Positions 1-64,000 of a DNA stretch of 64,000 bases are shown piece after piece. Origin of the DNA: Chloroflexota bacterium. GTDB taxonomy: Bacteria; Chloroflexota; Dehalococcoidia; Lucifugimonadales; Lucifugimonadaceae. The position numbers and the translations under genes were made by a program. Every line of letters begins with the position of its first letter. The first letter of the stretch is position 1. The notes under the pieces are model-generated. The model was not told the origin of the DNA, did no database searches, and saw nothing but the letters and a program-made list of their open reading frames with translations. The stretch lies in the NCBI GenBank assembly GCA_029262735.1, contig JAJCYY010000019.1, positions 1 through 64,000 of the forward strand, in the 5' to 3' direction.

Positions 1-2
1 GC

Positions 3-77
3 AGCGGGCTGACGGCGGGGGCGGTGTTCGGCCGCCTGGCCGGGTACGGCGCGGCTGGACACGCGATGGGTGGCTGA
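3..77 (+). CDS. C-terminal tail of an FAD-dependent oxidoreductase (partial)
   Basis: The open frame entering from the left edge encodes 24 residues and ends at TGA 75-77. The residues S-G-L-T-A-G-A-V-F-G-R-L-A-G-Y-G-A-A resemble the C-terminal glycine-rich segment of fumarate-reductase/3-ketosteroid-dehydrogenase-type flavoproteins, where a G-L-x-x-G-x-x-F-G-R-x-A-G motif closes the FAD site. Only the last codons are visible, so substrate and full length are unknown. The family assignment rests on this short motif alone. Its 3' side runs into a repeat-rich intergenic region. Confidence 0.5.
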   Translation, partial: SGLTAGAVFGRLAGYGAAGHAMGG

Positions 78-702
78 GTTGTTTTCTGGTAGGGACATTA
101 CTTACCGCGCCCCGGTCCGCTCAAAGAGCGGGCATCCTTGCCATCATGAGCCTGTCGAAGGGTGTCATCCTGACCGCAGTGGAGGGATCTTACCGAACAC
201 GATCCTGAGGCTGTTCACTCACGCATTACGCGAGCCATCGCACCGTCCGTGTGAGGTCACTCAAAAGATTCTGAATCGAGTTGGCTCTGTTGACATCATC
301 GTTAAATGCAGTGCGGAGGCGGAAATTCTCCCTCCATGATTGGGGTGCTCGCTAGCGGGCGCGAGTTAGAGGGTGGGTGGTTTGTCATGCTGAACTCGAT
401 TCAGCATCTCCCTCTTTACCGGTCTTAAGGAGATTCCGAATCGAGTTCAGAATGACAGAAAGCCGAAACGACCCTCACCCTCACCCTAACCCTCTCCCGC
501 TTGCGGGAGAGGGGATTTGGCGATTGTGTCAACGGAGCCAATCGAGTTCAGAATGACAAGATTCTACCTCCCTGCCAGGGAGGTAGTTAGAGGGTGGGTT
601 TCAGATTCGGCACGGATCGGTCGTGCTGGCTTCACCGGCCTGCGGGCGCAGCAAGCGGCGCCCCTACCGGAAACTGATTGCCCGCTCTCCCGCTCGCCTG
701 CT
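78..702. repeat. Intergenic mosaic of dispersed palindromic repeats
   Basis: No convincing gene is visible in these 625 bases. Several pieces recur elsewhere in the window. A block near 165-215 (gaccgcagtggagggatctt followed by accgaacacgatcctgag) recurs near 3015-3075 and, inverted, near 17047-17099. A perfect 10-bp inverted repeat CCTCTCCCGC/GCGGGAGAGG at 491-512 recurs at 16817-16838 and, with one mismatch, at 32506-32527. Copies of gattctgaat and gttcagaatgaca occur throughout. The pieces look like remnants of non-coding, MITE- or REP-like elements lying between gene 3' ends. Confidence 0.75.
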
Positions 703-1734
703 CTACTGCTTGACCAGTTTTGTGTATCGGCCGCCCACCAGCCACTCGGCGCTGTAGATGTTGCCGTCTTTGTCAGCAGCGATTCCGTGCGGGCTGTTGA
801 GCTTGCCCGGCTCCAGCACACGTGAGCGAATCACGTTTCCGGCATCGTCGAGGTTGTTGGGCCAGCCGGGCACGTCCCCAGGGGAGTTGCGTTCGACACG
901 GGCGATCGCCTCGTTTTCAGCGACGTAACACTCGAAGTTGTCATCGATGTCGAAGATGGCGAGCCTCGAGCGCAACTCTGCGACTATGAGCTGATCGCCG
1001 TCGATTGCGAACGAGCTCGGGCTGGTGAGAACCTCCGACCCGAAGCTGCGCAGGAATTTTCCATCGAGATCGTAGACCTGCACCCGGTGGTTCGTCCTGT
1101 CTGCGACGTATAGCTCGGGGGCGGATTTCCGGTAGTCGATCCATACCGCGTGCGGGCAAGCAAACGGGCCGGCATCGCCCTCCTCGCCGTTGATGCTGCT
1201 GACGTATTCGCCTGAAGCGGTGAAGCGGTGAACGTAGCTTTCACCGTAACCGTCCGCCACCCAGATGTCGCCGTTGCCGCCGGAAGCAGCTTCGTAAACG
1301 GCCACAGAAGTCGGCGCGAAAGTGCCGTCGCGGTAGGCTTCGTGGTCCGGTGTAGTGATGCGTGCCACCTGCTTGCCGTCGAGGGTCAGCTTGAGCACCT
1401 GCGGGCCGTTTTCACCCGGTTCTGCCACATAGGCGCCGTTCGCCTTCAGGTTCTTGCGCCCGGGGTCGGCTGCCCACAGGAACTGCTGGCTGCCGTCGTC
1501 TTCTAGAGCCAGTTGATGGACCTCTCTGGCCGCAATGTCCCACGACCGCGTCAGCTTGCCGTCGGTCGAAAAGAACAGGACTGTCGAGTCGCCGGGGTGA
1601 ACCGTTGCCACTTCACCTTCGGATGTGACGACCACGCCGGGGTGCGCCCATCCCAGGCGTCTGCTTTCGCCGTCCGGGAACTGCGCCCAGTCATCGATCC
1701 ACTCGTAGACGTTGTTTTTGCTACCGGTAAGCAC
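703..1734 (-). CDS. NHL-repeat six-bladed beta-propeller protein
   Basis: This protein of about 343 residues is built from NHL-type blades. Repeated signatures such as I-W-V-A-D-G-Y-G, L-Y-V-A-D-R-T-N-H-R-V-Q-V-Y and I-Y-S-A-E-W end beta-blades. The fold resembles peptidyl-glycine-lyase/SMP-30-like propellers, but no catalytic residues can be assigned. No signal peptide is seen, so it is probably cytoplasmic. I prefer the GTG at 1734 because GGAGAG sits about six bases upstream; a TTG four codons earlier (1746) overlaps that Shine-Dalgarno. It lies 69 bp downstream of the alcohol dehydrogenase gene on the same strand and may be co-transcribed with it. A second NHL protein is encoded at 3301-4323. 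Function unknown. Confidence 0.8.
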   Translation of the reverse strand: MLTGSKNNVYEWIDDWAQFPDGESRRLGWAHPGVVVTSEGEVATVHPGDSTVLFFSTDGKLTRSWDIAAREVHQLALEDDGSQQFLWAADPGRKNLKANGAYVAEPGENGPQVLKLTLDGKQVARITTPDHEAYRDGTFAPTSVAVYEAASGGNGDIWVADGYGESYVHRFTASGEYVSSINGEEGDAGPFACPHAVWIDYRKSAPELYVADRTNHRVQVYDLDGKFLRSFGSEVLTSPSSFAIDGDQLIVAELRSRLAIFDIDDNFECYVAENEAIARVERNSPGDVPGWPNNLDDAGNVIRSRVLEPGKLNSPHGIAADKDGNIYSAEWLVGGRYTKLVKQ

Positions 1735-1803
1735 TTTTCTCTCCAAAATGTGGCGCGGTTGTTCGCGATCAGGTTTGCCCGGACCTTTCGGCCGATTGGC
1801 CGA

Positions 1804-2952
1804 CTACGGGTGCAGGATCACCTTGGTGTAGCCGTCTTCCCTGCGGTCGAACTTGGTGTAGGCGTCGGGGGCCTCATCGAGTGGCACTTCGTGTGAGACC
1901 ACGAATGAAGGCTTTGCTCTGCCGGAGATGATCATATCTCGCAGGTATGCGTTGTACTGCTTGACGTTGCATTGGCCGGTGCCGAGGCTAAGTCCCTTTT
2001 CGAATAGCCGGCCGAAGTTGAGTGACAGCGCGCCTCTTGACGCGCTCTCGCTGACGCCACCCGGATCGGAAGGTACGTAGAGACCGGGAATACCGAGCGC
2101 GCCGGTCGGGTTAACGACGTCGATCAGCTGGTTGAGGACTATGTTCGGGACCTCGTCCTGCTGGCCGCCGACAGCCGAAGATCCGGCCTTGGTCGCCTGG
2201 TAGCCGACAGCGTCGATACCCTTGTCGACACCGGTGCCGCGCCGGTCCTTGATCTGCTTGACCGGGTCGCCCTCGTCGTAGTTGATCGGTATGGCGCCGA
2301 TCTCAGCGGCCTTGGCCAGCCGTTCCGGCACGTGGTCAATCGAGTAGACCTCGGCGGCGCCCCGGATCAGGCTGCTGTAGACGGCCATCAGGCCGACGGG
2401 TCCTGCGCCGAACACTGCGACGCTCTCGCCCGGTCTGACACCGGCCAACTCGGCTCCGTGATATCCGGTCGGGAAGATGTCTGCGAGGAGTGCGAAGTCG
2501 GCTTCGTGCTCGGTCCCTTCGGGGAGAGGGAGGCAGTTGAAATCGGCGAACGGGACCTGCATGTACTCGGCCTGGCCGCCAACCCACGGGCCCATTGCCA
2601 CGTAGCCGTACGCGCCACCTGCGAATCCAGGATTGACGGTGGTGCAGAAGCCGGTGAATCCGCCGAGGCAGTTCTTGCAGAAACCGCAGGCGACGTTGAA
2701 TGGCATGACCACGCGGTCGCCCACTTTGCGGTCCTTGACCGCAGCCCCAACCTCTTCAATGACGCCCATGTTTTCGTGACCGAACACGATTCCCGGCTCG
2801 GCGGCCGTTCGTCCTTCGTACATATGGAGATCGGAGCCGCAAATACAGGATGAGGTGATCCTGACGATAGTGTCGTTGGGATGCAGGATCTTCGGGTCCG
2901 GCACGTTTTCGACGGCTACGCTGAACGGCTCCTTGTAAACGACTGCCTTCAT
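1804..2952 (-). CDS. Zinc-dependent dehydrogenase, glutathione-independent formaldehyde dehydrogenase-like
   Basis: This 382-residue medium-chain dehydrogenase has the expected zinc ligands. Catalytic zinc: Cys38 in C-I-C-G-S-D and His59-Glu60 in G-H-E-N. Structural zinc: Cys89, Cys92, Cys95 and Cys103. The Rossmann motif G-A-G-P-V-G-L lies near residue 182. The long insertion around residues 245-300 and the H-M-Y-E-G-R segment match the glutathione-independent formaldehyde dehydrogenase/dismutase branch. It would oxidise aldehydes or alcohols with NAD in the cytoplasm. The true substrate cannot be told from sequence. It is followed by an NHL propeller gene on the same strand. The start is ATG at 2952, with AGAAAGG upstream. 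Confidence 0.88.
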   Translation of the reverse strand: MKAVVYKEPFSVAVENVPDPKILHPNDTIVRITSSCICGSDLHMYEGRTAAEPGIVFGHENMGVIEEVGAAVKDRKVGDRVVMPFNVACGFCKNCLGGFTGFCTTVNPGFAGGAYGYVAMGPWVGGQAEYMQVPFADFNCLPLPEGTEHEADFALLADIFPTGYHGAELAGVRPGESVAVFGAGPVGLMAVYSSLIRGAAEVYSIDHVPERLAKAAEIGAIPINYDEGDPVKQIKDRRGTGVDKGIDAVGYQATKAGSSAVGGQQDEVPNIVLNQLIDVVNPTGALGIPGLYVPSDPGGVSESASRGALSLNFGRLFEKGLSLGTGQCNVKQYNAYLRDMIISGRAKPSFVVSHEVPLDEAPDAYTKFDRREDGYTKVILHP

Positions 2953-3300
2953 CTAACTGGCCTTTCTGTGATTTGTGTGAACCCGTCTACCTGGACGAGA
3001 GAGGGTGGAGTTTTGTCATCCCGACCGTGGGGTACTCGCTAGCGGGTCGCAGGGATCTTACCGAACATAACCCTGAGCCTGTACGTACTGCTTGAACCGT
3101 GCCTTAACAGCGTCCGTGTGAGGACGCCGAGAGATTCTGAATCAAGTTCAGAATGACAACAACACCCTTCGACGGGCTCAGGATGGCAGTCGCAGAACGT
3201 CGGCCGTCTCGGCCGACAACTCCCCTCTCTCTAACTCTCTCCGCCTTTACCAAAATGAAGGAGAGAGGATCTGAATCGACCTCTCCGGCAAAGCGGTACC
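2953..3300. repeat. Intergenic dispersed-repeat region
   Basis: No gene is visible in these 348 bases. From about 3013 the sequence gtcatcccgaccgtgggg begins a block with cagggatcttaccgaacata. This matches the copies near 165 and, inverted, near 17050-17099. A segment near 3136-3158 (gattctgaatcaagttcaga) and one near 3170-3186 (ttcgacgggctcaggatgg) also belong to the family. An inverted pair of cctctctc/gagagagg flanks 3221-3273. The region separates the two minus-strand gene groups and probably carries the promoter of the dehydrogenase, but no promoter can be singled out. Confidence 0.65.
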
Positions 3301-4323
3301 TTACCCGACATCGAACACCTGAAGCCGATGCCTGTTGCTATCGACCACGAAAAGGTGATTTTCGGAGTCCAGCATCACGCAGGTTGGGCCCCAGAGATAC
3401 TTCTCTATGTGGGCCGATTCTTCGTGAGGATCGTCTGTGTTGAACTCGATATGTGGCTCCAGGTCGGACTTTTCGCGGGCCGCTTTTTCTTCGACGTTGA
3501 TATCGAGAAATTCCTGTGCCCACTTCGAGTTCGTCGCCTGGCCACGCTCCGTCTGCACGAATCCGCCGTCTGCGTCGAACACCTGCAGACGCTGATTGCC
3601 CCAGTCGGCGACGTACATATAACCGTCGCGATCGACACAGACGCTCGATGGCGCGTTCAGTTCGCCGTCGCCTCGCCCACTTTTGCCAAACGATGCCAGG
3701 AAGTTGCCAGTAGGTGAGAGTTTGACGATGCGATCGTTGCTCCAGTCCGCGACGTAGATGTTGTCAGCAGTGTCCACGCAGACGCCCCACGGCAGATTGA
3801 GCTGGCCGTCGCCTGATCCCGTTTCGGCAAACGTCGACAGGTGGACTCCGTCTCGGGTGAAGGTCTGGATTCGGCCGTTCAGGTGGTCTGAAATGACCAG
3901 TTCCTGCCTGGAGTTGATAGCTATCCCGGAAGGCCCGTTCAACTGGCCGGGTGCCGACCCGGGCTCACCCCAGGTGTTGAGCAGCTCGCCGTCAGTTGTG
4001 CGCACGAGGATGCGGTTGAGGCTCTCGTCAGTGGTGTAGACCCTGTCTTCCGCGTCGATCACGATGTCTGCGTTCCAGATCGACTGGCCTTCGCCTGTGC
4101 CGAACTCGCCCCATGTTCCGTAGTACTCCTCTTCGAGGTCCATCACGGTGATGCGGACGCCTCTCGGATCGTTGTCCAGGCCGCGACCGAGGACGTAGAC
4201 GCGGCCATTGCTTGCAATGTCTGCCGACCATGGATAGTAGAAGCCGCGGCCCTGCATCGCCGCAACGCCGATGGTGCGGTTGTAGGTCAGGCGATGGGTC
4301 ACTGGCGCGCTTGCTGTAGTCAT
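3301..4323 (-). CDS. NHL-repeat beta-propeller protein
   Basis: This 340-residue protein contains at least five clear NHL blades. Recurring patterns of G-x-G-x-G-Q-L-N-x-P-x-G-I/V followed by I-Y-V-A-D-W-x-N-x-R-I/L-Q-V-F include L-N-L-P-W-G-V-C-V-D, I-Y-V-A-D-W-S-N-D-R-I and M-Y-V-A-D-W-G-N-Q-R-L. These are much more regular than in the other propeller at 703-1734. No signal peptide or extra catalytic domain is present. It follows the DUF1501/DUF1800 pair on the same strand after about 50 bp, so it may belong to that transcription unit. NHL propellers are often ligand- or protein-binding scaffolds; the specific role is unknown. The start is ATG at 4323 with AAGG upstream. Confidence 0.85.
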   Translation of the reverse strand: MTTASAPVTHRLTYNRTIGVAAMQGRGFYYPWSADIASNGRVYVLGRGLDNDPRGVRITVMDLEEEYYGTWGEFGTGEGQSIWNADIVIDAEDRVYTTDESLNRILVRTTDGELLNTWGEPGSAPGQLNGPSGIAINSRQELVISDHLNGRIQTFTRDGVHLSTFAETGSGDGQLNLPWGVCVDTADNIYVADWSNDRIVKLSPTGNFLASFGKSGRGDGELNAPSSVCVDRDGYMYVADWGNQRLQVFDADGGFVQTERGQATNSKWAQEFLDINVEEKAAREKSDLEPHIEFNTDDPHEESAHIEKYLWGPTCVMLDSENHLFVVDSNRHRLQVFDVG

Positions 4324-4373
4324 TTTGGCTTACCTTGTTATAGGCCCGCTGGGGGTTTCAGGCCCGCTGGGCT

Positions 4374-5813
4374 TTAGGCTCGCTGGAATTCGGGTGTCGC
4401 CCCGACGATCTTGAGTATGTTTACGACGCGTTCCCGCGGCGTCTGACTGTCTTTGGAAGGGTCGGCATCGGACGCAAACTGTGCTTCTGCGAAGTCATCT
4501 AGCGCAGACTTCGTCCCGGGTGTGAGAGAGCTTATCGACAGTTCGTCAAGCGCTCTTTCGACAACCTGTTTTGCAGAAACTTCGCCGTCTCCGTTCTCGA
4601 GGATCCGGTCGACGATCTTGTTCACGCCGGGACTCTGCAGATCACCGAACCGCTCGGATGCGAAGTTGACTCTCTCAACGAGTGCTCCCGAGTCGATCCA
4701 TTCCGTGCCCCAGTGCCAGCCTTCAACCGAAGGCGGGTTGAGCAGCCACTGGCCCATGTAGGACGTCTGCAAATTCGTGGCGTTGAAGTTGACCTTCGGA
4801 CGGTCGTATTCCCCGGTCAGCCTGAGCACGCTGGCCATCAGCTCTGCAGGGCTTTTAACCCGCTTGTACCGTGCTTCCTTCGACTTGAAGAAGTCTGACT
4901 TGAGAAGGAAACGCAGCATCTCCTTGATGTTGTAGCCGGTTTTGAAGTAGACCTCCGAGAGAGCGGCAATGGCTTCCGGGTCGCGCGGCGGCTTGTACGG
5001 CCACTCGGGAACGGGAGGCTCATCTGCAACGAAGAAGCTGTACATGTGCCTCGCCAGGAAGTTCGCAGCGGCGGGCTGCTTGCAGATGATGTCGACTATG
5101 TCATCGCCATTCAAGTTGCCGGTTACGCCGAGGAAGGTCTTCTCTCCGTTGTCGTGGTCTTCCGGCTTGAACTCGAACTGGAACGACAGGCGTCCGTACG
5201 GCCACACCGAGTCGCGCATCGACTTCATCGTCATGTACTCGGTGTTGGCGATGGTCCAGCCGGTGAATGCCCGGGCTGCTTCCTTGATGTCCTGCTCCTA
5301 GTAGTTGCCGGTGCCCATCGAAAACAGTTCCAGCAACTCACGGCCAAAGTTTTCGTTGATGGCGCCGTTGTGGTTCTCGCAGTTGTCGAGCCAGACGATC
5401 ATCGCCGGGTCCTTCGACAGCTCGAGTAGTAGCGTCTTGAAGTCGCCCATGCCTTCTCGTTCGAACATCCTGATCTGGTCGTGCAGCACCTTGCCGTTCG
5501 CCAGCTTCGAGTAGCCGGTCGCGAACATGCCGTGCCACATCAAGCCGATCTTTTCGCGCAGGGGCGTGTCTGTGGAGACCATCCTGTAGAGCCAGTTTCC
5601 GCCGGCTGCCTGGTTGCCCATCATCCCCGAGTACTCGGAGTGGTAACGGCGAATCAGGTTGTCCGACATGCGGTGCGGAGTGCCGACATCAAGCAGCTTT
5701 TCGACTGTTTCGTCGTAGCCCTGCTCGACCAACGCGTCAAGCTCATCTCTCGATGCGCCGAAACCGGCACGGCGCATCAGGTGAGCCATGAGTTCTCTGT
5801 CTTCATTGACCAT
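4374..5813 (-). pseudogene. DUF1800 family protein interrupted by one in-frame TAG
   Basis: The two halves (5298-5813, 171 codons; 4374-5297, continuing in the same frame) read as one DUF1800 protein of about 479 residues, broken only by TAG at 5298-5300. Before the stop is the family signature N-E-N-F-G-R-E-L-L-E-L-F-S-M-G-T-G-N-Y. After it the frame continues E-Q-D-I-K-E-A-A-R-A-F-T-G-W, exactly as intact members do. Family members often carry Ser or Thr at the stopped position, so a TCG to TAG change would explain it. The start is ATG 5813, with GAGGTG just upstream, 3 bp after the DUF1501 gene. An ATG at 5234 could restart only the C-terminal part. It may be a nonsense allele, a sequencing error or suppressed. 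Confidence 0.8.
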
Positions 5814-5816
5814 GGT

Positions 5817-6950
5817 TCACCTCTTAATCATGTCGAACTGCTCGTAGTTGCCGTCGAGTATCGGGTACGGGTCCATGCCCATCCAGCGATCGAGCAGCGT
5901 TGCGTACGTGCTCCGGAAGTCGTTGTTGTAGGCCATGTCGCCTTCAACCTGGTCCTTCGCCTCGAGTGACGGGTACTCGCCATAAAGTCCGCCCTGGACG
6001 TTGCTGCCCATGACGAATGCGACGCCGCCCGAGCCGTGGTCGGTGCCTGAGCCGTTGTCCCTGATGCGCCGACCGAACTCCGAGAAGACCAGGACGACCG
6101 CGTCGTCTTCTCGATCGTGTTCCTTCAGGTCGGCAAAGAAGTCGCTGATCGCAGTCGAGACCTCGTCCCAGAGCTTTGCATGGTTGAGCAGTTCTCCGGC
6201 GTGTGTGTCGAAGCTGCCATGCATGGTGTAGAAAACCCTGGTGCCAAGGTCTGCCAGCATGACCTGTGCGATGTCTCGCATGCTCTTGGCTATCGTGGTG
6301 TCTGCATACTCGATGCCGGAGGAGTAGTTGCGCGGCGCCGCCCGGAGTATGTCTGCACCCAGGAAGGCGCCCATCCCGGTCTCACCAATCGCCTCCAGCA
6401 TCGCGTCTCGCCCTTCGGCAGGGCCGTACATCCTCGCGAAGATATCGAGGGCCTGGCTGCGGACTCGCTTGTCGTCGATGTCGGGCATGAGGCCGTAGGT
6501 CTCAAGGTCTCCGACCGATGCGACCGGCACGCCCTTGGCGTGGAGCGCTCGCGGCAGGCCGCGGCCGAAGTTGATCCCGGTGATCACATTTTCGTGGGTG
6601 GGATCGAGGTCCCTGATGGTTCGGCCGAGCCAGCCGTCTGCCGCTATGTGATCTGATTCAGCGGTGTGCCAGATGTCCATCGACCGGAAGTGGGAGCGGT
6701 TCGGCTTGGGATAGCCGATGCCGTTGATGATGGCGAGGTTTCCGCGGTCCCAGAGGTTCTTGATCGGTCCCATGCTGGGATGCAGCCCGAGTGTTCCGTC
6801 GAGATCGATCACATCTTTTTCGGTGAGATGAATCGCGTTTCGAGAGTCGTGGTAGATGCCGTTCGTGTACGGAACGACTGTGTTCATGGCGTCGTTGCCG
6901 CCAGAGAGTTGGACAACCACCAGCGCGGGGTTGCGTTTTGTGGTCACCAT
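5817..6950 (-). CDS. DUF1501 family protein
   Basis: This 377-residue protein matches DUF1501 (sulfatase-like alkaline-phosphatase fold). Signatures are V-V-Q-L-S-G-G-N-D-A-M-N-T-V at the N-terminus, F-D-T-H-A in the middle, and V-V-L-V-F-S-E-F-G-R-R-I-R-D-N-G-S-G-T-D-H-G near residues 285-305. DUF1501 proteins usually have a twin-arginine signal and are exported. Here the protein starts directly at the core domain and lacks any signal peptide. I place the start at ATG 6950, five bases after GGAGG, not at GTG 6956, which overlaps the Shine-Dalgarno. It is followed 3 bp later by the DUF1800 gene, its usual partner. The biochemical function of the pair is unknown. Confidence 0.85.
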   Translation of the reverse strand: MVTTKRNPALVVVQLSGGNDAMNTVVPYTNGIYHDSRNAIHLTEKDVIDLDGTLGLHPSMGPIKNLWDRGNLAIINGIGYPKPNRSHFRSMDIWHTAESDHIAADGWLGRTIRDLDPTHENVITGINFGRGLPRALHAKGVPVASVGDLETYGLMPDIDDKRVRSQALDIFARMYGPAEGRDAMLEAIGETGMGAFLGADILRAAPRNYSSGIEYADTTIAKSMRDIAQVMLADLGTRVFYTMHGSFDTHAGELLNHAKLWDEVSTAISDFFADLKEHDREDDAVVLVFSEFGRRIRDNGSGTDHGSGGVAFVMGSNVQGGLYGEYPSLEAKDQVEGDMAYNNDFRSTYATLLDRWMGMDPYPILDGNYEQFDMIKR

Positions 6951-6956
6951 GGGCAC

Positions 6957-7787
6957 CTCCTGACTGAGTTATGACTACTCAGATTGGCCGCATCTTACAC
7001 GGAAAACCTGATTTCGAGTACTTGTAGTCACAAAAAATGACCGTCTGTTCGTGGTTTTGATCGAGATTCGACAGAGTCGATCGCGTTCGTACCGTCCCGT
7101 GGCCGAGCTGCCTTTAGTTGAGCTGCCAAAAAAGTATCGACCAGAGGTTTCAACTCCTGAGCCACGCCGCTGCTGTGGTGCCGTTTTGCAGAGTCCAGGC
7201 CGGAGATTCCGGGCAGTCGTGGCGGATGGCGGTCGCGTGCGGGTCCGGGTGCTGATGCGTTGTCGGTATGGCCGATACGAATTCGTGCAAAAATAGCTGG
7301 ATATCGATCATTTTCGTGCAGACGGAATTTTGTGGAGGTCAGTTAGTGGAAAGGACAGGGGCTCTGAGTCCGAATAATGTGCCATAAGTCACTGTCTGGG
7401 GTTACGACTGGCACTGTCGCTGCCGGACAATGCTGTTCAGAATCCGGGACGCATAACGGTTCCTCTGTTGGCATGCGCTGTTCGATCTGTTTGCTGAGCA
7501 ATCATTGCTTGCAGACGCTGAACAGCCACTCCCCATGCACCCCTATGCCGACCAGGAACCGAATCCTCCTCACCCATCCGGGCGGGCCCGCCATAACTGC
7601 GACTCGCCCGGGTCGGTGCAGGCTTCTCAGCTAGTCCCATTGCAGTTTCGGCCGAGATACGTTGCACTCGCGAGAAAATTGCTTCCTTTTCGAGCGATTA
7701 TTTGAGTAGCAATCTGATTTATGCTAGATTGCCGACTTACTAAGTGCGCCATTCATAGTCACCAGATGTCAGGCCACCGATTCGTCC
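6957..7787. other. Divergent intergenic region without genes
   Basis: These 831 bases separate the minus-strand DUF1501 operon from the plus-strand GAF regulator. Short open frames exist (for example 7051-7296 and 7377-7634), but their products are Arg/Pro/Ser-rich and show no family features. No member of the palindromic repeat family is recognised here. The region presumably carries promoters for both directions; the only candidate I can name is at 7702-7730. Confidence 0.5.
7702..7730 (+). promoter_or_regulatory. Candidate sigma70-type promoter for the GAF regulator
   Basis: TTGAGT at 7702-7707 and TAGATT at 7725-7730 are separated by 17 bases, with four of six consensus matches in each box. 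The site lies in a locally AT-rich stretch about 57 bases before the ATG at 7788. This is a pattern match only. Confidence 0.3.
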
Positions 7788-10700
7788 ATGGTCGAAGCAG
7801 CGAAACGGCCTTTATTTGATATCGGCGGCGCAGAGGTCGGCGTTGCCCCATACTCTCACGAGTGCGAACGGGTATTCCTGTTCCAGACGGCGATAGCCGA
7901 CTTCAGTCAGGTCGCGCTACGCGGCACGCCGATCGATCTCCTGTTCAGCACCATCTCCACCCGCGTCGCGCAGCTTCTGCAGGTGGACCTCGTCTCCGTC
8001 ATGGAGGTTGAGGACGATTCGCGGCTAAGGCTCACGAGCGGTTACGGCTGGCCCGCAGGCTGCATTGGTGCGGTTGTTTCTGAGTGGCAACCGGATGGTG
8101 TGTCCGCATATCCGGCGCTTCTCAATGGTCCGATAGTCGACGGATTTCTTGGTGTTCCACCTCGAACTGCCGGATTGGTCCCGGACGGCACTGCCAATAT
8201 AGCCACGCTACACACTGTGCCGATCGGCGGGACCGAATCGCCTGTCGGCGCGTTCGGCGTCTTCTCCTATTCCAATCGCCCGATCACTCCGGACGAGGTG
8301 ACCTTTCTTCGCGCCGTCGCCGAAGTGCTGACGAGCGCAGTAGACCGATCACATGCTGAGGAGAAAGCAAGAGGTGAGGCTGAGGAGCGCACGATTCTTG
8401 CTGAGATCGGCAGGATCATGGGCTCCTCGCTAGAGATCGACGAGGTCTACTCCCGGTTTGTCGAACAGGTCCAGAGACTGATCGCTTTCGATCGCATCGC
8501 GGTGAACATCATCGACGCTGCAAACGGCACGTTCTCTTCTGAATATGTTGCAGGAGTTCCAATTGCCGGATGGAAGAAGGGGGTTCCGCAGCCGCTCGCA
8601 GGCAGAGGTGTGGAGGCCGTCACCCGTTCAGGCACCGGGGTCATCGTCCAGGGCGACAAGATTGCAGATTTCCTGGAGGACTACCCACTTACGGAGATCG
8701 GAGAGGACTGCGGGCTCAACTCACTGATGAATGTGCCTGTGTTCTGGCACGGAGAGCTAACAGGAGTTCTTTCGCTCCGTTCTCACGATGCAAATGCCTA
8801 CTCCATGAGCGACCTGCGGGTAGCTGAGAGAATCTGCACCCAGGTGGCTGGATCGCTGGCCAATTCCAGCCTTCACGCCAGGCAGAGGGAGTATGCGCGT
8901 CAGCAGGCCACACTTGCCGAGATCAGCCGCGTTGTCGCGTCTTCAGTCCGCATTGATGAGATCTATCCAAAGTTCGCCCGGGCAGTTGGCAAGTTGATTC
9001 CGTTTGACCGGATATCCATAACCACCATTGACGAAGAGACCGGTACAGCGATGGCAAGGTACGTCTGGGGCGCTCCGTTCGCGGGCTCCCGGGTGATGGT
9101 GAGCCGCCCTATCGCCGGAACCGCGACTGGCGCGGTCGCCGAGGCGCGGGCCGGGATGATTATCACGTCTGAAATGGTTGAGGAGCAGAGTGATCGCTTC
9201 AACTACATCAAGGTCGGGCTCGACGCGGGCTTGAAGTCGACGCTGGTGGTTCCCTTAATGCACCGCGGAAAGGCCATCGGTTCGCTTGTTCTGAAGAGTT
9301 GGGATGAAAATGTCTATTCGTCCGGAGACATGGTCCTGGCCGAGCGTGTGGCGGTGCAGATCAGCGGTGTTGTCTGGGCAGCGCACTTGAACGAGGAGCT
9401 CGAGAAGACGGTGCGGGAGCAGGCTGTGCTGGCGGAGCTAGGGAAGGGAATCATTGAGGCCCGGGAGTTGGAGGCGGTCTTTAGCCGGATACACGGCGCA
9501 CTTGCACAGCTCATCGAATTTGACCGGATTGTGGTGGGAATCTTCGATCCCGATCGCTCGTCTCTCCGGATCGAGTATGTTCGAGGGGTCAACGTGCCGG
9601 GACTGAACCGCGGAACTGAGCTATCGCGGCCGACGTACCGAACGCCCGGTGTGACCTGGGCCGATGTGATGAGCCCGTACTACGGAACAAATGATCGGGC
9701 AGGGTTGGACGGACGAGGAAAGTTTGAAGCGATTGAAGCTGCGGGTCTGCGAGGTTGGCTGCAGGCGCCTTTGAAGTCCCGAGACCGCTACATTGGCTTC
9801 ATATCACTGCGTAGCAAGCGTGAAGACGCTTATGCGTCCACAGATCTTCATCTCCTGGAACGTGCGGCTGCCCAGGTGGCTCCCGGACTGGACAATGTGC
9901 AGTACTATCTGCGTGTTGAGCAGGACTACCGGCTGACTGCAAGCCTTGAGCAGATGGCGGGCATGTTCGGGCAAGCAGAGGATCACTACGAGTTGCTCGC
10001 CAACTTTGTGTCTGAGATCCGTGACTGCGTGCCTGCCGATTGCGTCAACTTAACCACGGCGGTTCCTTCGTATCTCCAGCTGGCGGTGGATTTCAACGCG
10101 TTCGCCATTGGCTACGACGAGATGCAGCCTGAGCTGGTTGAACTGAATAGCAGGATCACCGAGCGAGTGCTTCGCGACAGGCGCTCGCTGTCAATCGAGA
10201 GCAGCACCCCGCGTCACGATGAAAACGACCGGTTGGTCGATCACCTGAAGCGCGCCGGTTTCAGCTCAAGTCTTTCGGTGCCCCTGATGTCCTTCGGTCA
10301 AGTTGTGGCGATACTTCATTTCCACTCGGCTCAGGGCTACAGGTATTCACACAGGTACCAGCTCATGGCAGAGCGCGCTGGCATGTTGTTGATGAATGCT
10401 CTCGGTCCGGTGGTTGGTGCCAGAGCCACCGGGTCTCATGCCCACCAGGGCGAGGCATCTAGCCCTCCGTTGCCGACTGCGATTCTCGTGGACAGTAAGA
10501 CGCCGTGCAGACAGGCGTTACGGGCGTGGGTGCAGGAGGCCCGACTGCCAGTCGCCGTTGAGTCCGACTCTATTCACGAGGTCACTCAGCTAATGCAGTC
10601 AACCGGAGCGCGCATTCTCCTGTGGGAGCTTCATGAAGGGGACGAAGCCGATCTCTCAGCCCTTACGTCACTACGGTCAGCTCATCCTGGAGCAAAGGTA

Positions 10701-11111
10701 GTGATGATCGACAACGGCTGCGATTCCGAACTGCTGGGTGATGCGATGCGGCACGGTGTGACGGGATTCCTTGTGAGAGATACCACAGCGGTCCGTCTCG
10801 CCGAGTCTTTGCAGCGTGTGGCCGACGGTGAGGTGGTCGTCAATCCGCAGGCGTTGAGGTCGTACTTCACGATGGCGTCGGGTCAACCGGGGATTTTGTA
10901 CCATCCGGCGGTCCTCGGGAACCTGAGAGAACGCGACGTGGCGATATTGAAGGCGGTCGCACGCGGTTGCACCAACTCTGAGATTGCGGCCGAGTTGAAC
11001 TTCGCTGTTGGGACAATCAAGAACCGTCTTGCAAGGATCTACAGGGTTCTCGGTGTGTCGGACCGTGCCGGTGCAATGGCACTTGCGATCAGGGCGGGAC
11101 TGGGCGAGTAG
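7788..11111 (+). CDS. Multi-GAF, receiver-like, LuxR-type transcriptional regulator
   Basis: This 1107-residue cytoplasmic regulator has about five tandem GAF-type sensor domains (roughly residues 35-195, 200-370, 375-540, 545-710 and 720-885). Short helices with repeated A-x-L-A-E-I/L-G/S-R/K motifs separate them. A receiver-like fold follows (about 895-1010), then a LuxR/NarL helix-turn-helix (about 1045-1107: L-R-E-R-D-V-A-I-L-K-A-V-A-R-G, then N-S-E-I-A-A-E-L and V-G-T-I-K-N-R-L). In the receiver-like domain the beta3 strand reads A-R-I-L-L-W-E-L, so the usual phosphoacceptor Asp is Glu947. It probably senses small molecules or redox state through GAF domains and controls DNA binding without phosphotransfer. 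No histidine kinase is adjacent. Targets are unknown; the CoA-transferase operon directly downstream is a reasonable candidate. Confidence 0.85.
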   Translation: MVEAAKRPLFDIGGAEVGVAPYSHECERVFLFQTAIADFSQVALRGTPIDLLFSTISTRVAQLLQVDLVSVMEVEDDSRLRLTSGYGWPAGCIGAVVSEWQPDGVSAYPALLNGPIVDGFLGVPPRTAGLVPDGTANIATLHTVPIGGTESPVGAFGVFSYSNRPITPDEVTFLRAVAEVLTSAVDRSHAEEKARGEAEERTILAEIGRIMGSSLEIDEVYSRFVEQVQRLIAFDRIAVNIIDAANGTFSSEYVAGVPIAGWKKGVPQPLAGRGVEAVTRSGTGVIVQGDKIADFLEDYPLTEIGEDCGLNSLMNVPVFWHGELTGVLSLRSHDANAYSMSDLRVAERICTQVAGSLANSSLHARQREYARQQATLAEISRVVASSVRIDEIYPKFARAVGKLIPFDRISITTIDEETGTAMARYVWGAPFAGSRVMVSRPIAGTATGAVAEARAGMIITSEMVEEQSDRFNYIKVGLDAGLKSTLVVPLMHRGKAIGSLVLKSWDENVYSSGDMVLAERVAVQISGVVWAAHLNEELEKTVREQAVLAELGKGIIEARELEAVFSRIHGALAQLIEFDRIVVGIFDPDRSSLRIEYVRGVNVPGLNRGTELSRPTYRTPGVTWADVMSPYYGTNDRAGLDGRGKFEAIEAAGLRGWLQAPLKSRDRYIGFISLRSKREDAYASTDLHLLERAAAQVAPGLDNVQYYLRVEQDYRLTASLEQMAGMFGQAEDHYELLANFVSEIRDCVPADCVNLTTAVPSYLQLAVDFNAFAIGYDEMQPELVELNSRITERVLRDRRSLSIESSTPRHDENDRLVDHLKRAGFSSSLSVPLMSFGQVVAILHFHSAQGYRYSHRYQLMAERAGMLLMNALGPVVGARATGSHAHQGEASSPPLPTAILVDSKTPCRQALRAWVQEARLPVAVESDSIHEVTQLMQSTGARILLWELHEGDEADLSALTSLRSAHPGAKVVMIDNGCDSELLGDAMRHGVTGFLVRDTTAVRLAESLQRVADGEVVVNPQALRSYFTMASGQPGILYHPAVLGNLRERDVAILKAVARGCTNSEIAAELNFAVGTIKNRLARIYRVLGVSDRAGAMALAIRAGLGE

Positions 11112-11265
11112 AGCGAAGATGGACGACGCGGCATTAGAAGGTCTGTTTTCTTGAGGTTGGACTGTACGGCTTAGCCAGTAAGACAGTGAGGAGACAACAG
11201 ATTATTCGAATCGCAGAGGCAAGTACCTCCCTGGCCGCACGCCTGCTCGAACGGAGATATCCGGT

Positions 11266-12447
11266 TTGACCGGGCCACTCGATGGAGTACGAGTGCTGGA
11301 CTGCACTATTGCTCTTGCTGGACCGTTCGCGTCTCTGGTACTCGCCGACCTTGGCGCAGATGTCATCAAGGTCGAGAACCCGAGCCCCGGCGCAAGGGAA
11401 GCCAGTGGTCTGGCTGCCTACAAAGGGGAGAGCGGCCACTTCATGATCGCCAACCGGAACAAGCGCGGGATCGCCCTGGACCTCAAGCAACCGGAGGGAC
11501 GTGAAGCGTTCCACAGGCTCGTTAAGACCGCCGATGTGCTGGTTCAGAACTTCCGGCCCGGCGTTATGGACAGGCTCGGTTGCGGCTGGGAGAAGCTGCA
11601 CGAGATCAATCCAGGCTTGATCTACTGCTCGATATCGGGCTTTGGCGAGTCGTCACCATACGCCGAGCAGGCCGGGTTCGACCTGATTGCACAGGGCATG
11701 AGCGGCCTGATGAGCGTGACCGGATCGCCGGAAGGCGGAGAACCGGTTAAGGCTGGGACGCCGGTCTGTGACCTGGGCACCGGCATGTACGGCGTTATCG
11801 GCATCCTGGCGGCGTTGCATCACCGGGATAAGACGGGCCACGGCCAGCATATTGAGGCGACGCTGCTGGACACGCCGATCTCGTGGCTGACATGGCGTGC
11901 CGCAGAGTACTGGGGGACCGGCGAGATTCCTGAGCCGCAGGGAAGTGGGCGCGCGGTGTACCGGGCGTTCCGGTGTTCCGACGACAGGTGGGTCAACATT
12001 GGTCCTTCGAATAAGTTGTGGCCAATTGCGTGTGAGACCGTTGGTCTGCCTGAGCTAATCGCAGACGAACGGTTCAACTCTCCAGCCAATCGCCTGGCCA
12101 ACAACAAGGAGGTGACTGCGCTGTTCCAGGAGGCGTTTCTGAAGAAGACATCCTCCGAATGGATCGCCGCGTTCCAGGGTGCCGGTGTGCCTGTTGGACC
12201 GATTCTGAACGTGGCGGATATCCTCGACGATGACCCTCATGTGAAGGCGAGAGAGATGGTGGTCGAGGTGGACCATCCGGTCGTTGGCAAGATGAAGACA
12301 CTTGGCGTGCCGGTTAAGCTTTCTGAGACTCCCGGCGCAGTGACCCGAGCTGCGCCGTTACAGGGGCAGCACACGCGTGAGGTACTGGCCGAAGTCGGAT
12401 ACACAGATGAGCAGCTCGATTCGCTTAGTGACCAATGTGTGATCTAG
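11266..12447 (+). CDS. CaiB/BaiF family CoA-transferase
   Basis: This 393-residue type III CoA-transferase moves CoA between carboxylic acids. The N-terminal L-D-G-V-R-V-L-D, G-A-D-V-I-K-V-E and N-R-N-K-R-G-I-A-L-D-L-K motifs are classic. The catalytic aspartate is Asp169 in G-T-P-V-C-D-L-G-T-G. Translation appears to start at TTG 11266, with GGAGA about ten bases upstream; no better ATG precedes the conserved N-terminus. It is the first gene of an operon with two hotdog-fold dehydratases, an alpha/beta hydrolase and a tandem CoA-transferase. This suggests activation and degradation of an organic acid through CoA thioesters. The acid cannot be identified from sequence. Confidence 0.92.
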   Translation: MTGPLDGVRVLDCTIALAGPFASLVLADLGADVIKVENPSPGAREASGLAAYKGESGHFMIANRNKRGIALDLKQPEGREAFHRLVKTADVLVQNFRPGVMDRLGCGWEKLHEINPGLIYCSISGFGESSPYAEQAGFDLIAQGMSGLMSVTGSPEGGEPVKAGTPVCDLGTGMYGVIGILAALHHRDKTGHGQHIEATLLDTPISWLTWRAAEYWGTGEIPEPQGSGRAVYRAFRCSDDRWVNIGPSNKLWPIACETVGLPELIADERFNSPANRLANNKEVTALFQEAFLKKTSSEWIAAFQGAGVPVGPILNVADILDDDPHVKAREMVVEVDHPVVGKMKTLGVPVKLSETPGAVTRAAPLQGQHTREVLAEVGYTDEQLDSLSDQCVI

Positions 12448-12487
12448 TACGGAGCCAGACGGCTCGAAGAAACGGAGTGGGTCCCAT

Positions 12488-12967
12488 ATGACTACGGAGA
12501 CAGAAAAACGCTGGGAATGGGAAGCTGTCGAACCCGGCCCTTCCGGTGAAAAGTTGGTGGCGGAGGTGACGCCGGAGTCGATCGCCGGGTACGCAGGCCG
12601 GGTTCGGAACCCGAACCCGGCATACGTAACCCCCCACGATGGCGACCTTGCCATACCGACGTCGATCTTCAACTATGCCCAGTTGCGCCGGAACTCGGTC
12701 GCCGAGGCCAGCGGCTACGTGGCGCTCGAATGGGTGAAAGAAAACCCTCGTCAGACACCGTTTGCGAAGTGCACTGCCCGGTGGTTTGCGCCTATCAGGG
12801 CAGGTGACACGCTAACGAACTCGGCCAGGGTGCTTGAGAAGTACGAACGGCGCGGAAACAGGTTCGTCACGTTCCGAGTCGATGTTCGCAACCAGGAAGA
12901 CGTGAAGGTTGCCGAGTACGACTACACCTGCATATTCGAGTATGCGAAGGGCCAGAAGCCTGTCTGA
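12488..12967 (+). CDS. MaoC-like N-terminal (hotdog) dehydratase subunit
   Basis: This 159-residue single hotdog-fold protein resembles the N-terminal dehydratase half of MaoC/FAS1-like enoyl-CoA hydratases. It has V-T-P-E-S-I-A-G-Y-A-G-R-V-R-N-P-N-P, an I-P-T-S-I-F segment, and R-W-F-A-P-I-R-A-G-D-T-L near residue 100. Such subunits usually pair with a second hotdog protein carrying the catalytic residues; here that would be the next gene, at 13006. Together they would hydrate or dehydrate an acyl-CoA. The ATG start at 12488 lies 40 bases after the CoA-transferase stop. Confidence 0.82.
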   Translation: MTTETEKRWEWEAVEPGPSGEKLVAEVTPESIAGYAGRVRNPNPAYVTPHDGDLAIPTSIFNYAQLRRNSVAEASGYVALEWVKENPRQTPFAKCTARWFAPIRAGDTLTNSARVLEKYERRGNRFVTFRVDVRNQEDVKVAEYDYTCIFEYAKGQKPV

Positions 12968-13005
12968 CCTGGCTTATGCCGCAGAAGCGTCTATAGGAGA
13001 CCCGG

Positions 13006-13458
13006 ATGACCAGCGTAAACAGCAAGATCACGTTTGATTCGATCGGTGTGGGCGATGAGTTGCCTTCTCTTGAGATTGGCGAAACGCAGGAGACGATTGA
13101 CGGCGCGCGCAATCCCGACCGCCTCTTCGAAGGCCCACCGAAGAACATCCACAACGACCCGGATTTTGCGAAGCGAGGCCTCTTCGGAGTCACGGTGAAT
13201 GGTGGTGTCACGACAATGGCGTACGTTGCCCAGATGCTTGAGCAGTGGTTCCCGGCAACGGCTTTGTACAACGGCGGCAGCCTCACTTACAAAGGCGTCG
13301 GCCCGTTCCGGCCCGGAGACAACGTCACCTTTACCGGCTCCGTCACTGCAAAGCGCAGTGAAGGCGGAAAGAACTTCGTGGACCTTGAGATCAAAGGCGT
13401 TGACCAGACCGGACGCCTTGTAGGGATCGCAGAGGCGACTGTAGTTCCGGATGCTTAA
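13006..13458 (+). CDS. MaoC family dehydratase
   Basis: This 150-residue hotdog-fold protein has the hydratase-2 motif region N-I-H-N-D-P-D-F-A followed by G-V-T-V-N-G-G. The Asp/His pair there is the expected catalytic dyad of (R)-specific enoyl-CoA hydratases. G-P-F-R-P-G-D-N-V near residue 105 is the conserved second half of the fold. It likely forms the active heterodimer with the preceding subunit. A good Shine-Dalgarno (AGGAGA) precedes the ATG at 13006. The last 8 bases overlap the start of the alpha/beta hydrolase gene, so translation is probably coupled. Confidence 0.85.
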   Translation: MTSVNSKITFDSIGVGDELPSLEIGETQETIDGARNPDRLFEGPPKNIHNDPDFAKRGLFGVTVNGGVTTMAYVAQMLEQWFPATALYNGGSLTYKGVGPFRPGDNVTFTGSVTAKRSEGGKNFVDLEIKGVDQTGRLVGIAEATVVPDA

Positions 13459-14380
13459 GGGAGAGTCGGCGCCGCTTGCGACGCTGTATCACGCTGCCCG
13501 CGAGCGAGGCGTTCTGTTCACAGAAGAGTTCGTACCGCACTCCGGTGAGGTCAAGTCCGGTGATGTCACGCTCCGCTACACGGAGTGGGGCGATTCGACT
13601 GCACCGAGACTGCTTCTGCTCCACGGATTTGCACAGACCGCACATGCGTGGGACCTTGTTGCGCTTAGTCTCGCCGACCGGTTCCATGTGATCAGCCTTG
13701 ACCAGCGCGGCCACGGAGACAGCGACTGGGCGCCTGACGGAGACTACTCGCCAGAAGCGCAGCAGCGCGATCTGGACGCTGTACTGGAACACCTTGGCGA
13801 TGACCCTCTGATACCCGTTGGACTTTCGATGGGTGGACGGAACGCATTCACGCTTGCGTCTCGGCGTCCAGAAACCGCGAGCGCGCTTGTGGTCGTAGAC
13901 ACAGGGCCGCGGACGGTGAAACGAGGTCGCTCCCGCATCAGGGACTTTGTCACTATGCCGGATGTGCTGGACTCGTTCGATGAGTTCGTCGACCGTGTCC
14001 ACGCCTATGTGCCACACAGGAGCATGGAGCAGATCCGCCTGTCTTTACTGAACAACATTCGCGAGATGCCGGACGGCAGGTGGACCTGGAAGTACGACCG
14101 GCTGCTGCGCGACCCGAACTATCGGCGTCCGACGGTGAGCGAGGAGGAGACGTGGGAGCTGTGGAGTTCCATCACCTGTCCCACGATGATCGTCCGCGGC
14201 TCTGAGAGCGATGTGCTGGACGAAGAAACCGTGGCTGAAATGGTGAATAGACTCCCGGGTACGGTTGACGTTGAAGTGCCGGAAGCAGGTCATCTGGTGC
14301 CGGGCGATAATCCGGCCGGATTTGTCAACGAAGTGAAGCCCTGGCTCGAAAAGGTCACCAAACCCGGGCGGCGAGGGTGA
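13451..14380 (+). CDS. Alpha/beta-fold hydrolase
   Basis: This 309-residue alpha/beta hydrolase has the nucleophile elbow G-L-S-M-G-G with Ser126, an oxyanion motif H-G-F near residue 58, an acid residue in R-G-S-E-S-D near 255, and the catalytic His in E-A-G-H-L-V-P near 285. In this context it may release an acid from a CoA thioester or cleave an ester or carbon-carbon bond during degradation. The sequence does not decide between these. The start overlaps the upstream dehydratase gene, and its TGA overlaps the GTG start of the following CoA-transferase, so the four genes form a tightly coupled operon. Confidence 0.87.
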   Translation: MLKGESAPLATLYHAARERGVLFTEEFVPHSGEVKSGDVTLRYTEWGDSTAPRLLLLHGFAQTAHAWDLVALSLADRFHVISLDQRGHGDSDWAPDGDYSPEAQQRDLDAVLEHLGDDPLIPVGLSMGGRNAFTLASRRPETASALVVVDTGPRTVKRGRSRIRDFVTMPDVLDSFDEFVDRVHAYVPHRSMEQIRLSLLNNIREMPDGRWTWKYDRLLRDPNYRRPTVSEEETWELWSSITCPTMIVRGSESDVLDEETVAEMVNRLPGTVDVEVPEAGHLVPGDNPAGFVNEVKPWLEKVTKPGRRG

Positions 14381-16758
14381 ACAGGAACGGCGATAGCATA
14401 GCGAACGACCTACTCGCTGGTTTCAGAGTGCTTGAGACTGGCCCTCGACTCGCCAGCGCGGTAGCCGGGCGTCTGTACGCCGAACTGGGTGCTGACGTTA
14501 TCAAGGTGGAGCCGTCGGAGGGCGACCCGGTCCGCCTGCGCGGTCCTCATGCAAATGGCGGCAGTGGTTCTGGCGGAATGTTCCTGTCGCAAAATGTGGA
14601 CAAGCGCGGGCTTGTGTTGGACACGCAGGATCCCGCGGGCAGGGACCGCTTCGACGAGCTGGCGCGGGGCGCTGACGTGATCGTCAGTAGCTGGCACCCC
14701 GGAGACATCGAACGGCAGGGCGTCGATTCCGGCAGGCTGTCTGTGGTTAATCCCAATGCCGTGCTTGTATATCTCACGCCGTTCGGTCTAGAAGGCCCTC
14801 GCAGCAGGCACCGAGGCTCGGACCTGATCGTCTTCCATTCGAGCGGGATTGCGAAGAGTCTCATTGGCCCGGTCGCAGATCCTGACACGACACCACCGGT
14901 GCGGGCAGTCGGGGAGCAGTCTGAGTTCGTCTCAGGCGTCGCCGCCGCGTGCGCAAGCATGTTCGGGCTCTACCGTGCGTCGTCTGGCGGAGGCGGTGCG
15001 GTGATCGACGTTTCAATGCAGGAAGCACTGGCGTTCATGGACGTGGTGGCCATGACAGCGCCTTCGTTCAACGCAAAAGGAAGGCCGCGCCGTCTCGAAA
15101 AGAAGCCGGGCCCGAGTCTTTCGATACTTCCAGCGGCAGATGGCTTCGTTGCGATATCGCCACGTGAGGAGCACCAGTGGAAGCTGTGGCTCGGTGTGCT
15201 CGGAAACCCTGGGTGGGGGAACGACCCGCGTTTTGCCGACCGAAAGCTGCGTGAGGAGAACTCGGAGGCGGTTTACAAACACCTTTCCGAATGGAGCTCC
15301 CAGTACCCGAAGATGGATATCTTCAAGATGGCGCAGGACAGTCGCGTTCCGGCATTCCCGTTGATGAATCCTGCCGAGCACCTGGAGTCTGAACAGTTGA
15401 AGACGCGCGAGTTTTTCCGGGAAGTGGTTTCAGGAGGCCGGACCTATGCCGTTCCCGGCGTCCCGTACAAGACCGAAGTGGGAACTGCCCGGACAGCGGA
15501 GCCTTATGTGTTGCACGACGTGATACGAGACGGCCCGATCGACTGGTCCGCACGCCCTGCGACAGGTCCGCCTGAGACGATGGCCGATGTGAACCGACGG
15601 TCACTCCCGCTCAAGGGAATCAGGGTCGCAGACCTGAGCTGGGTCATCGCAGGTCCAACATGCACGCGTTACCTGGCGTCGATGGGCGCTGAGATCGTCA
15701 AGATCGAGACGGCGAAGCGCGCCGATCCCGGGCGAGCAGGACAGCTGCACGACGTTCTTGGCCAGGGAAAGCTGGGCATCACTCTGAACCTGAAATCCGA
15801 CGAGGGTCTCGCAGCCATCAAGAAGCTGATCGCGCAGAGCGATATCGTCGTTGAAAACTTCGCTCCCGGCGTGATGGACCGTCTTGGGCTGAGCTGGGAC
15901 GTTTTGAGGGAGTTGCAGCCGGGACTTGTCATGGTCTCTGCTTCCGGCACCGGGCAGACCGGTCCTACAAAGCACGTCGCCGCCTATGGCACGCTGTTGC
16001 AGGTGTACACCGGATTCGCGGGGCAGAACGGTTACAGGGGCCAGTCACCGAGCATCGGTATGGCGTGGGCCGATCCGCTCTGTGGCATGTTGCTCGCCTT
16101 TTCCGCCACTGCCGCGCTCAGAGCGAGCCGCCGGTCCGGTGTCGGGCAGCATGTCGACTTTTCGATGGTCGAGGCGATGCTTTCGACGATGCCGGGTCCG
16201 CTGCTCGAGTACCAGATGAAGTGTCGCGAATCTGAGCCGCAGGGCAACGATGACGAGATCTTCTTTCCGCACGGTGCGTTCCACTGCGCAGGGAGCGATT
16301 CGTGGGTGGCGATAGCGGTCACGCAGGACTCTGAGTGGCGTGCACTTGCGTCGGAGATCGGCGCGCCTGCCGGTTCGGAAGATTGGAATGTTGCTGCGAG
16401 GCGTTCGCGTGGGAGTGAGATCGTTTCGCTGATCGAGAAGTGGGCGAGTTCGAAGGATCCATCGACAGCATCGGCGGAACTGCAGGCTGCAGGTGTGCCC
16501 GCAGCGGCTTCTATTGCGAGTGCGGAGCTACTGGATGATGCTCATCTGAATGAGCGCGGATTTCTAGCCATGTTGAAAGATCGGAACGGCGACGAGAGGA
16601 AAATGCCGACGCTTCCGTGGCGCTGGGACTGCGGGGAGCCGCCGCAATTCGGAACGCCACCGGCGCTGGGTGGCGATACGGCAACCGTGCTGAAAGAGGT
16701 TCTCGGATACGAGGACGGTCAGATTTCAGCGATGAGAGCAGCGGGCGCGCTTGAGTAG
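14377..16758 (+). CDS. Tandem two-domain CaiB/BaiF CoA-transferase fusion
   Basis: This 793-residue protein consists of two complete type III CoA-transferase domains (about 10-400 and 405-793). Each has its own L-x-G/E-x-R-V-x-x, G-A-D/E-V/I-I-K-V/I-E and D-x-x-G-x-x motifs. Single-domain enzymes are about 400 residues, so the length doubles exactly. In the second domain the catalytic Asp is kept (about Asp566, in W-A-D-P-L-C-G). At the equivalent site of the first domain the residue is Glu183 (E-Q-S-E-F-V-S-G), so the N-terminal half may be inactive or altered. GTG at 14377 overlaps the hydrolase TGA (GTGA). It is the last gene of the operon; dispersed repeats follow. Confidence 0.88.
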   Translation: MNRNGDSIANDLLAGFRVLETGPRLASAVAGRLYAELGADVIKVEPSEGDPVRLRGPHANGGSGSGGMFLSQNVDKRGLVLDTQDPAGRDRFDELARGADVIVSSWHPGDIERQGVDSGRLSVVNPNAVLVYLTPFGLEGPRSRHRGSDLIVFHSSGIAKSLIGPVADPDTTPPVRAVGEQSEFVSGVAAACASMFGLYRASSGGGGAVIDVSMQEALAFMDVVAMTAPSFNAKGRPRRLEKKPGPSLSILPAADGFVAISPREEHQWKLWLGVLGNPGWGNDPRFADRKLREENSEAVYKHLSEWSSQYPKMDIFKMAQDSRVPAFPLMNPAEHLESEQLKTREFFREVVSGGRTYAVPGVPYKTEVGTARTAEPYVLHDVIRDGPIDWSARPATGPPETMADVNRRSLPLKGIRVADLSWVIAGPTCTRYLASMGAEIVKIETAKRADPGRAGQLHDVLGQGKLGITLNLKSDEGLAAIKKLIAQSDIVVENFAPGVMDRLGLSWDVLRELQPGLVMVSASGTGQTGPTKHVAAYGTLLQVYTGFAGQNGYRGQSPSIGMAWADPLCGMLLAFSATAALRASRRSGVGQHVDFSMVEAMLSTMPGPLLEYQMKCRESEPQGNDDEIFFPHGAFHCAGSDSWVAIAVTQDSEWRALASEIGAPAGSEDWNVAARRSRGSEIVSLIEKWASSKDPSTASAELQAAGVPAAASIASAELLDDAHLNERGFLAMLKDRNGDERKMPTLPWRWDCGEPPQFGTPPALGGDTATVLKEVLGYEDGQISAMRAAGALE

Positions 16759-17209
16759 GTGGTCAAGAAGAGATGGCGCGGACGGGGTTGGCTCAGATGA
16801 TAGGTTCGCCAAATCCCCTCTCCCGCTTGCGGGAGAGGGTTAGGGTTAGGGTCGTTTCGGCTTGAGGATTCGACCTGTCTCCCCTGCACAAACAATCCAC
16901 CCTCTAACTCGCGCCCGCAAGCGGGCCCCCGGTCAGGGAGGGAGAATGTTTGTCATTCTGAACTACATCCTGAGTCCGTCGAAGGGTTGATTCAGAATCC
17001 CTTGGAGACCTCTCATAAACGGTGCGGTGGTTCGGTGAATCCTCGAGTGAGTGGGCTCAGGATCATGTTCGGTGAGATCCCTCCGCTGCGGTCGGGATGA
17101 CAAAACCGTCCGCTTTGCGGACCGGGCGCAGCATTTTCGCCCGCCCCTACCAAACGAGGCAGCACCCTCTCCCATCAGAAGAGAGGGTATTAACACCGCC
17201 ACCAGCTCA
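16759..17209. repeat. Intergenic dispersed-repeat region between convergent genes
   Basis: These 451 bases have no gene. The palindrome CCTCTCCCGC/GCGGGAGAGG at 16817-16838 is embedded in a block reading aaatcccc..., gttagggttagggtcg and tttcggctt. This is the inverted form of the copy at 465-520 and matches the one near 32485-32530. Around 16952-17010 is a tttgtcattctgaacta/gattcagaatccc element. At 17047-17102 lies an inverted copy of the gaccgcag..ggagggatct..ccgaaca block seen near 165 and 3015. The region sits between two gene 3' ends and may also act as a bidirectional transcription barrier. Confidence 0.75.
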
Positions 17210-18127
17210 CTACGCCCCGCCCGTCCTCTTCAGCTCGTCTATTCGCTCTCTCTCCTCAGGTGTGAGGTCCGGGAACGGCTCGCCTCGTTTGCGCAGCCCG
17301 CCTGTGAACTCCGGCTTTCGCTTTTCAACGAAGGCCGCCCGCCCCTCTTCGCCGTCGGTGGTCATATTTATCAGCAGCTGGTTCATCAGCGTCTGCACGC
17401 GCCATGCCTCATCGGTCGGTATATCACCGAAGCGGACGACAAACTCCTTCATCATCCTCACGGCGTTCGGCGGCATGGCTGCAATCTGCCCGGCAATCTC
17501 CTCCGAGCGCGTCATCAGTTGATCGTGCGGCACCGTCTCGTTGACCATGCCGATGCGGAATGCCTCGGCTGCATCGAACGGCTCGTCTGTCAGCAGAATG
17601 CGCATTGCGTCTGCGTAACGGATCTGGCGTGTCAGGAGCGTAGCGCCGGGCCCGCCTCCGACCCAGCCGTTGGAGAGAAGCGCGAACTTGAAGCGAGCGT
17701 GCTCGGCACAGGCGATGCGGATGTCGCAGGTGGAGAGGAGTGTGTAGAAGCCAGCGCCGGCGGCCCAGCCGTTGACGGCGCCGATGACCGGCTTGAACAC
17801 CTGCGGGAAGTGATCGCCCATGCGCCCGTGGACCCCGAGCCACTGGCCGTTGACGGTGCCTGAGGGAGGCCAGAAGGCGCGTTCGGCCTGTATGAACTCC
17901 CGCTCTTCCGGCGTCACATCAGGGCGTGGCTGCAGGTTGTGACCGGCACAGAAATGCCTGTCGCCTGCGCCGGTGAGGATGGTCACCCTGATGTCATGGT
18001 CGTCCCACACCTCGGCCCACGCCTTGCCAAGCTCGTCTGATGTGGCGCGATCCATGATGTTCGCTTTTTCAGGGTTGTTTAGCGTGATGTAGGCGATGTG
18101 CCCGCGCTTTTCGAATTTGATCGCCAT
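17210..18127 (-). CDS. Enoyl-CoA hydratase/isomerase family protein
   Basis: This crotonase-fold protein of about 305 residues has the oxyanion-hole motifs H-F-C-A-G-H-N-L near residue 63 and G-A-V-N-G-W-A-A-G-A-G-F near 120. In the catalytic region (about 145-170: F-K-F-A-L-L-S-N-G-W-V-G-G-G-P-G-A-T) neither of the two glutamates of classical enoyl-CoA hydratase is evident. The reaction may therefore be a different crotonase chemistry, such as isomerisation, decarboxylation or thioester hydrolysis. I set the start at ATG 18127 because GGAGG lies directly upstream; a further ATG at 18154 lacks this signal. Its 3' end faces the CoA-transferase operon across a repeat region. Confidence 0.86.
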   Translation of the reverse strand: MAIKFEKRGHIAYITLNNPEKANIMDRATSDELGKAWAEVWDDHDIRVTILTGAGDRHFCAGHNLQPRPDVTPEEREFIQAERAFWPPSGTVNGQWLGVHGRMGDHFPQVFKPVIGAVNGWAAGAGFYTLLSTCDIRIACAEHARFKFALLSNGWVGGGPGATLLTRQIRYADAMRILLTDEPFDAAEAFRIGMVNETVPHDQLMTRSEEIAGQIAAMPPNAVRMMKEFVVRFGDIPTDEAWRVQTLMNQLLINMTTDGEEGRAAFVEKRKPEFTGGLRKRGEPFPDLTPEERERIDELKRTGGA

Positions 18128-18279
18128 GATTCCTCCCGGTGTAAAGGTGCTCACTGTGCATGCCGCGCCAGTGTATTTGCATAGGGGCGAGAATGTTGGA
18201 TGGCGCGCGGCAGGGCCGACGGTTTGTCAGTCGTTGCGAGTGCTTGATGAAGCCGGTTTTCACCTTCTCTGTTTGTCCT

Positions 18280-18390
18280 TCTTCCATGAAGGGAGAGGAA
18301 TTGTTTGTCATTCTGAGCTTGATTCAGAATCTGCCCGGTGTCGACGCATCGACCAGTTAGATCCCTCGCTTCGCGCGGGATGACACAAAA
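18280..18390. repeat. Dispersed repeat element with terminal inverted repeat
   Basis: Between the enoyl-CoA hydratase and MBL genes, the sequence tttgtcattctgagc at about 18305 and cgggatgacaca at about 18376 form an imperfect terminal inverted repeat around gattcagaatctgcccgg and tagatccctcgcttcgcgcg. These parts match the repeat families near 383-460, 16952-17102 and 32555-32650. The right part contains the short palindrome cgcttcgcg. No open frame is supported. Confidence 0.6.
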
Positions 18391-19236
18391 TCAGCCGTCG
18401 AAACCTTGCCAGTACTTGCGGCCGTTCACTATCGCCACTGTGCCGATGTTGGAGCCGTGGAGCAGGTGCCCTGAGGCGATCACCATGCCCGGGATCAGTC
18501 GCTCCAGCAGCAGCTTTCTCGTGTCGCGGGCAGCCGCCGGGTCAACGTCCGCCCTGTGGCTCCACTCCGGCTCCGCGAACTGTGCCGCCGAATGGAAAAC
18601 ATCGCCTGTTACCACCCCTCGCACGCCGTCAGACTCCAACAGGAGAGACAGGTGGCCGGGTGTGTGGCCCGGCGTTGGCAGTGTATGGACCGCATTCGTG
18701 ACGCGGCTCTCCCCGTCGATCAACTCGAGAACCCCGTGCGAGAGAAGTGGTGCAAAGCGTGAGTTAAAACTGGCAACGTGCTCCGTACGGTCGGGATCGT
18801 CGCAGTCCTTCCAGAAGTCCCAGTCTGTCTTGCTCGCCAGGTAGCGGGCGCGTGGGAAGAACGGCGCGTTGCCATCTTCTGTCAGCGCCCAGCCGATGTG
18901 GTCGTAGTGGAGATGCGTGAGAAAGACGTCTGTAATCTCGTCGGGGGCGATACCTGCCCTGGCAAGACTCCGCGGCAACTCAGCAGGAGGTGTTCCGAAA
19001 CGGGCTGGTGCATGTGGGCCAAGACCTGTGTCTACGAGAACCGTGGCGTTCGGCGTTCGAAGCACCATCGAGCCAAAATTGCTTCTGTGCTGGCCATGTT
19101 CATCGAGCGCGTATCCGTGATCTTGCCACCGTGATGCCGGAACGTCGGGGAATGGCCAGTCCGGGTCTACGGGCGGCGCTTCTCCATCCGTGACCGGGAT
19201 GATCTCGATATCGCCGACTCTGTACGATTCCATCAT
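18391..19236 (-). CDS. MBL-fold metallo-hydrolase
   Basis: This metallo-beta-lactamase-fold hydrolase of about 281 residues has H-L-H-Y-D-H at residues 108-113, giving a two-metal site, with later G-H-T-P-G-H and V-T-G-D-V-F motifs. The family includes lactonases, thioesterases and phosphodiesterases; the sequence resembles AHL-lactonase-like quenching enzymes only in general layout. I start at the ATG pair at 19236, just before the conserved beta-strand E-S-Y-R-V-G-D-I-E-I-I. The frame extends to a TTG at 19323 without a ribosome-binding site. It stands alone, divergent from the ornithine-cyclodeaminase-like gene. Substrate unknown. Confidence 0.85.
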   Translation of the reverse strand: MMESYRVGDIEIIPVTDGEAPPVDPDWPFPDVPASRWQDHGYALDEHGQHRSNFGSMVLRTPNATVLVDTGLGPHAPARFGTPPAELPRSLARAGIAPDEITDVFLTHLHYDHIGWALTEDGNAPFFPRARYLASKTDWDFWKDCDDPDRTEHVASFNSRFAPLLSHGVLELIDGESRVTNAVHTLPTPGHTPGHLSLLLESDGVRGVVTGDVFHSAAQFAEPEWSHRADVDPAAARDTRKLLLERLIPGMVIASGHLLHGSNIGTVAIVNGRKYWQGFDG

Positions 19237-19597
19237 CTGTCCATCTGGGCAGTTCACCGGGGCCGGAACGTCGCCGGTTTCAGCGGCCCGTCGGCCCGGG
19301 ACCGAATTCGGGAGGAAGATCAAGCGGCCCCGATGTTCGCCCGATGTTCGAGTGTGAAAACGGTGTCAATAGAGCCAGCGTCACTGTGCATGTATTCAGA
19401 CGATCATGCAACTTCCAGATCGGCGTCTTGCCGGAAGCAGTGACTATCGGCGCGTCGGCAGGTGATGGTTTTACCTGAACGCGACGCGAACAGTGCGCTG
19501 GCTAAGATTCTGTGTCCCGTAGCCCGCTAAGATGCGAAGATGGGCGCATTCTGCTTTCTACCTGGCTGCCCACTGGTCTCGACGCACGGAGAATCCC

Positions 19598-20557
19598 ATG
19601 CCTCTGCTCCTGAACGACAAAGATGTGAACGCACTGATGACCATGACGGACTGCGTAGGCGTCATGGACGACGCATTTAGACAGGAGGGCGTTGGGAAGG
19701 TCTGGAACCGATCTCGGTCAAGGATCAGGATGCCGCGCGGTTTTCATCACCTGATGGCCGCGTACCTTGCCGACAGCGAGGTGTTCGGTCTAAAGACGTA
19801 CACGAGTTTCCGTTCCGGAACCCGCTTCATCACGATGCTCTACGACTCCAACACCGGCGATCTGCTTGCGATCGTCCAGGGACCGCGATTGAGCCAGATG
19901 CGCACGGGTGCCGTGAGCGCGGTTGGCACGAAGTACATGGCTCGAGAGAACTCGGCCACGGTCGGGCTGATTGGCGCAGGATTCCAGGGACGCGGGCAGC
20001 TTGAGGGAGTGTGCGCGGTGCGGGACGTGACCTCTGTGAAGGTGTTCGATGCGGCTGCCGACGGCGCTCAGAAATTCGCAGATGAGATGGGCCCGCAACT
20101 GGGCGTCGACATAACCGTTGTCGAGAGTGCTGAAGACGCGGTGCGAGGCGTTGACATCATCATCACGATGACCACTTCGCGTACACCGGTGTTGCTGGGT
20201 GAATGGCTGGAGCCGGGCCAGCACATCAATGCGGCAGGAAGCAATCACTGGATTCGCCAGGAGGTTGACGACAATGTGATCCGTCGAGCGGACCGCATCG
20301 TGGTGGACAGCACGGAGGATGCAAAGATCGAGGCTGGCGATCTGCTGTTCCCGATCGAACGAGGCCGCGTGATGTGGAGTGCAATCCGCGATCTGTCTGA
20401 CCTTGTTACCGGGCACGTCAGGGGCCGCGAGTCTGATGAAGAGGTAACGCTGTTTGAGTCGCAGGGCATCGCAATTAGCGATGTGGCAGCGGCTAACTTT
20501 GTCTATCGGAAAGCGGTCGAAGCCGGGATGGGCCAGGACCTTGGACTGGAGCCGTAG
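19598..20557 (+). CDS. Ornithine cyclodeaminase/mu-crystallin family protein
   Basis: This protein of about 319 residues has the family pattern. An N-terminal L-L-N-D-K-D-V precedes a G-R-S-R-I-R-like region (here N-R-S-R-S-R-I-R-M-P-R-G), K-T-Y-T with the catalytic Lys, then a Rossmann motif G-L-I-G-A-G-F-Q-G-R-G, and finally G-D-L near residue 245. Members act as NAD(P)-dependent imine or ketimine reductases, ornithine cyclodeaminases or alanine dehydrogenases; the exact substrate is not clear. The start at ATG 19598 is supported by GGAGAATCCC just before it; an earlier in-frame ATG at 19532 has no such signal. Confidence 0.85.
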   Translation: MPLLLNDKDVNALMTMTDCVGVMDDAFRQEGVGKVWNRSRSRIRMPRGFHHLMAAYLADSEVFGLKTYTSFRSGTRFITMLYDSNTGDLLAIVQGPRLSQMRTGAVSAVGTKYMARENSATVGLIGAGFQGRGQLEGVCAVRDVTSVKVFDAAADGAQKFADEMGPQLGVDITVVESAEDAVRGVDIIITMTTSRTPVLLGEWLEPGQHINAAGSNHWIRQEVDDNVIRRADRIVVDSTEDAKIEAGDLLFPIERGRVMWSAIRDLSDLVTGHVRGRESDEEVTLFESQGIAISDVAAANFVYRKAVEAGMGQDLGLEP

Positions 20558-20791
20558 CCGCTTTACTGCTCTGCCTGTGTAAGCCACACGCACCGGTCCC
20601 GTACCGAACGGCCGGATACTGAGGAACTGTTCCGCCAAGGTAGACTGTCGAACTGAGGATCGGAGATGGAGACGCGGCTCCTGACCGAAAACCCGGCCGG
20701 TGTGCATTGGCTGCCGAGTTGGACTTGATAGGGGAGCGCATTCCGGTGCACGGGCTCCATGCGCCCAGGCTTTACTTTTTAGGAGCGGACT

Positions 20792-21790
20792 GTGAGCGAT
20801 GTAGCAGACAGGACGGCACTGGTTACTGGAGCGAACTCGGGGATCGGATTCGAGGCTGCGGCGCAGCTTGCGGAGGCTGGCTGGGGCAGAGTGGTGCTCG
20901 CATGCCGGACCGATGAGAAGGGCCAGGCCGCCCGAGCGTTGCTGTCTAGTCGCGTCGGCAGAGACCCGTTCAGCGTGCTGGCGATGGACACCGCAGAGGT
21001 CTCGTCTGCCAACGCAGCTTCTGACCGTTTGCGCAAGGACGGCTTACATGTAGACCTCTTACTACTCAATGCGGGAGCAACCGGGGCACGAGCGCAGTTC
21101 AACTCGGACGGAGTCGAAATAACCTGGGCGTCGACTCTCGTTGGTCATCACGTAATGACGATGAGGTTGCTCGATGACGGGTTGCTCAGACCAGGAGCGC
21201 GCATCATCATTGCAGGATCTGAAGGTGCCAGGGGGACCGTTCCGGGCATGAATGTCCACGATGTCGAAGAGGTCGCCAGCGAGCAGTTCAACGGCGACCG
21301 CGTCGCTGCTATCGAAGCCCTTGCGCGTATCGAGGGACCGTACTCGTTTAATTCCACCAACGAGTATGTGTCGTCGAAGGTTTTGGTGGCGTGGTGGGCG
21401 GCGGCCCTGGCTCGCAGGTTACCGCCGGGAATCACGGTCAACGCCGTGTCACCGGGGTCTGCGCCGGGAAGCAATTTTGGACGCAACCTGTCGCTGTTGC
21501 AGCGGCTGCTCATGATGCCGTTCATGAAGATCGTTGGGCCTTTTCTCGGCATGGCAGGGTCAATCGAGACGGCTGCCAGTCGCTATCTCGTTGCCGCCGA
21601 TCTCGGCGACGATGAGACGGGACACTTCTATGCCACGGCACACCGCAAGAAGCTCGTGGGAGCCGTCGGTATTCAGACCTGGCCCGACTATTTCCTTGAC
21701 GAAGTATCCCAGGAGGCGGGCTTTGAAGCTGTGGAGAGACTGACCGGGACCGCGTTCCCTGCGGAATTCAGCGCCGCGGCATCGGCCTGA
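20792..21790 (+). CDS. Short-chain dehydrogenase/reductase
   Basis: This 332-residue SDR oxidoreductase has the NAD(P) motif T-G-A-N-S-G-I-G near residue 13, the structural L-L-N-A-G-A motif near residue 92, and the catalytic Y-V-S-S-K tetrad segment near residue 195. P-G-I-T-V-N-A-V-S-P-G-S follows. The arrangement resembles light-dependent protochlorophyllide-reductase/retinol-dehydrogenase-like SDRs. The substrate cannot be stated. It starts with GTG at 20792, well placed after TTAGGAG. It appears to be a single-gene unit facing the alcohol dehydrogenase gene at 21954. Confidence 0.87.
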   Translation: MSDVADRTALVTGANSGIGFEAAAQLAEAGWGRVVLACRTDEKGQAARALLSSRVGRDPFSVLAMDTAEVSSANAASDRLRKDGLHVDLLLLNAGATGARAQFNSDGVEITWASTLVGHHVMTMRLLDDGLLRPGARIIIAGSEGARGTVPGMNVHDVEEVASEQFNGDRVAAIEALARIEGPYSFNSTNEYVSSKVLVAWWAAALARRLPPGITVNAVSPGSAPGSNFGRNLSLLQRLLMMPFMKIVGPFLGMAGSIETAASRYLVAADLGDDETGHFYATAHRKKLVGAVGIQTWPDYFLDEVSQEAGFEAVERLTGTAFPAEFSAAASA

Positions 21791-21953
21791 GTTTTGATCG
21801 TTGGCGGGGTTCAGACAGCGCCATGGGTCTTGCTGATTGAGTTCTGCCGGACTTGTCGCATCAGGCGAGCGCTATATGTGTGTGGCCGAGCTGGCAACAG
21901 GTTGCGGAGGGAACGGATTCGAACCTGCGATGCCGTTGCCGGAATACCTGTTT

Positions 21954-23048
21954 TCAACCCCCGTTGAAGGTCAGGACCGTTCGCGCTACGACGCCCTTGT
22001 TCATGTCGTCGAACGCCTCGTTGATTTCGTCGAGCGGCCGGTATCGCGTGATCAGCTCGTCCAGCTTCAATCGGCCCTGCTGATACAACTCCAGCAACCA
22101 GAGGAAGTCGACTCTTGGCCTGGCCGCGCCGTGATACGCCCCGATCAGACTTCTGTCCATCAGTAGATCCCAGGCATCGATCGTGATCTTGGAGTCAGGC
22201 GGCTGAACACCTACCATCACGGCCGTTCCGCCTGGTCGCACAGACCTGAAAACCTGTTCCAGCACGGCGGGAAAGCCCACGACCTCAAATGCGTAGTCAG
22301 CTCCGCCGTCTGTCAGTTCGATGATTCGCTGCGCCGCGTCTTCTTTGTCCGGGTTGACGAAGTGAGTTGCGCCCATTTCTTCGGCTTTCGTCAGCTTGAA
22401 GTCGACCTTGTCTACCGCGATGATTCTGGCCGCAGACGCCAGCACCGCGCCCTGAATAACGTTCAAGCCGACTCCGCCGCAGCCGAAAACGGCCACCGTG
22501 CTTCCGGCTTCGACCTTTGCGCGGTTCACAACTGAGCCCACGCCGGTGATCACAGCGCAGCCGATCAGGCACGCCTTCTCTAGCGGTGAACCGTCGGGGA
22601 CTTTGACTACGCTGTCTGCCGGGACCACGGTTCGTTCGGTAAATGTGCCGACGCCGTTGGATTGGTAGTACGGCTTGCCGTCCCTGCTAAACCGCGTCGT
22701 TCCATCCGGCATGGTGGCTGACCTGCCGTAGGTCTCGCAGAGGGCAGGGCGGCCGACGGTACAGTTGCGGCAGTATCCGCACATGGCGTCCATCGAGAAG
22801 ATGATGCTGTCGCCAGGATTCACACTCTGCACTCCGGGTCCGACCGCCGAAACTATGCCCGCGCCTTCGTGCCCCATGACCAGCGGCAGGCTTCGTGGTT
22901 GGATGTGACCGTCGATGTAGTGGTAGTCACTGTGGCAGACTCCGGCTGCGACGAGGTCGACAGAAACCTCGCCCTGTCGCGGCTCTTCGAGGTCCAGGTT
23001 CTCCACAGGCAAAGGGACGCCGGGCTCGTGCAGAACTGCTGCTTTCAT
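21954..23048 (-). CDS. Zinc-dependent alcohol dehydrogenase, class III-like
   Basis: This 364-residue medium-chain dehydrogenase has full zinc sites. Catalytic: Cys38 and His60-Glu61. Structural: Cys90, Cys93, Cys96 and Cys104. The NAD motif G-C-G-G-V-G lies near residue 191. The insertion after the structural zinc lobe and the G-T-F-T-E-R-T-V-V motif place it near class III alcohol/S-hydroxymethyl-thiol dehydrogenases and NDMA-type enzymes. I start at ATG 23048 with GAGAGG about ten bases upstream; a TTG three codons earlier is less likely. It lies upstream of tRNA-Ser on the opposite strand. Confidence 0.88.
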   Translation of the reverse strand: MKAAVLHEPGVPLPVENLDLEEPRQGEVSVDLVAAGVCHSDYHYIDGHIQPRSLPLVMGHEGAGIVSAVGPGVQSVNPGDSIIFSMDAMCGYCRNCTVGRPALCETYGRSATMPDGTTRFSRDGKPYYQSNGVGTFTERTVVPADSVVKVPDGSPLEKACLIGCAVITGVGSVVNRAKVEAGSTVAVFGCGGVGLNVIQGAVLASAARIIAVDKVDFKLTKAEEMGATHFVNPDKEDAAQRIIELTDGGADYAFEVVGFPAVLEQVFRSVRPGGTAVMVGVQPPDSKITIDAWDLLMDRSLIGAYHGAARPRVDFLWLLELYQQGRLKLDELITRYRPLDEINEAFDDMNKGVVARTVLTFNGG

Positions 23049-23315
23049 AACGGGCAAACCTCTCTTGATGGCCGACGGATCGAATTCCGACGTAGATTAC
23101 CATCGCCGCCGGACCACAGCAGCATAAAAGGTGAGCCATGGGCGGACTGGACGGCATCGAGCATTTCCGCCAGCGGACTTCCCGATCTGGCCTGATTTGG
23201 CCCGATCTGGAGCGCCAGTTCCAGCAACCAGTCTCGGCTTGAAGTCACGGGCAGCGATTGGTGCGTGGCCGATCTGACCGCATTCCAGGCCACCGGTTAA
23301 ACTGAGTATGCGGAT

Positions 23316-23405
23316 GGAGGGGTGGCAGAGTGGTTGAATGCGCCTGTCTTGAAAACAGGTATACCGGCAACGGTATCGCAGGTTCGAATCCTGTCCCCTC
23401 CGCCA
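23316..23405 (+). tRNA. tRNA-Ser (anticodon UGA)
   Basis: The 90-base sequence folds as a class II tRNA. The acceptor stem GGAGGGG (23316-23322) pairs with CCCCTCC (23395-23401), then G and encoded CCA at 23403-23405. The anticodon arm CCTGT-CTTGAAA-ACAGG gives a TGA anticodon. The extended variable arm ataccggcaacggtat and the GGTTCGAATCC T-arm are typical of serine tRNA. Confidence 0.97.
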
Positions 23406-23444
23406 CTTATCTTAAAATTCCGCAGCGCTGCGTCTCAGCGAACG

Positions 23445-26400
23445 CTAGCGCGGGGTCAGCACCGCCGGCTGGTTCATGTGGATCAGGTAGCCGCGGCCGG
23501 CCTCGAGTTCGTGGAGGGTGTTGAATGCGGCGGGCAGCGCGGGGAAAAACGAGACGGCCTCAGTGTCGAAGCCGCGTACCTCGTCGTACTTGCCTGCTAT
23601 CGAACTGAGGGCAAACCTGACGGGCCATGTTCTGTCGATCACGTACGGCACGAGGTTCCAGCCTTCGTTCAGCTCAATCTCGGTGCGTCCGGGGACCGCA
23701 GCGCCAACCGTCACGATGGTGGCGTCTTTGCTCATCCTGATCCAGTAGCCGTGGTCGGATGTGATCTCGGTCAGCGTGTTTGCAGGACGGCCGGGGACGT
23801 ACGAGACGGCCTCGCCGTTGCGAATGGTGCTGATCTCGCTGTAGAGACCTGCGATCGATATGAATACGGCCTCAATGCTCCTGTCTTCAGGAAGCACCGG
23901 GAACGAGACCAGGTTCCAGCCGGGATTGAGATCGGTTGTCGCAACATCCGGCACCTTTGCCGACGCCGTAGTCGGCGCGGCCGCTGGGCCGCCAGGTCGG
24001 CCAGACGTCGGAACAGGCGTTGCGGTCGGCTGCGCTGTTGATGTCACTCTCGGTCGCGGTACCTGTTGCACTGGCCGAGGGGTCCTCGTTGCAACAGGAA
24101 CCGGCGACTTTGTGGGCACCACAGCGGGTGGAGACGATACCACCGGAGTGGGCACGGCAGTCGGCTCAGGCGCACCCGGTTCAGGGGGCGGATCTGAAGG
24201 CGCACCGGCCAACGCCGGGGTTGGAGTTGGCTCAGAGACGACCTCTGTGATGGTGGCCGTGTTTGACATGGTTCCCGACGGGCTCATGCCAACTGCATTG
24301 ATGGCCCGCACCTGGAACTGGTAGTTGACTCCAACTGTGAGCCCGGGAATGGTGAGCGTGTCGCCATCCGCGAGCCGGTTGATGAAGTAGATCGTGGCAT
24401 CTGGCGAACTGAGGACGCGATATCCGGTGATCGGCGACCCACCGGTGACGAGCGGCACGGCAATTTCGAGCACAATGTCAAGCCCGTCCACGATCGCATT
24501 CACGCCGCGTGGTGCGGCGGGAGCCACCGGACCAGAGGGTGCCTGGGTGGGAGGAGGCGGAGGAGCGCCGCTGCCGCCACCACCGCCACCTGACGGGGGC
24601 GGAACCGGCGTTGCCGTCGGCTGAGGCACCGGCGTGCTGGTTGGCTGTGGCACCGGCGTGCTTGTTGGCTGAGGCACAGGCGTTTCCGTCGGCTGCGGTA
24701 CAGGTGTTTCAGTGGCCTGCGGCACCGGAGTGCTGGTCGGCTGTGGCACAGGCGTGGGTGTCGGCTGTGGCGGCGTCGAAACGTAGTTGTCCCAACCGTC
24801 GAAGACTCCACCGTCCTCAACAACAACGACGGTGAATCGCATATCGAGCGGATACCACTCTGCAGGGTTCTCGCCGTTCCAGTTCCATCCCTGGAAGTCA
24901 CTCACCGGGCTTCCACCCTGGTTCTTGATGGCGATTCCGTACCTGTCACGAGCGACCGACCAGTTGATCGGGTTGCCGTTTTTCTTCCACATGTTGGCGA
25001 TCGGCTGGGATGCCGTGTGCACGGTCCCAGGGTTTCCGGTCAGCACCATGACGATGCTGGTTGTGCACGATTCCAGGTCGAGGCTAAATTGCCAGACGCA
25101 GAACTGGAGAAGCATGTCTTGCGGCACAGGCTGAGAGTCGACTTCAACTCGAAAGTGGAACGTGCCGGTGTCGAAGTTGGGCTGCTGCGTCCAGTCGCCG
25201 TTCGCGGAGGCAATCGGCGGATCGTTGTCTGGGAAGCCGCGGTGCGACTCCGTTACAGGCTGATCCCAGTCGAACACCAGCAGTTCATCAGACAGACCGT
25301 TTGGCGGCGGGTTGTTTACCGTAAACGTGGCGCTGAGAACATCGGCCGCTCCAGCGATCGGGGTTATGACGGCGGTTATGTTGTGGCTGCCGTTTTGCAA
25401 CCGGGTAGAGTCGAACGGGCTGGCCGCGGACAGGGCTTCACCATCGAAATCGAATGGCGAGCCGGAGTCGGTGCGGAACGGCGATCCGGTCCGGCCGGGA
25501 TCGTCGAGGTAGAAGTCGACAGTGTTGACATTTGAGTCGCCCGCAATGCGAACGTAGAGATCACCGACCACTGTGGCGCCGTCCAGAGTGTCCGCTACCG
25601 TACGGTTCCAGTTACTCAGGACAAGCGTGGGCGTCACCGGAGGCACAGGTGTGCTCGTCGGCTGAGGCTCGGGCGTTGGTGTCGGTCCAGGAGGAGTTGT
25701 TCCGCCACCTTCACCCTGCGCGAAGTTGTGGGAGATCTCTTCCTGTGAGAGATCCTTTGCGTAGATTGCAACCAGGTAGTACTCACCCAGCCAGGCCCGG
25801 CTATCACCAATCTCGTTCGCCAGCGCCAGCTTGAAACTCGAGTCCCACGAGCTGAGCGTGCCAGAGGCGACTCCCGTCTGAACGGAAACACCATTGATGT
25901 AGAGCGTGGTTAGCCCTGCGGAGCTTCGTGTGAAGACGACTTGCTGAAGGTTTTGAGTAACGGCTCCCGGTTGGGAATCGAGCTGCGGGACACCGTTCAA
26001 ACTGGTGTTTGTGCTTCTGAGCCGGACGTTGTATTCGTTTCCCGACTGGCCCAGTGTGACATTTCTCAGGAGTGAGCCGCTTGATATCGATACGATTCGA
26101 GCGGGTCCGGTCTGCGCCAGGTTGGAGGGAGTGATCCATGCCTCGACGGTTATCTCGCCGCTCGCCTTTACGGCATCCGAGATCTTTCCAGCAGCGGCAG
26201 CCGATTCGATGATCGCCTCGGAGTCGACTCGCATTCCGCCGGTCACCCAGGTGATGGCGGCGGAGTTCTGGATCGTTAGATCGATCGGAGCACCGACGCC
26301 TGCTGAGTCGGCAATAGACGACCCTGCTCCCTCTTCAAACTCGTAGAGAGAGATCAGGCCGTCGGCAACCCGTTCGCCCACCGGCAAAGGAACCGGTGTT

Positions 26401-29400
26401 GGAGTCGGCTGCGGTGTGGGAACCGGAGTCGGAGTCCCCTGTGGAGGAGGAGCCTGTCCCGAAGAGACCGTGTTCGCAGCGCCTACCGGGTAGCGGAGTA
26501 TCGCCGCACCGGTGAAGTTCGAGTCGAATACGATCGTGCGCTTGGAACCTCTGTACGACGCCATGTAGATGTAGCCGTCGCCACCATCATTGATCTGGCT
26601 GTGGATCTTACCGTGGCCGAAGGCGCCCGGAACGTGTCCGACCGCGGTGTTGATGTCTCCCACCGCTTTCAGCTTCATCGTGACGGGATCGTACTCGTAG
26701 AGATAAGAGTTGCCGTCAAAGGTCAGGTGATCGCCAATCGCCGCGTAGAACCGTCCGTTAGAGGCATAGAGCGTCCCACCCCATGTGCTCCACGGGTTAC
26801 CTGCATAGTTCGGCAGGTCGTACTCCATAAACTCAACGGTCGGAGCGGTGTTTGCAACGGAGTGTGCGGGCAGTCCTGAGGGTCCAGACAGGAACCCCGA
26901 AGAGGTGATTACGGATGCGCTGGTTGAAAGTCCAAGGTGAGCGGATGTTTCGGCAATACCGTTCGGCATCGTGAGCATTCGATTGGCGGGCACGCCGTCG
27001 CGCCTGTACTCAGACCCTGAGAAAGGCATCTTGACCACCACATCGACATAACGCTCATTGCCGAGCCCGAAATGGGCGATCGCCGGTTGCGAAGACGACC
27101 AGCCGAACGAGGGACTGATCTCTCTCGCTCCGATCAACTGCGTGGTGCCCGCCTTGTAGATCTTGACGAGACCACCAACGCCCATCGTGTTCTCGCCCGC
27201 GGAGGTGTCGCCTTCCATCCTGACCTGCAGCCAGTTTCCGGGAGCACCGGTGTTCTGCATCAGGCGTGAAGGTACCGGCGTGCCGAGCGTCGAACGCCAT
27301 TCCGCCAGGAATATGTCCAGCTTGCCGTCGCCGTTGAAGTCGGCTGTCGGTCCACCCGCGTAGTAGTGCGGGTTCTGGATCGACGGAATGTTTGGCGGCA
27401 GGCTGAAGGTCGGATCGCCGGAGTTGCCGTTGTTCCTGAAGATCAACGGCGCGGGACCGTCCGGGGTGTCGACTGTCACCGATGTGTAGATATCTGTCCA
27501 GCCGTCGTTGTCGAAGTCCTGGAGCTCGACATGCGGCAGCTTTGAGACGACACCCGGCAGGCCGGTCGAGTTCGTGATGTCGTCGAAATCCGGGTCTCCG
27601 TTTGGCAGGGTGCCGCGGTTCATGTAGACGCGGACCTTCGTCGCCTGTCCGCCGTCAACGGAGCTACCGAAATGCTGGCCGACCACCATATCCAGGCGAC
27701 CGTCCCGGTTCAGGTCCGCGAGCGATGCACCGGAGACCCAGTCTTCGGTGCCGTTCGTGTACGCAGCCCAGTTAAAGGTGCTGCCCGTGTACTCGTGGTA
27801 GGTGCCATTGCCATTGGCAACGAACAGGAAGTTTCCGTTGGGTGTGAACTGGTCAACCTCACCTGCGACAAATATGTCTGGCCAGCCGTTGCCGGTCATG
27901 TCGCCGATGGCGAAACCGAGTCCGTGGGCATTCGTCGGCAGTCCTGCAGCAGATGTGACGTCGGTGAACTGAAGTCCGCCATTGTTGCGCAGCAGGACAG
28001 TCGGGCCGCTGTTCCGCAACGAGTCAGCGACTACGAACAGGTCAAGCAGGCCGTCCCCGTTGTAGTCGAGCACTCCGGCCTGGCGGCCATTTGTAGACTG
28101 TGCATCAATGCCGCTTCCAGCGGTGACATCGACGAAGCTGCCGTTGTCGTTGCGCAGGAGGCGGGATGGCTCGGCAGACGGGCCTGTCTGTCCGGCGATC
28201 TTGTTGTTGGAGATGTACAGATCGACGTCGCCGTCGTTGTCGAAGTCTGCGAATACAGAGCCGGAAGCACGGCCGGTGATTCCCAGTGCCGTTTCACCGG
28301 AATCTGAAAAACTCCCCGCCTGGTTGAGAAGCAGTTTGTTCGGGCTTTGAGTCGGACCGGATGCGAAGGTGCCGGCAAACAGATCGAGCCATCCGTCGTT
28401 GTTCACGTCGCCCCATGAAGCGGTGTGCAGATAGGTGTTGGAGAGCAGCGCGTCGATGCCGCTTTCTGCGGCGACATCTTTGAACGAGAACGAGGGCGTG
28501 ACAACGATTGGTGCTTCTGAAGAAGGTATGTTGACCAGAACTGTTGCAGGGTTGCCGAATCCCAGGGTTGCGCCGGGTTCCTGGGCCAGGTCCACGGCAT
28601 TCAGGTTCATGAACAGCTTCTGACCGGTCTCATCGATATCGAGGGCGTACGCGCCGCCAATCCTGAAACCCTCACGGGCCTCTAAGACGTCATTGAGGAA
28701 CGCGATCACCTTGTGATTGTTTGTCTGGGTGTCGTACTGAAGAACGGGTGCTTCCTTGTTGAAAGCGTTGCCGTGGGCGTCGGGCATGTAGTACATGTAC
28801 CGCTCTGTCGGGTCGATCACGACGTGGGTCGTGTAGCCCCAGGCTGTGCCGACCTCTTGCAACTGGACCGTGTTCGGGTTGAACCGGAAGACCTTTTCAG
28901 GTTTTCTCGTGACTCCGTATATCCAGCCGTCTTCCGTCTCACGGGTCGCCGCCCTCATCCAACCGCCGGACGCAAACGTGACAGGCAGTACTGAGACCGA
29001 GTTCGTGGAGGGATCGTATTTTGCGAGTCCGTTGCCATTGACGGAGAAGTAGGCGTTTCCGGACTTGTCGACCGCGATCATCCGGTGGTTTGTGACGATG
29101 TTCTGGTTGCCGGAATAGATCACGGTGCGCTGGTTGATGTCGTAGACCATGAAGGGACCGGAATCGGTGCCGCCTTCAACCGCCAGGGCGTAGAGCAGCC
29201 CACCTTCCGGCCATGAATTTGTCGCCGGAATGGTGAAGCCGGGAAGCGGGACGCCGAGGCTCTCGTACGTGCCTGTGGTCGAGTCGGTTCGGGCGACCGA
29301 TCCGTTCCGAGCGACCAGGGCGATGAGAACCAGAACTGCGACGGCAAGGCCGGCAACGATGCGGAATGTCCAGTGTTGCCTTTCAGAAGCTGACATGAAG

Positions 29401-29411
29401 TTCAGTTGCAT
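23445..29411 (-). CDS. Giant secreted protein: VCBS/FG-GAP, ASPIC/UnbV, LamG, FnIII modules
   Basis: This 1988-residue secreted protein has an N-terminal hydrophobic segment (about 17-34). Modules in order, by eye: a propeller-like region (45-300); FG-GAP/VCBS repeats with D-x-N-x-D-G-x-x-D calcium loops (305-720); an ASPIC/UnbV domain with a final H-F-G-L-G (722-810); a short propeller segment; a LamG/concanavalin-like domain (1014-1230); an Ig-like domain (about 1264-1370); an unassigned domain (about 1374-1540); Thr-Pro-Val-Pro linkers; an FnIII domain (1627-1727); more linker; and two copies of a G-W-N-L-V-motif domain (1827-1988). It is probably a cell-surface or matrix adhesin. From the LamG domain on it is a paralogue of the 48850-54045 protein. 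No cell-wall sorting signal is seen. Confidence 0.82.
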   Translation of the reverse strand: MQLNFMSASERQHWTFRIVAGLAVAVLVLIALVARNGSVARTDSTTGTYESLGVPLPGFTIPATNSWPEGGLLYALAVEGGTDSGPFMVYDINQRTVIYSGNQNIVTNHRMIAVDKSGNAYFSVNGNGLAKYDPSTNSVSVLPVTFASGGWMRAATRETEDGWIYGVTRKPEKVFRFNPNTVQLQEVGTAWGYTTHVVIDPTERYMYYMPDAHGNAFNKEAPVLQYDTQTNNHKVIAFLNDVLEAREGFRIGGAYALDIDETGQKLFMNLNAVDLAQEPGATLGFGNPATVLVNIPSSEAPIVVTPSFSFKDVAAESGIDALLSNTYLHTASWGDVNNDGWLDLFAGTFASGPTQSPNKLLLNQAGSFSDSGETALGITGRASGSVFADFDNDGDVDLYISNNKIAGQTGPSAEPSRLLRNDNGSFVDVTAGSGIDAQSTNGRQAGVLDYNGDGLLDLFVVADSLRNSGPTVLLRNNGGLQFTDVTSAAGLPTNAHGLGFAIGDMTGNGWPDIFVAGEVDQFTPNGNFLFVANGNGTYHEYTGSTFNWAAYTNGTEDWVSGASLADLNRDGRLDMVVGQHFGSSVDGGQATKVRVYMNRGTLPNGDPDFDDITNSTGLPGVVSKLPHVELQDFDNDGWTDIYTSVTVDTPDGPAPLIFRNNGNSGDPTFSLPPNIPSIQNPHYYAGGPTADFNGDGKLDIFLAEWRSTLGTPVPSRLMQNTGAPGNWLQVRMEGDTSAGENTMGVGGLVKIYKAGTTQLIGAREISPSFGWSSSQPAIAHFGLGNERYVDVVVKMPFSGSEYRRDGVPANRMLTMPNGIAETSAHLGLSTSASVITSSGFLSGPSGLPAHSVANTAPTVEFMEYDLPNYAGNPWSTWGGTLYASNGRFYAAIGDHLTFDGNSYLYEYDPVTMKLKAVGDINTAVGHVPGAFGHGKIHSQINDGGDGYIYMASYRGSKRTIVFDSNFTGAAILRYPVGAANTVSSGQAPPPQGTPTPVPTPQPTPTPVPLPVGERVADGLISLYEFEEGAGSSIADSAGVGAPIDLTIQNSAAITWVTGGMRVDSEAIIESAAAAGKISDAVKASGEITVEAWITPSNLAQTGPARIVSISSGSLLRNVTLGQSGNEYNVRLRSTNTSLNGVPQLDSQPGAVTQNLQQVVFTRSSAGLTTLYINGVSVQTGVASGTLSSWDSSFKLALANEIGDSRAWLGEYYLVAIYAKDLSQEEISHNFAQGEGGGTTPPGPTPTPEPQPTSTPVPPVTPTLVLSNWNRTVADTLDGATVVGDLYVRIAGDSNVNTVDFYLDDPGRTGSPFRTDSGSPFDFDGEALSAASPFDSTRLQNGSHNITAVITPIAGAADVLSATFTVNNPPPNGLSDELLVFDWDQPVTESHRGFPDNDPPIASANGDWTQQPNFDTGTFHFRVEVDSQPVPQDMLLQFCVWQFSLDLESCTTSIVMVLTGNPGTVHTASQPIANMWKKNGNPINWSVARDRYGIAIKNQGGSPVSDFQGWNWNGENPAEWYPLDMRFTVVVVEDGGVFDGWDNYVSTPPQPTPTPVPQPTSTPVPQATETPVPQPTETPVPQPTSTPVPQPTSTPVPQPTATPVPPPSGGGGGGSGAPPPPPTQAPSGPVAPAAPRGVNAIVDGLDIVLEIAVPLVTGGSPITGYRVLSSPDATIYFINRLADGDTLTIPGLTVGVNYQFQVRAINAVGMSPSGTMSNTATITEVVSEPTPTPALAGAPSDPPPEPGAPEPTAVPTPVVSSPPAVVPTKSPVPVATRTPRPVQQVPRPRVTSTAQPTATPVPTSGRPGGPAAAPTTASAKVPDVATTDLNPGWNLVSFPVLPEDRSIEAVFISIAGLYSEISTIRNGEAVSYVPGRPANTLTEITSDHGYWIRMSKDATIVTVGAAVPGRTEIELNEGWNLVPYVIDRTWPVRFALSSIAGKYDEVRGFDTEAVSFFPALPAAFNTLHELEAGRGYLIHMNQPAVLTPR
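24600..24775 (-). repeat. 24-bp tandem repeat coding for TPVPQPT-type linker
   Basis: Six to seven imperfect 24-base units encode Thr-Pro-Val-Pro-Gln-Pro-Thr-x in the giant surface protein. The units differ mostly at silent positions. This is a protein linker repeat; similar tracts lie at 52775-52910. Confidence 0.85.
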
Positions 29412-29705
29412 CTAGCAAAAGTCTTTCGTGAATCGTGACGAGATCCGGAGCTGGCCGTGCTTCTGTGCCTGCCTTTGACAGGCTCGAACTAACATGAACA
29501 TCCTTTTTTCATGGTGCGGTTTCAACGTGACCTATCGGTATGGCAAGTGTTGGCAATGGGGTTGGGAGCAGACCGCAAATCGGTAACAGGTTGCCTGGTC
29601 TCAGACTATTTGCTCGTTTCGGCATTCATACACCCCCGGACGTGAAAAGACCGTGCGATTTCGCGCACGGTCTTTTGTGGGAATTGTTGTTTCAGTTCAG
29701 AATGG
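29412..29705. other. Intergenic region with a terminator
   Basis: These 294 bases carry no gene. A strong hairpin terminator lies at 29645-29676. The rest presumably includes the promoter of the giant surface protein; no clear boxes are seen. Confidence 0.5.
29645..29676 (-). terminator. Rho-independent terminator
   Basis: A perfect 13-bp stem (AAAAGACCGTGCG and its complement) with a 6-base loop has T-runs on both strands, so it can end transcription in either direction. On the minus strand it lies 30 bases after the stop of the VanZ-like gene, which it most likely terminates. Confidence 0.85.
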
Positions 29706-30575
29706 TCAGGTGCCGTTATCCGGAACCGGTCCAAACTCGATGATTATCCACTCCCGGCTGCGAGGAACGTAGTTCGCGGGGTTGGTGTTCGTGTCGACTC
29801 GCGACAGTGTCTCAGTGCTGAATTGACTGACGCTAACGAAGCCGGTCGAGCCGTCCGGACAGGCGTCGCCGTTCGTGTAGGTCTCACCGTCGGGCATCGT
29901 CATTGCGGTGTTGGTCAGGTCGCCGTCCACCGAACGAAAGAAAGCGCCGAGGTTTGCCTTCTTTCCTTCGTCCGTGCTGCTCAGCGGATGAACATGAATG
30001 ATTTCTCCGCCGTGTGTGTGAATGCCGCCTTCGCTCACTCGAAATACCGGCTGCTCCTCACCACATATGACAACTCTGTACCTCGCATGCCAGTGGTCGC
30101 CTGCGTAAGGCAATGTCGGATCCCAGATGACGTAGCTCGTGGCTGCGAAGGCCGTGAGGACGACGCCCGCTGCGAATATGGCTGGCAACAACAGCCTCAG
30201 TTTCGACCCGGAGATCTCGAGCAACATCAGGCCGGTCGACATGGCCGCCGCGCCCACTGTGTTGGCGATAACGTCTTCGACCTGGAACGTTCGGCTGGTG
30301 GTGAGGAGGTGCTGGCTCCACTCGAACGCCAGACCGGCTGTGGCCGAAATTCCAGCGGCGATGAATGCTGAATCGAGCGGTCTGCGTTCGCCGCCCGACC
30401 GGATACGCATGTGGAACCGGTAGACGAGTGCGGCCAGGATGGCGTACACGATAAAGTGACCTGAGACTGCTGCCAGGTCTTTGGATACTCCCGGCACCCG
30501 TGGCAGTTCCGGGGTTAGTGAAAAGAGCGCGACGATTGCCAGCCAGGGGAGCAATGTGGCAATAAATTTGATCAA
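29706..30575 (-). CDS. VanZ-like membrane protein with C-terminal extracytoplasmic domain
   Basis: This 289-residue protein has N-terminal hydrophobic helices and the VanZ-like signature H-F-I-V-Y-A-I-L-A-A-L-V-Y, then E-W-S-Q near residue 85 and V-E-D-V-I-A-N-T-V-G-A. A further membrane segment (about 128-150) is followed by a soluble domain of about 135 residues, probably outside, with several His residues (H-W-H, I-H-T-H-G-G-E-I-I-H-V-H). That His-rich patch could bind metal, but this is inference. VanZ-like proteins are poorly understood; one confers low-level teicoplanin resistance. The start is TTG 30575 with GAGG eight bases before it. A terminator follows the gene. Confidence 0.72.
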   Translation of the reverse strand: MIKFIATLLPWLAIVALFSLTPELPRVPGVSKDLAAVSGHFIVYAILAALVYRFHMRIRSGGERRPLDSAFIAAGISATAGLAFEWSQHLLTTSRTFQVEDVIANTVGAAAMSTGLMLLEISGSKLRLLLPAIFAAGVVLTAFAATSYVIWDPTLPYAGDHWHARYRVVICGEEQPVFRVSEGGIHTHGGEIIHVHPLSSTDEGKKANLGAFFRSVDGDLTNTAMTMPDGETYTNGDACPDGSTGFVSVSQFSTETLSRVDTNTNPANYVPRSREWIIIEFGPVPDNGT

Positions 30576-30932
30576 TCGGTTGACCTCACGCGGCTGAGCT
30601 ACCAGCGGCTACGGATGTTTCAGACGCGAACCTGCCCCGGCGTAACGCCGGGGCAGGCTTTGTTGGTGGCAGTGTCTACTGCCTGCGCTTTTGGTTGCAA
30701 TTAGGATACGAGTTCGCCCTTGTGCAAATGCACAGGTTCCTCTCTCGATACTGCGGGCCTGATTGCGTCTATCTTGTTTATGTAGTTACCCAAATGTGCT
30801 CTGCTACCGCTAACGGTAGTTTTTGAACGTTGGTTCGTGGACTGAACCCTTCTCGGACCATGCTGTTCTTGAGGTTCCAAAAAGCCAGTGTGAGTCGGCT
30901 AATCGTTCACAATATGCAGGCGAACGCCATAC
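30576..30932 (+). other. Structured intergenic region; candidate small RNA or attenuator
   Basis: No protein gene is visible. The plus strand contains three hairpins: a 12-bp GC-rich stem at 30631-30657 (CCTGCCCCGGCG, TAA, complement) followed by CTTTGTT; TGTGC-AAAT-GCACA at 30721-30734; and a terminator at 30804-30824. No plus-strand gene lies upstream to be terminated. The RNA may therefore be a small transcript or an untranslated leader of the membrane protein gene at 30933. Confidence 0.4.
30804..30824 (+). terminator. Rho-independent terminator upstream of a gene
   Basis: The stem CTACCG-CTAA-CGGTAG is followed directly by five T residues on the plus strand. It lies 109 bases before the ATG of the 30933 gene, a position that suits an attenuator or the end of a small RNA. 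Confidence 0.6.
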
Positions 30933-32078
30933 ATGGCTGACCAATCTTCATCAAAGCCTGAATCTCAGCTCAGCACGTCAGAGCGCGAGATGGTCTGGTC
31001 GCAACTGGACAAGCGACCGCAGCAGTCGGAACTGATCTCCTACGACCCGGACGAGATCGCTGAGGTCGGCCGTCTGACCGCTAAGGAACTGAAACGCATA
31101 TCCAGGCCTGCTGGAGGAGGACCAGCCCTCAACAAAGAAACCAGCGCGTTCCTCGATGCTACCTCCATCGTCCGGGCGCTTTCACGCGTGGCAGAGGACA
31201 GATTCGAACGAGGGTCGCTTGATGCTGCGGCAAGGACGGTGATAAACGCCATCCGCTGGCAGCGTTCCGCGGATGGTTTGTACATGGCGGGTGGTGTTAC
31301 ACTGCCGCGCCCGAATCCTACCCGGCTCTGGTATCTGCTGGCGGAGATTTACGTGAGAATGGATGAGCGCGATCTGGCTCTCAAGACCGTGCAAAAGGCC
31401 GGTGCGGGTGTGAGCGAGATCGCTGACCCTTCATTGACCGGAATGCTGCCAAGCGCGGCGGAGGAAGATGCGCCGCCAGCTGCTGCGACGACTGAGGTGC
31501 CTGATGAGTTAGCGACGCCAGCGGCGGCCATAACCGGCCTGCTCAGAAGTTACTTTGACAGGTTGGAGCTGGTCCGGCACAAGAGGTCACTGCTGATCAT
31601 CGGCGCGGTCATACTGGGGTTGCTGGCCTTCACCGCGTTTCGGGCGCAGGTGGTGGCAAAGAGCATGATCGACAGCAATTCGCAGGGCGTTGATTATCTG
31701 AATATTGCGTTCGGACCTAATGGCCAGAATCGGCAGGATGAAGCGCTCTTACTGGCTGCCCAGGAGTTCGCCACTCTCCGCGCACAGCTGGACAGCTGGG
31801 CCTGGATAACCACCGCTAGCTCCATCTTGCCTCCGGCGCATGACCAGTTCGTGGGCATGACCAGGATGGCTGATCTTGGCATGCGGCTGGTCGCAGCACC
31901 GTACGCATTGGATGGCGCAGGCCGGCTCACGGACGTTGGATCGCCGTTGAATGTCTGCAAGTCGGCCGAGAGGCTGCGCTCCTTTGACGGGGGATTGCTG
32001 GGACAGTTGAAGAAGAACAGGACCGAGATGCTGAGCACCGTTTCTGTTGCAACGCAGGGTGCCTGCGACCCGGGTTGA
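30933..32078 (+). CDS. Single-pass membrane protein of unknown function
   Basis: I do not recognise a family. The 381-residue product has a soluble N-terminal part (about 1-200) with helical, TPR-like patches (A-R-T-V-I-N-A-I-R-W and L-W-Y-L-L-A-E-I-Y-V-R-M-D-E-R-D-L-A-L). A Pro/Ala-rich linker follows, then a strong transmembrane helix (about 220-240: L-L-I-I-G-A-V-I-L-G-L-L-A-F) and an outer domain of about 140 residues with two Cys residues that could form a disulfide. The topology suggests a cytoplasmic N-terminus. It is transcribed alone, with a possible attenuator upstream, and converges on a small membrane protein gene. Confidence 0.7.
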   Translation: MADQSSSKPESQLSTSEREMVWSQLDKRPQQSELISYDPDEIAEVGRLTAKELKRISRPAGGGPALNKETSAFLDATSIVRALSRVAEDRFERGSLDAAARTVINAIRWQRSADGLYMAGGVTLPRPNPTRLWYLLAEIYVRMDERDLALKTVQKAGAGVSEIADPSLTGMLPSAAEEDAPPAAATTEVPDELATPAAAITGLLRSYFDRLELVRHKRSLLIIGAVILGLLAFTAFRAQVVAKSMIDSNSQGVDYLNIAFGPNGQNRQDEALLLAAQEFATLRAQLDSWAWITTASSILPPAHDQFVGMTRMADLGMRLVAAPYALDGAGRLTDVGSPLNVCKSAERLRSFDGGLLGQLKKNRTEMLSTVSVATQGACDPG

Positions 32079-32149
32079 TTGGCGATGAAGGTTTCCGGTG
32101 AACAGCCTGGCCGCGGCCAGCAGTAAAGTTCACCTTCGCCCGGGGCTAT

Positions 32150-32347
32150 CTAGCGCTTGCGGTTGCTTCCGACGCTGATCGGCGGCCGGTCACTTGCCCG
32201 CTCTACCGTGCGCACGTCGAGATCAGTACGCCACTTGAACACGAGGCCACCGATGCAGGCTGGTGTGCTGAGAAGGGCGGAGAAGGCGTTGGCTGCCAGG
32301 GAAAACAGGATCAGCAGGCATAACCACGCAAGTCGGAATATAAACAT
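32150..32347 (-). CDS. Small membrane or secreted protein of unknown function
   Basis: This 65-residue frame starts at ATG 32347, with GAGGA about ten bases upstream. It encodes a hydrophobic N-terminal helix (about residues 4-27, rich in L, A and F) and a basic, hydrophilic tail ending in N-R-K-R. The helix could be a membrane anchor or an uncleaved signal. No family is recognised. The ribosome-binding site and the coherent helix argue that it is real, but the short length leaves doubt. It faces the 30933 gene. Confidence 0.45.
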   Translation of the reverse strand: MFIFRLAWLCLLILFSLAANAFSALLSTPACIGGLVFKWRTDLDVRTVERASDRPPISVGSNRKR

Positions 32348-32774
32348 TTCGAAATTTCCTCAAGTGTTTCGGTGGGGCGGCTTGCGAAACGAGTGAAGTG
32401 AGAGTTGGGCGTTAGGCTGAGACGGTGTTCAGGCTGAAAGGGGAGGGTCGTTCGCTCAGGTGAATCCAGTTGTCCCCCAAGACGAAACGACCCTAACCCT
32501 TTATCCCTCTCCCGCTTGCGGGAGAGCGGAATTGGCGATGATGTCAACAGAGCCGACTACATCCTGAGCTTGCCGAATAGATTGGTTCAGAATTTTTCAG
32601 GCGTGCCTGTATGGACGGTAGAATCTCGCCTCGACGTTCGGGATGACAAACAAGGAGCACCCCGTCCCCGCCGGTATGCCGCGTCGACAGGACATCAGTC
32701 GATCATTGTCATAGAGGGAGAAGATGTTGGCGGCGTTCGATGGTCCGCCGGATGGGCTGTAGGTGGGGCGAAGA
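32348..32774. repeat. Intergenic dispersed-repeat region
   Basis: These 427 bases lack a supported gene. The block gacgaaacgaccctaaccct near 32481, the palindrome at 32506-32527 (one mismatch) and ggcgatgatgtcaaca, then gagccgac near 32555, match the copy at 465-545. Pieces near 32563-32595 (tacatcctgagcttg, ggttcagaat) and 32637-32647 (tcgggatgaca) are also family parts. This is the fifth copy cluster in the window. Confidence 0.7.
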
Positions 32775-35174
32775 CTACGGGGTGAGCCAGTCTTCCACTC
32801 CACCACCGGTTGGTTGCCCGACATTCGAGATCAGGAGCGACAGGTCTTGCGCTGTGACGAAGCCGTCGGCGTTGATGTCGACGAAGTTGCCGCTGCCATC
32901 GAGCCTGTCGGATGGTTCCGCGCCGAACGAAAGTAGCCATGCTGACAGGTCCATACCGTCAACCGTGCCGTCGCCGTTGATGTCACCGGCCCGGAGCGTA
33001 GTTGTGGGCGGCGCGCCCGTTACGGTGCCGTCAGCGGCAACGGTTATCGGAACTACAGGACTGAACAGTCGGGGCAGGAAACCTGAAGCGTTGGCCTGGA
33101 TGTGATACTCACCGGGAGAGCCGACAAGAATAGCGATCGTCCCATCGGATGGGTTGTACCGGCTGAGCGATTTCTCGGTCGCCGATCCAGATATCGGAAT
33201 GACGCTGGCCGACGGTCCGACCAGCGACAGTGAGGCGGCGTTAGTAACTGCCTGCAGGCCATAACTACCGCTAATTGTGGCGAACCCAACGTTAAAGGAC
33301 GGCGATGTGGAGCTGGATATGAGATCGGCTGAGTTAGTGAATCCGGTACCCTCCGGTAATCCGCCTCCGTCCAGCGTGAACACATCGACTCCGATGCCAG
33401 ATCGCACAACGTCAAACGTGACAACTGATCCGCTATTGGCTTCAGGGCCCGTACCGAGGGCACAGGTGACGAGTGTCCCGTTGCCACTAGAGTTTGGTGT
33501 TGGACCTGACGGTGTACCGCCAGAGTAGATGCTTCCACACAGAGGATTCTGAACAGTGAACTTCGAGCTGTCGTGGATCACATTCAGTTGAATACCGTCC
33601 GTCATCGCAAGAGGAACAAATGGTGTATTGACCGTGACCGTGTGCGAAGATCCAACGTTCAGAAGGGCCAGATCGCTGAGATCGAAGTTCAGCACCATTC
33701 GAGCTGAGCCGAGTGGGTCCGGGTTGTTATCAGGATCCCCGGACAATACTTTAAGCCCGAAATCGGCGTCGTTGTGAGCGACGGCCAGATCGATAAGGAT
33801 CTGCCTGAGCGCGTAGGTGTCTAGTTCGTCTACGAAGGAGTCTCCGTTGATGTCACGCGTGCCGTTCCGCGCTATCAGCAGTGCTGCCAGTCCGGCCGCC
33901 TGTGGCGTGGAGAAACTGGTGCCGCTCGTTCGCCGGTAGTGACCGCCAACGCCATCGTCGTTGTTGATGCACTCGAGCCGAAGAGTTTCGTTCACGAATT
34001 CCAGCGCCGAGTCCGGCACGCATGTTGTCATGATGTCGACGGCCGGCATTGCGAAGTCGATAGCGGCGCCAGGTGAAGTAACCGGATTGGAGGGGGCCAC
34101 CGCTCCACTGAAGTTGCTGCTGGAGTAGAAGGTGTCGTCTAGATTGCCGTTGCTCGCCGCGGGACCGTCACTCCCCGATGCTCCGTCCGTGTCGGCATAG
34201 CCAGAGATGGTCGCAACCTCCGGATATGAGGCCGGTTCCAGGTCGTCGTCGCCACCCAGGACGCCATCCGGTCCAAATATTTCCTTAGCAGCGTTGCCCG
34301 CGGACACGAAGTATGCAATTCCAGTGGCTACCGATCCCTGGATAGCGGACCTTAAAATAGCGGAATTGTTGTTCTCGACCAGAACACTCATATTCACCAC
34401 TTCGACGTCGGCTGCGTTGGCGGTTATCGAGTCAATGGCTGCTACCAGCGCGTCGATAAGCAGCTCATCAGAGTCGAATCCGCCGATCGGGCCCAGAACA
34501 GGGTGGTCTCCGATCAGCCGGTAAGACCAGATGCGTGCACCGGGGGCCGTTCCGACGATGCCGATGCCGTTGTCTCTTGCTGCGGCGGCTCCCGCAACAC
34601 GTGTGCCATGTCCCGCGACGTCCTGGTTTAACGCCGGGTCAACCGTGATGCATTCGTTGGTCACCCCATCGAAGACGCAGTTCCAGGCTCGGTGCAGGTT
34701 CAGGTCCGGGTGCGTGCCGTCGACCCCGGTGTCGATGATGGCGATGTCCACATCGAGACCTATGTCGTCGCCGTTGATTTCGGCAAATGGATGGGAGGCG
34801 TCGAGGCCGGACCGCTCCATCCATACCTGCACCTCCTGGTCAACCGGAAAATCGGTGAGTTCGAGCCCGCCGTTCGACTCCAGGTGTTTTACACCGGGGT
34901 GAGACGCCACAGCGGCCACGTGGTCATCTGGCACTATCAGCGATGCGCCATTTAGCGCGTGCTGGTATACGAAACGAACGCCAACTCCGTACTGGGATTC
35001 GAGTTCCGCCAGCATCCGGTCCGGGTCAACACTGTCTTCGAACATGACGATGTGGCTGGCCGAGATAGGGTTGGCCTGCGACACGGACGGACGGCGCGCG
35101 TCACCGACTAGCACAGCCAGTGATGCAAGTGCGACGAGCGCTACCAGCGCAATATTGCGAGAGGGTGCGTTCAC
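32775..35174 (-). CDS. Secreted subtilisin-like (S8) protease with cohesin-like and dockerin-like modules
   Basis: This 799-residue exported protease has a signal peptide (about 1-35), an I9-like prodomain (about 40-105) and an S8 catalytic domain with Asp148 (I-I-D-T-G), His189 (G-H-G-T-R-V-A-G), Asn294 (S-A-G-N) and Ser420 (G-T-S-F-S-T-P). After it come a cohesin-like beta domain (about 490-640), a carboxypeptidase-regulatory-like domain, and a dockerin-like pair of calcium loops (D-I-N-G-D-G-T-V-D-G-M-D-L-S and D-I-N-A-D-G-F-V-T-A-Q-D-L-S). Start GTG 35174. It lies 97 bp downstream of the RiPP exporter permease on the same strand. It could trim the exported peptide, but the modules tie it equally well to the surface proteins at 43271-47966. 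Confidence 0.85.
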   Translation of the reverse strand: MNAPSRNIALVALVALASLAVLVGDARRPSVSQANPISASHIVMFEDSVDPDRMLAELESQYGVGVRFVYQHALNGASLIVPDDHVAAVASHPGVKHLESNGGLELTDFPVDQEVQVWMERSGLDASHPFAEINGDDIGLDVDIAIIDTGVDGTHPDLNLHRAWNCVFDGVTNECITVDPALNQDVAGHGTRVAGAAAARDNGIGIVGTAPGARIWSYRLIGDHPVLGPIGGFDSDELLIDALVAAIDSITANAADVEVVNMSVLVENNNSAILRSAIQGSVATGIAYFVSAGNAAKEIFGPDGVLGGDDDLEPASYPEVATISGYADTDGASGSDGPAASNGNLDDTFYSSSNFSGAVAPSNPVTSPGAAIDFAMPAVDIMTTCVPDSALEFVNETLRLECINNDDGVGGHYRRTSGTSFSTPQAAGLAALLIARNGTRDINGDSFVDELDTYALRQILIDLAVAHNDADFGLKVLSGDPDNNPDPLGSARMVLNFDLSDLALLNVGSSHTVTVNTPFVPLAMTDGIQLNVIHDSSKFTVQNPLCGSIYSGGTPSGPTPNSSGNGTLVTCALGTGPEANSGSVVTFDVVRSGIGVDVFTLDGGGLPEGTGFTNSADLISSSTSPSFNVGFATISGSYGLQAVTNAASLSLVGPSASVIPISGSATEKSLSRYNPSDGTIAILVGSPGEYHIQANASGFLPRLFSPVVPITVAADGTVTGAPPTTTLRAGDINGDGTVDGMDLSAWLLSFGAEPSDRLDGSGNFVDINADGFVTAQDLSLLISNVGQPTGGGVEDWLTP

Positions 35175-35271
35175 AGATTAATCGGCCCATGTGGGCCCCC
35201 ATCAGGCCCGGTTGTGGCCAGGTCGGTCCAGATCTGCCCAGGTCGGTAACGGTGTATGTCCGGCAAGAGGA

Positions 35272-36078
35272 CTAAAAGTGGGCGAGGCTTCCTTCAGAGC
35301 GGGCCTGGTCCATAGCCGCACTGAACCCCAGCAACGCCAGGGGGAACATCAGGATGGCGAATACGCCGAGAACAATCAACTGCGTCCCGATGTCTGAGAA
35401 GCTGGCATTCGAAAGCACAGACAGGCGCATCGCCTCGATGGCGTGAGTCTGCGGCAGGGCCTGGGCTATTCGCTGCAGCCAGAACGGTAGCACGTCCACT
35501 GGGTAGACGACGCCGCTCAGGAACCCGGAACCGGTTACGAGCAGCAAGGTAATCGGGTCGCCCTGTTTGAACACGAGAGTGAAACTGGCGGCCATCAAGC
35601 CCATGCTCAGCATCACGATCAGGAACAGGAAAAATACTGTGATGGCCGGCAACACGTTGACTGTGTCGACGGCAAGTCCGAGCACAACGAATCCGCCGGC
35701 GATATACACGAGCATGCGCAACGACTCGCGTACGAATGGATAGAGCGATAGGCCGACTATGAGGACCGGGAGCCGCGCCTTCGTGAAGAGGAGCACCTCC
35801 AGTGTGCCCGTCACCTGCGCTGATCGAAGGCTCCGGGAGAATGCGTTGAGCGATGTTGCCGAGAACGTCGTGATCACGACCCCGAGCAGCATGAAGCTAA
35901 CGTAGTTGCCGCCGTACTCTGAGATCGAGGGAACCGAAACGTCCCCCAGCGATCGTTCCAGGAACACCAGCACGATCAGGGGCGCTACCAGCGATCCTGT
36001 CTGCAAAATAAACGCGAACCGGTAGCTACGGGCAACCCGCATGTCTTTCCAGAGCAGTATCCAGAGGTCACGCAGCAT
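35272..36078 (-). CDS. ABC-2 type transporter permease (RiPP operon)
   Basis: This 268-residue integral membrane protein has six hydrophobic segments and an ABC-2 layout. A segment G-S-G-F-L-S-G-V-V-Y-P-V-D-V-L-P-F-W-L resembles the conserved region of ABC-2 permeases near the fifth helix. With the ATPase just upstream (start 36078, 2 bp after its stop) it forms a complete two-component exporter. Its place behind the precursor peptides and kinase suggests that it exports the mature peptide and gives self-immunity. Unlike many lasso clusters, the ATPase and membrane parts are separate proteins. Confidence 0.85.
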   Translation of the reverse strand: MLRDLWILLWKDMRVARSYRFAFILQTGSLVAPLIVLVFLERSLGDVSVPSISEYGGNYVSFMLLGVVITTFSATSLNAFSRSLRSAQVTGTLEVLLFTKARLPVLIVGLSLYPFVRESLRMLVYIAGGFVVLGLAVDTVNVLPAITVFFLFLIVMLSMGLMAASFTLVFKQGDPITLLLVTGSGFLSGVVYPVDVLPFWLQRIAQALPQTHAIEAMRLSVLSNASFSDIGTQLIVLGVFAILMFPLALLGFSAAMDQARSEGSLAHF

Positions 36079-36080
36079 TG

Positions 36081-37085
36081 TTAGTCGGTCCTCGCAAGCT
36101 GCTCGATGGCTGAGCCGAGTGAGACCTGGACCTTGTCGATTCCGGCAACGCCGACGCCGGAGTTGACGAGATGCTGGACGACCATTGGGATGCGGTCCTC
36201 AGGCTGATCAAGTGCCAGCTCGATAGCGAACCCTTCGTTATTTTCGCCGGTTGCGATCTCGTTCGCTCCGTGGATGCCGGGGAGTGTGAGGATGGATGCG
36301 GTAGAGCCGTTCATCCGGTTAGTTGTGCGAATGATCCAGCGGTCCTTGCCTGTGAGCTGCGAAACGACCCTTTCGACGGTGTCATGCGCTTTTAGCTCGC
36401 CCCGGTGGAGTATTGCCACCTTGTCACACAGGAAGGAGGCCTCTTCTGTGTTGTGTGTTGCAAGCAACAGGGTTGTGCCGAGTTTGCCGACCAGTTCGGT
36501 GCGGATAAATTCCCACATCTGCCGTGCGCCGGCCGGGTCGAGGCTGCGCGTTGGCTCGTCTAACAGCAGAATCTGCGGTTTGACGAGGAGACCTCTTGCA
36601 ATGGCCAGCCGTTGCTTCATGCCGGATGAGTAGCGCATGACCAGTCGGTCGGCGTGCTCAGTCAGCCCCACGAGCTCCAGCAGCTCCGGAACGAGTCTGG
36701 CCTGTTCCGAACTGCTGATGTGCTGCAGCGTGGCAAAGACCCTCAGGTTCTCCTTACCGGAAAGCCGCCAGAACATGCTGCGTTCTTCGTTGGAAACGTA
36801 GATCAAGCGGCCACTGAGGGAGTCTGAGCCGTCCGTTACATCCTGTCCGTCGATTTCGATGTTGCCTTCGTCCGCGAGGATCAGTCCTGCAAGGATCTTG
36901 AGAAGAGTCGTCTTGCCGGCCCCGTTGGGACCGAGGAGCGCAGTGGACTGGCCGGCGGGGATCTGGAGGCTCACACCTTTAAGTACTTCGACTTTTTCGC
37001 GCTTCCAGAACGCGACGATGTCCCTGTAACCGCTGGTTACAGGAAATCTTTTGACAACTTTTTCAGTTTCAATGGCGAGTGCCAT
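36081..37085 (-). CDS. ABC transporter ATP-binding protein (RiPP operon)
   Basis: This 334-residue ABC ATPase has Walker A G-P-N-G-A-G-K-T (52-59), a variant signature Y-S-S-G-M-K-Q (152-158), Walker B I-L-L-L-D-E-P (172-178) and an H-loop A-T-H near 210. A C-terminal extension of about 90 residues (from about 240) is of the kind seen in drug- and polysaccharide-type exporters. It energises the ABC-2 permease encoded 2 bp downstream. It follows the HPr-kinase-like gene after 127 bp and is taken as part of the peptide operon. Start ATG 37085. Confidence 0.9.
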   Translation of the reverse strand: MALAIETEKVVKRFPVTSGYRDIVAFWKREKVEVLKGVSLQIPAGQSTALLGPNGAGKTTLLKILAGLILADEGNIEIDGQDVTDGSDSLSGRLIYVSNEERSMFWRLSGKENLRVFATLQHISSSEQARLVPELLELVGLTEHADRLVMRYSSGMKQRLAIARGLLVKPQILLLDEPTRSLDPAGARQMWEFIRTELVGKLGTTLLLATHNTEEASFLCDKVAILHRGELKAHDTVERVVSQLTGKDRWIIRTTNRMNGSTASILTLPGIHGANEIATGENNEGFAIELALDQPEDRIPMVVQHLVNSGVGVAGIDKVQVSLGSAIEQLARTD

Positions 37086-37212
37086 AGGTTGACCGTGTCC
37101 GGGGCAGGAGTCTCGGAGAGAATCTGACTCTCCGGGTCGCCGTTTTACAGGGGGGACTTCGAGCGGCGGTTCGCCGATGGGTCGAAAGTTAAAGATCTGC
37201 TTACGAGTCAGT

Positions 37213-38199
37213 TTAGCGGTCGGCGTTTACGGAGTTGCAGACTTCGGTGAGCCTGTGCATGTCTGACGGGTAGCGAAGGTGTTTGACAGGCACCTTTGCA
37301 AGCATCTGAGTGATTAGCCCGAACTGCTCGGCAAGGCGCTTCTTACTCAGTATGGTGTTGTTTGAGATGCCCTGCATGATCGTTGGTAGCGCCTCGACGG
37401 GCGGCACCTTCACGATTTCCGGCCCTTCTAGCTCATCAGCCTTGACCCGTTCGAGCAGGTAGATCGTTCGCAGCGGGAGACTGGCGGAAACATCAGCCTG
37501 TTCCGCTCTCAGAGTTACCCGTGTTTTGTCGTAGTCAGGTTCGGCGTGAACATCGCCGCCCATTCGTCCTGTGACGAAGTCCAACGAATTCTGATCGAGC
37601 CGGACGTGATTGGGTCCCCATTCAACAACCGGTTCTCCACCGTCCTGCCAGACAGAAACCAGGTCGTCTGCGACCAGTGTGTGGCCCATTGCGTGGAAAC
37701 TGGCGGAAAGGGTCGATTTTCCGGTGCCTGAGGTGCCCAGCAGGGCAACCACACCACCATCGACCACGACGGCTGCGCCGTGCAGAGTCACCGCTCCGAG
37801 GAAGTTGAGCGCCAGGGGCAGCACGCGGCCCTGGATGAATGGATTGACCTCGCCCCAGGGAACCTCCGGCCACGGGTGGCAGACGATACGGGAGCCATCA
37901 TCCGAAACCTCGAAATCGCAGAGATCTTCCCAGCGAATCACCAGGCGGGAATCGAGATCGTACAGGGCAAACGGCTTAAGGACGTCGTCGGCCGTGTGGT
38001 AGTGGCTCCGGTAGACGGCTTCCGCATCGTCGATTCCGGGGTAACGGCCCTGAGCATCCGGCCACACGATGTTGATATCGCTGTGGCCGGACTCAATGCG
38101 TTGAAATCCGGGGATTTCGACGTTCGATTCGACGACGCGACCGTAGACACGATAGAGGTACACGTGCGTCGCAATCTCCCCTTGAACTGAGGGGGCCAC
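37213..38199 (-). CDS. HPr-kinase-like protein, putative RiPP-tailoring kinase
   Basis: This 328-residue protein has the HPrK/P fold: L-H-G-A-A-V with His140, a P-loop G-T-S-G-T-G-K-S (155-162) and L-V-A-D-D-L (176-181). Homologues in lasso-peptide clusters such as paeninodin phosphorylate the C-terminal serine of the precursor (established for that system). Both precursors here end in T-S-A, so the penultimate Ser is a natural target (inference). No PTS genes are nearby, which argues against a role in HPr regulation. The gene follows precursor 2 by 80 bp. The start is uncertain: GTG 38199 has no clear ribosome-binding site, while a downstream GTG at 38163 has GGGGAG about 12 bases before it. 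Confidence 0.82.
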   Translation of the reverse strand: MAPSVQGEIATHVYLYRVYGRVVESNVEIPGFQRIESGHSDINIVWPDAQGRYPGIDDAEAVYRSHYHTADDVLKPFALYDLDSRLVIRWEDLCDFEVSDDGSRIVCHPWPEVPWGEVNPFIQGRVLPLALNFLGAVTLHGAAVVVDGGVVALLGTSGTGKSTLSASFHAMGHTLVADDLVSVWQDGGEPVVEWGPNHVRLDQNSLDFVTGRMGGDVHAEPDYDKTRVTLRAEQADVSASLPLRTIYLLERVKADELEGPEIVKVPPVEALPTIMQGISNNTILSKKRLAEQFGLITQMLAKVPVKHLRYPSDMHRLTEVCNSVNADR

Positions 38200-38279
38200 T
38201 GCAATATTACGGTGCGGCGGCGCAGCGTCGTAAGAGTTACGTGAGCTGGCCGTGTGCGCAGTTGCTGACGACGTTGCCG

Positions 38280-38474
38280 TCAGGCCGACGTGGCCTCGCA
38301 GTTATTGTAGTAGTGGCCGTCCCAGCAACTGGCAGGGTCGGTCATGATGTACTGGTCACCAGGGCCGGAGCGTTTCTTCCACCAGCTGCCCGTCTTGGTC
38401 TCTTCCGAAAGCGAGCCGATTATGGAAACCGAGGGCTTGGAATATGCCCTTTTTTCGGTGGTCGTTTCCTGCAC
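38280..38474 (-). CDS. RiPP precursor peptide 2
   Basis: This 64-residue peptide starts with GTG 38474, with AGGAG eight bases upstream. The leader carries Y11-S-K-P-S-V-S-I-I-G20 and T26, matching the YxxPxxxxxG...T motif bound by lasso B1 proteins. The C-terminal half is rich in aromatic and charged residues, with two Cys (50 and 59), G-P-G-D-Q-Y-I (37-43) and the ending C-E-A-T-S-A. If the core began after the residue following T26, no Asp or Glu would be at ring position 7, 8 or 9, so it is not a standard lasso core. It shares leader, G-x-G-D-x-x-I and C-E-x-T-S-A with precursor 1. It lies between precursor 1 and the kinase. Confidence 0.8.
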   Translation of the reverse strand: MQETTTEKRAYSKPSVSIIGSLSEETKTGSWWKKRSGPGDQYIMTDPASCWDGHYYNNCEATSA

Positions 38475-38682
38475 GTTGTCGTCTCCTGATAAAAACTTCG
38501 CTTACCAGATGCAAGCTCGTTTGACCTGTGAACGGGTTTGACCGGGAGTCCCGACAGGTTGCAGATATTCGTCATCAACGATCGGGTCGCAGGCAGTCCT
38601 GAGCTCCGAGCGGTCGCAGGATACACGCGCTACCGGGGTTCTGGCGATCCAAAAGTAGCGGACAATATAAATATTTATTCAT

Positions 38683-38792
38683 ATTTGAGCCGGGGACAGG
38701 CTTTGGAGCGTTATGAAAACGGTCCTGTCCCCAGACTCAAATCTTGCCCGTTGCCGGGCAATGGTGCTGATCGCGTCTCCGCTTTCAGCACC
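38683..38792 (-). repeat. Three consecutive hairpins between the two precursor genes
   Basis: Three inverted repeats are packed end to end. GGTGCTGA (38763-38770) pairs with TCAGCACC (38785-38792). TTGCCCG (38744-38750) pairs with CGGGCAA (38755-38761), giving a GCAA tetraloop in minus-strand RNA. ATTTGAGCCGGGGACAGG (38683-38700) pairs with 38724-38742 apart from a small bulge. No U-run follows, so they are not simple terminators. They could protect or attenuate the message, setting the ratio of the two precursors and downstream genes, or be a REP-like insertion; GGGGACAGG motifs are typical of some REP elements. Confidence 0.65.
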
Positions 38793-38798
38793 TTTGGA

Positions 38799-38969
38799 CT
38801 AGGCGGAGGTGTTCTCACAGTCGACGCCGAGAGTACAGATATCAGTCTGTCCCCCGTCGCTAGACTGGAAGATCATTCCATCGCCTGCGCCACCGACCTT
38901 GATTTGAAGGGTCTTCCCTGCAATCGTGCCAATGGCGCTCACCGTCGGAGAAGTGTAGTGCTTCTTGAT
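38799..38969 (-). CDS. RiPP precursor peptide 1 (probable ATC start)
   Basis: Directly after the cyclase stop, the minus strand reads TAGGAGG, six bases, then ATC AAG AAG CAC TAC. The frame gives 56 residues and ends with TAG at 38799-38801. The leader has Y5-T-S-P-T-V-S-A-I-G14 and T20, the B1-recognition motif, closely matching precursor 2. The C-terminal part has G-A-G-D-G-M-I (27-33), Cys45 and Cys51, and ends C-E-N-T-S-A. Counting the core from two residues after T20, Asp30 would sit at ring position 9. No ATG, GTG or TTG occurs in frame upstream of the leader motif; the only later GTG (Val10) would delete it. ATC is either a rare start codon or a base error for ATG. Confidence 0.75.
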   Translation of the reverse strand: MKKHYTSPTVSAIGTIAGKTLQIKVGGAGDGMIFQSSDGGQTDICTLGVDCENTSA

Positions 38970-38979
38970 TGTGCACCTC

Positions 38980-40917
38980 CTAAGTTACGGGTGAGGTAGA
39001 AGCTGAACCACGTTGTGACGGAGACGCTCCTTTTTCGTTCTCATTTCCGTCATCAACCACATGTTGGCGTAGCCATTGCTCGAGCGTGATAGCCGCCCAG
39101 AGCGCTGTGCGCCGCCTGTTATCAACGTGGCTTGCCGAACCCAAATAGTGTGACCATGCCTGCTGTAGTGAGACCGGATCGACCATTCCGGAGTCTTCCA
39201 GCACTGGCGAACGGAAAAACTCAGAGATTTCCTCCGCCTGGCTTTGCGTAGATTTCACGTCGTAGAGACTTGAAAAATCGGTCTTGTAACGCCGGTTGCG
39301 AACCGTTTCCGGAAGAATGCCTTTCATCGCCCTGCGCAACAGCCGCTTGCTGTAGCCGAAGCGGTATTTGACCTGTGGCGGTACCGACACCAGGAACTCT
39401 GCCAGGTTGCGGTCCCAGAAAGGGTGGCGAGGCTCAAGGCCGTACTCGGCAACGGTCACATCGGTCCACGTATAGCCCGGAAGACCGCCGCGCATCTGAA
39501 TCCATGCATCGATTTCTTGCTGTTGATGGCTTTTGAAGCTGCGGTCGCTGCGCCAGTCCGCTTCTCTGGCGGCATCGATGGCATGGCGCCCTCTCTCGCT
39601 GATCCAGGGAGCCGTTTCGATGTCGTCGTCGTCACTGCCGCTGCGCCAGCTAAATGGCACAAGCGAGCCGGCGGCGCTCAGCCCTGCCGAGAGCCAGGCT
39701 CTCCGGTGAAAGTAACGCCACTCACGTCTTATGGCGCGCAGATTAAATGCACGAAACAGGTCTACGAGGTAGCCGGACCCGGCTGTGAAAACCTCGTCAC
39801 CGCCAAGGCCGGTGAGAAGGACGTGTGACCCGTTTCGCTGTGCTTCACCGAAAAGCTTTCGGTGGCTCTCTTCGTGCGGAGCGATGTGAGGCTCTGCGCG
39901 GCGCAGCCCGAGCGGGGAGGAGCCAAGGCTGTCATCGTCGAACTGCCCGGATTCGATCATCTTTCCAGGTGTGCCGTACATTTCGACCGTTGGCCTGATG
40001 TACTCGGTCTCATCCACCTCGTCCATATCTTTGTAGACGTTCGAGTAGTAGCGCAACTCCGGCAGGTCAGGCGAGTCGGTTCGGCGCATGTGCTCCGCTG
40101 TCGCAAGTATCGAAGTCGAGTCCATGCCGCCGCTTAATGAGATAGCCACCGGACCGGCGCTGTTCATCCGTGACCGCACGGACTCTTTGAAGATGGCGAG
40201 AAACCGCTCTTCATATTCGCGGTCATCCTTCAGTGCCAGCACGTCTGACGGATCAGGATTCCAGTAGATTTCGACCTTTGGACCTGCTGTGGAGACTGTC
40301 ATCTGGCAGCCACCGGGCAGCTTCTTGATTCCTTCCAGGAAGGTGCGTTCCGGGGGGGCGGAGCGTGAGTCGAGGAACAGTGCGATGGAAACCGGGTCCG
40401 GTTCCGCTTTCACTATTGAGAGGATCTGCGAAATCTCTGTGGCGGCTATGAACCGCCTGCCGTCACAGTAGTAGTGGAGCATCCGAACTCCAATCGGGTC
40501 TCGACCGCAGAACAGTTCTTGCTGTGTCGAGTCCCAGATGGCGAATGCGAAGTCTCCGGTGATCCGGTCCACGCAGTGCTTGCCCCATTTTCGGTAGGAG
40601 GCGAGCAGCATCTCCGAGTCAGGAAGGGTGGCCAGTGTTGACGGATCAAGTTTGAGCGCAGCTGCCAGGTCGACGCGGTCGTCGATGCGGCCATCTAAAG
40701 CAACGGCGTAGCGGCCGCGGTCGGAAACACATGGCAACTGCTCGAAAGACGCCTGCGGAGTTGTCTTTAGCAGGCATGACCCGAGCCCTACGGATTCCGA
40801 GCTCCAAACACCGATACCGTCCGGCCCCCGATGGGCAACGGCGTCAGTCATCGTGCAGAGCTGCTGGTCCGTGACCGGCGCTCCGTCGAGGTTGAATATG
40901 GCGGCAATTGCACTCAT
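38980..40917 (-). CDS. Asparagine-synthetase-like RiPP macrocyclase (lasso cyclase, C protein)
   Basis: This 645-residue protein has the two-domain asparagine synthetase B layout: an N-terminal glutaminase-like domain (about 1-210) and a C-terminal synthetase domain with the PPi-loop S-G-G-M-D-S at 262-267. Residue 2 is Ser, so the Cys nucleophile of true asparagine synthetases is absent, as expected for lasso cyclases, which adenylate a side-chain carboxylate and close a macrolactam. Immediately upstream (12 bp gap) is the B2 peptidase gene, and 10 bp downstream is precursor 1. The start is ATG 40917. A true asparagine synthetase is unlikely given the missing Cys and this context. Confidence 0.9.
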   Translation of the reverse strand: MSAIAAIFNLDGAPVTDQQLCTMTDAVAHRGPDGIGVWSSESVGLGSCLLKTTPQASFEQLPCVSDRGRYAVALDGRIDDRVDLAAALKLDPSTLATLPDSEMLLASYRKWGKHCVDRITGDFAFAIWDSTQQELFCGRDPIGVRMLHYYCDGRRFIAATEISQILSIVKAEPDPVSIALFLDSRSAPPERTFLEGIKKLPGGCQMTVSTAGPKVEIYWNPDPSDVLALKDDREYEERFLAIFKESVRSRMNSAGPVAISLSGGMDSTSILATAEHMRRTDSPDLPELRYYSNVYKDMDEVDETEYIRPTVEMYGTPGKMIESGQFDDDSLGSSPLGLRRAEPHIAPHEESHRKLFGEAQRNGSHVLLTGLGGDEVFTAGSGYLVDLFRAFNLRAIRREWRYFHRRAWLSAGLSAAGSLVPFSWRSGSDDDDIETAPWISERGRHAIDAAREADWRSDRSFKSHQQQEIDAWIQMRGGLPGYTWTDVTVAEYGLEPRHPFWDRNLAEFLVSVPPQVKYRFGYSKRLLRRAMKGILPETVRNRRYKTDFSSLYDVKSTQSQAEEISEFFRSPVLEDSGMVDPVSLQQAWSHYLGSASHVDNRRRTALWAAITLEQWLRQHVVDDGNENEKGASPSQRGSASTSPVT

Positions 40918-40929
40918 ATGGTGATCGGC

Positions 40930-41454
40930 TCAGGCGGGATTGCCTTCGCTTTCACTCTCAGTTCTCGATGTAATCAGGGCGTTTTGAATCTGGCCTCGTG
41001 ACCCCGCGCCATAGTCATCCAACGACCTCAGCTGGGCGAAGGTAGAGACGTGGCGGACAGAGTCATTGATGATTTTTTCGTCGTGGACGACCCAGGCGTG
41101 GGCGTCGAACGAACCGGACCGCTTTCTGACTCCGTATCTGACCTCTGTGAAGATGCCGTCTTTTGCCAGCCATTCGCTCAGCGCCAGCGAGCGCTGTAGG
41201 CAGTAGGCCCATTCGACCGGGTAGCGAGAAGCTCTGCTGATGGCCGCAACGCGTTTCTTTATCAGTGCACGGTCTTCATCACCTGCATCACGCCTGACAT
41301 CTGACCCGTTTTTTGGCCCGTGTTCTCCGAAAAGCCACTGGTTGCCGCGTGCCCGTCCCATCAGGCGTTTGGCACGGAACAGCCACAGGTAGGCGCGCAC
41401 GAAACGCAGCCATTCCGCTGGACTAGACCGAACTATGGAGAGGAGCCTAAGCAT
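40930..41454 (-). CDS. Lasso-type leader peptidase B2 (transglutaminase-like)
   Basis: This 174-residue protein matches the lasso-peptide B2 family. The catalytic Cys85 sits in A-Y-C-L-Q-R-S-L-A-L, His119 in A-H-A-W-V, and an Asp in I-I-N-D-S near 131. It would cleave the leader from the precursor after B1 delivers it, before or during cyclisation. The N-terminal helix with W-L-R-F-V-R-A-Y-L-W is typical. The ATG at 41454 lies inside the end of the B1 gene (8 bp overlap), so translation is coupled. Confidence 0.92.
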   Translation of the reverse strand: MLRLLSIVRSSPAEWLRFVRAYLWLFRAKRLMGRARGNQWLFGEHGPKNGSDVRRDAGDEDRALIKKRVAAISRASRYPVEWAYCLQRSLALSEWLAKDGIFTEVRYGVRKRSGSFDAHAWVVHDEKIINDSVRHVSTFAQLRSLDDYGAGSRGQIQNALITSRTESESEGNPA

Positions 41455-41776
41455 GGTTGATGTGCATCAATCCGTATGACTGGAACTGCTGTAGTAGCGC
41501 CTCGACATCGGCTTTCAACATCGTCTTGTCGACCTCGTACTCGTCGAGCAGCGCCAGGACGACGGCGTCGATGCTCGGGGCGTCCCTTAAAAGCGCCCAC
41601 GTTCTAGCGGCGACTTCGTTCAGAGCGAAGTAGACGCCTGTTTCAAGGTTGGCCACCACGATCTCATCTCCAAGCTCCTGGAGAATGACATCCGACGGTA
41701 CGGTGACCAGGCCGTCGTGTTCAGGTTTCTCAGCCATTGCCGCCCCCGGATTGTCAGTTGCCGAAACAGATTCCAT
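41447..41776 (-). CDS. PqqD-like RiPP recognition element (B1)
   Basis: This 109-residue protein contains a PqqD-fold domain (about residues 25-105). It has the signature L-E-T-G-V-Y-F-A-L-N-E-V-A-A-R-T-W-A-L-L and a C-terminal helical part ending in L-L-Q-Q-F. In lasso systems such stand-alone B1 proteins bind the precursor leader through the YxxPxxxxxG motif; both precursors here carry that motif. The first 20 or so residues are low-complexity. The gene follows the nucleotidyltransferase by 23 bp and overlaps B2 by 8 bp. Confidence 0.9.
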   Translation of the reverse strand: MESVSATDNPGAAMAEKPEHDGLVTVPSDVILQELGDEIVVANLETGVYFALNEVAARTWALLRDAPSIDAVVLALLDEYEVDKTMLKADVEALLQQFQSYGLMHINHA

Positions 41777-41799
41777 TGTTTGCCGCCTTGTTTGAGGTG

Positions 41800-43050
41800 T
41801 TAGCCGGGTCTGTGCTTGTCGTTACCGGGCACAGCAACCCCGCTCGATAGCGAGTGCAGCCACCTGTCCACCTGTACTTCGTGCCAGAGTCTTAGCGGGT
41901 TGCGCAGGTACCCGAAGGACCGCTGCATCACCTCGCCAAGGCGCTTGAGACGAGTTCGCCCCGGGGCGTCGATCGCTTCATCGCCGTAGTGCTTTTCCAT
42001 GTACTGACGGTTCGGCGCCATTCGCCTGAACACGCCTTTTAGCACTGCTCGAAACGTGTAGACGGACTGATGCGGCACGAGCTCTGTGGCGGTCAGCGCG
42101 TTCGGTTCGAGTACGCGCTGCCTGATGAACAGCTCTTCCATCTTTTCTGAGTAGTCAGCCGGTCTCAGGACGTCGAGCACCGGAGCGGGCACGTTGGCGC
42201 CCATGATCGTGGAGGCTGTCGACAGGATGCTGAATATCGGTCCGTCTAGCCTGTATTGCTTCACTTCCGAGAGGAAAAATTCCCAATCGATGTTCTTATC
42301 GTCGACGCCGATCAAACCGATGACGTCGTTTAACTGCTTAAGGCTGGAGCCACTCGTAAAGCGGCGGTCCTGGAAGAAATGAAGGCTAACGTGCAGCAGC
42401 ATGTGTTCCGGCGAGGGAACGAAGACATCCATACCATGCAGTGTCACGGGACGGGCATGCTGCCAGAAGGTGTCAATATCGAAGTGCAGAGGGCTGTCAG
42501 AACCCACGATATGGGTGTGAATCTCGAAGGAGAGCTCACGGTCGTGGTTGTGCAGCCTGGGGAGGTGCTTGTGCTCCGGGGAGACGCTGCCACCCGCTTC
42601 GTAGCCAAGGCTGCGGGCGATTTCCTGGGCACGGTCGGCGAACTCAGCCTTCACAAGCAGGTCGACATCCGACATTTCACGGACACCCGGGTCTCGGTAC
42701 ACCGAGTCGATGAGTGCGACGCCTTTGAGGGCCATGACTTCGATGTTCTCGGCTTGCAACGCCCGCACTGCTTTTACGAATTCGGAGCGGATGTGGAGGG
42801 TGCGAACTGCGGTGTGCCTGTAGTGGCCTCGGATATGTTCCATGTGATCCGCGGGCAGTAGGTCGGCAGAGACGTTATCCCGAAGGAACGCGAAGAGCAT
42901 TCCGGTCATGCGGTGCCAGTGGGCAAGCCGCATGGTGCGATCCCAGGAAATGGGGTTTTCGCTGATCAGGTTGACGGTCCGGGCAACGGTTTTTGAATCA
43001 CCGCCCGGCGCGCAGCCAATCAGTAGCTGTTCCTCGGAACTGAGCTTCAA
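41800..43050 (-). CDS. Nucleotidyltransferase-family protein (RiPP operon)
   Basis: This 416-residue protein belongs to the putative nucleotidyltransferase family found next to lasso and other RiPP genes. The core motif A-L-K-G-V-A-L-I-D near residues 107-115 and S-D-V-D-L-L-V at 127-133 give the paired Asp residues of the polymerase-beta-like fold. It may add a nucleotide to the peptide or a partner, as in pseudomycoidin-type clusters; that role is inferred by analogy. It is the first gene of the operon. It starts at TTG 43050 with no clear Shine-Dalgarno; no ATG precedes the conserved region at a better site. Confidence 0.82.
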   Translation of the reverse strand: MKLSSEEQLLIGCAPGGDSKTVARTVNLISENPISWDRTMRLAHWHRMTGMLFAFLRDNVSADLLPADHMEHIRGHYRHTAVRTLHIRSEFVKAVRALQAENIEVMALKGVALIDSVYRDPGVREMSDVDLLVKAEFADRAQEIARSLGYEAGGSVSPEHKHLPRLHNHDRELSFEIHTHIVGSDSPLHFDIDTFWQHARPVTLHGMDVFVPSPEHMLLHVSLHFFQDRRFTSGSSLKQLNDVIGLIGVDDKNIDWEFFLSEVKQYRLDGPIFSILSTASTIMGANVPAPVLDVLRPADYSEKMEELFIRQRVLEPNALTATELVPHQSVYTFRAVLKGVFRRMAPNRQYMEKHYGDEAIDAPGRTRLKRLGEVMQRSFGYLRNPLRLWHEVQVDRWLHSLSSGVAVPGNDKHRPG

Positions 43051-43270
43051 GGTGTCTGTATCTTCTTTCGAATTTTGAGCAACTACACTTGCTGGAAACA
43101 GTGAATATCATGACTGCGACCGGGTCGCTACCGAATACGGGCTCGAATCAGGTTCAGCGTGCGAATAATCGGTTAAAAAGATGTGAACTGTTGGTACTCG
43201 TGGCATGAGCCGTTCGTGGCTACGCCCGTTCGGCTGCGTTTGCGAGACCGCAAGCTCTACTGAAGCGTTC

Positions 43271-45808
43271 TTAGCCTGGCCTCTGTCGCCTCCAGATCGT
43301 GTAAGCGCCACCTGTAGCGGGCGCTACGATTGCGATTACGCCGAGGGCGATCAGCACCGACGCCCACCACGGCATTCCGCCACCGCTTTCGTCCGGTTCA
43401 CCTGGCAGATCGGGATCGACTGGTTGTGTCGATTGAGGAGTTGGTTGCAGGGCGCTGAGCGGGGTTGCGGTCGGTCGAGGTGTGCTGGTTGGGGCAACGG
43501 TTGCGACAGGCGATGAGGTTGGCTGTGGCGCAGGTGTTGGCGAAGGCGGTTGGGTAGCGGTAGGAACAGAGGTTGGTGTAGCGGTCGCAGCGGGCGGAGT
43601 CGGCGTGGGAGTCGCTCCACCCTGGTTGCCTGAGTCGTCCGGGCTGATCGCAACAACGCCAAAGAGCGAGAATCCACCTGCCAGCCCGGTGAATACGACT
43701 GTGCAGCGAGCAAGATCGCCTTCCAGTTCACAAGACGCCGGCAGTGTGTGTGACACCCCGTCGTCGCCGATCTTCGTGATGAAGATCTCCTTGCCACTGG
43801 CAACTCGGTCTTCGTACCACTCTCGGCTCACCGTCAACGAAACCGAGTTGTCACCAAGATCGTCGTTCGTTATGTCCTTTTTGCCGACCAGGACGACAAA
43901 TGCGATGTCTGACGCAGGGTCTTCTATCTCGCCACCAGAGCCCGCTGCGGCGAGCTGGAACGACGTTACTTCAGCAGGAATCGTCGTGATATCGCCGATG
44001 AACTCTGCGGCGAGTCCTATTGCGCCGGGCAGGCCAGACATCGCCACGCCAAATTCGGCGCCGACCTGCGTGACCAGTCCGCTGCTGCCAGAGAACTCCT
44101 CCGGTGTGGGCGGCTTGAACATTAGAGTCGGATCGTTGATCTGGACCTGCACGGAACTGGCTTCCGCTTCGACCTGAGCCGGTCCCGTGATGGAAACATG
44201 TTCATCTATGACGAGCGTTGCGGTGCCTGTCCCATTTTCAATGTCCAGGTTGAGGTTGCCAACCTTTGACTTGAGGGGGCCGGGACTGGAGGAACTGCCG
44301 CTTATCGGTTCTGTAGGGAACTCCAGCAGCAGACCGCCCTCACTGGGCGTGATGGATGGACCGGCGCCGTCCAGCGTTATCTGAGCGCCGAACGCGTCGG
44401 AGACAGCGTCTTCGAAATCTGCGAGTTCCAGGTTGTTTGCGATGATCCTGGGTGCGGTGGACGTTGCTGTCGGCGGATCGGTCGGTGCGCCGGAGCCCGG
44501 GGCTGTCAGCACTTCGTTAGATGGCTCGGAGAGCGGGCTTTCCGAGTCGGAGTTGCGTGCTCTGACGCTAAACCTGTAAGAGGTTGAACGGCTCAGTCCT
44601 GTGTAAGTTGCTGAGAGCACGCCAGGGCCAACTGCGAAGCCTTCTCCTGCGACCGGGTCCGAGGTGATGATGTAGCCGGTGACCGGTCCTGATCCGGTCT
44701 CGGTAGGCGCCTGCCATGTGACGATAGCTGAAGTGCCGTTTTCTCCGAGTGTTGCCGATACCGACTGTGGAGCGCCAAGCGGCTCAAGCGGATTGATAGC
44801 GGCGGTGATGGGTGCGCTGGGACCGGTTCCAATCGAGTTGATGGCGTTCACCTGGAACTGGTACGACTGCTCAGGGTCAAGCCCCCTGATGTTGACGCTC
44901 GTCTGTTGCGCCGACACGACGACTGCCTGACCGCTCGGAACGACGAGCACGCGGTAGCCAGTGACCGGAGAGCCGCCGTCGTCTTGCGGCACCTGCCAGT
45001 TCACGGCTGCGCCATTGACGATTGGAGTGACGATTACGTCTTGAGGAGCACCCGGGGCTTGCAATCCCGGTCCTGAAGTTGGAGCAGGTGGGGCACCGCC
45101 ACCTCCGCCACCACCGCCGCCTGATGGAACTGTCGCGGTTGGAACCGGGGTCGGGGTGTTTGGAACCGGGGTCGAAGTCGGAGTCGGCGTCGGCGGAGGG
45201 GGAGATTCGAGTACTGAGAGTGGACCGGCAGGGATGAGATCAAATGTAACACCTGTCGGATTTTCCACACTCGGTGGCTCAAATAGCCTGGTCGGAAGGG
45301 TTCCGGTAGTGCTGAAGCTGAGCGTCGGCTCGCCAGCTTTCCGGGTGATCGTCAGGTCCATTATCCGGCTTGAGGAAGGTCCTATAGAGGAGGTTGTACC
45401 GCAGATGAACCAGGTGGACCCGTCTGCGATGTTGCGCCCCGTCCATGCCGACGTCGGTGGTGTCGGAGTGGCTGTCGGCATTGGCGTGGGCGGCGGAGTC
45501 GGCGTCGGCGGGGTAAAGATCACATCGCAGGTAGCTGAAATAGTCACCTGAGCTGGATCGTGTTTGATCGATATCTGGGCTACGTTGACATCTGAGAGGC
45601 CCGTGCCGCTGATGTGAAGCTGTACGACCGCGGTGCCGTCGATGTCAGGTACTACGACGTGGTTAATCGCTGTTCCCGCACCGTCTGTGAACCCAATGGT
45701 TGGCCCTGCCTGAGCCGAGACGCCGAAAACGGCTACCGCAGTGCTCACCGCAACGGCTGCGAGCATTACAACCAACCCCGCAAAAACGGGTCTGAACGGT
45801 TTTTTCAT
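43271..45808 (-). CDS. Surface protein with cohesin-like, FnIII modules and C-terminal membrane anchor
   Basis: This 845-residue protein has a signal peptide (about 1-31), a cohesin-like beta domain (about 35-205) interrupted by a Thr-Pro insert, a Thr-Pro linker, two FnIII domains (about 250-340 and 345-437), a large unassigned beta-rich domain (about 455-720), another Pro/Thr linker (about 725-800) and a C-terminal membrane helix followed by R-R-Q-R-P-G. The arrangement fits a membrane-anchored surface scaffold. Cohesins bind dockerins, and the neighbouring proteins at 32775 and 45936 have dockerin-like ends. Start ATG 45808 with GAGGAG upstream. It precedes the RiPP operon on the same strand, 220 bp away. 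Confidence 0.78.
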   Translation of the reverse strand: MKKPFRPVFAGLVVMLAAVAVSTAVAVFGVSAQAGPTIGFTDGAGTAINHVVVPDIDGTAVVQLHISGTGLSDVNVAQISIKHDPAQVTISATCDVIFTPPTPTPPPTPMPTATPTPPTSAWTGRNIADGSTWFICGTTSSIGPSSSRIMDLTITRKAGEPTLSFSTTGTLPTRLFEPPSVENPTGVTFDLIPAGPLSVLESPPPPTPTPTSTPVPNTPTPVPTATVPSGGGGGGGGGAPPAPTSGPGLQAPGAPQDVIVTPIVNGAAVNWQVPQDDGGSPVTGYRVLVVPSGQAVVVSAQQTSVNIRGLDPEQSYQFQVNAINSIGTGPSAPITAAINPLEPLGAPQSVSATLGENGTSAIVTWQAPTETGSGPVTGYIITSDPVAGEGFAVGPGVLSATYTGLSRSTSYRFSVRARNSDSESPLSEPSNEVLTAPGSGAPTDPPTATSTAPRIIANNLELADFEDAVSDAFGAQITLDGAGPSITPSEGGLLLEFPTEPISGSSSSPGPLKSKVGNLNLDIENGTGTATLVIDEHVSITGPAQVEAEASSVQVQINDPTLMFKPPTPEEFSGSSGLVTQVGAEFGVAMSGLPGAIGLAAEFIGDITTIPAEVTSFQLAAAGSGGEIEDPASDIAFVVLVGKKDITNDDLGDNSVSLTVSREWYEDRVASGKEIFITKIGDDGVSHTLPASCELEGDLARCTVVFTGLAGGFSLFGVVAISPDDSGNQGGATPTPTPPAATATPTSVPTATQPPSPTPAPQPTSSPVATVAPTSTPRPTATPLSALQPTPQSTQPVDPDLPGEPDESGGGMPWWASVLIALGVIAIVAPATGGAYTIWRRQRPG

Positions 45809-45851
45809 TACTCCTCTGGCGAGTAGTACGAACGTGACGACGTGTTGAGAC

Positions 45852-45903
45852 CGGGAACCGACCCGGCCACGGCATTCTGGACGCAGTTGCCGTCAGAATG
45901 CCG
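45852..45903. repeat. Two hairpins between surface-protein genes
   Basis: CCGGG-AACCGA-CCCGG (45852-45867) and CGGCATTCTG (45870-45879) paired with CAGAATGCCG (45894-45903) lie between the two surface-protein genes. Neither has a T-run, so they may be processing or attenuation signals rather than terminators. Confidence 0.45.
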
Positions 45904-45935
45904 CGACGAGTGTTTAAATTCGCAGAGCCTATTGG

Positions 45936-47966
45936 TCACTGCCAGGGTCGGTCACCTGACACGCCGAAATTGCTGATCAGGATCGACAGATCAGCAGCCG
46001 TGACCGCTCCGTCGACGTTTGCCGCGAGAATCCCGTCGGCGTTGATGTCCACCACGTTGCCAAAGGCGTCACTACGTCCGATTAGATCCACTGGTTTATC
46101 GCCAAATGCGTCTAGGAGGGCGCTCAAATCAGCTCCAGTAACAGCCGGTGGAACATCTCCCGACGTAATCTGCCCGCCCAGCATCATCACAGGCTTATTT
46201 TCACCGGTGAGACCGAGGTCGTAGTCCGATAGTGAAAGGTCGATCTCCTGGCCCGGAACGTTGCCCAGTACATGGGTGAAGTATCCCGGAGCGCCGATAC
46301 GCAGCCTATAAAGATCACGAGTCACGCCATTGAAGACGAACGAGCCGTCGACTAGAACGGACATGCTGTCGACTACAAGATTGTCAGAATCCCTAATCAG
46401 CTCAACAATCGGGACAATTTCTGTGAACTGAGCATCGTGATCAACCTGTGAAGTGCCGCGGTCCGGCAGACCCTGCAGAGTCACTGTTCCGGGTGGGGCG
46501 ATTATCGAGGCTAGGTCATTCACAGTCAGCGTGAACGATTCCGTGTCTGTCCCACTGGCACCGTCGTCTGCTGTGACAACGATGGCGTAGTCACCTGCAT
46601 CACCGAAGTCGGTGACAAAGGAGATTGTGGCCGCGCCAGGACCAGTGGGCGTGATGGAGGCGATGCTCGTCGGAATTGTGAACCCGTCCAGCGTCGCCGA
46701 GATTACCGGTATGTGGCCGAGGTCTGTGTCAGCGTCGGATGCTGTGACGAAAACGTCGAGTGAACTTCCTTCGTTCACCGATTTATCAGTAATCGTGTCT
46801 ATGACTGGTGGCTGGTTTGTGGTTGTGACGGTCAGCGTGAAGGCTTTGACATCGTCGAACATGCCATTGGCCGCTGTGGAATCATCTGTAACTGTGACTT
46901 CGAGCGTGTATGCGCCTTCATCGAAGAATCCTGGCGTGAAGTCCAGGGAACCTGATCCGTCGCCGTTGTCGGTCAGGGTTGTGAACCCGGTCAGCACGCT
47001 CGGTATCAGTACAATCGGACCTCCACCAAGGCCGTCATCGATCGTCGCCGAGAACGCAAGGCCGTCCCCATCCGGGTCGGCTGCACTTAGCGGCACATTC
47101 AGTGAAGCGTTCTCCGCCACCGTTTGGGGAGAGGTGATAGCTGTCAGCACTGGCGAGCGGTTGACCTCGTCCACAGTCAGCGTGAACGACTCGGTCTCGG
47201 TCACCGCTCCAATCGCTTCCACAGCCACCGTATAGATACCGCCGTCATCGAATGTTGGGCTGACCGCAAAAGTTCCAGTATTGTCAAAGTTGTCGAGGAA
47301 TGTGATGAATGGCATTGCAACGGACGGTATCGGATCGCCGTTAATCGTCGCTGTGAGCGTCGGTATCACTCCGTCCGTTGTGGAGTTAACCACGACTTCA
47401 GGCGTTAGTGTGGAGTTCTCATCCACCGTCTGATCGCCAATCGGGTCCAGCAGGTCCCAGACAGTGAGGGTTCCCAGCGCGCCCGGCAGAACCTCTGTTC
47501 CGGCCTCGAAGAATGTTGTCCGGAAGGGATGTAAGCCACCGAGTAGCGTCAGCACCGTCTCACCTGTCACATCGCCGTTCTTCGTGATGGTGAAGCTCGC
47601 TGCGATGCCGCCGTCGGCGTTTGGACCGTCCTGCAGCGCACATGTGAATGCTGTGCCGCCTTCGACGGGAATGGCGAGACTCACGGCTCCACCGGCGTAG
47701 ATAGTCCCGCAAAGTGGCGCTGAGATGGTGAACTGCGCGTCGTGCTGGATATTGACCTGCACCGTGTCGGCTGCATCGAAACCGAGGTCTGTGACCTCGA
47801 GGCTCACGGTCGTCGAGTCACCGTCGCCGTCCAGCGAGATCACAGACGGGCTGAATACCAGCGATGTTGCATCCGCGTCTGCATGCTGGCTCCCGTCGCC
47901 CACGACCATTGCCGCGGCTACGAGGGTCAGCATGAGAGCCAGCGTTGTCAATCTTTGCTTGGACAT
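45936..47966 (-). CDS. Secreted protein with cohesin-like, Ig/cadherin-like and dockerin-like modules
   Basis: This 676-residue protein has a signal peptide (about 1-31) and a cohesin-like domain (about 35-155) with V-N-I-Q-H-D and F-T-I-S-A-P-L-C-G-T-I-Y. About three cadherin/Ig-like repeats (about 160-485) follow, each ending F-T-L-T-V, with N-R-S-P-V-L and N-Q-P-P-V-I linkers between them. A carboxypeptidase-regulatory-like domain (about 490-580) precedes a C-terminal dockerin-like pair (S-G-D-V-P-P-A-V-T-G-A-D-L-S and V-D-I-N-A-D-G...T-A-A-D-L-S). The cohesin-like module resembles those of the protease at 32775 and the anchor protein at 43271, so all three may assemble with one another. 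It is probably a structural or adhesive component. Confidence 0.8.
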   Translation of the reverse strand: MSKQRLTTLALMLTLVAAAMVVGDGSQHADADATSLVFSPSVISLDGDGDSTTVSLEVTDLGFDAADTVQVNIQHDAQFTISAPLCGTIYAGGAVSLAIPVEGGTAFTCALQDGPNADGGIAASFTITKNGDVTGETVLTLLGGLHPFRTTFFEAGTEVLPGALGTLTVWDLLDPIGDQTVDENSTLTPEVVVNSTTDGVIPTLTATINGDPIPSVAMPFITFLDNFDNTGTFAVSPTFDDGGIYTVAVEAIGAVTETESFTLTVDEVNRSPVLTAITSPQTVAENASLNVPLSAADPDGDGLAFSATIDDGLGGGPIVLIPSVLTGFTTLTDNGDGSGSLDFTPGFFDEGAYTLEVTVTDDSTAANGMFDDVKAFTLTVTTTNQPPVIDTITDKSVNEGSSLDVFVTASDADTDLGHIPVISATLDGFTIPTSIASITPTGPGAATISFVTDFGDAGDYAIVVTADDGASGTDTESFTLTVNDLASIIAPPGTVTLQGLPDRGTSQVDHDAQFTEIVPIVELIRDSDNLVVDSMSVLVDGSFVFNGVTRDLYRLRIGAPGYFTHVLGNVPGQEIDLSLSDYDLGLTGENKPVMMLGGQITSGDVPPAVTGADLSALLDAFGDKPVDLIGRSDAFGNVVDINADGILAANVDGAVTAADLSILISNFGVSGDRPWQ

Positions 47967-48849
47967 TTGCTAACTTCCATACTGAAAGGTCTCTTTCAGA
48001 CCGCTACCGGCACACTGCCGAGGACTTGATCTCTTTGCGATGAAGCACCCGGCCTTGAGCAGGGTCGGGTCCGATTGATTGTTCGAGACGGTAATTGTTG
48101 AACCGGATCAGATTGCCTGCCAATTTTCATGAGCACGGATATTTAGTGCTCATACTTAGCAGGTCTTTTCGGTCAATATCTATCCGGTACCGTGACACGT
48201 TCTCGTCGTTTGATTTAACCCAACGAATTGAGGCCACCGGTTCGTCAGGAAGGGCTGGCAGATGGGAAGCGTGTACGCGACGGGGATTTCGCGTGTGTAA
48301 CCGTTGGATGGGCGATGTGCCCGGTTCCATCAAGCCCGTGTTCGGACAGATGGGGACCAGTCCGCAACCGTGTATTTTTTTGGGACTCGCGAAATCGGAT
48401 CAGTACCTGTTCTGACGCAAATTCCTGATGCTGATATGTTGCAAAAAAGGAGCTGGAAAGTTACAGTTCAGCCGTGGAGGGATCGTCTGGTTTTCATCTT
48501 GGAATTCGTGGAAATGACAGCGCTTCCGGCCATGCTGGCACACCCGACCAAACGGTTCGCACACGCTCTAAAACCTGATGCCTCACGTCCGCTCGCTGTA
48601 AGAGTGCTGTAATGGTTGCTGCAGCAGGATTTGCTGCTCGACAGATGCCCAGACTCTGGCACTGCCGAAGGGTTTAGAGAAACCGGGCTGGAACTACCGG
48701 AAACGGAAATTGGTTGGGTGTCTCCTACCTTAGTGGTGATGTGATGGGGTCACTTAACATGAAATCAGCGGTCGTTGGTACGGCAACCTGCTGGATAGCT
48801 CGCACTTTCGTTTTTCTTCCCAGCCGGCTTGACAAGTAGGTTTTGACAG
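47967..48849. other. Long divergent intergenic region
   Basis: These 883 bases lie between divergent surface-protein genes. Short open frames (for example 48095-48415 and 48304-48612) have no recognisable domains and weak starts. A T-rich stretch follows an imperfect CGGAC..GTCCG hairpin near 48352-48388 and could be a weak plus-strand terminator. No repeat-family element or known riboswitch was recognised. It likely contains promoters and long leaders for both giant genes. Confidence 0.4.
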
Positions 48850-51800
48850 ATGCAAATTCGACCCGTTGCAGCTGGATTCTCATTCACAGCGCTTCTACTA
48901 ATTGTTGCTGCTTTACTTGTTTCGACTCTTTCTTCGTCACCTGAGCGAGCCAGTTCCGCTGTCTCCAGCGCTCCTGGCGATGTTTCGTCTATACGATCAG
49001 GGGACTGGTCGGACCCGACGGTCTGGAGCAGCGGTCTTGTGCCTCAATCCGGCGACAAGGCACTGATCTCAGCCGGTCACACAGTCGTCTTCGACACCAA
49101 TGCGGTAGTTAGCGGTGTTGATGTCAGCGGCAAGCTCGATTTCTCTCGTACCGTCAGCACGACACTTGAGACCTCTGACAACGTCGTTGTCCAGTCCGGC
49201 GGTGAGCTGATCGTGGGTCTCTCGGAAGACCCGATTCCGTCAAACATCGTGGCAAGAATTGTTTTCGATGTCGACACAAACGACGACTGGGTCGGTGGCA
49301 GCGACTTCGCATCTTCCGACACTGGCCTCTGGGTCATGGATGGCGGCCGGTGGGAGAGCCACGGATCTCCCATCTACATTCCCTGGACCGAGCTGGCGGC
49401 TGACGCTTCTGCCGGGTCAACCGAGGTAGTTGCCGAAGGCGCCCTCGTTGACTGGCCTGTTGGTGCCACTGTCCTCGTGACAGCGACAGGGCGCAATATT
49501 TCAACTGCTTACGGCGTTAACGACTACTTCACCGAGGACGAGGAACGCGGCATCGCGGCTGTGCAGGACCTCGGCGACGGCACAAGCAGGATCACCCTGG
49601 ACGCCCCGCTTGCTTACGGCCACTCAGGGTCTGGAGTAACGAACGGCGAAATTGGTCTGCTCTCCAGGAACGTGGTCGTCTCTGCCAGTAATTCAGCGCG
49701 TGCCCACACGGTGTATATGCACGGCTCCAGCGGCACAGCCAGCGACACTCTGTTCCTTCACCTTGGACCTACTGTGAGCAACCGCCACCCGGTCCACTTC
49801 TACGCAATGGCTGAGACGTCAATCGGCAAGGTGTTCCGCGGCAACGTCATCTGGGATTCGCTCAACCGGTTCGTAATGATTCACAACTCCGTGGGGATAG
49901 AGCTCACGGACAACATTGGCTACCGCGCTATCAAAGGTGGCTTCAAGCTTGAGGACTCCGGCTCCGGGATCAACGGTCCGAAGCCGATGGACAATATTTT
50001 CATCCACAACCTCGCTGTCAAAATCACAGGTCTTGACCGAAATGACAGGAGGCTGGCGGCGTTCCAGTCACAGCGAGAAAACCACTTCCTCGGCAATACA
50101 GCCGTCAGTATCGGTGGTAATGGCGACTCGTCAGGGTTTCACTGGCCTGAAGCGCACATTCAGAGCTCCGGCCAGGTCTTTGTTCAGAACGAATCACACT
50201 CGAACCTGATCCACGGTATGTTCGGCTGGCAGAACAACGGCGCTTTCCACATTGTTGAACCGAGCGTGTGGCGGAACAGCAGTAGCGGTATCAAGTGGGG
50301 CGCTTACGTAAACTCAGTGCAGTTCCATGGCCTGAACTCTGTCGGCAACGTTGACGCTAACTTCCGCGCTCGGAACAATCACCCGCAGATCTTCGACTCT
50401 TACTTTTCAGGTGAGGCAAGTTACCCGACTAACAACGGGCTGTTCATCGATTTTTACACCCTTCCGCCCTCACCTGACGACCCCGGACGGACTTACGGCT
50501 CAGTGTTGGAGAATCACGTAGTTGCAGATGTGAACCACCTGCCCAAGACGACCTGCGCCAATGACGATGACTGCATACCGACCTTCAACGCCATCGTTGG
50601 GACGCAGCTACTCTCAAGTACCCCGATCCGCTTCGGCACCGACTGGGAGACGAGAAACCCCTTCTTCGACGTGCGTGACTGGCAGGGCACTGGTGACGGT
50701 CTCCCACTGAGCTTCCGGGTCTCCAGGCCGGACCAGCCCAAGCCTTCGCCATCCGCCTTCTACCATGCTCCGTTCGACGCATGGGTCGACCCGGAGAACA
50801 GCACAGCTGCAGCGCGGCCGCTGCCACCTACCATTTCATGGACATCCACGCCTTCTTCCGTGGGCTCTGGACCGGTTACGTTCAGGGCCTCAGCAGCCGA
50901 TTTCACCACGAACGAAGGAGAGATTGAGTTCTTCGTTGACGAGATGGAACAGGCTTCACCGTGGCGGGCGGAGTACTACTCCAACCCGAACCTGGCCGGA
51001 TCACCGGTGGTTGTTACTGAGAAACCTGAGCTTGACTTCTTCCTTGGCATCGAACCCGAAAACCGGGATCTTAGCTTGAAGAGCACGAAAAACCTGTCTC
51101 CTTACCTGACTCTGACGCCGAAAGGCTCGTGGTCTGGGAGGTTCACGCGGGACTTTACCCTGGACGTTGGAGGCGAATTCGAGTTCTTCGTCCTGGCAAA
51201 CGACGGCGTGAGGTTCTACCTCGACGGCGCGCTGCTTGTCGATAGCTGGCGCGAACACTCAACGTGCTGCACATCGGAGAGCACCAGGCTGGTGAATCTG
51301 AGCGCCGGACCGCACCAGATTGTGACCGAGTTTTTCACCTCCACCAATGACCGTGCGAAATTGACCGTGGAAATGCACCGCATCCTTTCCGGCTCTTCAT
51401 TCGCAGACTCCTTCACCTTCGACCCTTCCCTGTGGAAGAACCGCAGGCAGATACGCGTCTACGCACGTGCTCACGACCCTGCGACCGAGTTCTACGCCTA
51501 CACACCGGTCCTGACATTCGACAACCCGAACTTCGATATCTCAGCGCCTGAGACGGCTCCGCCCTCGCCCGATGCAACGCCTACGCCTGTTCCACAGGCG
51601 ACCGCTACGCCCGTTCCGCAGGCTACTGCTACTCTCGTACCGGTGCCCGGAGGCGAACGGGTTTCTGACGGGCTGATCGCTCTGTACGAGTTCGAAGAGG
51701 GAGCAGGCTCATCAGTTGCTGACTCTTCAGGCGTAGGTACGCCGCTGGAACTCACCGTGCAGAACGTTGCCAGCGTCACATGGGTGGCAGGCGGCATTCG

Positions 51801-54045
51801 AGTCGACGGTGATACATCTATCGGTTCGTCTGTCGCGGCCGCGAAGATCTCAGATGCCGTCAAGGCAAACAGCGAGATAACGGTCGAGGCGTGGATCACG
51901 CCTGCCGACCTGGCGCAGACCGGGCCAGCCCGCATCATGACGATATCCGGCGATTCAATGAACCGGAACGTCACACTGGGCCAGTCGGACAGCTCATACA
52001 ACGTGCGCTTCAGGAGCGCGGACACTGACCTGAACGGTTTGCCGCCGCTCGACTCCCCCGCGGGAGCTGTTGCTCAGGCCCTGCAGCACGTGGTTTTCAC
52101 TCGGGATTCCGCGGGCAACACGACGCTCTATGTTGACGGTGTCCCTGTTCAGACAGGGGTTGCTTCGGGCGACCTGAATTCGTGGGACGCTGCCTACGTG
52201 CTGACGCTTGCGAACGAGATTGGTGGCGGACGCACCTGGCTTGGTGACTTCCACCTGGTTGCGATCTATGCAAAGGACCTCTCACAGGCAGAGGTTTCGC
52301 ACAACTTCTCGCTGGGCAAGGATGCTACGGCGGTGCCGCCTGCTCCGACGCCGACCCCGATTCCTGAGCCTGTGCCCACAGACACGCCCGAACCTACGCC
52401 TACCAACACGCCAGAGCCAGTTGGCCCTGTGCCCGGGTTGGTCTTGAGCGATGTGAACCGGACCAGTGCGCTGCCGTTGGACGGGGCCACGGTGAGCGGT
52501 GACATCTTCGTGCGGATTTCGAACGATACCGAAATCAATACGGTGATCTTCTTCCTCGACGATCCGGACCGGACCGGCGAGGCGTTCCGTACTGAGCTGG
52601 GTGACCCTTACGACTTTGCTGGCGGTCCCCAGGCCACAGCTAACCCGTTCGACACGACCCAGTTGGCGGACGGCAGCCACACGATCGGTGCTGTCCTCAC
52701 GTCTTTCGCCGGTGATGTCGAAGTTCTTATCGGCATGTTCACCGTAGATAACTTTGTGGCTCCTCCGCCGACGGAAACGCCTGTGCCGCAGCCGACGGAA
52801 ACGCCTGTGCCGCAGGCGACTGAAACGCCTGTTCCGCAGCCGACAGATACGCCTGTACCACAGGCAACGAGCACACCTGTGCCTCAGCCGACAGCGACGC
52901 CAATTCCGGTTGTCAACGCTCCCCCGCCCCCGTCATCAGGTGGCGGCGGTGGCGGTGGCGCTCCTGCGCCTACACCCACACAGGCGCCTTCCGGTCCTGT
53001 GGCTCCTGAAGCGCCACGCAGCGTGACTGCGATCGTGGACGGGCTTGACATCGTGCTCGAGGTCTCTGCACCGCTCGTCACGGGCGGGTCGCCGATCACC
53101 GGGTACCGCGTACTCAGCTCGCCAGATGCCACAATCTACTTCATAGACCGGTTCACGGATGGCGACACGCTGACCATTTCAGGGCTCAGTATTGGAGTCG
53201 ACTACCAGTTCCAGGTGCGGGCCATCAATGCAGCCGGCATGAGCCCGTCAGGAACCATGTCGAACACGGCCACGATCACAGAGGTCGTCTCTGAGCCCAC
53301 TCCTACTCCGGTAGTTGTCGGTGCGCCTTCAGACGGGCCTGAGCCTACGGCTGTGCCCACTCCGATAGTTGCGTCTTCGCCTACTCCGGTGCCCACAACG
53401 GCTCCAGCCCCTGTTGCAACGCAGACTCCTGCGCCGGTGCAGCAGCCGACGGCTACACCGATCCCGCAGTCGACCGCAACGCCCGTTCCGGCAAGCTCAC
53501 CTTCCGCAACAGAGCCATCGGTGGCGCCGGCAACGGTGCCGGATGTTGCGACAACCGATCTAAACCCGGGCTGGAACCTGATCTCGTTCCTGGTGCTTCC
53601 TGAAGACAGGAGCATTGAGGCCGTGTTCAGCTCACTGGCGGGTCTCTACAGCGAGATCAGCACCATCCACAACGGCGAGGCCGTCTCGTACGTCCCCGGC
53701 CGTCCTGGAAACACCCTGACTGAGATCACTCCGGACCACGGCTACTGGGTAAGGATGAGCGCAGATGCTACGTTGGTGACGGTTGGCACTGCGGTCCCCG
53801 GTCGGACTGAGATCGAGCTCAGCGAAGGCTGGAACCTCGTGCCATACCTGATCGATGAGACCTGGCCTGTGAGGCTTGCTCTCAGCTCGATCGCAGGCAA
53901 GTACGACGAGGTACGAGGTTTCGACACCGAGGCGGTCTCGTTCTTCCCCGCACTACCTGCCGCGTTCAACACCCTCCACGAACTCGAGGCCGGCCGTGGC
54001 TACCTGATTCACATGAACCAGCCAGGAGTTTTGGCTTACCCGTAG
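48850..54045 (+). CDS. Giant secreted protein: G8, beta-helix, PA14, LamG, FnIII modules
   Basis: This 1731-residue protein has a signal peptide (about 1-37), then a G8 domain (about 45-165: R-S-G-D-W-S-D-P-T-V-W, I-S-A-G-H-T-V-V-F-D) leading into a right-handed beta-helix region (about 170-640) like CEMIP/TMEM2-type proteins. A PA14 domain follows (705-850, with W-R-A-E-Y-Y-S-N-P-N-L and A-N-D-G-V-R-F-Y-L-D-G), then LamG (936-1155), an Ig-like domain (about 1196-1300), Thr-Pro linkers, FnIII (1383-1480) and two G-W-N-L-V-motif domains (1574-1731). PA14 and G8 domains commonly bind or act on glycans, so a role in polysaccharide adhesion or cleavage is likely but unproven. From the LamG domain onward it is a paralogue of the 23445-29411 protein. 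Confidence 0.82.
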   Translation: MQIRPVAAGFSFTALLLIVAALLVSTLSSSPERASSAVSSAPGDVSSIRSGDWSDPTVWSSGLVPQSGDKALISAGHTVVFDTNAVVSGVDVSGKLDFSRTVSTTLETSDNVVVQSGGELIVGLSEDPIPSNIVARIVFDVDTNDDWVGGSDFASSDTGLWVMDGGRWESHGSPIYIPWTELAADASAGSTEVVAEGALVDWPVGATVLVTATGRNISTAYGVNDYFTEDEERGIAAVQDLGDGTSRITLDAPLAYGHSGSGVTNGEIGLLSRNVVVSASNSARAHTVYMHGSSGTASDTLFLHLGPTVSNRHPVHFYAMAETSIGKVFRGNVIWDSLNRFVMIHNSVGIELTDNIGYRAIKGGFKLEDSGSGINGPKPMDNIFIHNLAVKITGLDRNDRRLAAFQSQRENHFLGNTAVSIGGNGDSSGFHWPEAHIQSSGQVFVQNESHSNLIHGMFGWQNNGAFHIVEPSVWRNSSSGIKWGAYVNSVQFHGLNSVGNVDANFRARNNHPQIFDSYFSGEASYPTNNGLFIDFYTLPPSPDDPGRTYGSVLENHVVADVNHLPKTTCANDDDCIPTFNAIVGTQLLSSTPIRFGTDWETRNPFFDVRDWQGTGDGLPLSFRVSRPDQPKPSPSAFYHAPFDAWVDPENSTAAARPLPPTISWTSTPSSVGSGPVTFRASAADFTTNEGEIEFFVDEMEQASPWRAEYYSNPNLAGSPVVVTEKPELDFFLGIEPENRDLSLKSTKNLSPYLTLTPKGSWSGRFTRDFTLDVGGEFEFFVLANDGVRFYLDGALLVDSWREHSTCCTSESTRLVNLSAGPHQIVTEFFTSTNDRAKLTVEMHRILSGSSFADSFTFDPSLWKNRRQIRVYARAHDPATEFYAYTPVLTFDNPNFDISAPETAPPSPDATPTPVPQATATPVPQATATLVPVPGGERVSDGLIALYEFEEGAGSSVADSSGVGTPLELTVQNVASVTWVAGGIRVDGDTSIGSSVAAAKISDAVKANSEITVEAWITPADLAQTGPARIMTISGDSMNRNVTLGQSDSSYNVRFRSADTDLNGLPPLDSPAGAVAQALQHVVFTRDSAGNTTLYVDGVPVQTGVASGDLNSWDAAYVLTLANEIGGGRTWLGDFHLVAIYAKDLSQAEVSHNFSLGKDATAVPPAPTPTPIPEPVPTDTPEPTPTNTPEPVGPVPGLVLSDVNRTSALPLDGATVSGDIFVRISNDTEINTVIFFLDDPDRTGEAFRTELGDPYDFAGGPQATANPFDTTQLADGSHTIGAVLTSFAGDVEVLIGMFTVDNFVAPPPTETPVPQPTETPVPQATETPVPQPTDTPVPQATSTPVPQPTATPIPVVNAPPPPSSGGGGGGGAPAPTPTQAPSGPVAPEAPRSVTAIVDGLDIVLEVSAPLVTGGSPITGYRVLSSPDATIYFIDRFTDGDTLTISGLSIGVDYQFQVRAINAAGMSPSGTMSNTATITEVVSEPTPTPVVVGAPSDGPEPTAVPTPIVASSPTPVPTTAPAPVATQTPAPVQQPTATPIPQSTATPVPASSPSATEPSVAPATVPDVATTDLNPGWNLISFLVLPEDRSIEAVFSSLAGLYSEISTIHNGEAVSYVPGRPGNTLTEITPDHGYWVRMSADATLVTVGTAVPGRTEIELSEGWNLVPYLIDETWPVRLALSSIAGKYDEVRGFDTEAVSFFPALPAAFNTLHELEAGRGYLIHMNQPGVLAYP
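52775..52910 (+). repeat. Tandem repeat coding for TPVPQ[PA]T linker
   Basis: About five to six 24-base units encode Glu/Asp/Ser-Thr-Pro-Val-Pro-Gln-Pro/Ala-Thr in the second giant protein. They are closely related to the units at 24600-24775, which supports a common origin of the two C-terminal halves. Confidence 0.8.
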
Positions 54046-54064
54046 TGGGAGAAAGATATTCGAG

Positions 54065-54760
54065 ATGACTGGAATTGCCTCACAGGTCACATCATCACCC
54101 CGGTTCATGCTGGCACTCGTGCTGGTGAGCGCGGCGGTCGTGGTGATATCGCAGCTGAGTTCGCTTTTCGGAGGTTCATCGTCCGCCACACCGGGCGCCG
54201 GAGCGGCGACTGTGAACGCACCCCTTATCGACAATCCTGCGTACGCTGCGCTGTTTGAGTCTCCTCGTGAGGTTCCGGCCGATCCAAACCGGAGCGTGGT
54301 AGACGAGGGGGGAGCAGTCTCGCCCGGCCTGTCCGCACCTGTTGACCAGCCGTTCGGCCTTGCCGATGAGGGTGTCGAAGTTCCGGGCATTGTGCCGCTA
54401 GACGCCGCTGAACCTTCCGCTGGAGAGACCATGACTCTATATCCAACATTCTCGTGGGTTAACGTCTTCAGCGATTCTTCAACGATAGATGGCAATCCGG
54501 TTCAGGCTGGCGACGTGATAACTGCGTACGACCCATCGGGCACCCTGGCGGGACGATCGACGGTGAGTTCCGAAGGTCAATTCGGACTACTGGCGGTCTA
54601 CGAGGATGACCCTGTGACTCCCGTCGATGAAGGCGCGGAGTTGGGTGATGTGATCTCGTTCAAGATCAACGGTGTAGCTGCGGATGTGATGGGTCCGCAC
54701 AGTCCTGAGTGGACGTCAAATGGCACGCTGTTGATGCTTAACCTGTCAGCCGGCTCCTGA
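54065..54760 (+). CDS. Secreted protein of unknown function
   Basis: This 231-residue protein has an N-terminal membrane or signal segment (about 14-33), a low-complexity Pro/Ala/Ser-rich region (about 35-120) and a compact C-terminal domain (about 124-231). That domain contains S-W-V-N-V-F-S-D-S-S-T-I-D-G, then G-D-V-I-T-A-Y-D-P-S-G, G-Q-F-G-L-L-A-V-Y-E-D-D-P and I-S-F-K-I-N-G-V-A-A. Its layout resembles beta-sandwich domains attached to Chloroflexota surface proteins, but I cannot name a family. It lies 20 bp after the giant surface protein gene and is probably co-transcribed with it. Confidence 0.7.
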   Translation: MTGIASQVTSSPRFMLALVLVSAAVVVISQLSSLFGGSSSATPGAGAATVNAPLIDNPAYAALFESPREVPADPNRSVVDEGGAVSPGLSAPVDQPFGLADEGVEVPGIVPLDAAEPSAGETMTLYPTFSWVNVFSDSSTIDGNPVQAGDVITAYDPSGTLAGRSTVSSEGQFGLLAVYEDDPVTPVDEGAELGDVISFKINGVAADVMGPHSPEWTSNGTLLMLNLSAGS

Positions 54761-54804
54761 GCCGGGCGGGCGAAACCGTCCGCTCCGAAGCCAGGTCTCG
54801 CTGA

Positions 54805-57800
54805 TCAGTTCCTGGAAAACCGGGGCGGTGACGGCAGTCTCAGACGCCATCTGCCACGACCAGGCCGGCCAACGTAGTCACGGTGCTCGAGATGGGCAAG
54901 GTCCTTGGGCCTGACGAGGTTGATTACCACGCCGAGCGTTTCTGAGCCGCTCAGGTTTTCCATCGCTTCACGCAGAGACGTTTTCTTGGTGACGCCGGCG
55001 CGGGTGACCATGATGACCGCCCCTGCCTGCTTCGCCAGCGTGTTGGACTCAGCGAACCCGATCGTCGGTGGACCGTCGATGATCACAAAATCGTATTGCT
55101 GTCGTGCTCTCTCCAGCATGGCGCTGATACTCGGCCGTGAGATCAGCTCAACCGGCGGCACGAGGCTTCGACCGGCGGGCAGCACGTAGAGACGCCCTTC
55201 TTCGACGCATTTGATGAACTCTTCGGGGTCGCGGTCCTGCGTCAGTGCAGTTGCAAGTCCCGGTTCGTCCTCGAACTCGAATATCTTCGATGCGTCGGGC
55301 TTTCGGAAGTTTGCATCCACGAGCAGGACTTTAAGGCTCCTGAGTGAGAGCGCCCTGGCCAGGTTGATGGCCATCATCGTCTTGCCTTCACGTGGCCGCG
55401 GGCTGGATATCAGCAGGACTCGAGAGCGGTCGTTCACCCTTCCCTGGATCTGGGTCGTCACCAGTTGCACCGCTTCAGAGAAAACGGATGTCGGATTGTC
55501 TGTGACTTCAGGTGGGTGTGGATTGCCCTTTGCCAGCCCCTTCGGGAGCATTCCCAGGTTGGGGACCCGCGCAATATCTGTGATGTCCTCCGACCGTCGT
55601 ACAGTGCGGTCCATGAACTCAAGCACCAGCGCTCCGACAAGCCCGAGAATCAGCCCGCCAAAGGCTGCGACGAGTGCTCCTGCGTCAACGGGCAGGGCTG
55701 AGTCATCGCCCGTGGCAATCTCGTTGACATTGGTGTCTACCAGCGCAACGCCGGTCTCCTGAGGTCCGAGCACCGCTATTTGCAATTCCCGTCTTACCTC
55801 GAAAAGGTCGTCCAGAGCCGCGGTCTCAGCAGTCTCGATATCGGAAATCTGTGAAGAGACGGTGCCCAATCGTGATCCCGCAGAGCCGAGATTCTGCACG
55901 GCAAGGCCGAGTTCGGCGCTTGGAATCTGGGAGATGTCCGAAACTGCGTCCGTTAGTGCCACCTGCACGAGCTGCAACCTGGCGTCGACTTCGGAAACGT
56001 CGGCGAGCGTCAGAAGCCCTCCGGTCGATGCCCTGGACTGGAGAGCGTCCGTTTCGCTTTTTGCAACCGAGAGATCCGTGCGTGCCGACTCAAGGTCGGC
56101 GAGGGCGGCCCCGATCATGATCTCCGGCATATTTCGGATGGTTGTTGCGGCGTCGTCAACACGGCTTGCGCTGCTTGTGAATATGCCGGATGCAACAGAC
56201 AGGTCGTTGCTGAAGCGGGATAGTCTGGCGGCCAGGATGCTGCTCACCCCTGCGGAGGCGGTGGCGTCCATGAGTTGGCCTGCGCCCCGGGTTGATACAG
56301 CCAGGTCCGTCAGGTCAAGGGATGCGGCATCAAGAGCCAGTAGAACAGGCTCAGCGGGACTTGTCAGATCAAGTTCGGAGAGCGTGGTCTTCAGGAGCGT
56401 CATATCTGCGAGACCGGTGTCGACAACCCGTTTGGCCTCGCGCACCCGGTCGATCAAGATCTGGTTTGTGAGTGATGGTCCGGCAGTAAGGCTGGCGGAG
56501 ACGTCGTTCAGCAGGTTCGCACCGGTGTTCAACTGTGGTTCGAGCGAAACGATGTCGGCTGACGAAGGAACGATGCGTAAGCGATTATCGGCGCGGAGCG
56601 TTGCCGCCAGCGTTGCCGCCGATTGCAAAACGGTCGCGACGCCGTCAAGTTCGGAGATCAGCAACTGGTTTCCGCTTGAAGTGTCAGCGAGCTTTTCCGT
56701 GATGGAGTCGAGACTTTCGAGGCCGACCACCAGCAGGTTTTCGAGCTGCCCAAGATCGGAGGCCGGTCCGCCGGTCGAGTTTGCCGTGATGTCCGAGACG
56801 GTGCTGGTGAACTCGTTGACGGCTGTCTGCAACTGGCCTTCTACGCTCACCATCTGGGTCAGAGCGGATGAGTTGATCTGGGTTGCTGCAACCTGCCTGA
56901 GGGACGTGATTGTGGCGCCGATAGACGATGCGGCTGAACTCATCTGTGTCAGCAATCTGCGCCTGTCGGCATCACTCGCCGTACCTGCATTTAACGCAGT
57001 CTGAGCGTTTCCGGAAGCGGTCTGATTTGAGTCTCGCAGCGCCAGGATCTGTGCTCGTAGTTGGGACAGCACAGCGCGATTGTCGGCAGGCACGCCAAGA
57101 TTGCTGCTTAGAGTGCCGATCTGGCCAGCGGCAGCGCCCAGTGTGGCGTTCGTGTTCGCGATTTCAGCGATCCCCGCGTTGATGTCAGCCGCCAGGCTGG
57201 CGTCGATAAAGCTGTCTCGGATCGACTGCACAGTCACAAGCGATGCGGCTGTCAGCCCTTGCACGGTGGTCACCGATTCCTGTCCCAGGACGGCTGCCAG
57301 CGAGCCTGAGCCGCTTTCGATATCACTCTCAAGCGTTGCGAGGCCGATAGATGCCGTCTCCAGGTGTGCAGAGGCGGCTTCGAGTTCGGAGACGAGTCCG
57401 TGCAGTGAAGGGGGCTCAGCGAGTAGAGAGAGGTCCAGCGAGCTCATCTGCGAGATGCTGGAGCTGAGTGTTCGTTCAACGCGGTCGAGGTCAACCGTGG
57501 AGAGCTGTTCCACGACGATCTTCAAGCGGGTTGAGGTTAGTTCAGGTTGCGACGATTCCTGGATTCGGCTGTCGATGGCGTCGATTGCGGCCTGGGTCGC
57601 AACCAGCTTCTGATCTCTCAGTAACTGCTGGTATGACGTCACGATCGACTCGGTGCGAAGGCGCGCCGTGTCTGAATCCGGTGCGACTGCGGACACGATG
57701 ATCAGGTTCGACCCGGAGACCTGCCTGACCCTGACGTCTACTGCCAGCAGACTTGCCGCTTCAGCGAGCAGGGTGGGATCGGTCTCGGGAGGGAAGCCCG

Positions 57801-58122
57801 AGGCTTCCCGGATCATGTTGGACGCCGCTCCCATGACAACGGAGCTCTGGATCACCTCTATGTGGGTCTGGACGCTCTGTGTGTCATCCCCAGCCAGTAG
57901 CTGAAGGGCTGTGACGGCGCTTGTGCGTTCAGTCGGCGCCTGGTCCTCGATCCGAACCGTGGTTGCGGCTGAGAACCGGGCTTCTGGCTCAGGTTCGGAG
58001 CTGTCGAGAAATGACGCGCCGAGGCCTGCCGCGAGGGCACCCAGAGTAGTCAGGACTATGAGCCACTTGCGTCGCCAGATGGCGCGTGCGTAAGGGGCCA
58101 GTTTTAGTTCTTCTTGTTCCAT
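54805..58122 (-). CDS. Polysaccharide co-polymerase/BY-kinase fusion (Wzz plus tyrosine kinase)
   Basis: This 1105-residue protein joins an N-terminal Wzz-type region (first membrane helix about 20-38), a very long Ala/Ser/Thr-rich extracytoplasmic helical region (about 60-800), a second membrane helix (about 811-835) and a cytoplasmic bacterial tyrosine kinase. The kinase has a Walker A-type S-S-P-R-P-R-E-G-K-T (904-913), Walker A' L-L-V-D-A-N near 943 and Walker B F-V-I-I-D-G-P-P near 1015. It would control polysaccharide chain length and export. The outer region is much longer than in ordinary Wzz/BY-kinase fusions, and the C-terminal tail has only one Tyr instead of a tyrosine cluster. 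It heads the left end of the polysaccharide cluster. Confidence 0.87.
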   Translation of the reverse strand: MEQEELKLAPYARAIWRRKWLIVLTTLGALAAGLGASFLDSSEPEPEARFSAATTVRIEDQAPTERTSAVTALQLLAGDDTQSVQTHIEVIQSSVVMGAASNMIREASGFPPETDPTLLAEAASLLAVDVRVRQVSGSNLIIVSAVAPDSDTARLRTESIVTSYQQLLRDQKLVATQAAIDAIDSRIQESSQPELTSTRLKIVVEQLSTVDLDRVERTLSSSISQMSSLDLSLLAEPPSLHGLVSELEAASAHLETASIGLATLESDIESGSGSLAAVLGQESVTTVQGLTAASLVTVQSIRDSFIDASLAADINAGIAEIANTNATLGAAAGQIGTLSSNLGVPADNRAVLSQLRAQILALRDSNQTASGNAQTALNAGTASDADRRRLLTQMSSAASSIGATITSLRQVAATQINSSALTQMVSVEGQLQTAVNEFTSTVSDITANSTGGPASDLGQLENLLVVGLESLDSITEKLADTSSGNQLLISELDGVATVLQSAATLAATLRADNRLRIVPSSADIVSLEPQLNTGANLLNDVSASLTAGPSLTNQILIDRVREAKRVVDTGLADMTLLKTTLSELDLTSPAEPVLLALDAASLDLTDLAVSTRGAGQLMDATASAGVSSILAARLSRFSNDLSVASGIFTSSASRVDDAATTIRNMPEIMIGAALADLESARTDLSVAKSETDALQSRASTGGLLTLADVSEVDARLQLVQVALTDAVSDISQIPSAELGLAVQNLGSAGSRLGTVSSQISDIETAETAALDDLFEVRRELQIAVLGPQETGVALVDTNVNEIATGDDSALPVDAGALVAAFGGLILGLVGALVLEFMDRTVRRSEDITDIARVPNLGMLPKGLAKGNPHPPEVTDNPTSVFSEAVQLVTTQIQGRVNDRSRVLLISSPRPREGKTMMAINLARALSLRSLKVLLVDANFRKPDASKIFEFEDEPGLATALTQDRDPEEFIKCVEEGRLYVLPAGRSLVPPVELISRPSISAMLERARQQYDFVIIDGPPTIGFAESNTLAKQAGAVIMVTRAGVTKKTSLREAMENLSGSETLGVVINLVRPKDLAHLEHRDYVGRPGRGRWRLRLPSPPRFSRN

Positions 58123-58529
58123 GCGTTATTGCGTCGTCGTGGTATTGGCGATTGGCTGGTACTGCCTGTTCGCCTCCGAATATATCCGTTGCATATACGG
58201 GTTTACGTTGCGTCCGGGTTGATGGTCGCGAACATTTGGGTCACACATCTACAAAGTGTTTGGGTCACCAGGCGCTTTTTGAAGTTGTCGCCTATCTCCA
58301 CTTGTCGGATGCCTGCTTACAGGTGCGAGTCAGAGGAGAAGGTTTGTGCAGAGTCGAGTGGAATCCGCAGCCTGTTTGTACACCGTCTGGCTAAAGAGGC
58401 TGCGGCACGCTGCCCCGGGTCGTATTGTCAAGAGACTTTATTCTGGAAGCCAAGTAGAAAAAGCGCCGGTTCTTACATGGAACCGGATACTCCCGCGAAA
58501 AACCTGTTGGCGGCCCTGGCCCGGCCCTG
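58123..58529. promoter_or_regulatory. Upstream region of the Wzz/BY-kinase gene with paired direct repeats
   Basis: These 407 bases have no supported gene. TTTGGGTCAC occurs at 58235-58244 and again at 58259-58268, spaced 24 bases apart, about 115-145 bases upstream of the kinase start. Two identical half-sites roughly two helical turns apart suggest an operator for a dimeric regulator. No promoter boxes are clear. Confidence 0.35.
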
Positions 58530-59819
58530 CTAAAGGGCCTCTATGTTCGGGTAGCTGGCCTGGATCTTCGTGGTGGCGTTTCGAGTGTCGAAAACGGACG
58601 TGGCGTTTCCGGCGACAAATTCGTAGTCGATCGAGGAGTGATCGGTGACGATCACCACGCAATCGGCGTTCTTGAGCTGTTCACCGGTCAGTGCGCTCGA
58701 GTGGTACTGATGATCCCCGACGAAGACCGATTCGACGTGTGGATCGTGGTACGAGACGGACGCTCCTCGTGACTCGAGAAGTTCAATTATGTCGAGAGCA
58801 GGCGATTCCCGAACGTCACCCACGTCCTTCTTGTACGCAACGCCAAGCACAAGGATGTTGGAGCCGTTGAGGCTTTTGCGTTCGTTGTTGAGGATGCGCA
58901 CGATTCGGTCTACGACGTAGTCAGGCATGCGAGAGTTGATTCGTCCTGCCTGGTCGATGAAACCGGTCTCAAAGCCCTCCTGGCGAGCCCGCCACGAAAG
59001 GTAGCTGGGGTCGACGGGTATGCAGTGGCCGCCGAGTCCCGGTCCCGGGAAGAACGGCATGTAGCCGAAGGGCTTGGTGCTGGCGGCCTCGATGACTTTC
59101 CAGATGTTGATGCCCATTCCGTTGGCGATCACGGCCAGTTCGTTCACCAGTCCAATGTTCACTGCTCGGAAGGTGTTTTCGAGCAGCTTCGCCATCTCTG
59201 CTTCTCGCGTTGAATCAACCGCAACTACGTTCGGGAATACAGTCTTGTAGTAGGTAACGGCTTTGTCTGTTGAAGCCTGGTTCAGGCCGCCAACAACCTT
59301 TGGTATGTCCCTGACGGCGTACGTCTTGTTGCCGGGATCGATGCGCTCAGGTGAGAAGGCCAGGTAGAAGTCTTCACCTGCCTTCATGCCGCTGCGCTCC
59401 AGCACAGGAGCGATCAGCTCCTCGGTTGCGCCTGGGTAGACGGTGCTTTCCAGCACCACGGTCTGACCCCTCTTGATGATCGGCATCAGGCTTTCGGCTG
59501 CCGAGGTGACGTAGGAGACGTCAGGGTCTCTGCTCTTGCCGAGCGGAGTTGGCACGCAGATGCTGATCGCCTGCACGTCAGAGAGCTTTGCGAAATCGGT
59601 GGTCGGGAGGAACCGTCCGGTGTCGACGGCGACACCCAGCCTCTCAGACGAGACATCCTCGATGTCGGAGACCCCCCCTGCCAGCCGTTCGACGCGCCCC
59701 TGGTCGATATCGACCCCGGTGACCGTCACTCCGGCTTCGGCGAACTCCATTGCGAGCGGGAGGCCCACATATCCGAGTCCGACTATTCCAACCGTAGAAA
59801 TGCCGTTAGTTGCTGGCAT
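58530..59819 (-). CDS. UDP-sugar 6-dehydrogenase (nucleotide-sugar dehydrogenase)
   Basis: This 429-residue enzyme of the UDP-glucose/GDP-mannose dehydrogenase family oxidises a UDP-hexose or UDP-HexNAc to the uronic acid. It has G-L-G-Y-V-G-L-P-L-A at 14-23, A-E-M-A-K-L-L-E-N-T-F-R at 207-218 and the catalytic Cys266 in G-G-H-C-I-P-V-D-P. The segment after Cys266 and the length fit WecC/UDP-HexNAc dehydrogenases better than UDP-glucose dehydrogenase, but the substrate is not certain. Its start overlaps the deacetylase gene by 14 bp. It supplies acidic sugars to the exopolysaccharide. Confidence 0.92.
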   Translation of the reverse strand: MPATNGISTVGIVGLGYVGLPLAMEFAEAGVTVTGVDIDQGRVERLAGGVSDIEDVSSERLGVAVDTGRFLPTTDFAKLSDVQAISICVPTPLGKSRDPDVSYVTSAAESLMPIIKRGQTVVLESTVYPGATEELIAPVLERSGMKAGEDFYLAFSPERIDPGNKTYAVRDIPKVVGGLNQASTDKAVTYYKTVFPNVVAVDSTREAEMAKLLENTFRAVNIGLVNELAVIANGMGINIWKVIEAASTKPFGYMPFFPGPGLGGHCIPVDPSYLSWRARQEGFETGFIDQAGRINSRMPDYVVDRIVRILNNERKSLNGSNILVLGVAYKKDVGDVRESPALDIIELLESRGASVSYHDPHVESVFVGDHQYHSSALTGEQLKNADCVVIVTDHSSIDYEFVAGNATSVFDTRNATTKIQASYPNIEAL

Positions 59820-60789
59820 GAGTTAATTCTGCTTTCGTTACAGCGGGTTCCATCACCCGGTCAGCGACTTCGGTCATCGTTCTGCTCTGAATCAATCCTG
59901 AGTCGTGCAGACGCTTGTACTCCTGGAAAATACGTTCCAATCCTCCCAGGAGACTTTCAGGATCACTCGCAATGTTGAACGGGTGGGTCCAGAGATGAAA
60001 TATACCGACCGACCTGGCCGCCTTCCGCATCGTCAGTATCGATTTCCTAACCCGAACGGATATCGGCACGTAGCGAGCCCATCCCGTTCGGTGCAGATAG
60101 CTGTAGCTGGCGGGGATGTTTACGATGCCGTTTTCGTTTGTTGCTCTGACAACGGGTGCCGATAGCGGCAGGAAGTGATCGGCTAATCGAGCCACTCGCT
60201 TGCCAACGGTACTCGGCACGTGCCACGCCCACGATGGCGCATTCCCACGGTATGAGGTGAAGCCATTCCGTGCCAGCACGTCGAGGTGGTCCACTTCGTT
60301 CCGGGGATAGACGAATGACTTGAGTTCAATCTCCCTTTCACTCGCAACCTCCCTGCATGACCTCAGCTCTCGGTCGAAGCCCTCTGCGCTCGATCCGGGT
60401 GTGCCCATGATCATATGAGTGTAGTTGTGGGAACCGATCTCCTGTGGAACTGAGCACGAACGTATCCTGCTAATAATGTCAGGCGCGTGCCAGTAGTGGT
60501 CATCGTCTTCACCTCGCCAGGGGTAGCTCTCGTTCTGGCTCGGTGAGGTTTCGTTGCCCAAACTGGAATCGGGCTCAGCTTCTCCCGTACCCAGCATAAG
60601 CTTGCCAACAACGGCCCATGTGCCGCTGATGCCGTAGCGTTCAAATAGCTCCAGCAGACAGTCTATGACGTAGCGGGTGCGGTCGAACTCTTCTTTGTGG
60701 TTGGCATATCCGCCGTGGTGCACCGATCCCCATGCGAGCTCAGTGTCCAGCGAGAACACGAACGCGCCCATTTCGCTTTCCTGGCTCAT
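59806..60789 (-). CDS. Polysaccharide deacetylase (NodB homology, CE4-like)
   Basis: This protein of about 327 residues has the NodB-type motifs: F-S-L-D-T-E with Asp15, and H-N-Y-T-H with His121 and His125 as zinc ligands. Y-P-R-N-E-V-D replaces the usual R-x-P-Y motif. It probably removes N-acetyl groups from a cell-surface polysaccharide. No signal peptide is seen, so it may act on a lipid-linked or nucleotide-linked substrate inside. I place the start at ATG 60789 because GGAGG lies nine bases upstream; the longer frame from 60837 lacks support. Confidence 0.85.
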   Translation of the reverse strand: MSQESEMGAFVFSLDTELAWGSVHHGGYANHKEEFDRTRYVIDCLLELFERYGISGTWAVVGKLMLGTGEAEPDSSLGNETSPSQNESYPWRGEDDDHYWHAPDIISRIRSCSVPQEIGSHNYTHMIMGTPGSSAEGFDRELRSCREVASEREIELKSFVYPRNEVDHLDVLARNGFTSYRGNAPSWAWHVPSTVGKRVARLADHFLPLSAPVVRATNENGIVNIPASYSYLHRTGWARYVPISVRVRKSILTMRKAARSVGIFHLWTHPFNIASDPESLLGGLERIFQEYKRLHDSGLIQSRTMTEVADRVMEPAVTKAELTHASN

Positions 60790-60858
60790 ATCTGATCCTC
60801 CGCTGCTCGAAAAAAGCGTTCGTGTGACGAGACACACGACCTGGAAGTTACCGTCGGT

Positions 60859-62229
60859 TTACCCGGCTGTGCCGGCCACAGCGACTCTCGGGGTCGTCGA
60901 AGTCGTATTCGGGTTGTTCTCGGCGACTGCGGCCGGTGAGGGCCGTTTCCTGGTGAATGCCGGGGCCGCGCTGATCAGGAAGAACAGGAACGGAAGCACG
61001 ATCACTCGCTGGCGGGCGAGAAGTCCGAAGTTCCCGAGTGATCCAAGCGCTACCACGGTCATCAAGATGAAGACGATCGAGAAGATGAATATCGGGTTCT
61101 GGCCTTCGGAGCGGATGCTTCGTATCAGCCTCGTGAAGCTGATAAGCATGATGCCGGCCAGCAACGTACTGTCGAACGACTGGACGAGCGCGGGAACGTT
61201 GTGCACTTCCCACGGATACGGTCTGAAGAGAACGGTCATCAACGCTTCGGGAATCCAGGTTGGAGTTCCGACCGTCGGGGGCACAAAGTTCGAGCCGCTA
61301 CGGCCTTCGTCGAACACCTGAGATGACTGGTCGGTGAGTACCTGGAGCACCGTATTCAGGGACAGGTCCTGGATCCCGAGGAACGATGTGGCCTGGCTGA
61401 TGACAATGAAGCCTGCCATCAGGACAAGCGGCACTCCGATCAACTGGATTGTGAACGCCTTCCTGTTGCGCGATGGGGTTCTGAGCACGAAAGCGGTGAT
61501 GAAGGCGATTGCCGCCATCAGGCCGATTTCCGGCCTGATCAGGAACATGACGGACATTCCGAAAATGGCTATCCACAGGCCGAAAAGCCGAGATCGCACT
61601 ATGACCAGGGCGGCGCCCCATACGGTCAATCCAAGCATGAGGAAGACGATTACGTCTTTACCGAAGCCGGTCGGCCAGTACAGTACAGCCGGGTAAAAGA
61701 AGATCAGTACGGTGTAGATCCTGTAGTTGCCTGATGGGAACGCCAGCCTGAACGCACGGTAGAACAGCATCGAACCCAGGAATCCCATGAATCCGCTGAG
61801 CAGGAACAGGCCAAAGAACGATGTGCCGGTTATTGAGTAGACGATGCCGACCAGGAGTTCCATCGAGGCCGTTCCAACGGCGAATCCGTCAAACACCGCT
61901 GACAGATCACCCGAGCGAATGCGCTCGGCAATAGCCGCTCCTGCGGTGTCGAAGCGGTTGAGGTCTCCTCCTCCGTACACCACGTTGTTCATGAACAGGC
62001 GGAACCCGGTTGCGGCCATCTTCGCAATGAGTGCCAGTATGAGAATGTTGCCGAGGAATCGCCTGTCGTTTTTCGGCGCAAGACGCGGAAAGATGATGAT
62101 CGAGATCAGCACTACGACCGCACCGAGCATGACTACGCCGCCTGCCGAATCGTACGGCAGGGCAACAAATAACACGCCGGCCAGCAAGGCGACGAGAACT
62201 ACCGTTGTTTGCAGCATGCGGTCTGTCAA
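60859..62229 (-). CDS. Multi-pass membrane protein, possible polysaccharide polymerase
   Basis: This 456-residue protein has roughly ten to eleven hydrophobic segments and ends in a short soluble tail rich in Thr, Pro and Ala. The extracellular-looking loop N-N-V-V-Y-G-G-G-D-L-N-R-F-D-T-A-G near residue 75 and a later long loop near residue 290 suggest a Wzy-like or EpsG-like polymerase, but no diagnostic family motif is visible. Its place between a deacetylase and a GNAT protein in the polysaccharide cluster supports the idea. The start is TTG 62229, or possibly ATG 62217. Confidence 0.6.
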   Translation of the reverse strand: MTDRMLQTTVVLVALLAGVLFVALPYDSAGGVVMLGAVVVLISIIIFPRLAPKNDRRFLGNILILALIAKMAATGFRLFMNNVVYGGGDLNRFDTAGAAIAERIRSGDLSAVFDGFAVGTASMELLVGIVYSITGTSFFGLFLLSGFMGFLGSMLFYRAFRLAFPSGNYRIYTVLIFFYPAVLYWPTGFGKDVIVFLMLGLTVWGAALVIVRSRLFGLWIAIFGMSVMFLIRPEIGLMAAIAFITAFVLRTPSRNRKAFTIQLIGVPLVLMAGFIVISQATSFLGIQDLSLNTVLQVLTDQSSQVFDEGRSGSNFVPPTVGTPTWIPEALMTVLFRPYPWEVHNVPALVQSFDSTLLAGIMLISFTRLIRSIRSEGQNPIFIFSIVFILMTVVALGSLGNFGLLARQRVIVLPFLFFLISAAPAFTRKRPSPAAVAENNPNTTSTTPRVAVAGTAG

Positions 62230-62283
62230 TTCAGCAACACCGATTCCGTCTGAGCATCAGATGCGTGAGCGTCAATGGAGCCG

Positions 62284-63345
62284 CTAGAAAAGCTCAATGT
62301 CACCCATTGATAGTCCCCACCTGTCCAGCGCTTCAAGCTCTCCAGGTGGGCCGGAGAGTGGATTTGAGGTCAGGGTCATTCCCTGGCCCGGTATACGTCG
62401 GAACTTACTGCCCTGGAGTGCATCCCGGTGTGCCGAGCCATTCGGGAAGTAGCTGACGATGTAGTCGGCCCGTACATGGGATTTGACTGCTGCAATCAGC
62501 TTTCGAGCCAGGGAGCGGTCGGCCCGCGCCAGTAACATTTCAGTCAGCACGATCTCTCGCAGCCCGAACCTGCTGTTCGAACGGAATATAGCCGCTGCCT
62601 CGATACGCCCGTTCTCTTCCAGGAGCACCGTCCGGTAGTCGATCGTGGGGTGTTTGGCATAGCGCCAGTCCAGGTACGCCTGGGAGCGCTTCGTGTGCAG
62701 CATCGGCCCCCAGACAGCGGTATCTGCCAGAAGCAGGGTGTCCAGGCCGTCGTGCTGGACGAGTTCAGTTACGGGAAGTGGCTCGTTCCTGGCAAAGTGG
62801 GTTTTCGACGGGGTTTCTGCCGACCGTTTCAGCAGTTTTGCCTTTGCCATCCCGAGCACAAAACGCGGGTAGTTGAGCACCATGATCCCCGGCTCGACCA
62901 GGCCGACCGTATTCCAGCCCATTTTTAGATAGCCCGGGCGAGACTGGTCGTTCGGCGTGTTGAAAACGAAGTCGACGCCTTCTGCGCGTACATCGTCGAC
63001 GGCCTGCAGCGTCAGGTTCTTGAAAAGACCCATACGCCTGAATTCGGGATGTGTGGCGGTATCGACAGCCCTCACGCCTCGCAGCGTCTCGTCGCCTCGC
63101 TGGAACTCCCAGCGCAGGAACGCCCGCAGCCCTATGATTCTGCCCTCGTCGTTCTCTGCGAGTAGGACGTGCGAGCGACCAAACGGGCTGATCTCGTGCT
63201 TCCAACCCCACATTTCGTCTGTCCGTTGCAGAACGGCCGACTCTCCCAGGGAGAGGCGCATCAGCTCCAGCATCGCGGCGAGGTCGTCCTCTTTGCGCGG
63301 TCGTATGGTGTACGGAAGGTCAGAGATTTTTGTCTGCACAGTCAA
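62284..63345 (-). CDS. GNAT-family acyltransferase
   Basis: This 353-residue protein has an N-terminal GNAT acetyltransferase domain (about 12-160). T-I-R-P-R-K-E-D-D-L starts the fold, and the acyl-CoA loop is T-H-P-E-F-R-R-M-G-L-F-K-N-L-T. A second domain (about 170-353) may be a related GNAT-like half. It probably acylates a sugar of the exopolysaccharide or a precursor. TTG 63345 overlaps the glycosyltransferase stop by three bases, with GGAGG about ten bases upstream, so translation of the two genes is coupled. Confidence 0.82.
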   Translation of the reverse strand: MTVQTKISDLPYTIRPRKEDDLAAMLELMRLSLGESAVLQRTDEMWGWKHEISPFGRSHVLLAENDEGRIIGLRAFLRWEFQRGDETLRGVRAVDTATHPEFRRMGLFKNLTLQAVDDVRAEGVDFVFNTPNDQSRPGYLKMGWNTVGLVEPGIMVLNYPRFVLGMAKAKLLKRSAETPSKTHFARNEPLPVTELVQHDGLDTLLLADTAVWGPMLHTKRSQAYLDWRYAKHPTIDYRTVLLEENGRIEAAAIFRSNSRFGLREIVLTEMLLARADRSLARKLIAAVKSHVRADYIVSYFPNGSAHRDALQGSKFRRIPGQGMTLTSNPLSGPPGELEALDRWGLSMGDIELF

Positions 63346-64000
63346 CTGGACCGCCCTCCTGCCAGCTTTTCTTCAGCAAGGTCGAGATAGAGCTGTTCGA
63401 TCTTGCGAACCATGTTTCGGACGTCGAACTCATCTCGAACCCTGGCGAATGCTCTGTCTGCGAGAGAACGCCGCAGGGGTTCGTCGCCCAGCAGCGAGAC
63501 TATGGAATCAGCCAGGATCTCAGGGTTGCCTGGCTCAACTAACATGCCTTCTTCGCCGGCAACGATCATCTCGGGCAATCCACCCACCCTTGTTGAGAGG
63601 ACGGGAGTTCGAGTGCCCATCGCCTCCAGCACAGAGATCGGCATGCCTTCGAACTGGGACGAGAGGACGAAAAGGTCGGCAGCGGCGATGATCTCGCGGG
63701 CATCTTCCCGCAGGCCGGTGAAATAGACGTTTCCTTCCAGGCCCATCTCGGCAGCGGCGGCCCTGGTTTCATCGAGAATCGGGCCCTGGCCAACAAGAAC
63801 GAATGAGGTAGCAGGTTGTTCTGCCACTGTTTTGCGGGCTGCCTTCAGCAGGTCGATGTGCCGCTTCTTCGGCGTGAAATTGGCGACGTTTACGACGATC
63901 TTGTTTTCTGCCGGAATCCCGAGCTCTGCCTTGAGCCAGCCCGGGTCCTTGCTGATCAGATTCAGTTGATCTACGTCAACTCCGTTGGCAATCGTGCCCA
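63342..64000 (-). CDS. Group 1 (GT4) glycosyltransferase, partial
   Basis: The frame runs to the right window edge without a stop, so the N-terminal part is missing. The visible 218 residues are the C-terminal nucleotide-sugar-binding domain. A V-V-N-V-A-N-F-T-P-K-K-R-H segment is followed by the GT4 motif F-E-G-M-P-I-S-V-L-E-A-M-G, with the E-x7-E pair. It would transfer a sugar onto the growing polysaccharide or its lipid carrier. The acceptor and donor are unknown. A GTG at 63827 could be read as an internal start, but the homology extends before it. Confidence 0.9.
   Translation of the reverse strand, partial: GTIANGVDVDQLNLISKDPGWLKAELGIPAENKIVVNVANFTPKKRHIDLLKAARKTVAEQPATSFVLVGQGPILDETRAAAAEMGLEGNVYFTGLREDAREIIAAADLFVLSSQFEGMPISVLEAMGTRTPVLSTRVGGLPEMIVAGEEGMLVEPGNPEILADSIVSLLGDEPLRRSLADRAFARVRDEFDVRNMVRKIEQLYLDLAEEKLAGGRSS

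Follow-up and report, generated by a model that had tools for sequence, protein, structure and literature searches.

The region from positions 35,272 to 43,050 of the window (viz. the entire stretch of 64,000 nucleotides that was analysed) contains a complete lasso-type RiPP operon of a Chloroflexota bacterium on its minus strand, and all of the features described below are located on this strand. The operon comprises the genes for a nucleotidyltransferase, B1, B2, an AsnB-like cyclase (C), two precursors (P1 and P2), an HPr-kinase-like kinase, an ABC ATPase and a permease. The B1 and B2 genes overlap by 8 bp, and the remaining intergenic distances are 23 bp (nucleotidyltransferase-B1), 12 bp (B2-C), 10 bp (C-P1), 324 bp (P1-P2), 80 bp (P2-kinase), 127 bp (kinase-ATPase) and 2 bp (ATPase-permease). 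The initial annotation, which described these genes as separated mostly by overlaps or short gaps, is accurate in general but not for the interval between the two precursors. Its placement of every gene, including the strand, was borne out, and its description of a lasso-type operon with a kinase and a nucleotidyltransferase is supported by family profiles. The Chloroflexota host that it proposed is likewise supported, as the nearest named relative is a MAG of the Dehalococcoidia and three further species of the genus carry orthologous operons; due to these three operons, contamination of the MAG is unlikely. Precursors are found in two of these three species, and the best-preserved orthologous copy shows 60-87% identity per enzyme and contains three precursors. 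Known RNAs from Rfam are absent from the operon, a scan of genome contigs with the cyclase alone gave no match, and viral contigs lack close relatives of B2.

B1, B2 and an AsnB-like cyclase, which together characterize lasso clusters, were identified by family profiles and, for B1, by a structure match. B1 (41447..41776, 109 aa) is a PqqD-type leader-binding protein (RRE; PqqD PF05402, 60 bits), and among solved structures TbiB1 (5v1u, E 4.5e-10) is nearest to it. B2 (40930..41454, 174 aa) is a lasso leader peptidase (66.9 bits with NF033537, the cut-off of which is 33), and its Cys85 was correctly read from the sequence in the earlier work. The assignment of C (38980..40917, 645 aa) as the lasso macrolactam cyclase is based on NF033535, alignment and a tree. 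It carries the ATP motif SGGMDS at 262 and scores 434 bits with the lasso cyclase profile NF033535, which is under the profile's own cut-off of 525, versus 237 for asparagine synthase TIGR01536. As had been noted before, it lacks the N-terminal Cys2 nucleophile of asparagine synthetase B; its N-terminus is M1-S2, and all 12 aligned cyclases (viz. that of the window and 11 relatives) have S2. Based on the profile scores and the missing Cys2, a true asparagine synthetase is ruled out, and the protein groups by score with lasso cyclases, contrary to the outcome under which the earlier interpretation was to be abandoned. The nucleotidyltransferase-like protein (41800..43050, 416 aa; NTP_transf_5 PF14907, 175 bits) is 65.6% and 68% identical to its orthologues in the same-genus loci L084 and L179, respectively, and by analogy it may be a PsmN-like tailoring enzyme. 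The HPr-kinase-like precursor kinase (37213..38199, 328 aa) matches the HPr-kinase C-terminal domain weakly (32 bits), but its lasso-kinase motif, H-x14-G-x2-G-x-GKS-x15-DD, is complete, as in phosphorylated lasso clusters of the PadeK/PsmK/BsfK type. The ABC transporter ATPase (DrrA-like; 36081..37085; orthologue 77%) and the ABC-2 permease (DrrB-like; 35272..36078; orthologue 87%) were recognized by family profiles, and the former is a candidate for export or immunity.

The P1 precursor (38799..38969, 56 aa) consists of IKKHYTSPTVSAIGTIAGKTL before and QIKVGGAGDGMIFQSSDGGQTDICTLGVDCENTSA after the predicted cut, and the P2 precursor (38280..38474, 64 aa), which starts with GTG, consists of MQETTTEKRAYSKPSVSIIGSLSEETK and TGSWWKKRSGPGDQYIMTDPASCWDGHYYNNCEATSA. 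P1 starts with ATC, which is why it was absent from the list of open reading frames; the three orthologous copies have ATA at this position and AUG occurs in none of the four. ATC is the sole start that preserves the leader, with an in-frame stop a few codons upstream. A GTG within the Shine-Dalgarno sequence was rejected as it is out of frame, and an in-frame GTG inside the leader was rejected as the YxxP motif would be lost. The Shine-Dalgarno sequence AGGAGG (38976..38981) overlaps the cyclase stop TAG and ends 6 nt before ATC, a geometry that is conserved. Translation of P1 from its non-AUG codon is probably weak and coupled to that of the final part of the cyclase gene, whereas P2 would be translated from its own start. 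A 52-nt hairpin follows P1 (38687..38738; -32.1 kcal/mol, z -4.2), and the same element recurs behind both P1 copies of L084 and behind that of L179.

The lasso leader YxxPxVxxxGxxxxxT is exact in both P1 and P2. The general form of this leader (YxxPxLxxxG with Thr at -2) is present in P1, P2 and five orthologous precursors (seven precursors from three species), with V/M at the Leu position. The positions invariant across these seven include Y, P, G, T, K, G, G, D, C, C, E, S and A, all seven end in Ser-Ala, so that the last-residue Ser of the paeninodin/pseudomycoidin type is absent, and Thr(-2) and its distance from the leader Gly are constant. Same-genus orthologues also indicate purifying selection on both peptides (dN about 0.12-0.43, dS about 0.6-1.8). 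Chance or pseudogene peptides, the other outcome that the initial annotation had named as fatal to its interpretation, are ruled out by this conservation and dN/dS. However, its suggestion of a two-component product finds no support, as one relative's locus carries two P1 copies and one P2, and multiple precursors are common among related lasso loci. Its view that the cores are unlike standard ones holds in that they are atypical, but the oddity is more specific, viz. a Lys-x5-Asp unit that is itself conserved while its distance from the leader varies.

In a lasso peptide, by definition, the ring joins the alpha-amine to Asp/Glu at position 7-9, and precursor finders rely on that spacing. Counted from a T-x cut, an acid at core 7-9 is present in P1 of the window (D9) and formally in P2 of L179 (E8), and it is absent from P2 of the window (D13), P2 of L084 (D13) and the P1s of L084 and L179 (D11). 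The Lys-x5-Asp unit is KVGGAGD in P1 (38880..38900; K3-D9 of the predicted core) and KRSGPGD in P2 (38355..38375; K7-D13). In the seven precursors of the genus, the length of the spacer from the leader to Lys varies, and the distance from the leader to Asp is 9 (window) or 11 in P1 orthologues and 13 in P2, whereas the Lys-Asp distance is 6 throughout. Since the Lys-Asp spacing is fixed and the leader spacing variable, the Lys side chain is suggested as the ring nucleophile, and we lean somewhat towards a ring closed by a Lys(side chain)-Asp macrolactam rather than by the peptide's first residue. The sequence pattern argues against an isopeptide of the alpha-amine of residue 1, although P1 of the window taken alone is also compatible with a canonical Q1-D9 ring and the Glu8 in P2 of L179 calls for the same caution.

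The spacing was also examined across 92 de-duplicated cores of related lasso loci, where the acid was counted from core position 7 on. The first acid is at 7, 8 or 9 in 72 of them, and 12 further cores without a rescuing second Thr lack an acid at 7-9 and have their first acid at 10-33. Lys is exactly at acid-6 in 11 of these 12 cores versus 5 of the 72 canonical ones (Fisher 2.6e-9, a value that overstates independence, as many of the Lys-type cases in the clade share ancestry), and in 20000 trials of shuffling the pre-acid residues it was never found there in more than 7 of the 12. The rule was noted before a second batch of loci was retrieved, and all four new unambiguous cases in that batch (L262, L278, L296 and L314) obey it; a third batch gave few usable precursors. 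Exceptions are seen in L034, where Lys is at acid-7, and in the L132 precursors with Ile(-2), Gly1 and an acid at 10 or 12, where Lys is at acid-7 and inconsistently at -6. Rubrobacter loci that have B1 and B2 but no detectable cyclase do not follow the rule either. Related Lys-spaced clusters occur in at least three other phyla.

If ordinary alpha-amine chemistry instead formed unusually large rings, residue 1 would attack Asp at 9, 11 or 13. The constancy of Thr(-2) and its spacing agrees with this, and alpha-amine attack, which lasso cyclases in the literature use (PMC9266682), is the only lasso ring closure reported in the literature surveyed. However, the distance from cut to acid in relatives ranges from 10 to 33 with Lys-Asp constant at 6, a 33-residue ring in L090 is not credible, and the acid of the Rubrobacter taiwanensis precursor (K27-D33, core position 33) is far too distant. 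Further, a ring of more than 9 residues has too much flexibility to retain the tail according to a review (PMC12427821), and Gln, a residue that can block the alpha-amine by cyclising, is N-terminal in 5/15 Lys-type cores and in 3/72 canonical ones; we therefore regard such rings as unlikely. A later leader cut or a second trimming would leave Lys as the second or third residue of a canonical alpha-amine ring of 8 or 9 residues. P2 carries Thr at both -2 and +1, making its leader cut ambiguous, the second-Thr reading restores a canonical ring in L121, L122, L303 and L312, alternative cuts may exist, and leaders with Ile/Val(-2) are known (PMC10368454). However, in Lys-type cores the would-be -2/+1 residues (Asp-9 to Asp-7) are unconserved whereas Lys at Asp-6 is conserved, and a similar preference for Lys as second or third ring residue is not seen in canonical cores, which makes this explanation quite improbable. 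Lys could also be kept for another reason (tailoring or cyclase contact) in peptides that are not macrolactams or not threaded, and albusnodin indeed has a conserved acetylated Lys (PMC9266682). We consider this very improbable, as the operon includes no acetyltransferase gene and it is from the predicted ring-closing acid, not from the leader, that Lys keeps a constant distance.

Fifteen cyclases whose precursors are of the Lys type cluster together in the cyclase tree (support 88). Their group contains no cyclase of another type and includes Rubrobacter taiwanensis and L266, the latter of which also has an acid at 9. The cyclase of the window branches outside this clade; joining the two in the tree costs 62 log units (AU p 0.06), and a single lineage of all Lys-type cyclases including it is not supported. 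Most diagnostic residues of the clade are missing from the window cyclase and none is convincingly shared.

Under the Lys-Asp reading, B1 would bind the leader of P1 or P2 and B2 would cut two residues past the conserved Thr. The cyclase would adenylate the Asp at the end of the K-x-x-G-x-G-D unit, the Lys of which would act as nucleophile, giving a ring that by atom count has 26 atoms, between the canonical 25 (Asp8) and 28 (Asp9; 28 for a 9-aa ring also in PMC13352647). A free N-terminal tail would precede the ring, and the product may be threaded. The kinase probably phosphorylates a precursor Ser, the candidate being the invariant penultimate Ser of ...TSA/ASA, the nucleotidyltransferase would further decorate the product, and the ABC pair may export it. 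Evidence is about evenly balanced on whether these systems represent, all together, an undescribed lasso-type subclass in which an AsnB-like cyclase joins the Lys side chain to Asp six residues on, the N-terminus is free with a pre-ring segment of 2 to about 26 residues, and the members are in Chloroflexota, Acidobacteriota, Rokubacteria and Rubrobacter. If the cyclase family uses the Lys side chain, the lasso definition widens and many precursors that have been overlooked can be read, and the N-terminus would be a free handle that could bear a tag, a targeting segment or another function with the knot untouched. The prediction extends to a named isolate, Rubrobacter taiwanensis.

Of the known systems, the pseudomycoidin cluster (psm, PsmK, PsmN) similarly combines lasso enzymes with an HPr-kinase-like kinase and a nucleotidyltransferase. 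However, pseudomycoidin carries its phosphate on a Ser in last position (PMC9266682), whereas the peptides here have a Cys pair and their Ser is penultimate, and the ring acids here are at 9, 11 and 13. The kinase motif H-G-G-GKS-DD is shared with PadeK/ThcoK/BsfK at identical spacing (PMC10368454), but the Ser, penultimate here (TSA/ASA), is the last residue in paeninodin and core Ser3 in BsfA. Class IV lasso peptides (pandonodin) resemble these peptides in the long core and, if a disulfide forms, in the tail-confined Cys pair; they differ in that the acid in P2 and the orthologous P1s lies outside 7-9 from the cut. The freely available papers on lasso peptides that were searched contain no report of a Lys-Asp main ring. 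Metanodin (Asn1, 9-residue ring, PMC12670498), which is also from an uncultured bacterium, has a non-standard first ring residue, but its ring is still formed via the N-terminal amine. Lariocidin B (class V, Lys2 to C-terminus isopeptide, PMC12427821) also has a Lys side-chain amine in an isopeptide; however, Lys there closes a second ring, whereas here it would take the place of the alpha-amine in closing the main ring.

The host genome is that of a member of Chloroflexota, and among named relatives the nearest is a Dehalococcoidia MAG (JANQQP010000003) carrying the lasso-type locus L084, whose proteins show 61-87% identity to those from the window. The initial annotation had proposed a minus-strand lasso operon extending from a nucleotidyltransferase to a permease, and all of its genes could be placed, with names agreeing with the profile searches. 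In operon order these are, all on the minus strand, the nucleotidyltransferase (43050-41800), the PqqD-type leader-binding protein B1 (41776-41447), the B2 leader peptidase (41454-40930), the AsnB-like cyclase C (40917-38980), the small precursors P1 (38969-38799) and P2 (38474-38280), the HPr-kinase-like protein (38199-37213), the ABC ATPase (37085-36081) and the ABC-2 permease (36078-35272). The cyclase scores 434 bits in profile searches against the lasso cyclase model versus 237 bits for asparagine synthase; it retains the SGGxDS ATP motif and begins with M-S without Cys2, as do the 11 relatives aligned. The solved structure nearest to B1 is the lasso leader-binding protein TbiB1, and the kinase motif (H-x14-G-x2-G-x-GKS-x15-DD) has the same spacing as in the lasso kinase BsfK (PMC10368454). 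A subtilase with dockerin (32775-35174) lies directly downstream of the permease, and the region is flanked by two very large, secreted-looking proteins, viz. an FG-GAP/LamG protein of 1988 aa (23445-29411) and a G8/CEMIP-beta-helix/LamG/PA14 protein of 1731 aa (48850-54045).

Orthologous operons are present in three genomes of the same genus (G740, G741 and G742), of which G741 and the L084 MAG gave an identical match at an identical contig position. Precursors are visible in the two of three orthologous loci that are of sufficient length: L084 (two P1-like and one P2-like) and L179 (one of each). Both P1 and P2 evolve under purifying selection, with dN/dS below 0.5 in every pair giving a usable estimate, a set without the L179 P2 comparisons. 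In another genome of this genus (G654), a 4.2 kb contig carries B2, nucleotidyltransferase, kinase and B1 and no cyclase, and the core of its precursor would be GGGSQFS only.

All seven precursors share the leader Y-x-x-P-x-[V/M]-x3-G-x5-T, i.e. a lasso leader with Thr at -2, and outside it the N-terminal Lys, K-x-x-G-x-G-D, C...C-E and terminal S-A are invariant. The ring acid of canonical lasso cores is by definition at positions 7-9 after the T-x cut (PMC9266682), a feature which P2 and most P1 orthologues lack: the ring acid is at 9 in the window P1, at 11 in the other three P1s and at 13 in all three P2s, with an additional Glu at position 8 in the L179 P2. Despite a two-residue gap between leader and Lys among the P1 orthologues (TLQI--KVGGAGD versus TLQLPNKEFGVGD), the Lys-Asp distance is six throughout.

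The generality of this spacing was examined in loci gathered by B2 or cyclase from the searched genomes and a GTDB-based scan, taking precursors only where the strict leader motif adjoined a cyclase. The final count, made once a few chance matches to the motif that did not look like precursors had been discarded by eye, comprised 92 de-duplicated cores. The first acid, counting from position 7, is at 7, 8 or 9 in 72 of these, which validates the core register, and 8 others are canonical if a second Thr is read as Thr(-2). In the remaining 12, the first acid lies at 10 to 33, and Lys is exactly six residues before it in 11, versus 5 of the 72 canonical cores (Fisher 2.6e-9, indicative only, since relatedness among the precursors violates independence). 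When the residues preceding the acid were shuffled 20000 times, the highest count was 7. Only L034 deviates, its Lys standing seven residues before the acid. The rule was formulated before a second batch of loci was collected, and all four new unambiguous cases there follow it (L262, L278, L296, L314). The most telling case is that of Rubrobacter taiwanensis (L090), with Lys at core position 27 and the first acid at 33.

Other loci showed different patterns. Three Acidobacteriaceae precursors (L132; 10002, 10237 and 10542) have Ile(-2), Gly1, the acid at position 10 or 12 and Lys seven residues before it, possibly a second spacing class. The two precursors (10112 and 10272; TGSG[NT]NK[QV]GD) of a haloarchaeal lasso locus in Halosimplex salinum (L122) give a canonical 8-residue ring only with the second Thr as Thr(-2). 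Three Rubrobacteria B1/B2 loci (L339, L340, L341) have lasso-like leaders, Pro/Gly-rich cores (HGRGHPPFG...CNPSDGC...) and no cyclase detectable within about 6 kb; their product is possibly a leader-processed RiPP without macrolactam.

The simplest reading of the constant spacing is that Lys-type cyclases use the Lys side-chain amine instead of the N-terminus. The cyclase would join this amine to Asp, leaving the N-terminus out of the ring as an exocyclic tail of unconstrained length. By atom count, the lactam formed by a Lys(i) side chain with Asp(i+6) has a ring of 26 atoms, and alpha-amine rings have 25 (Asp8) or 28 (Asp9, likewise in PMC13352647). Larger alpha-amine rings or a displaced leader cut could also account for a distant acid; however, both leave the constant Lys-Asp spacing unexplained, and rings with more than nine residues are considered too flexible (PMC12427821). 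A cyclase tree of 100 rows places 15 cyclases with Lys-x5-Asp precursors together in a group (support 88) that spans Rubrobacter, Chloroflexota, Rokubacteria and Acidobacteriota; the Lys-type cases of the window genus, L054, L262, L285 and L314 fall outside it. Constraining the window's three cyclases into this group is 62 log units worse (AU p 0.06), and thus a single origin of Lys-type cyclases is not supported.

P1 has no ATG, GTG or TTG that retains the leader, and a few codons before an ATC (38969-38967) its frame is interrupted by a TAA stop. The predicted start is ATC in the window and ATA at the same place in the other three copies (L084 9919 and 10403, and L179), never ATG, GTG or TTG, and in all four AGGAGG or GGAGG lies about six nucleotides upstream; where P1 directly follows the cyclase, this strong Shine-Dalgarno overlaps the cyclase stop TAG (window 38967-38981). 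Judged from sequence, this putative non-AUG start of a RiPP precursor is conserved. Conserved AUA/AUU starts with a strong Shine-Dalgarno in Staphylococcus aureus give about a tenth of AUG expression (PMC13009471), and P1 translation is probably weak and coupled. P1 is followed by a 52-nt GC-rich hairpin identified by folding (38738-38687; the 91 nt around it fold at -32.1 kcal/mol, z -4.2), for which no Rfam family matched. It recurs after each P1 copy in L084 and L179, and in L084 (about 10138-10190 and 10619-10671) it was duplicated along with P1.

The gene set is already known; no report of the Lys-x5-Asp rule or its distribution was found in the largely open-access literature searched. 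The Cys pair in the tail suggests a disulfide of the class IV type, and the kinase and nucleotidyltransferase suggest that the precursor may be phosphorylated and further decorated, as in pseudomycoidin (PMC9266682), although, unlike in pseudomycoidin, Ser is penultimate in the window-type precursors. The system works like a lasso system, yet P2 and most P1 orthologues depart from it in one defining canonical feature, viz. an acid at position 7-9 from the cut.
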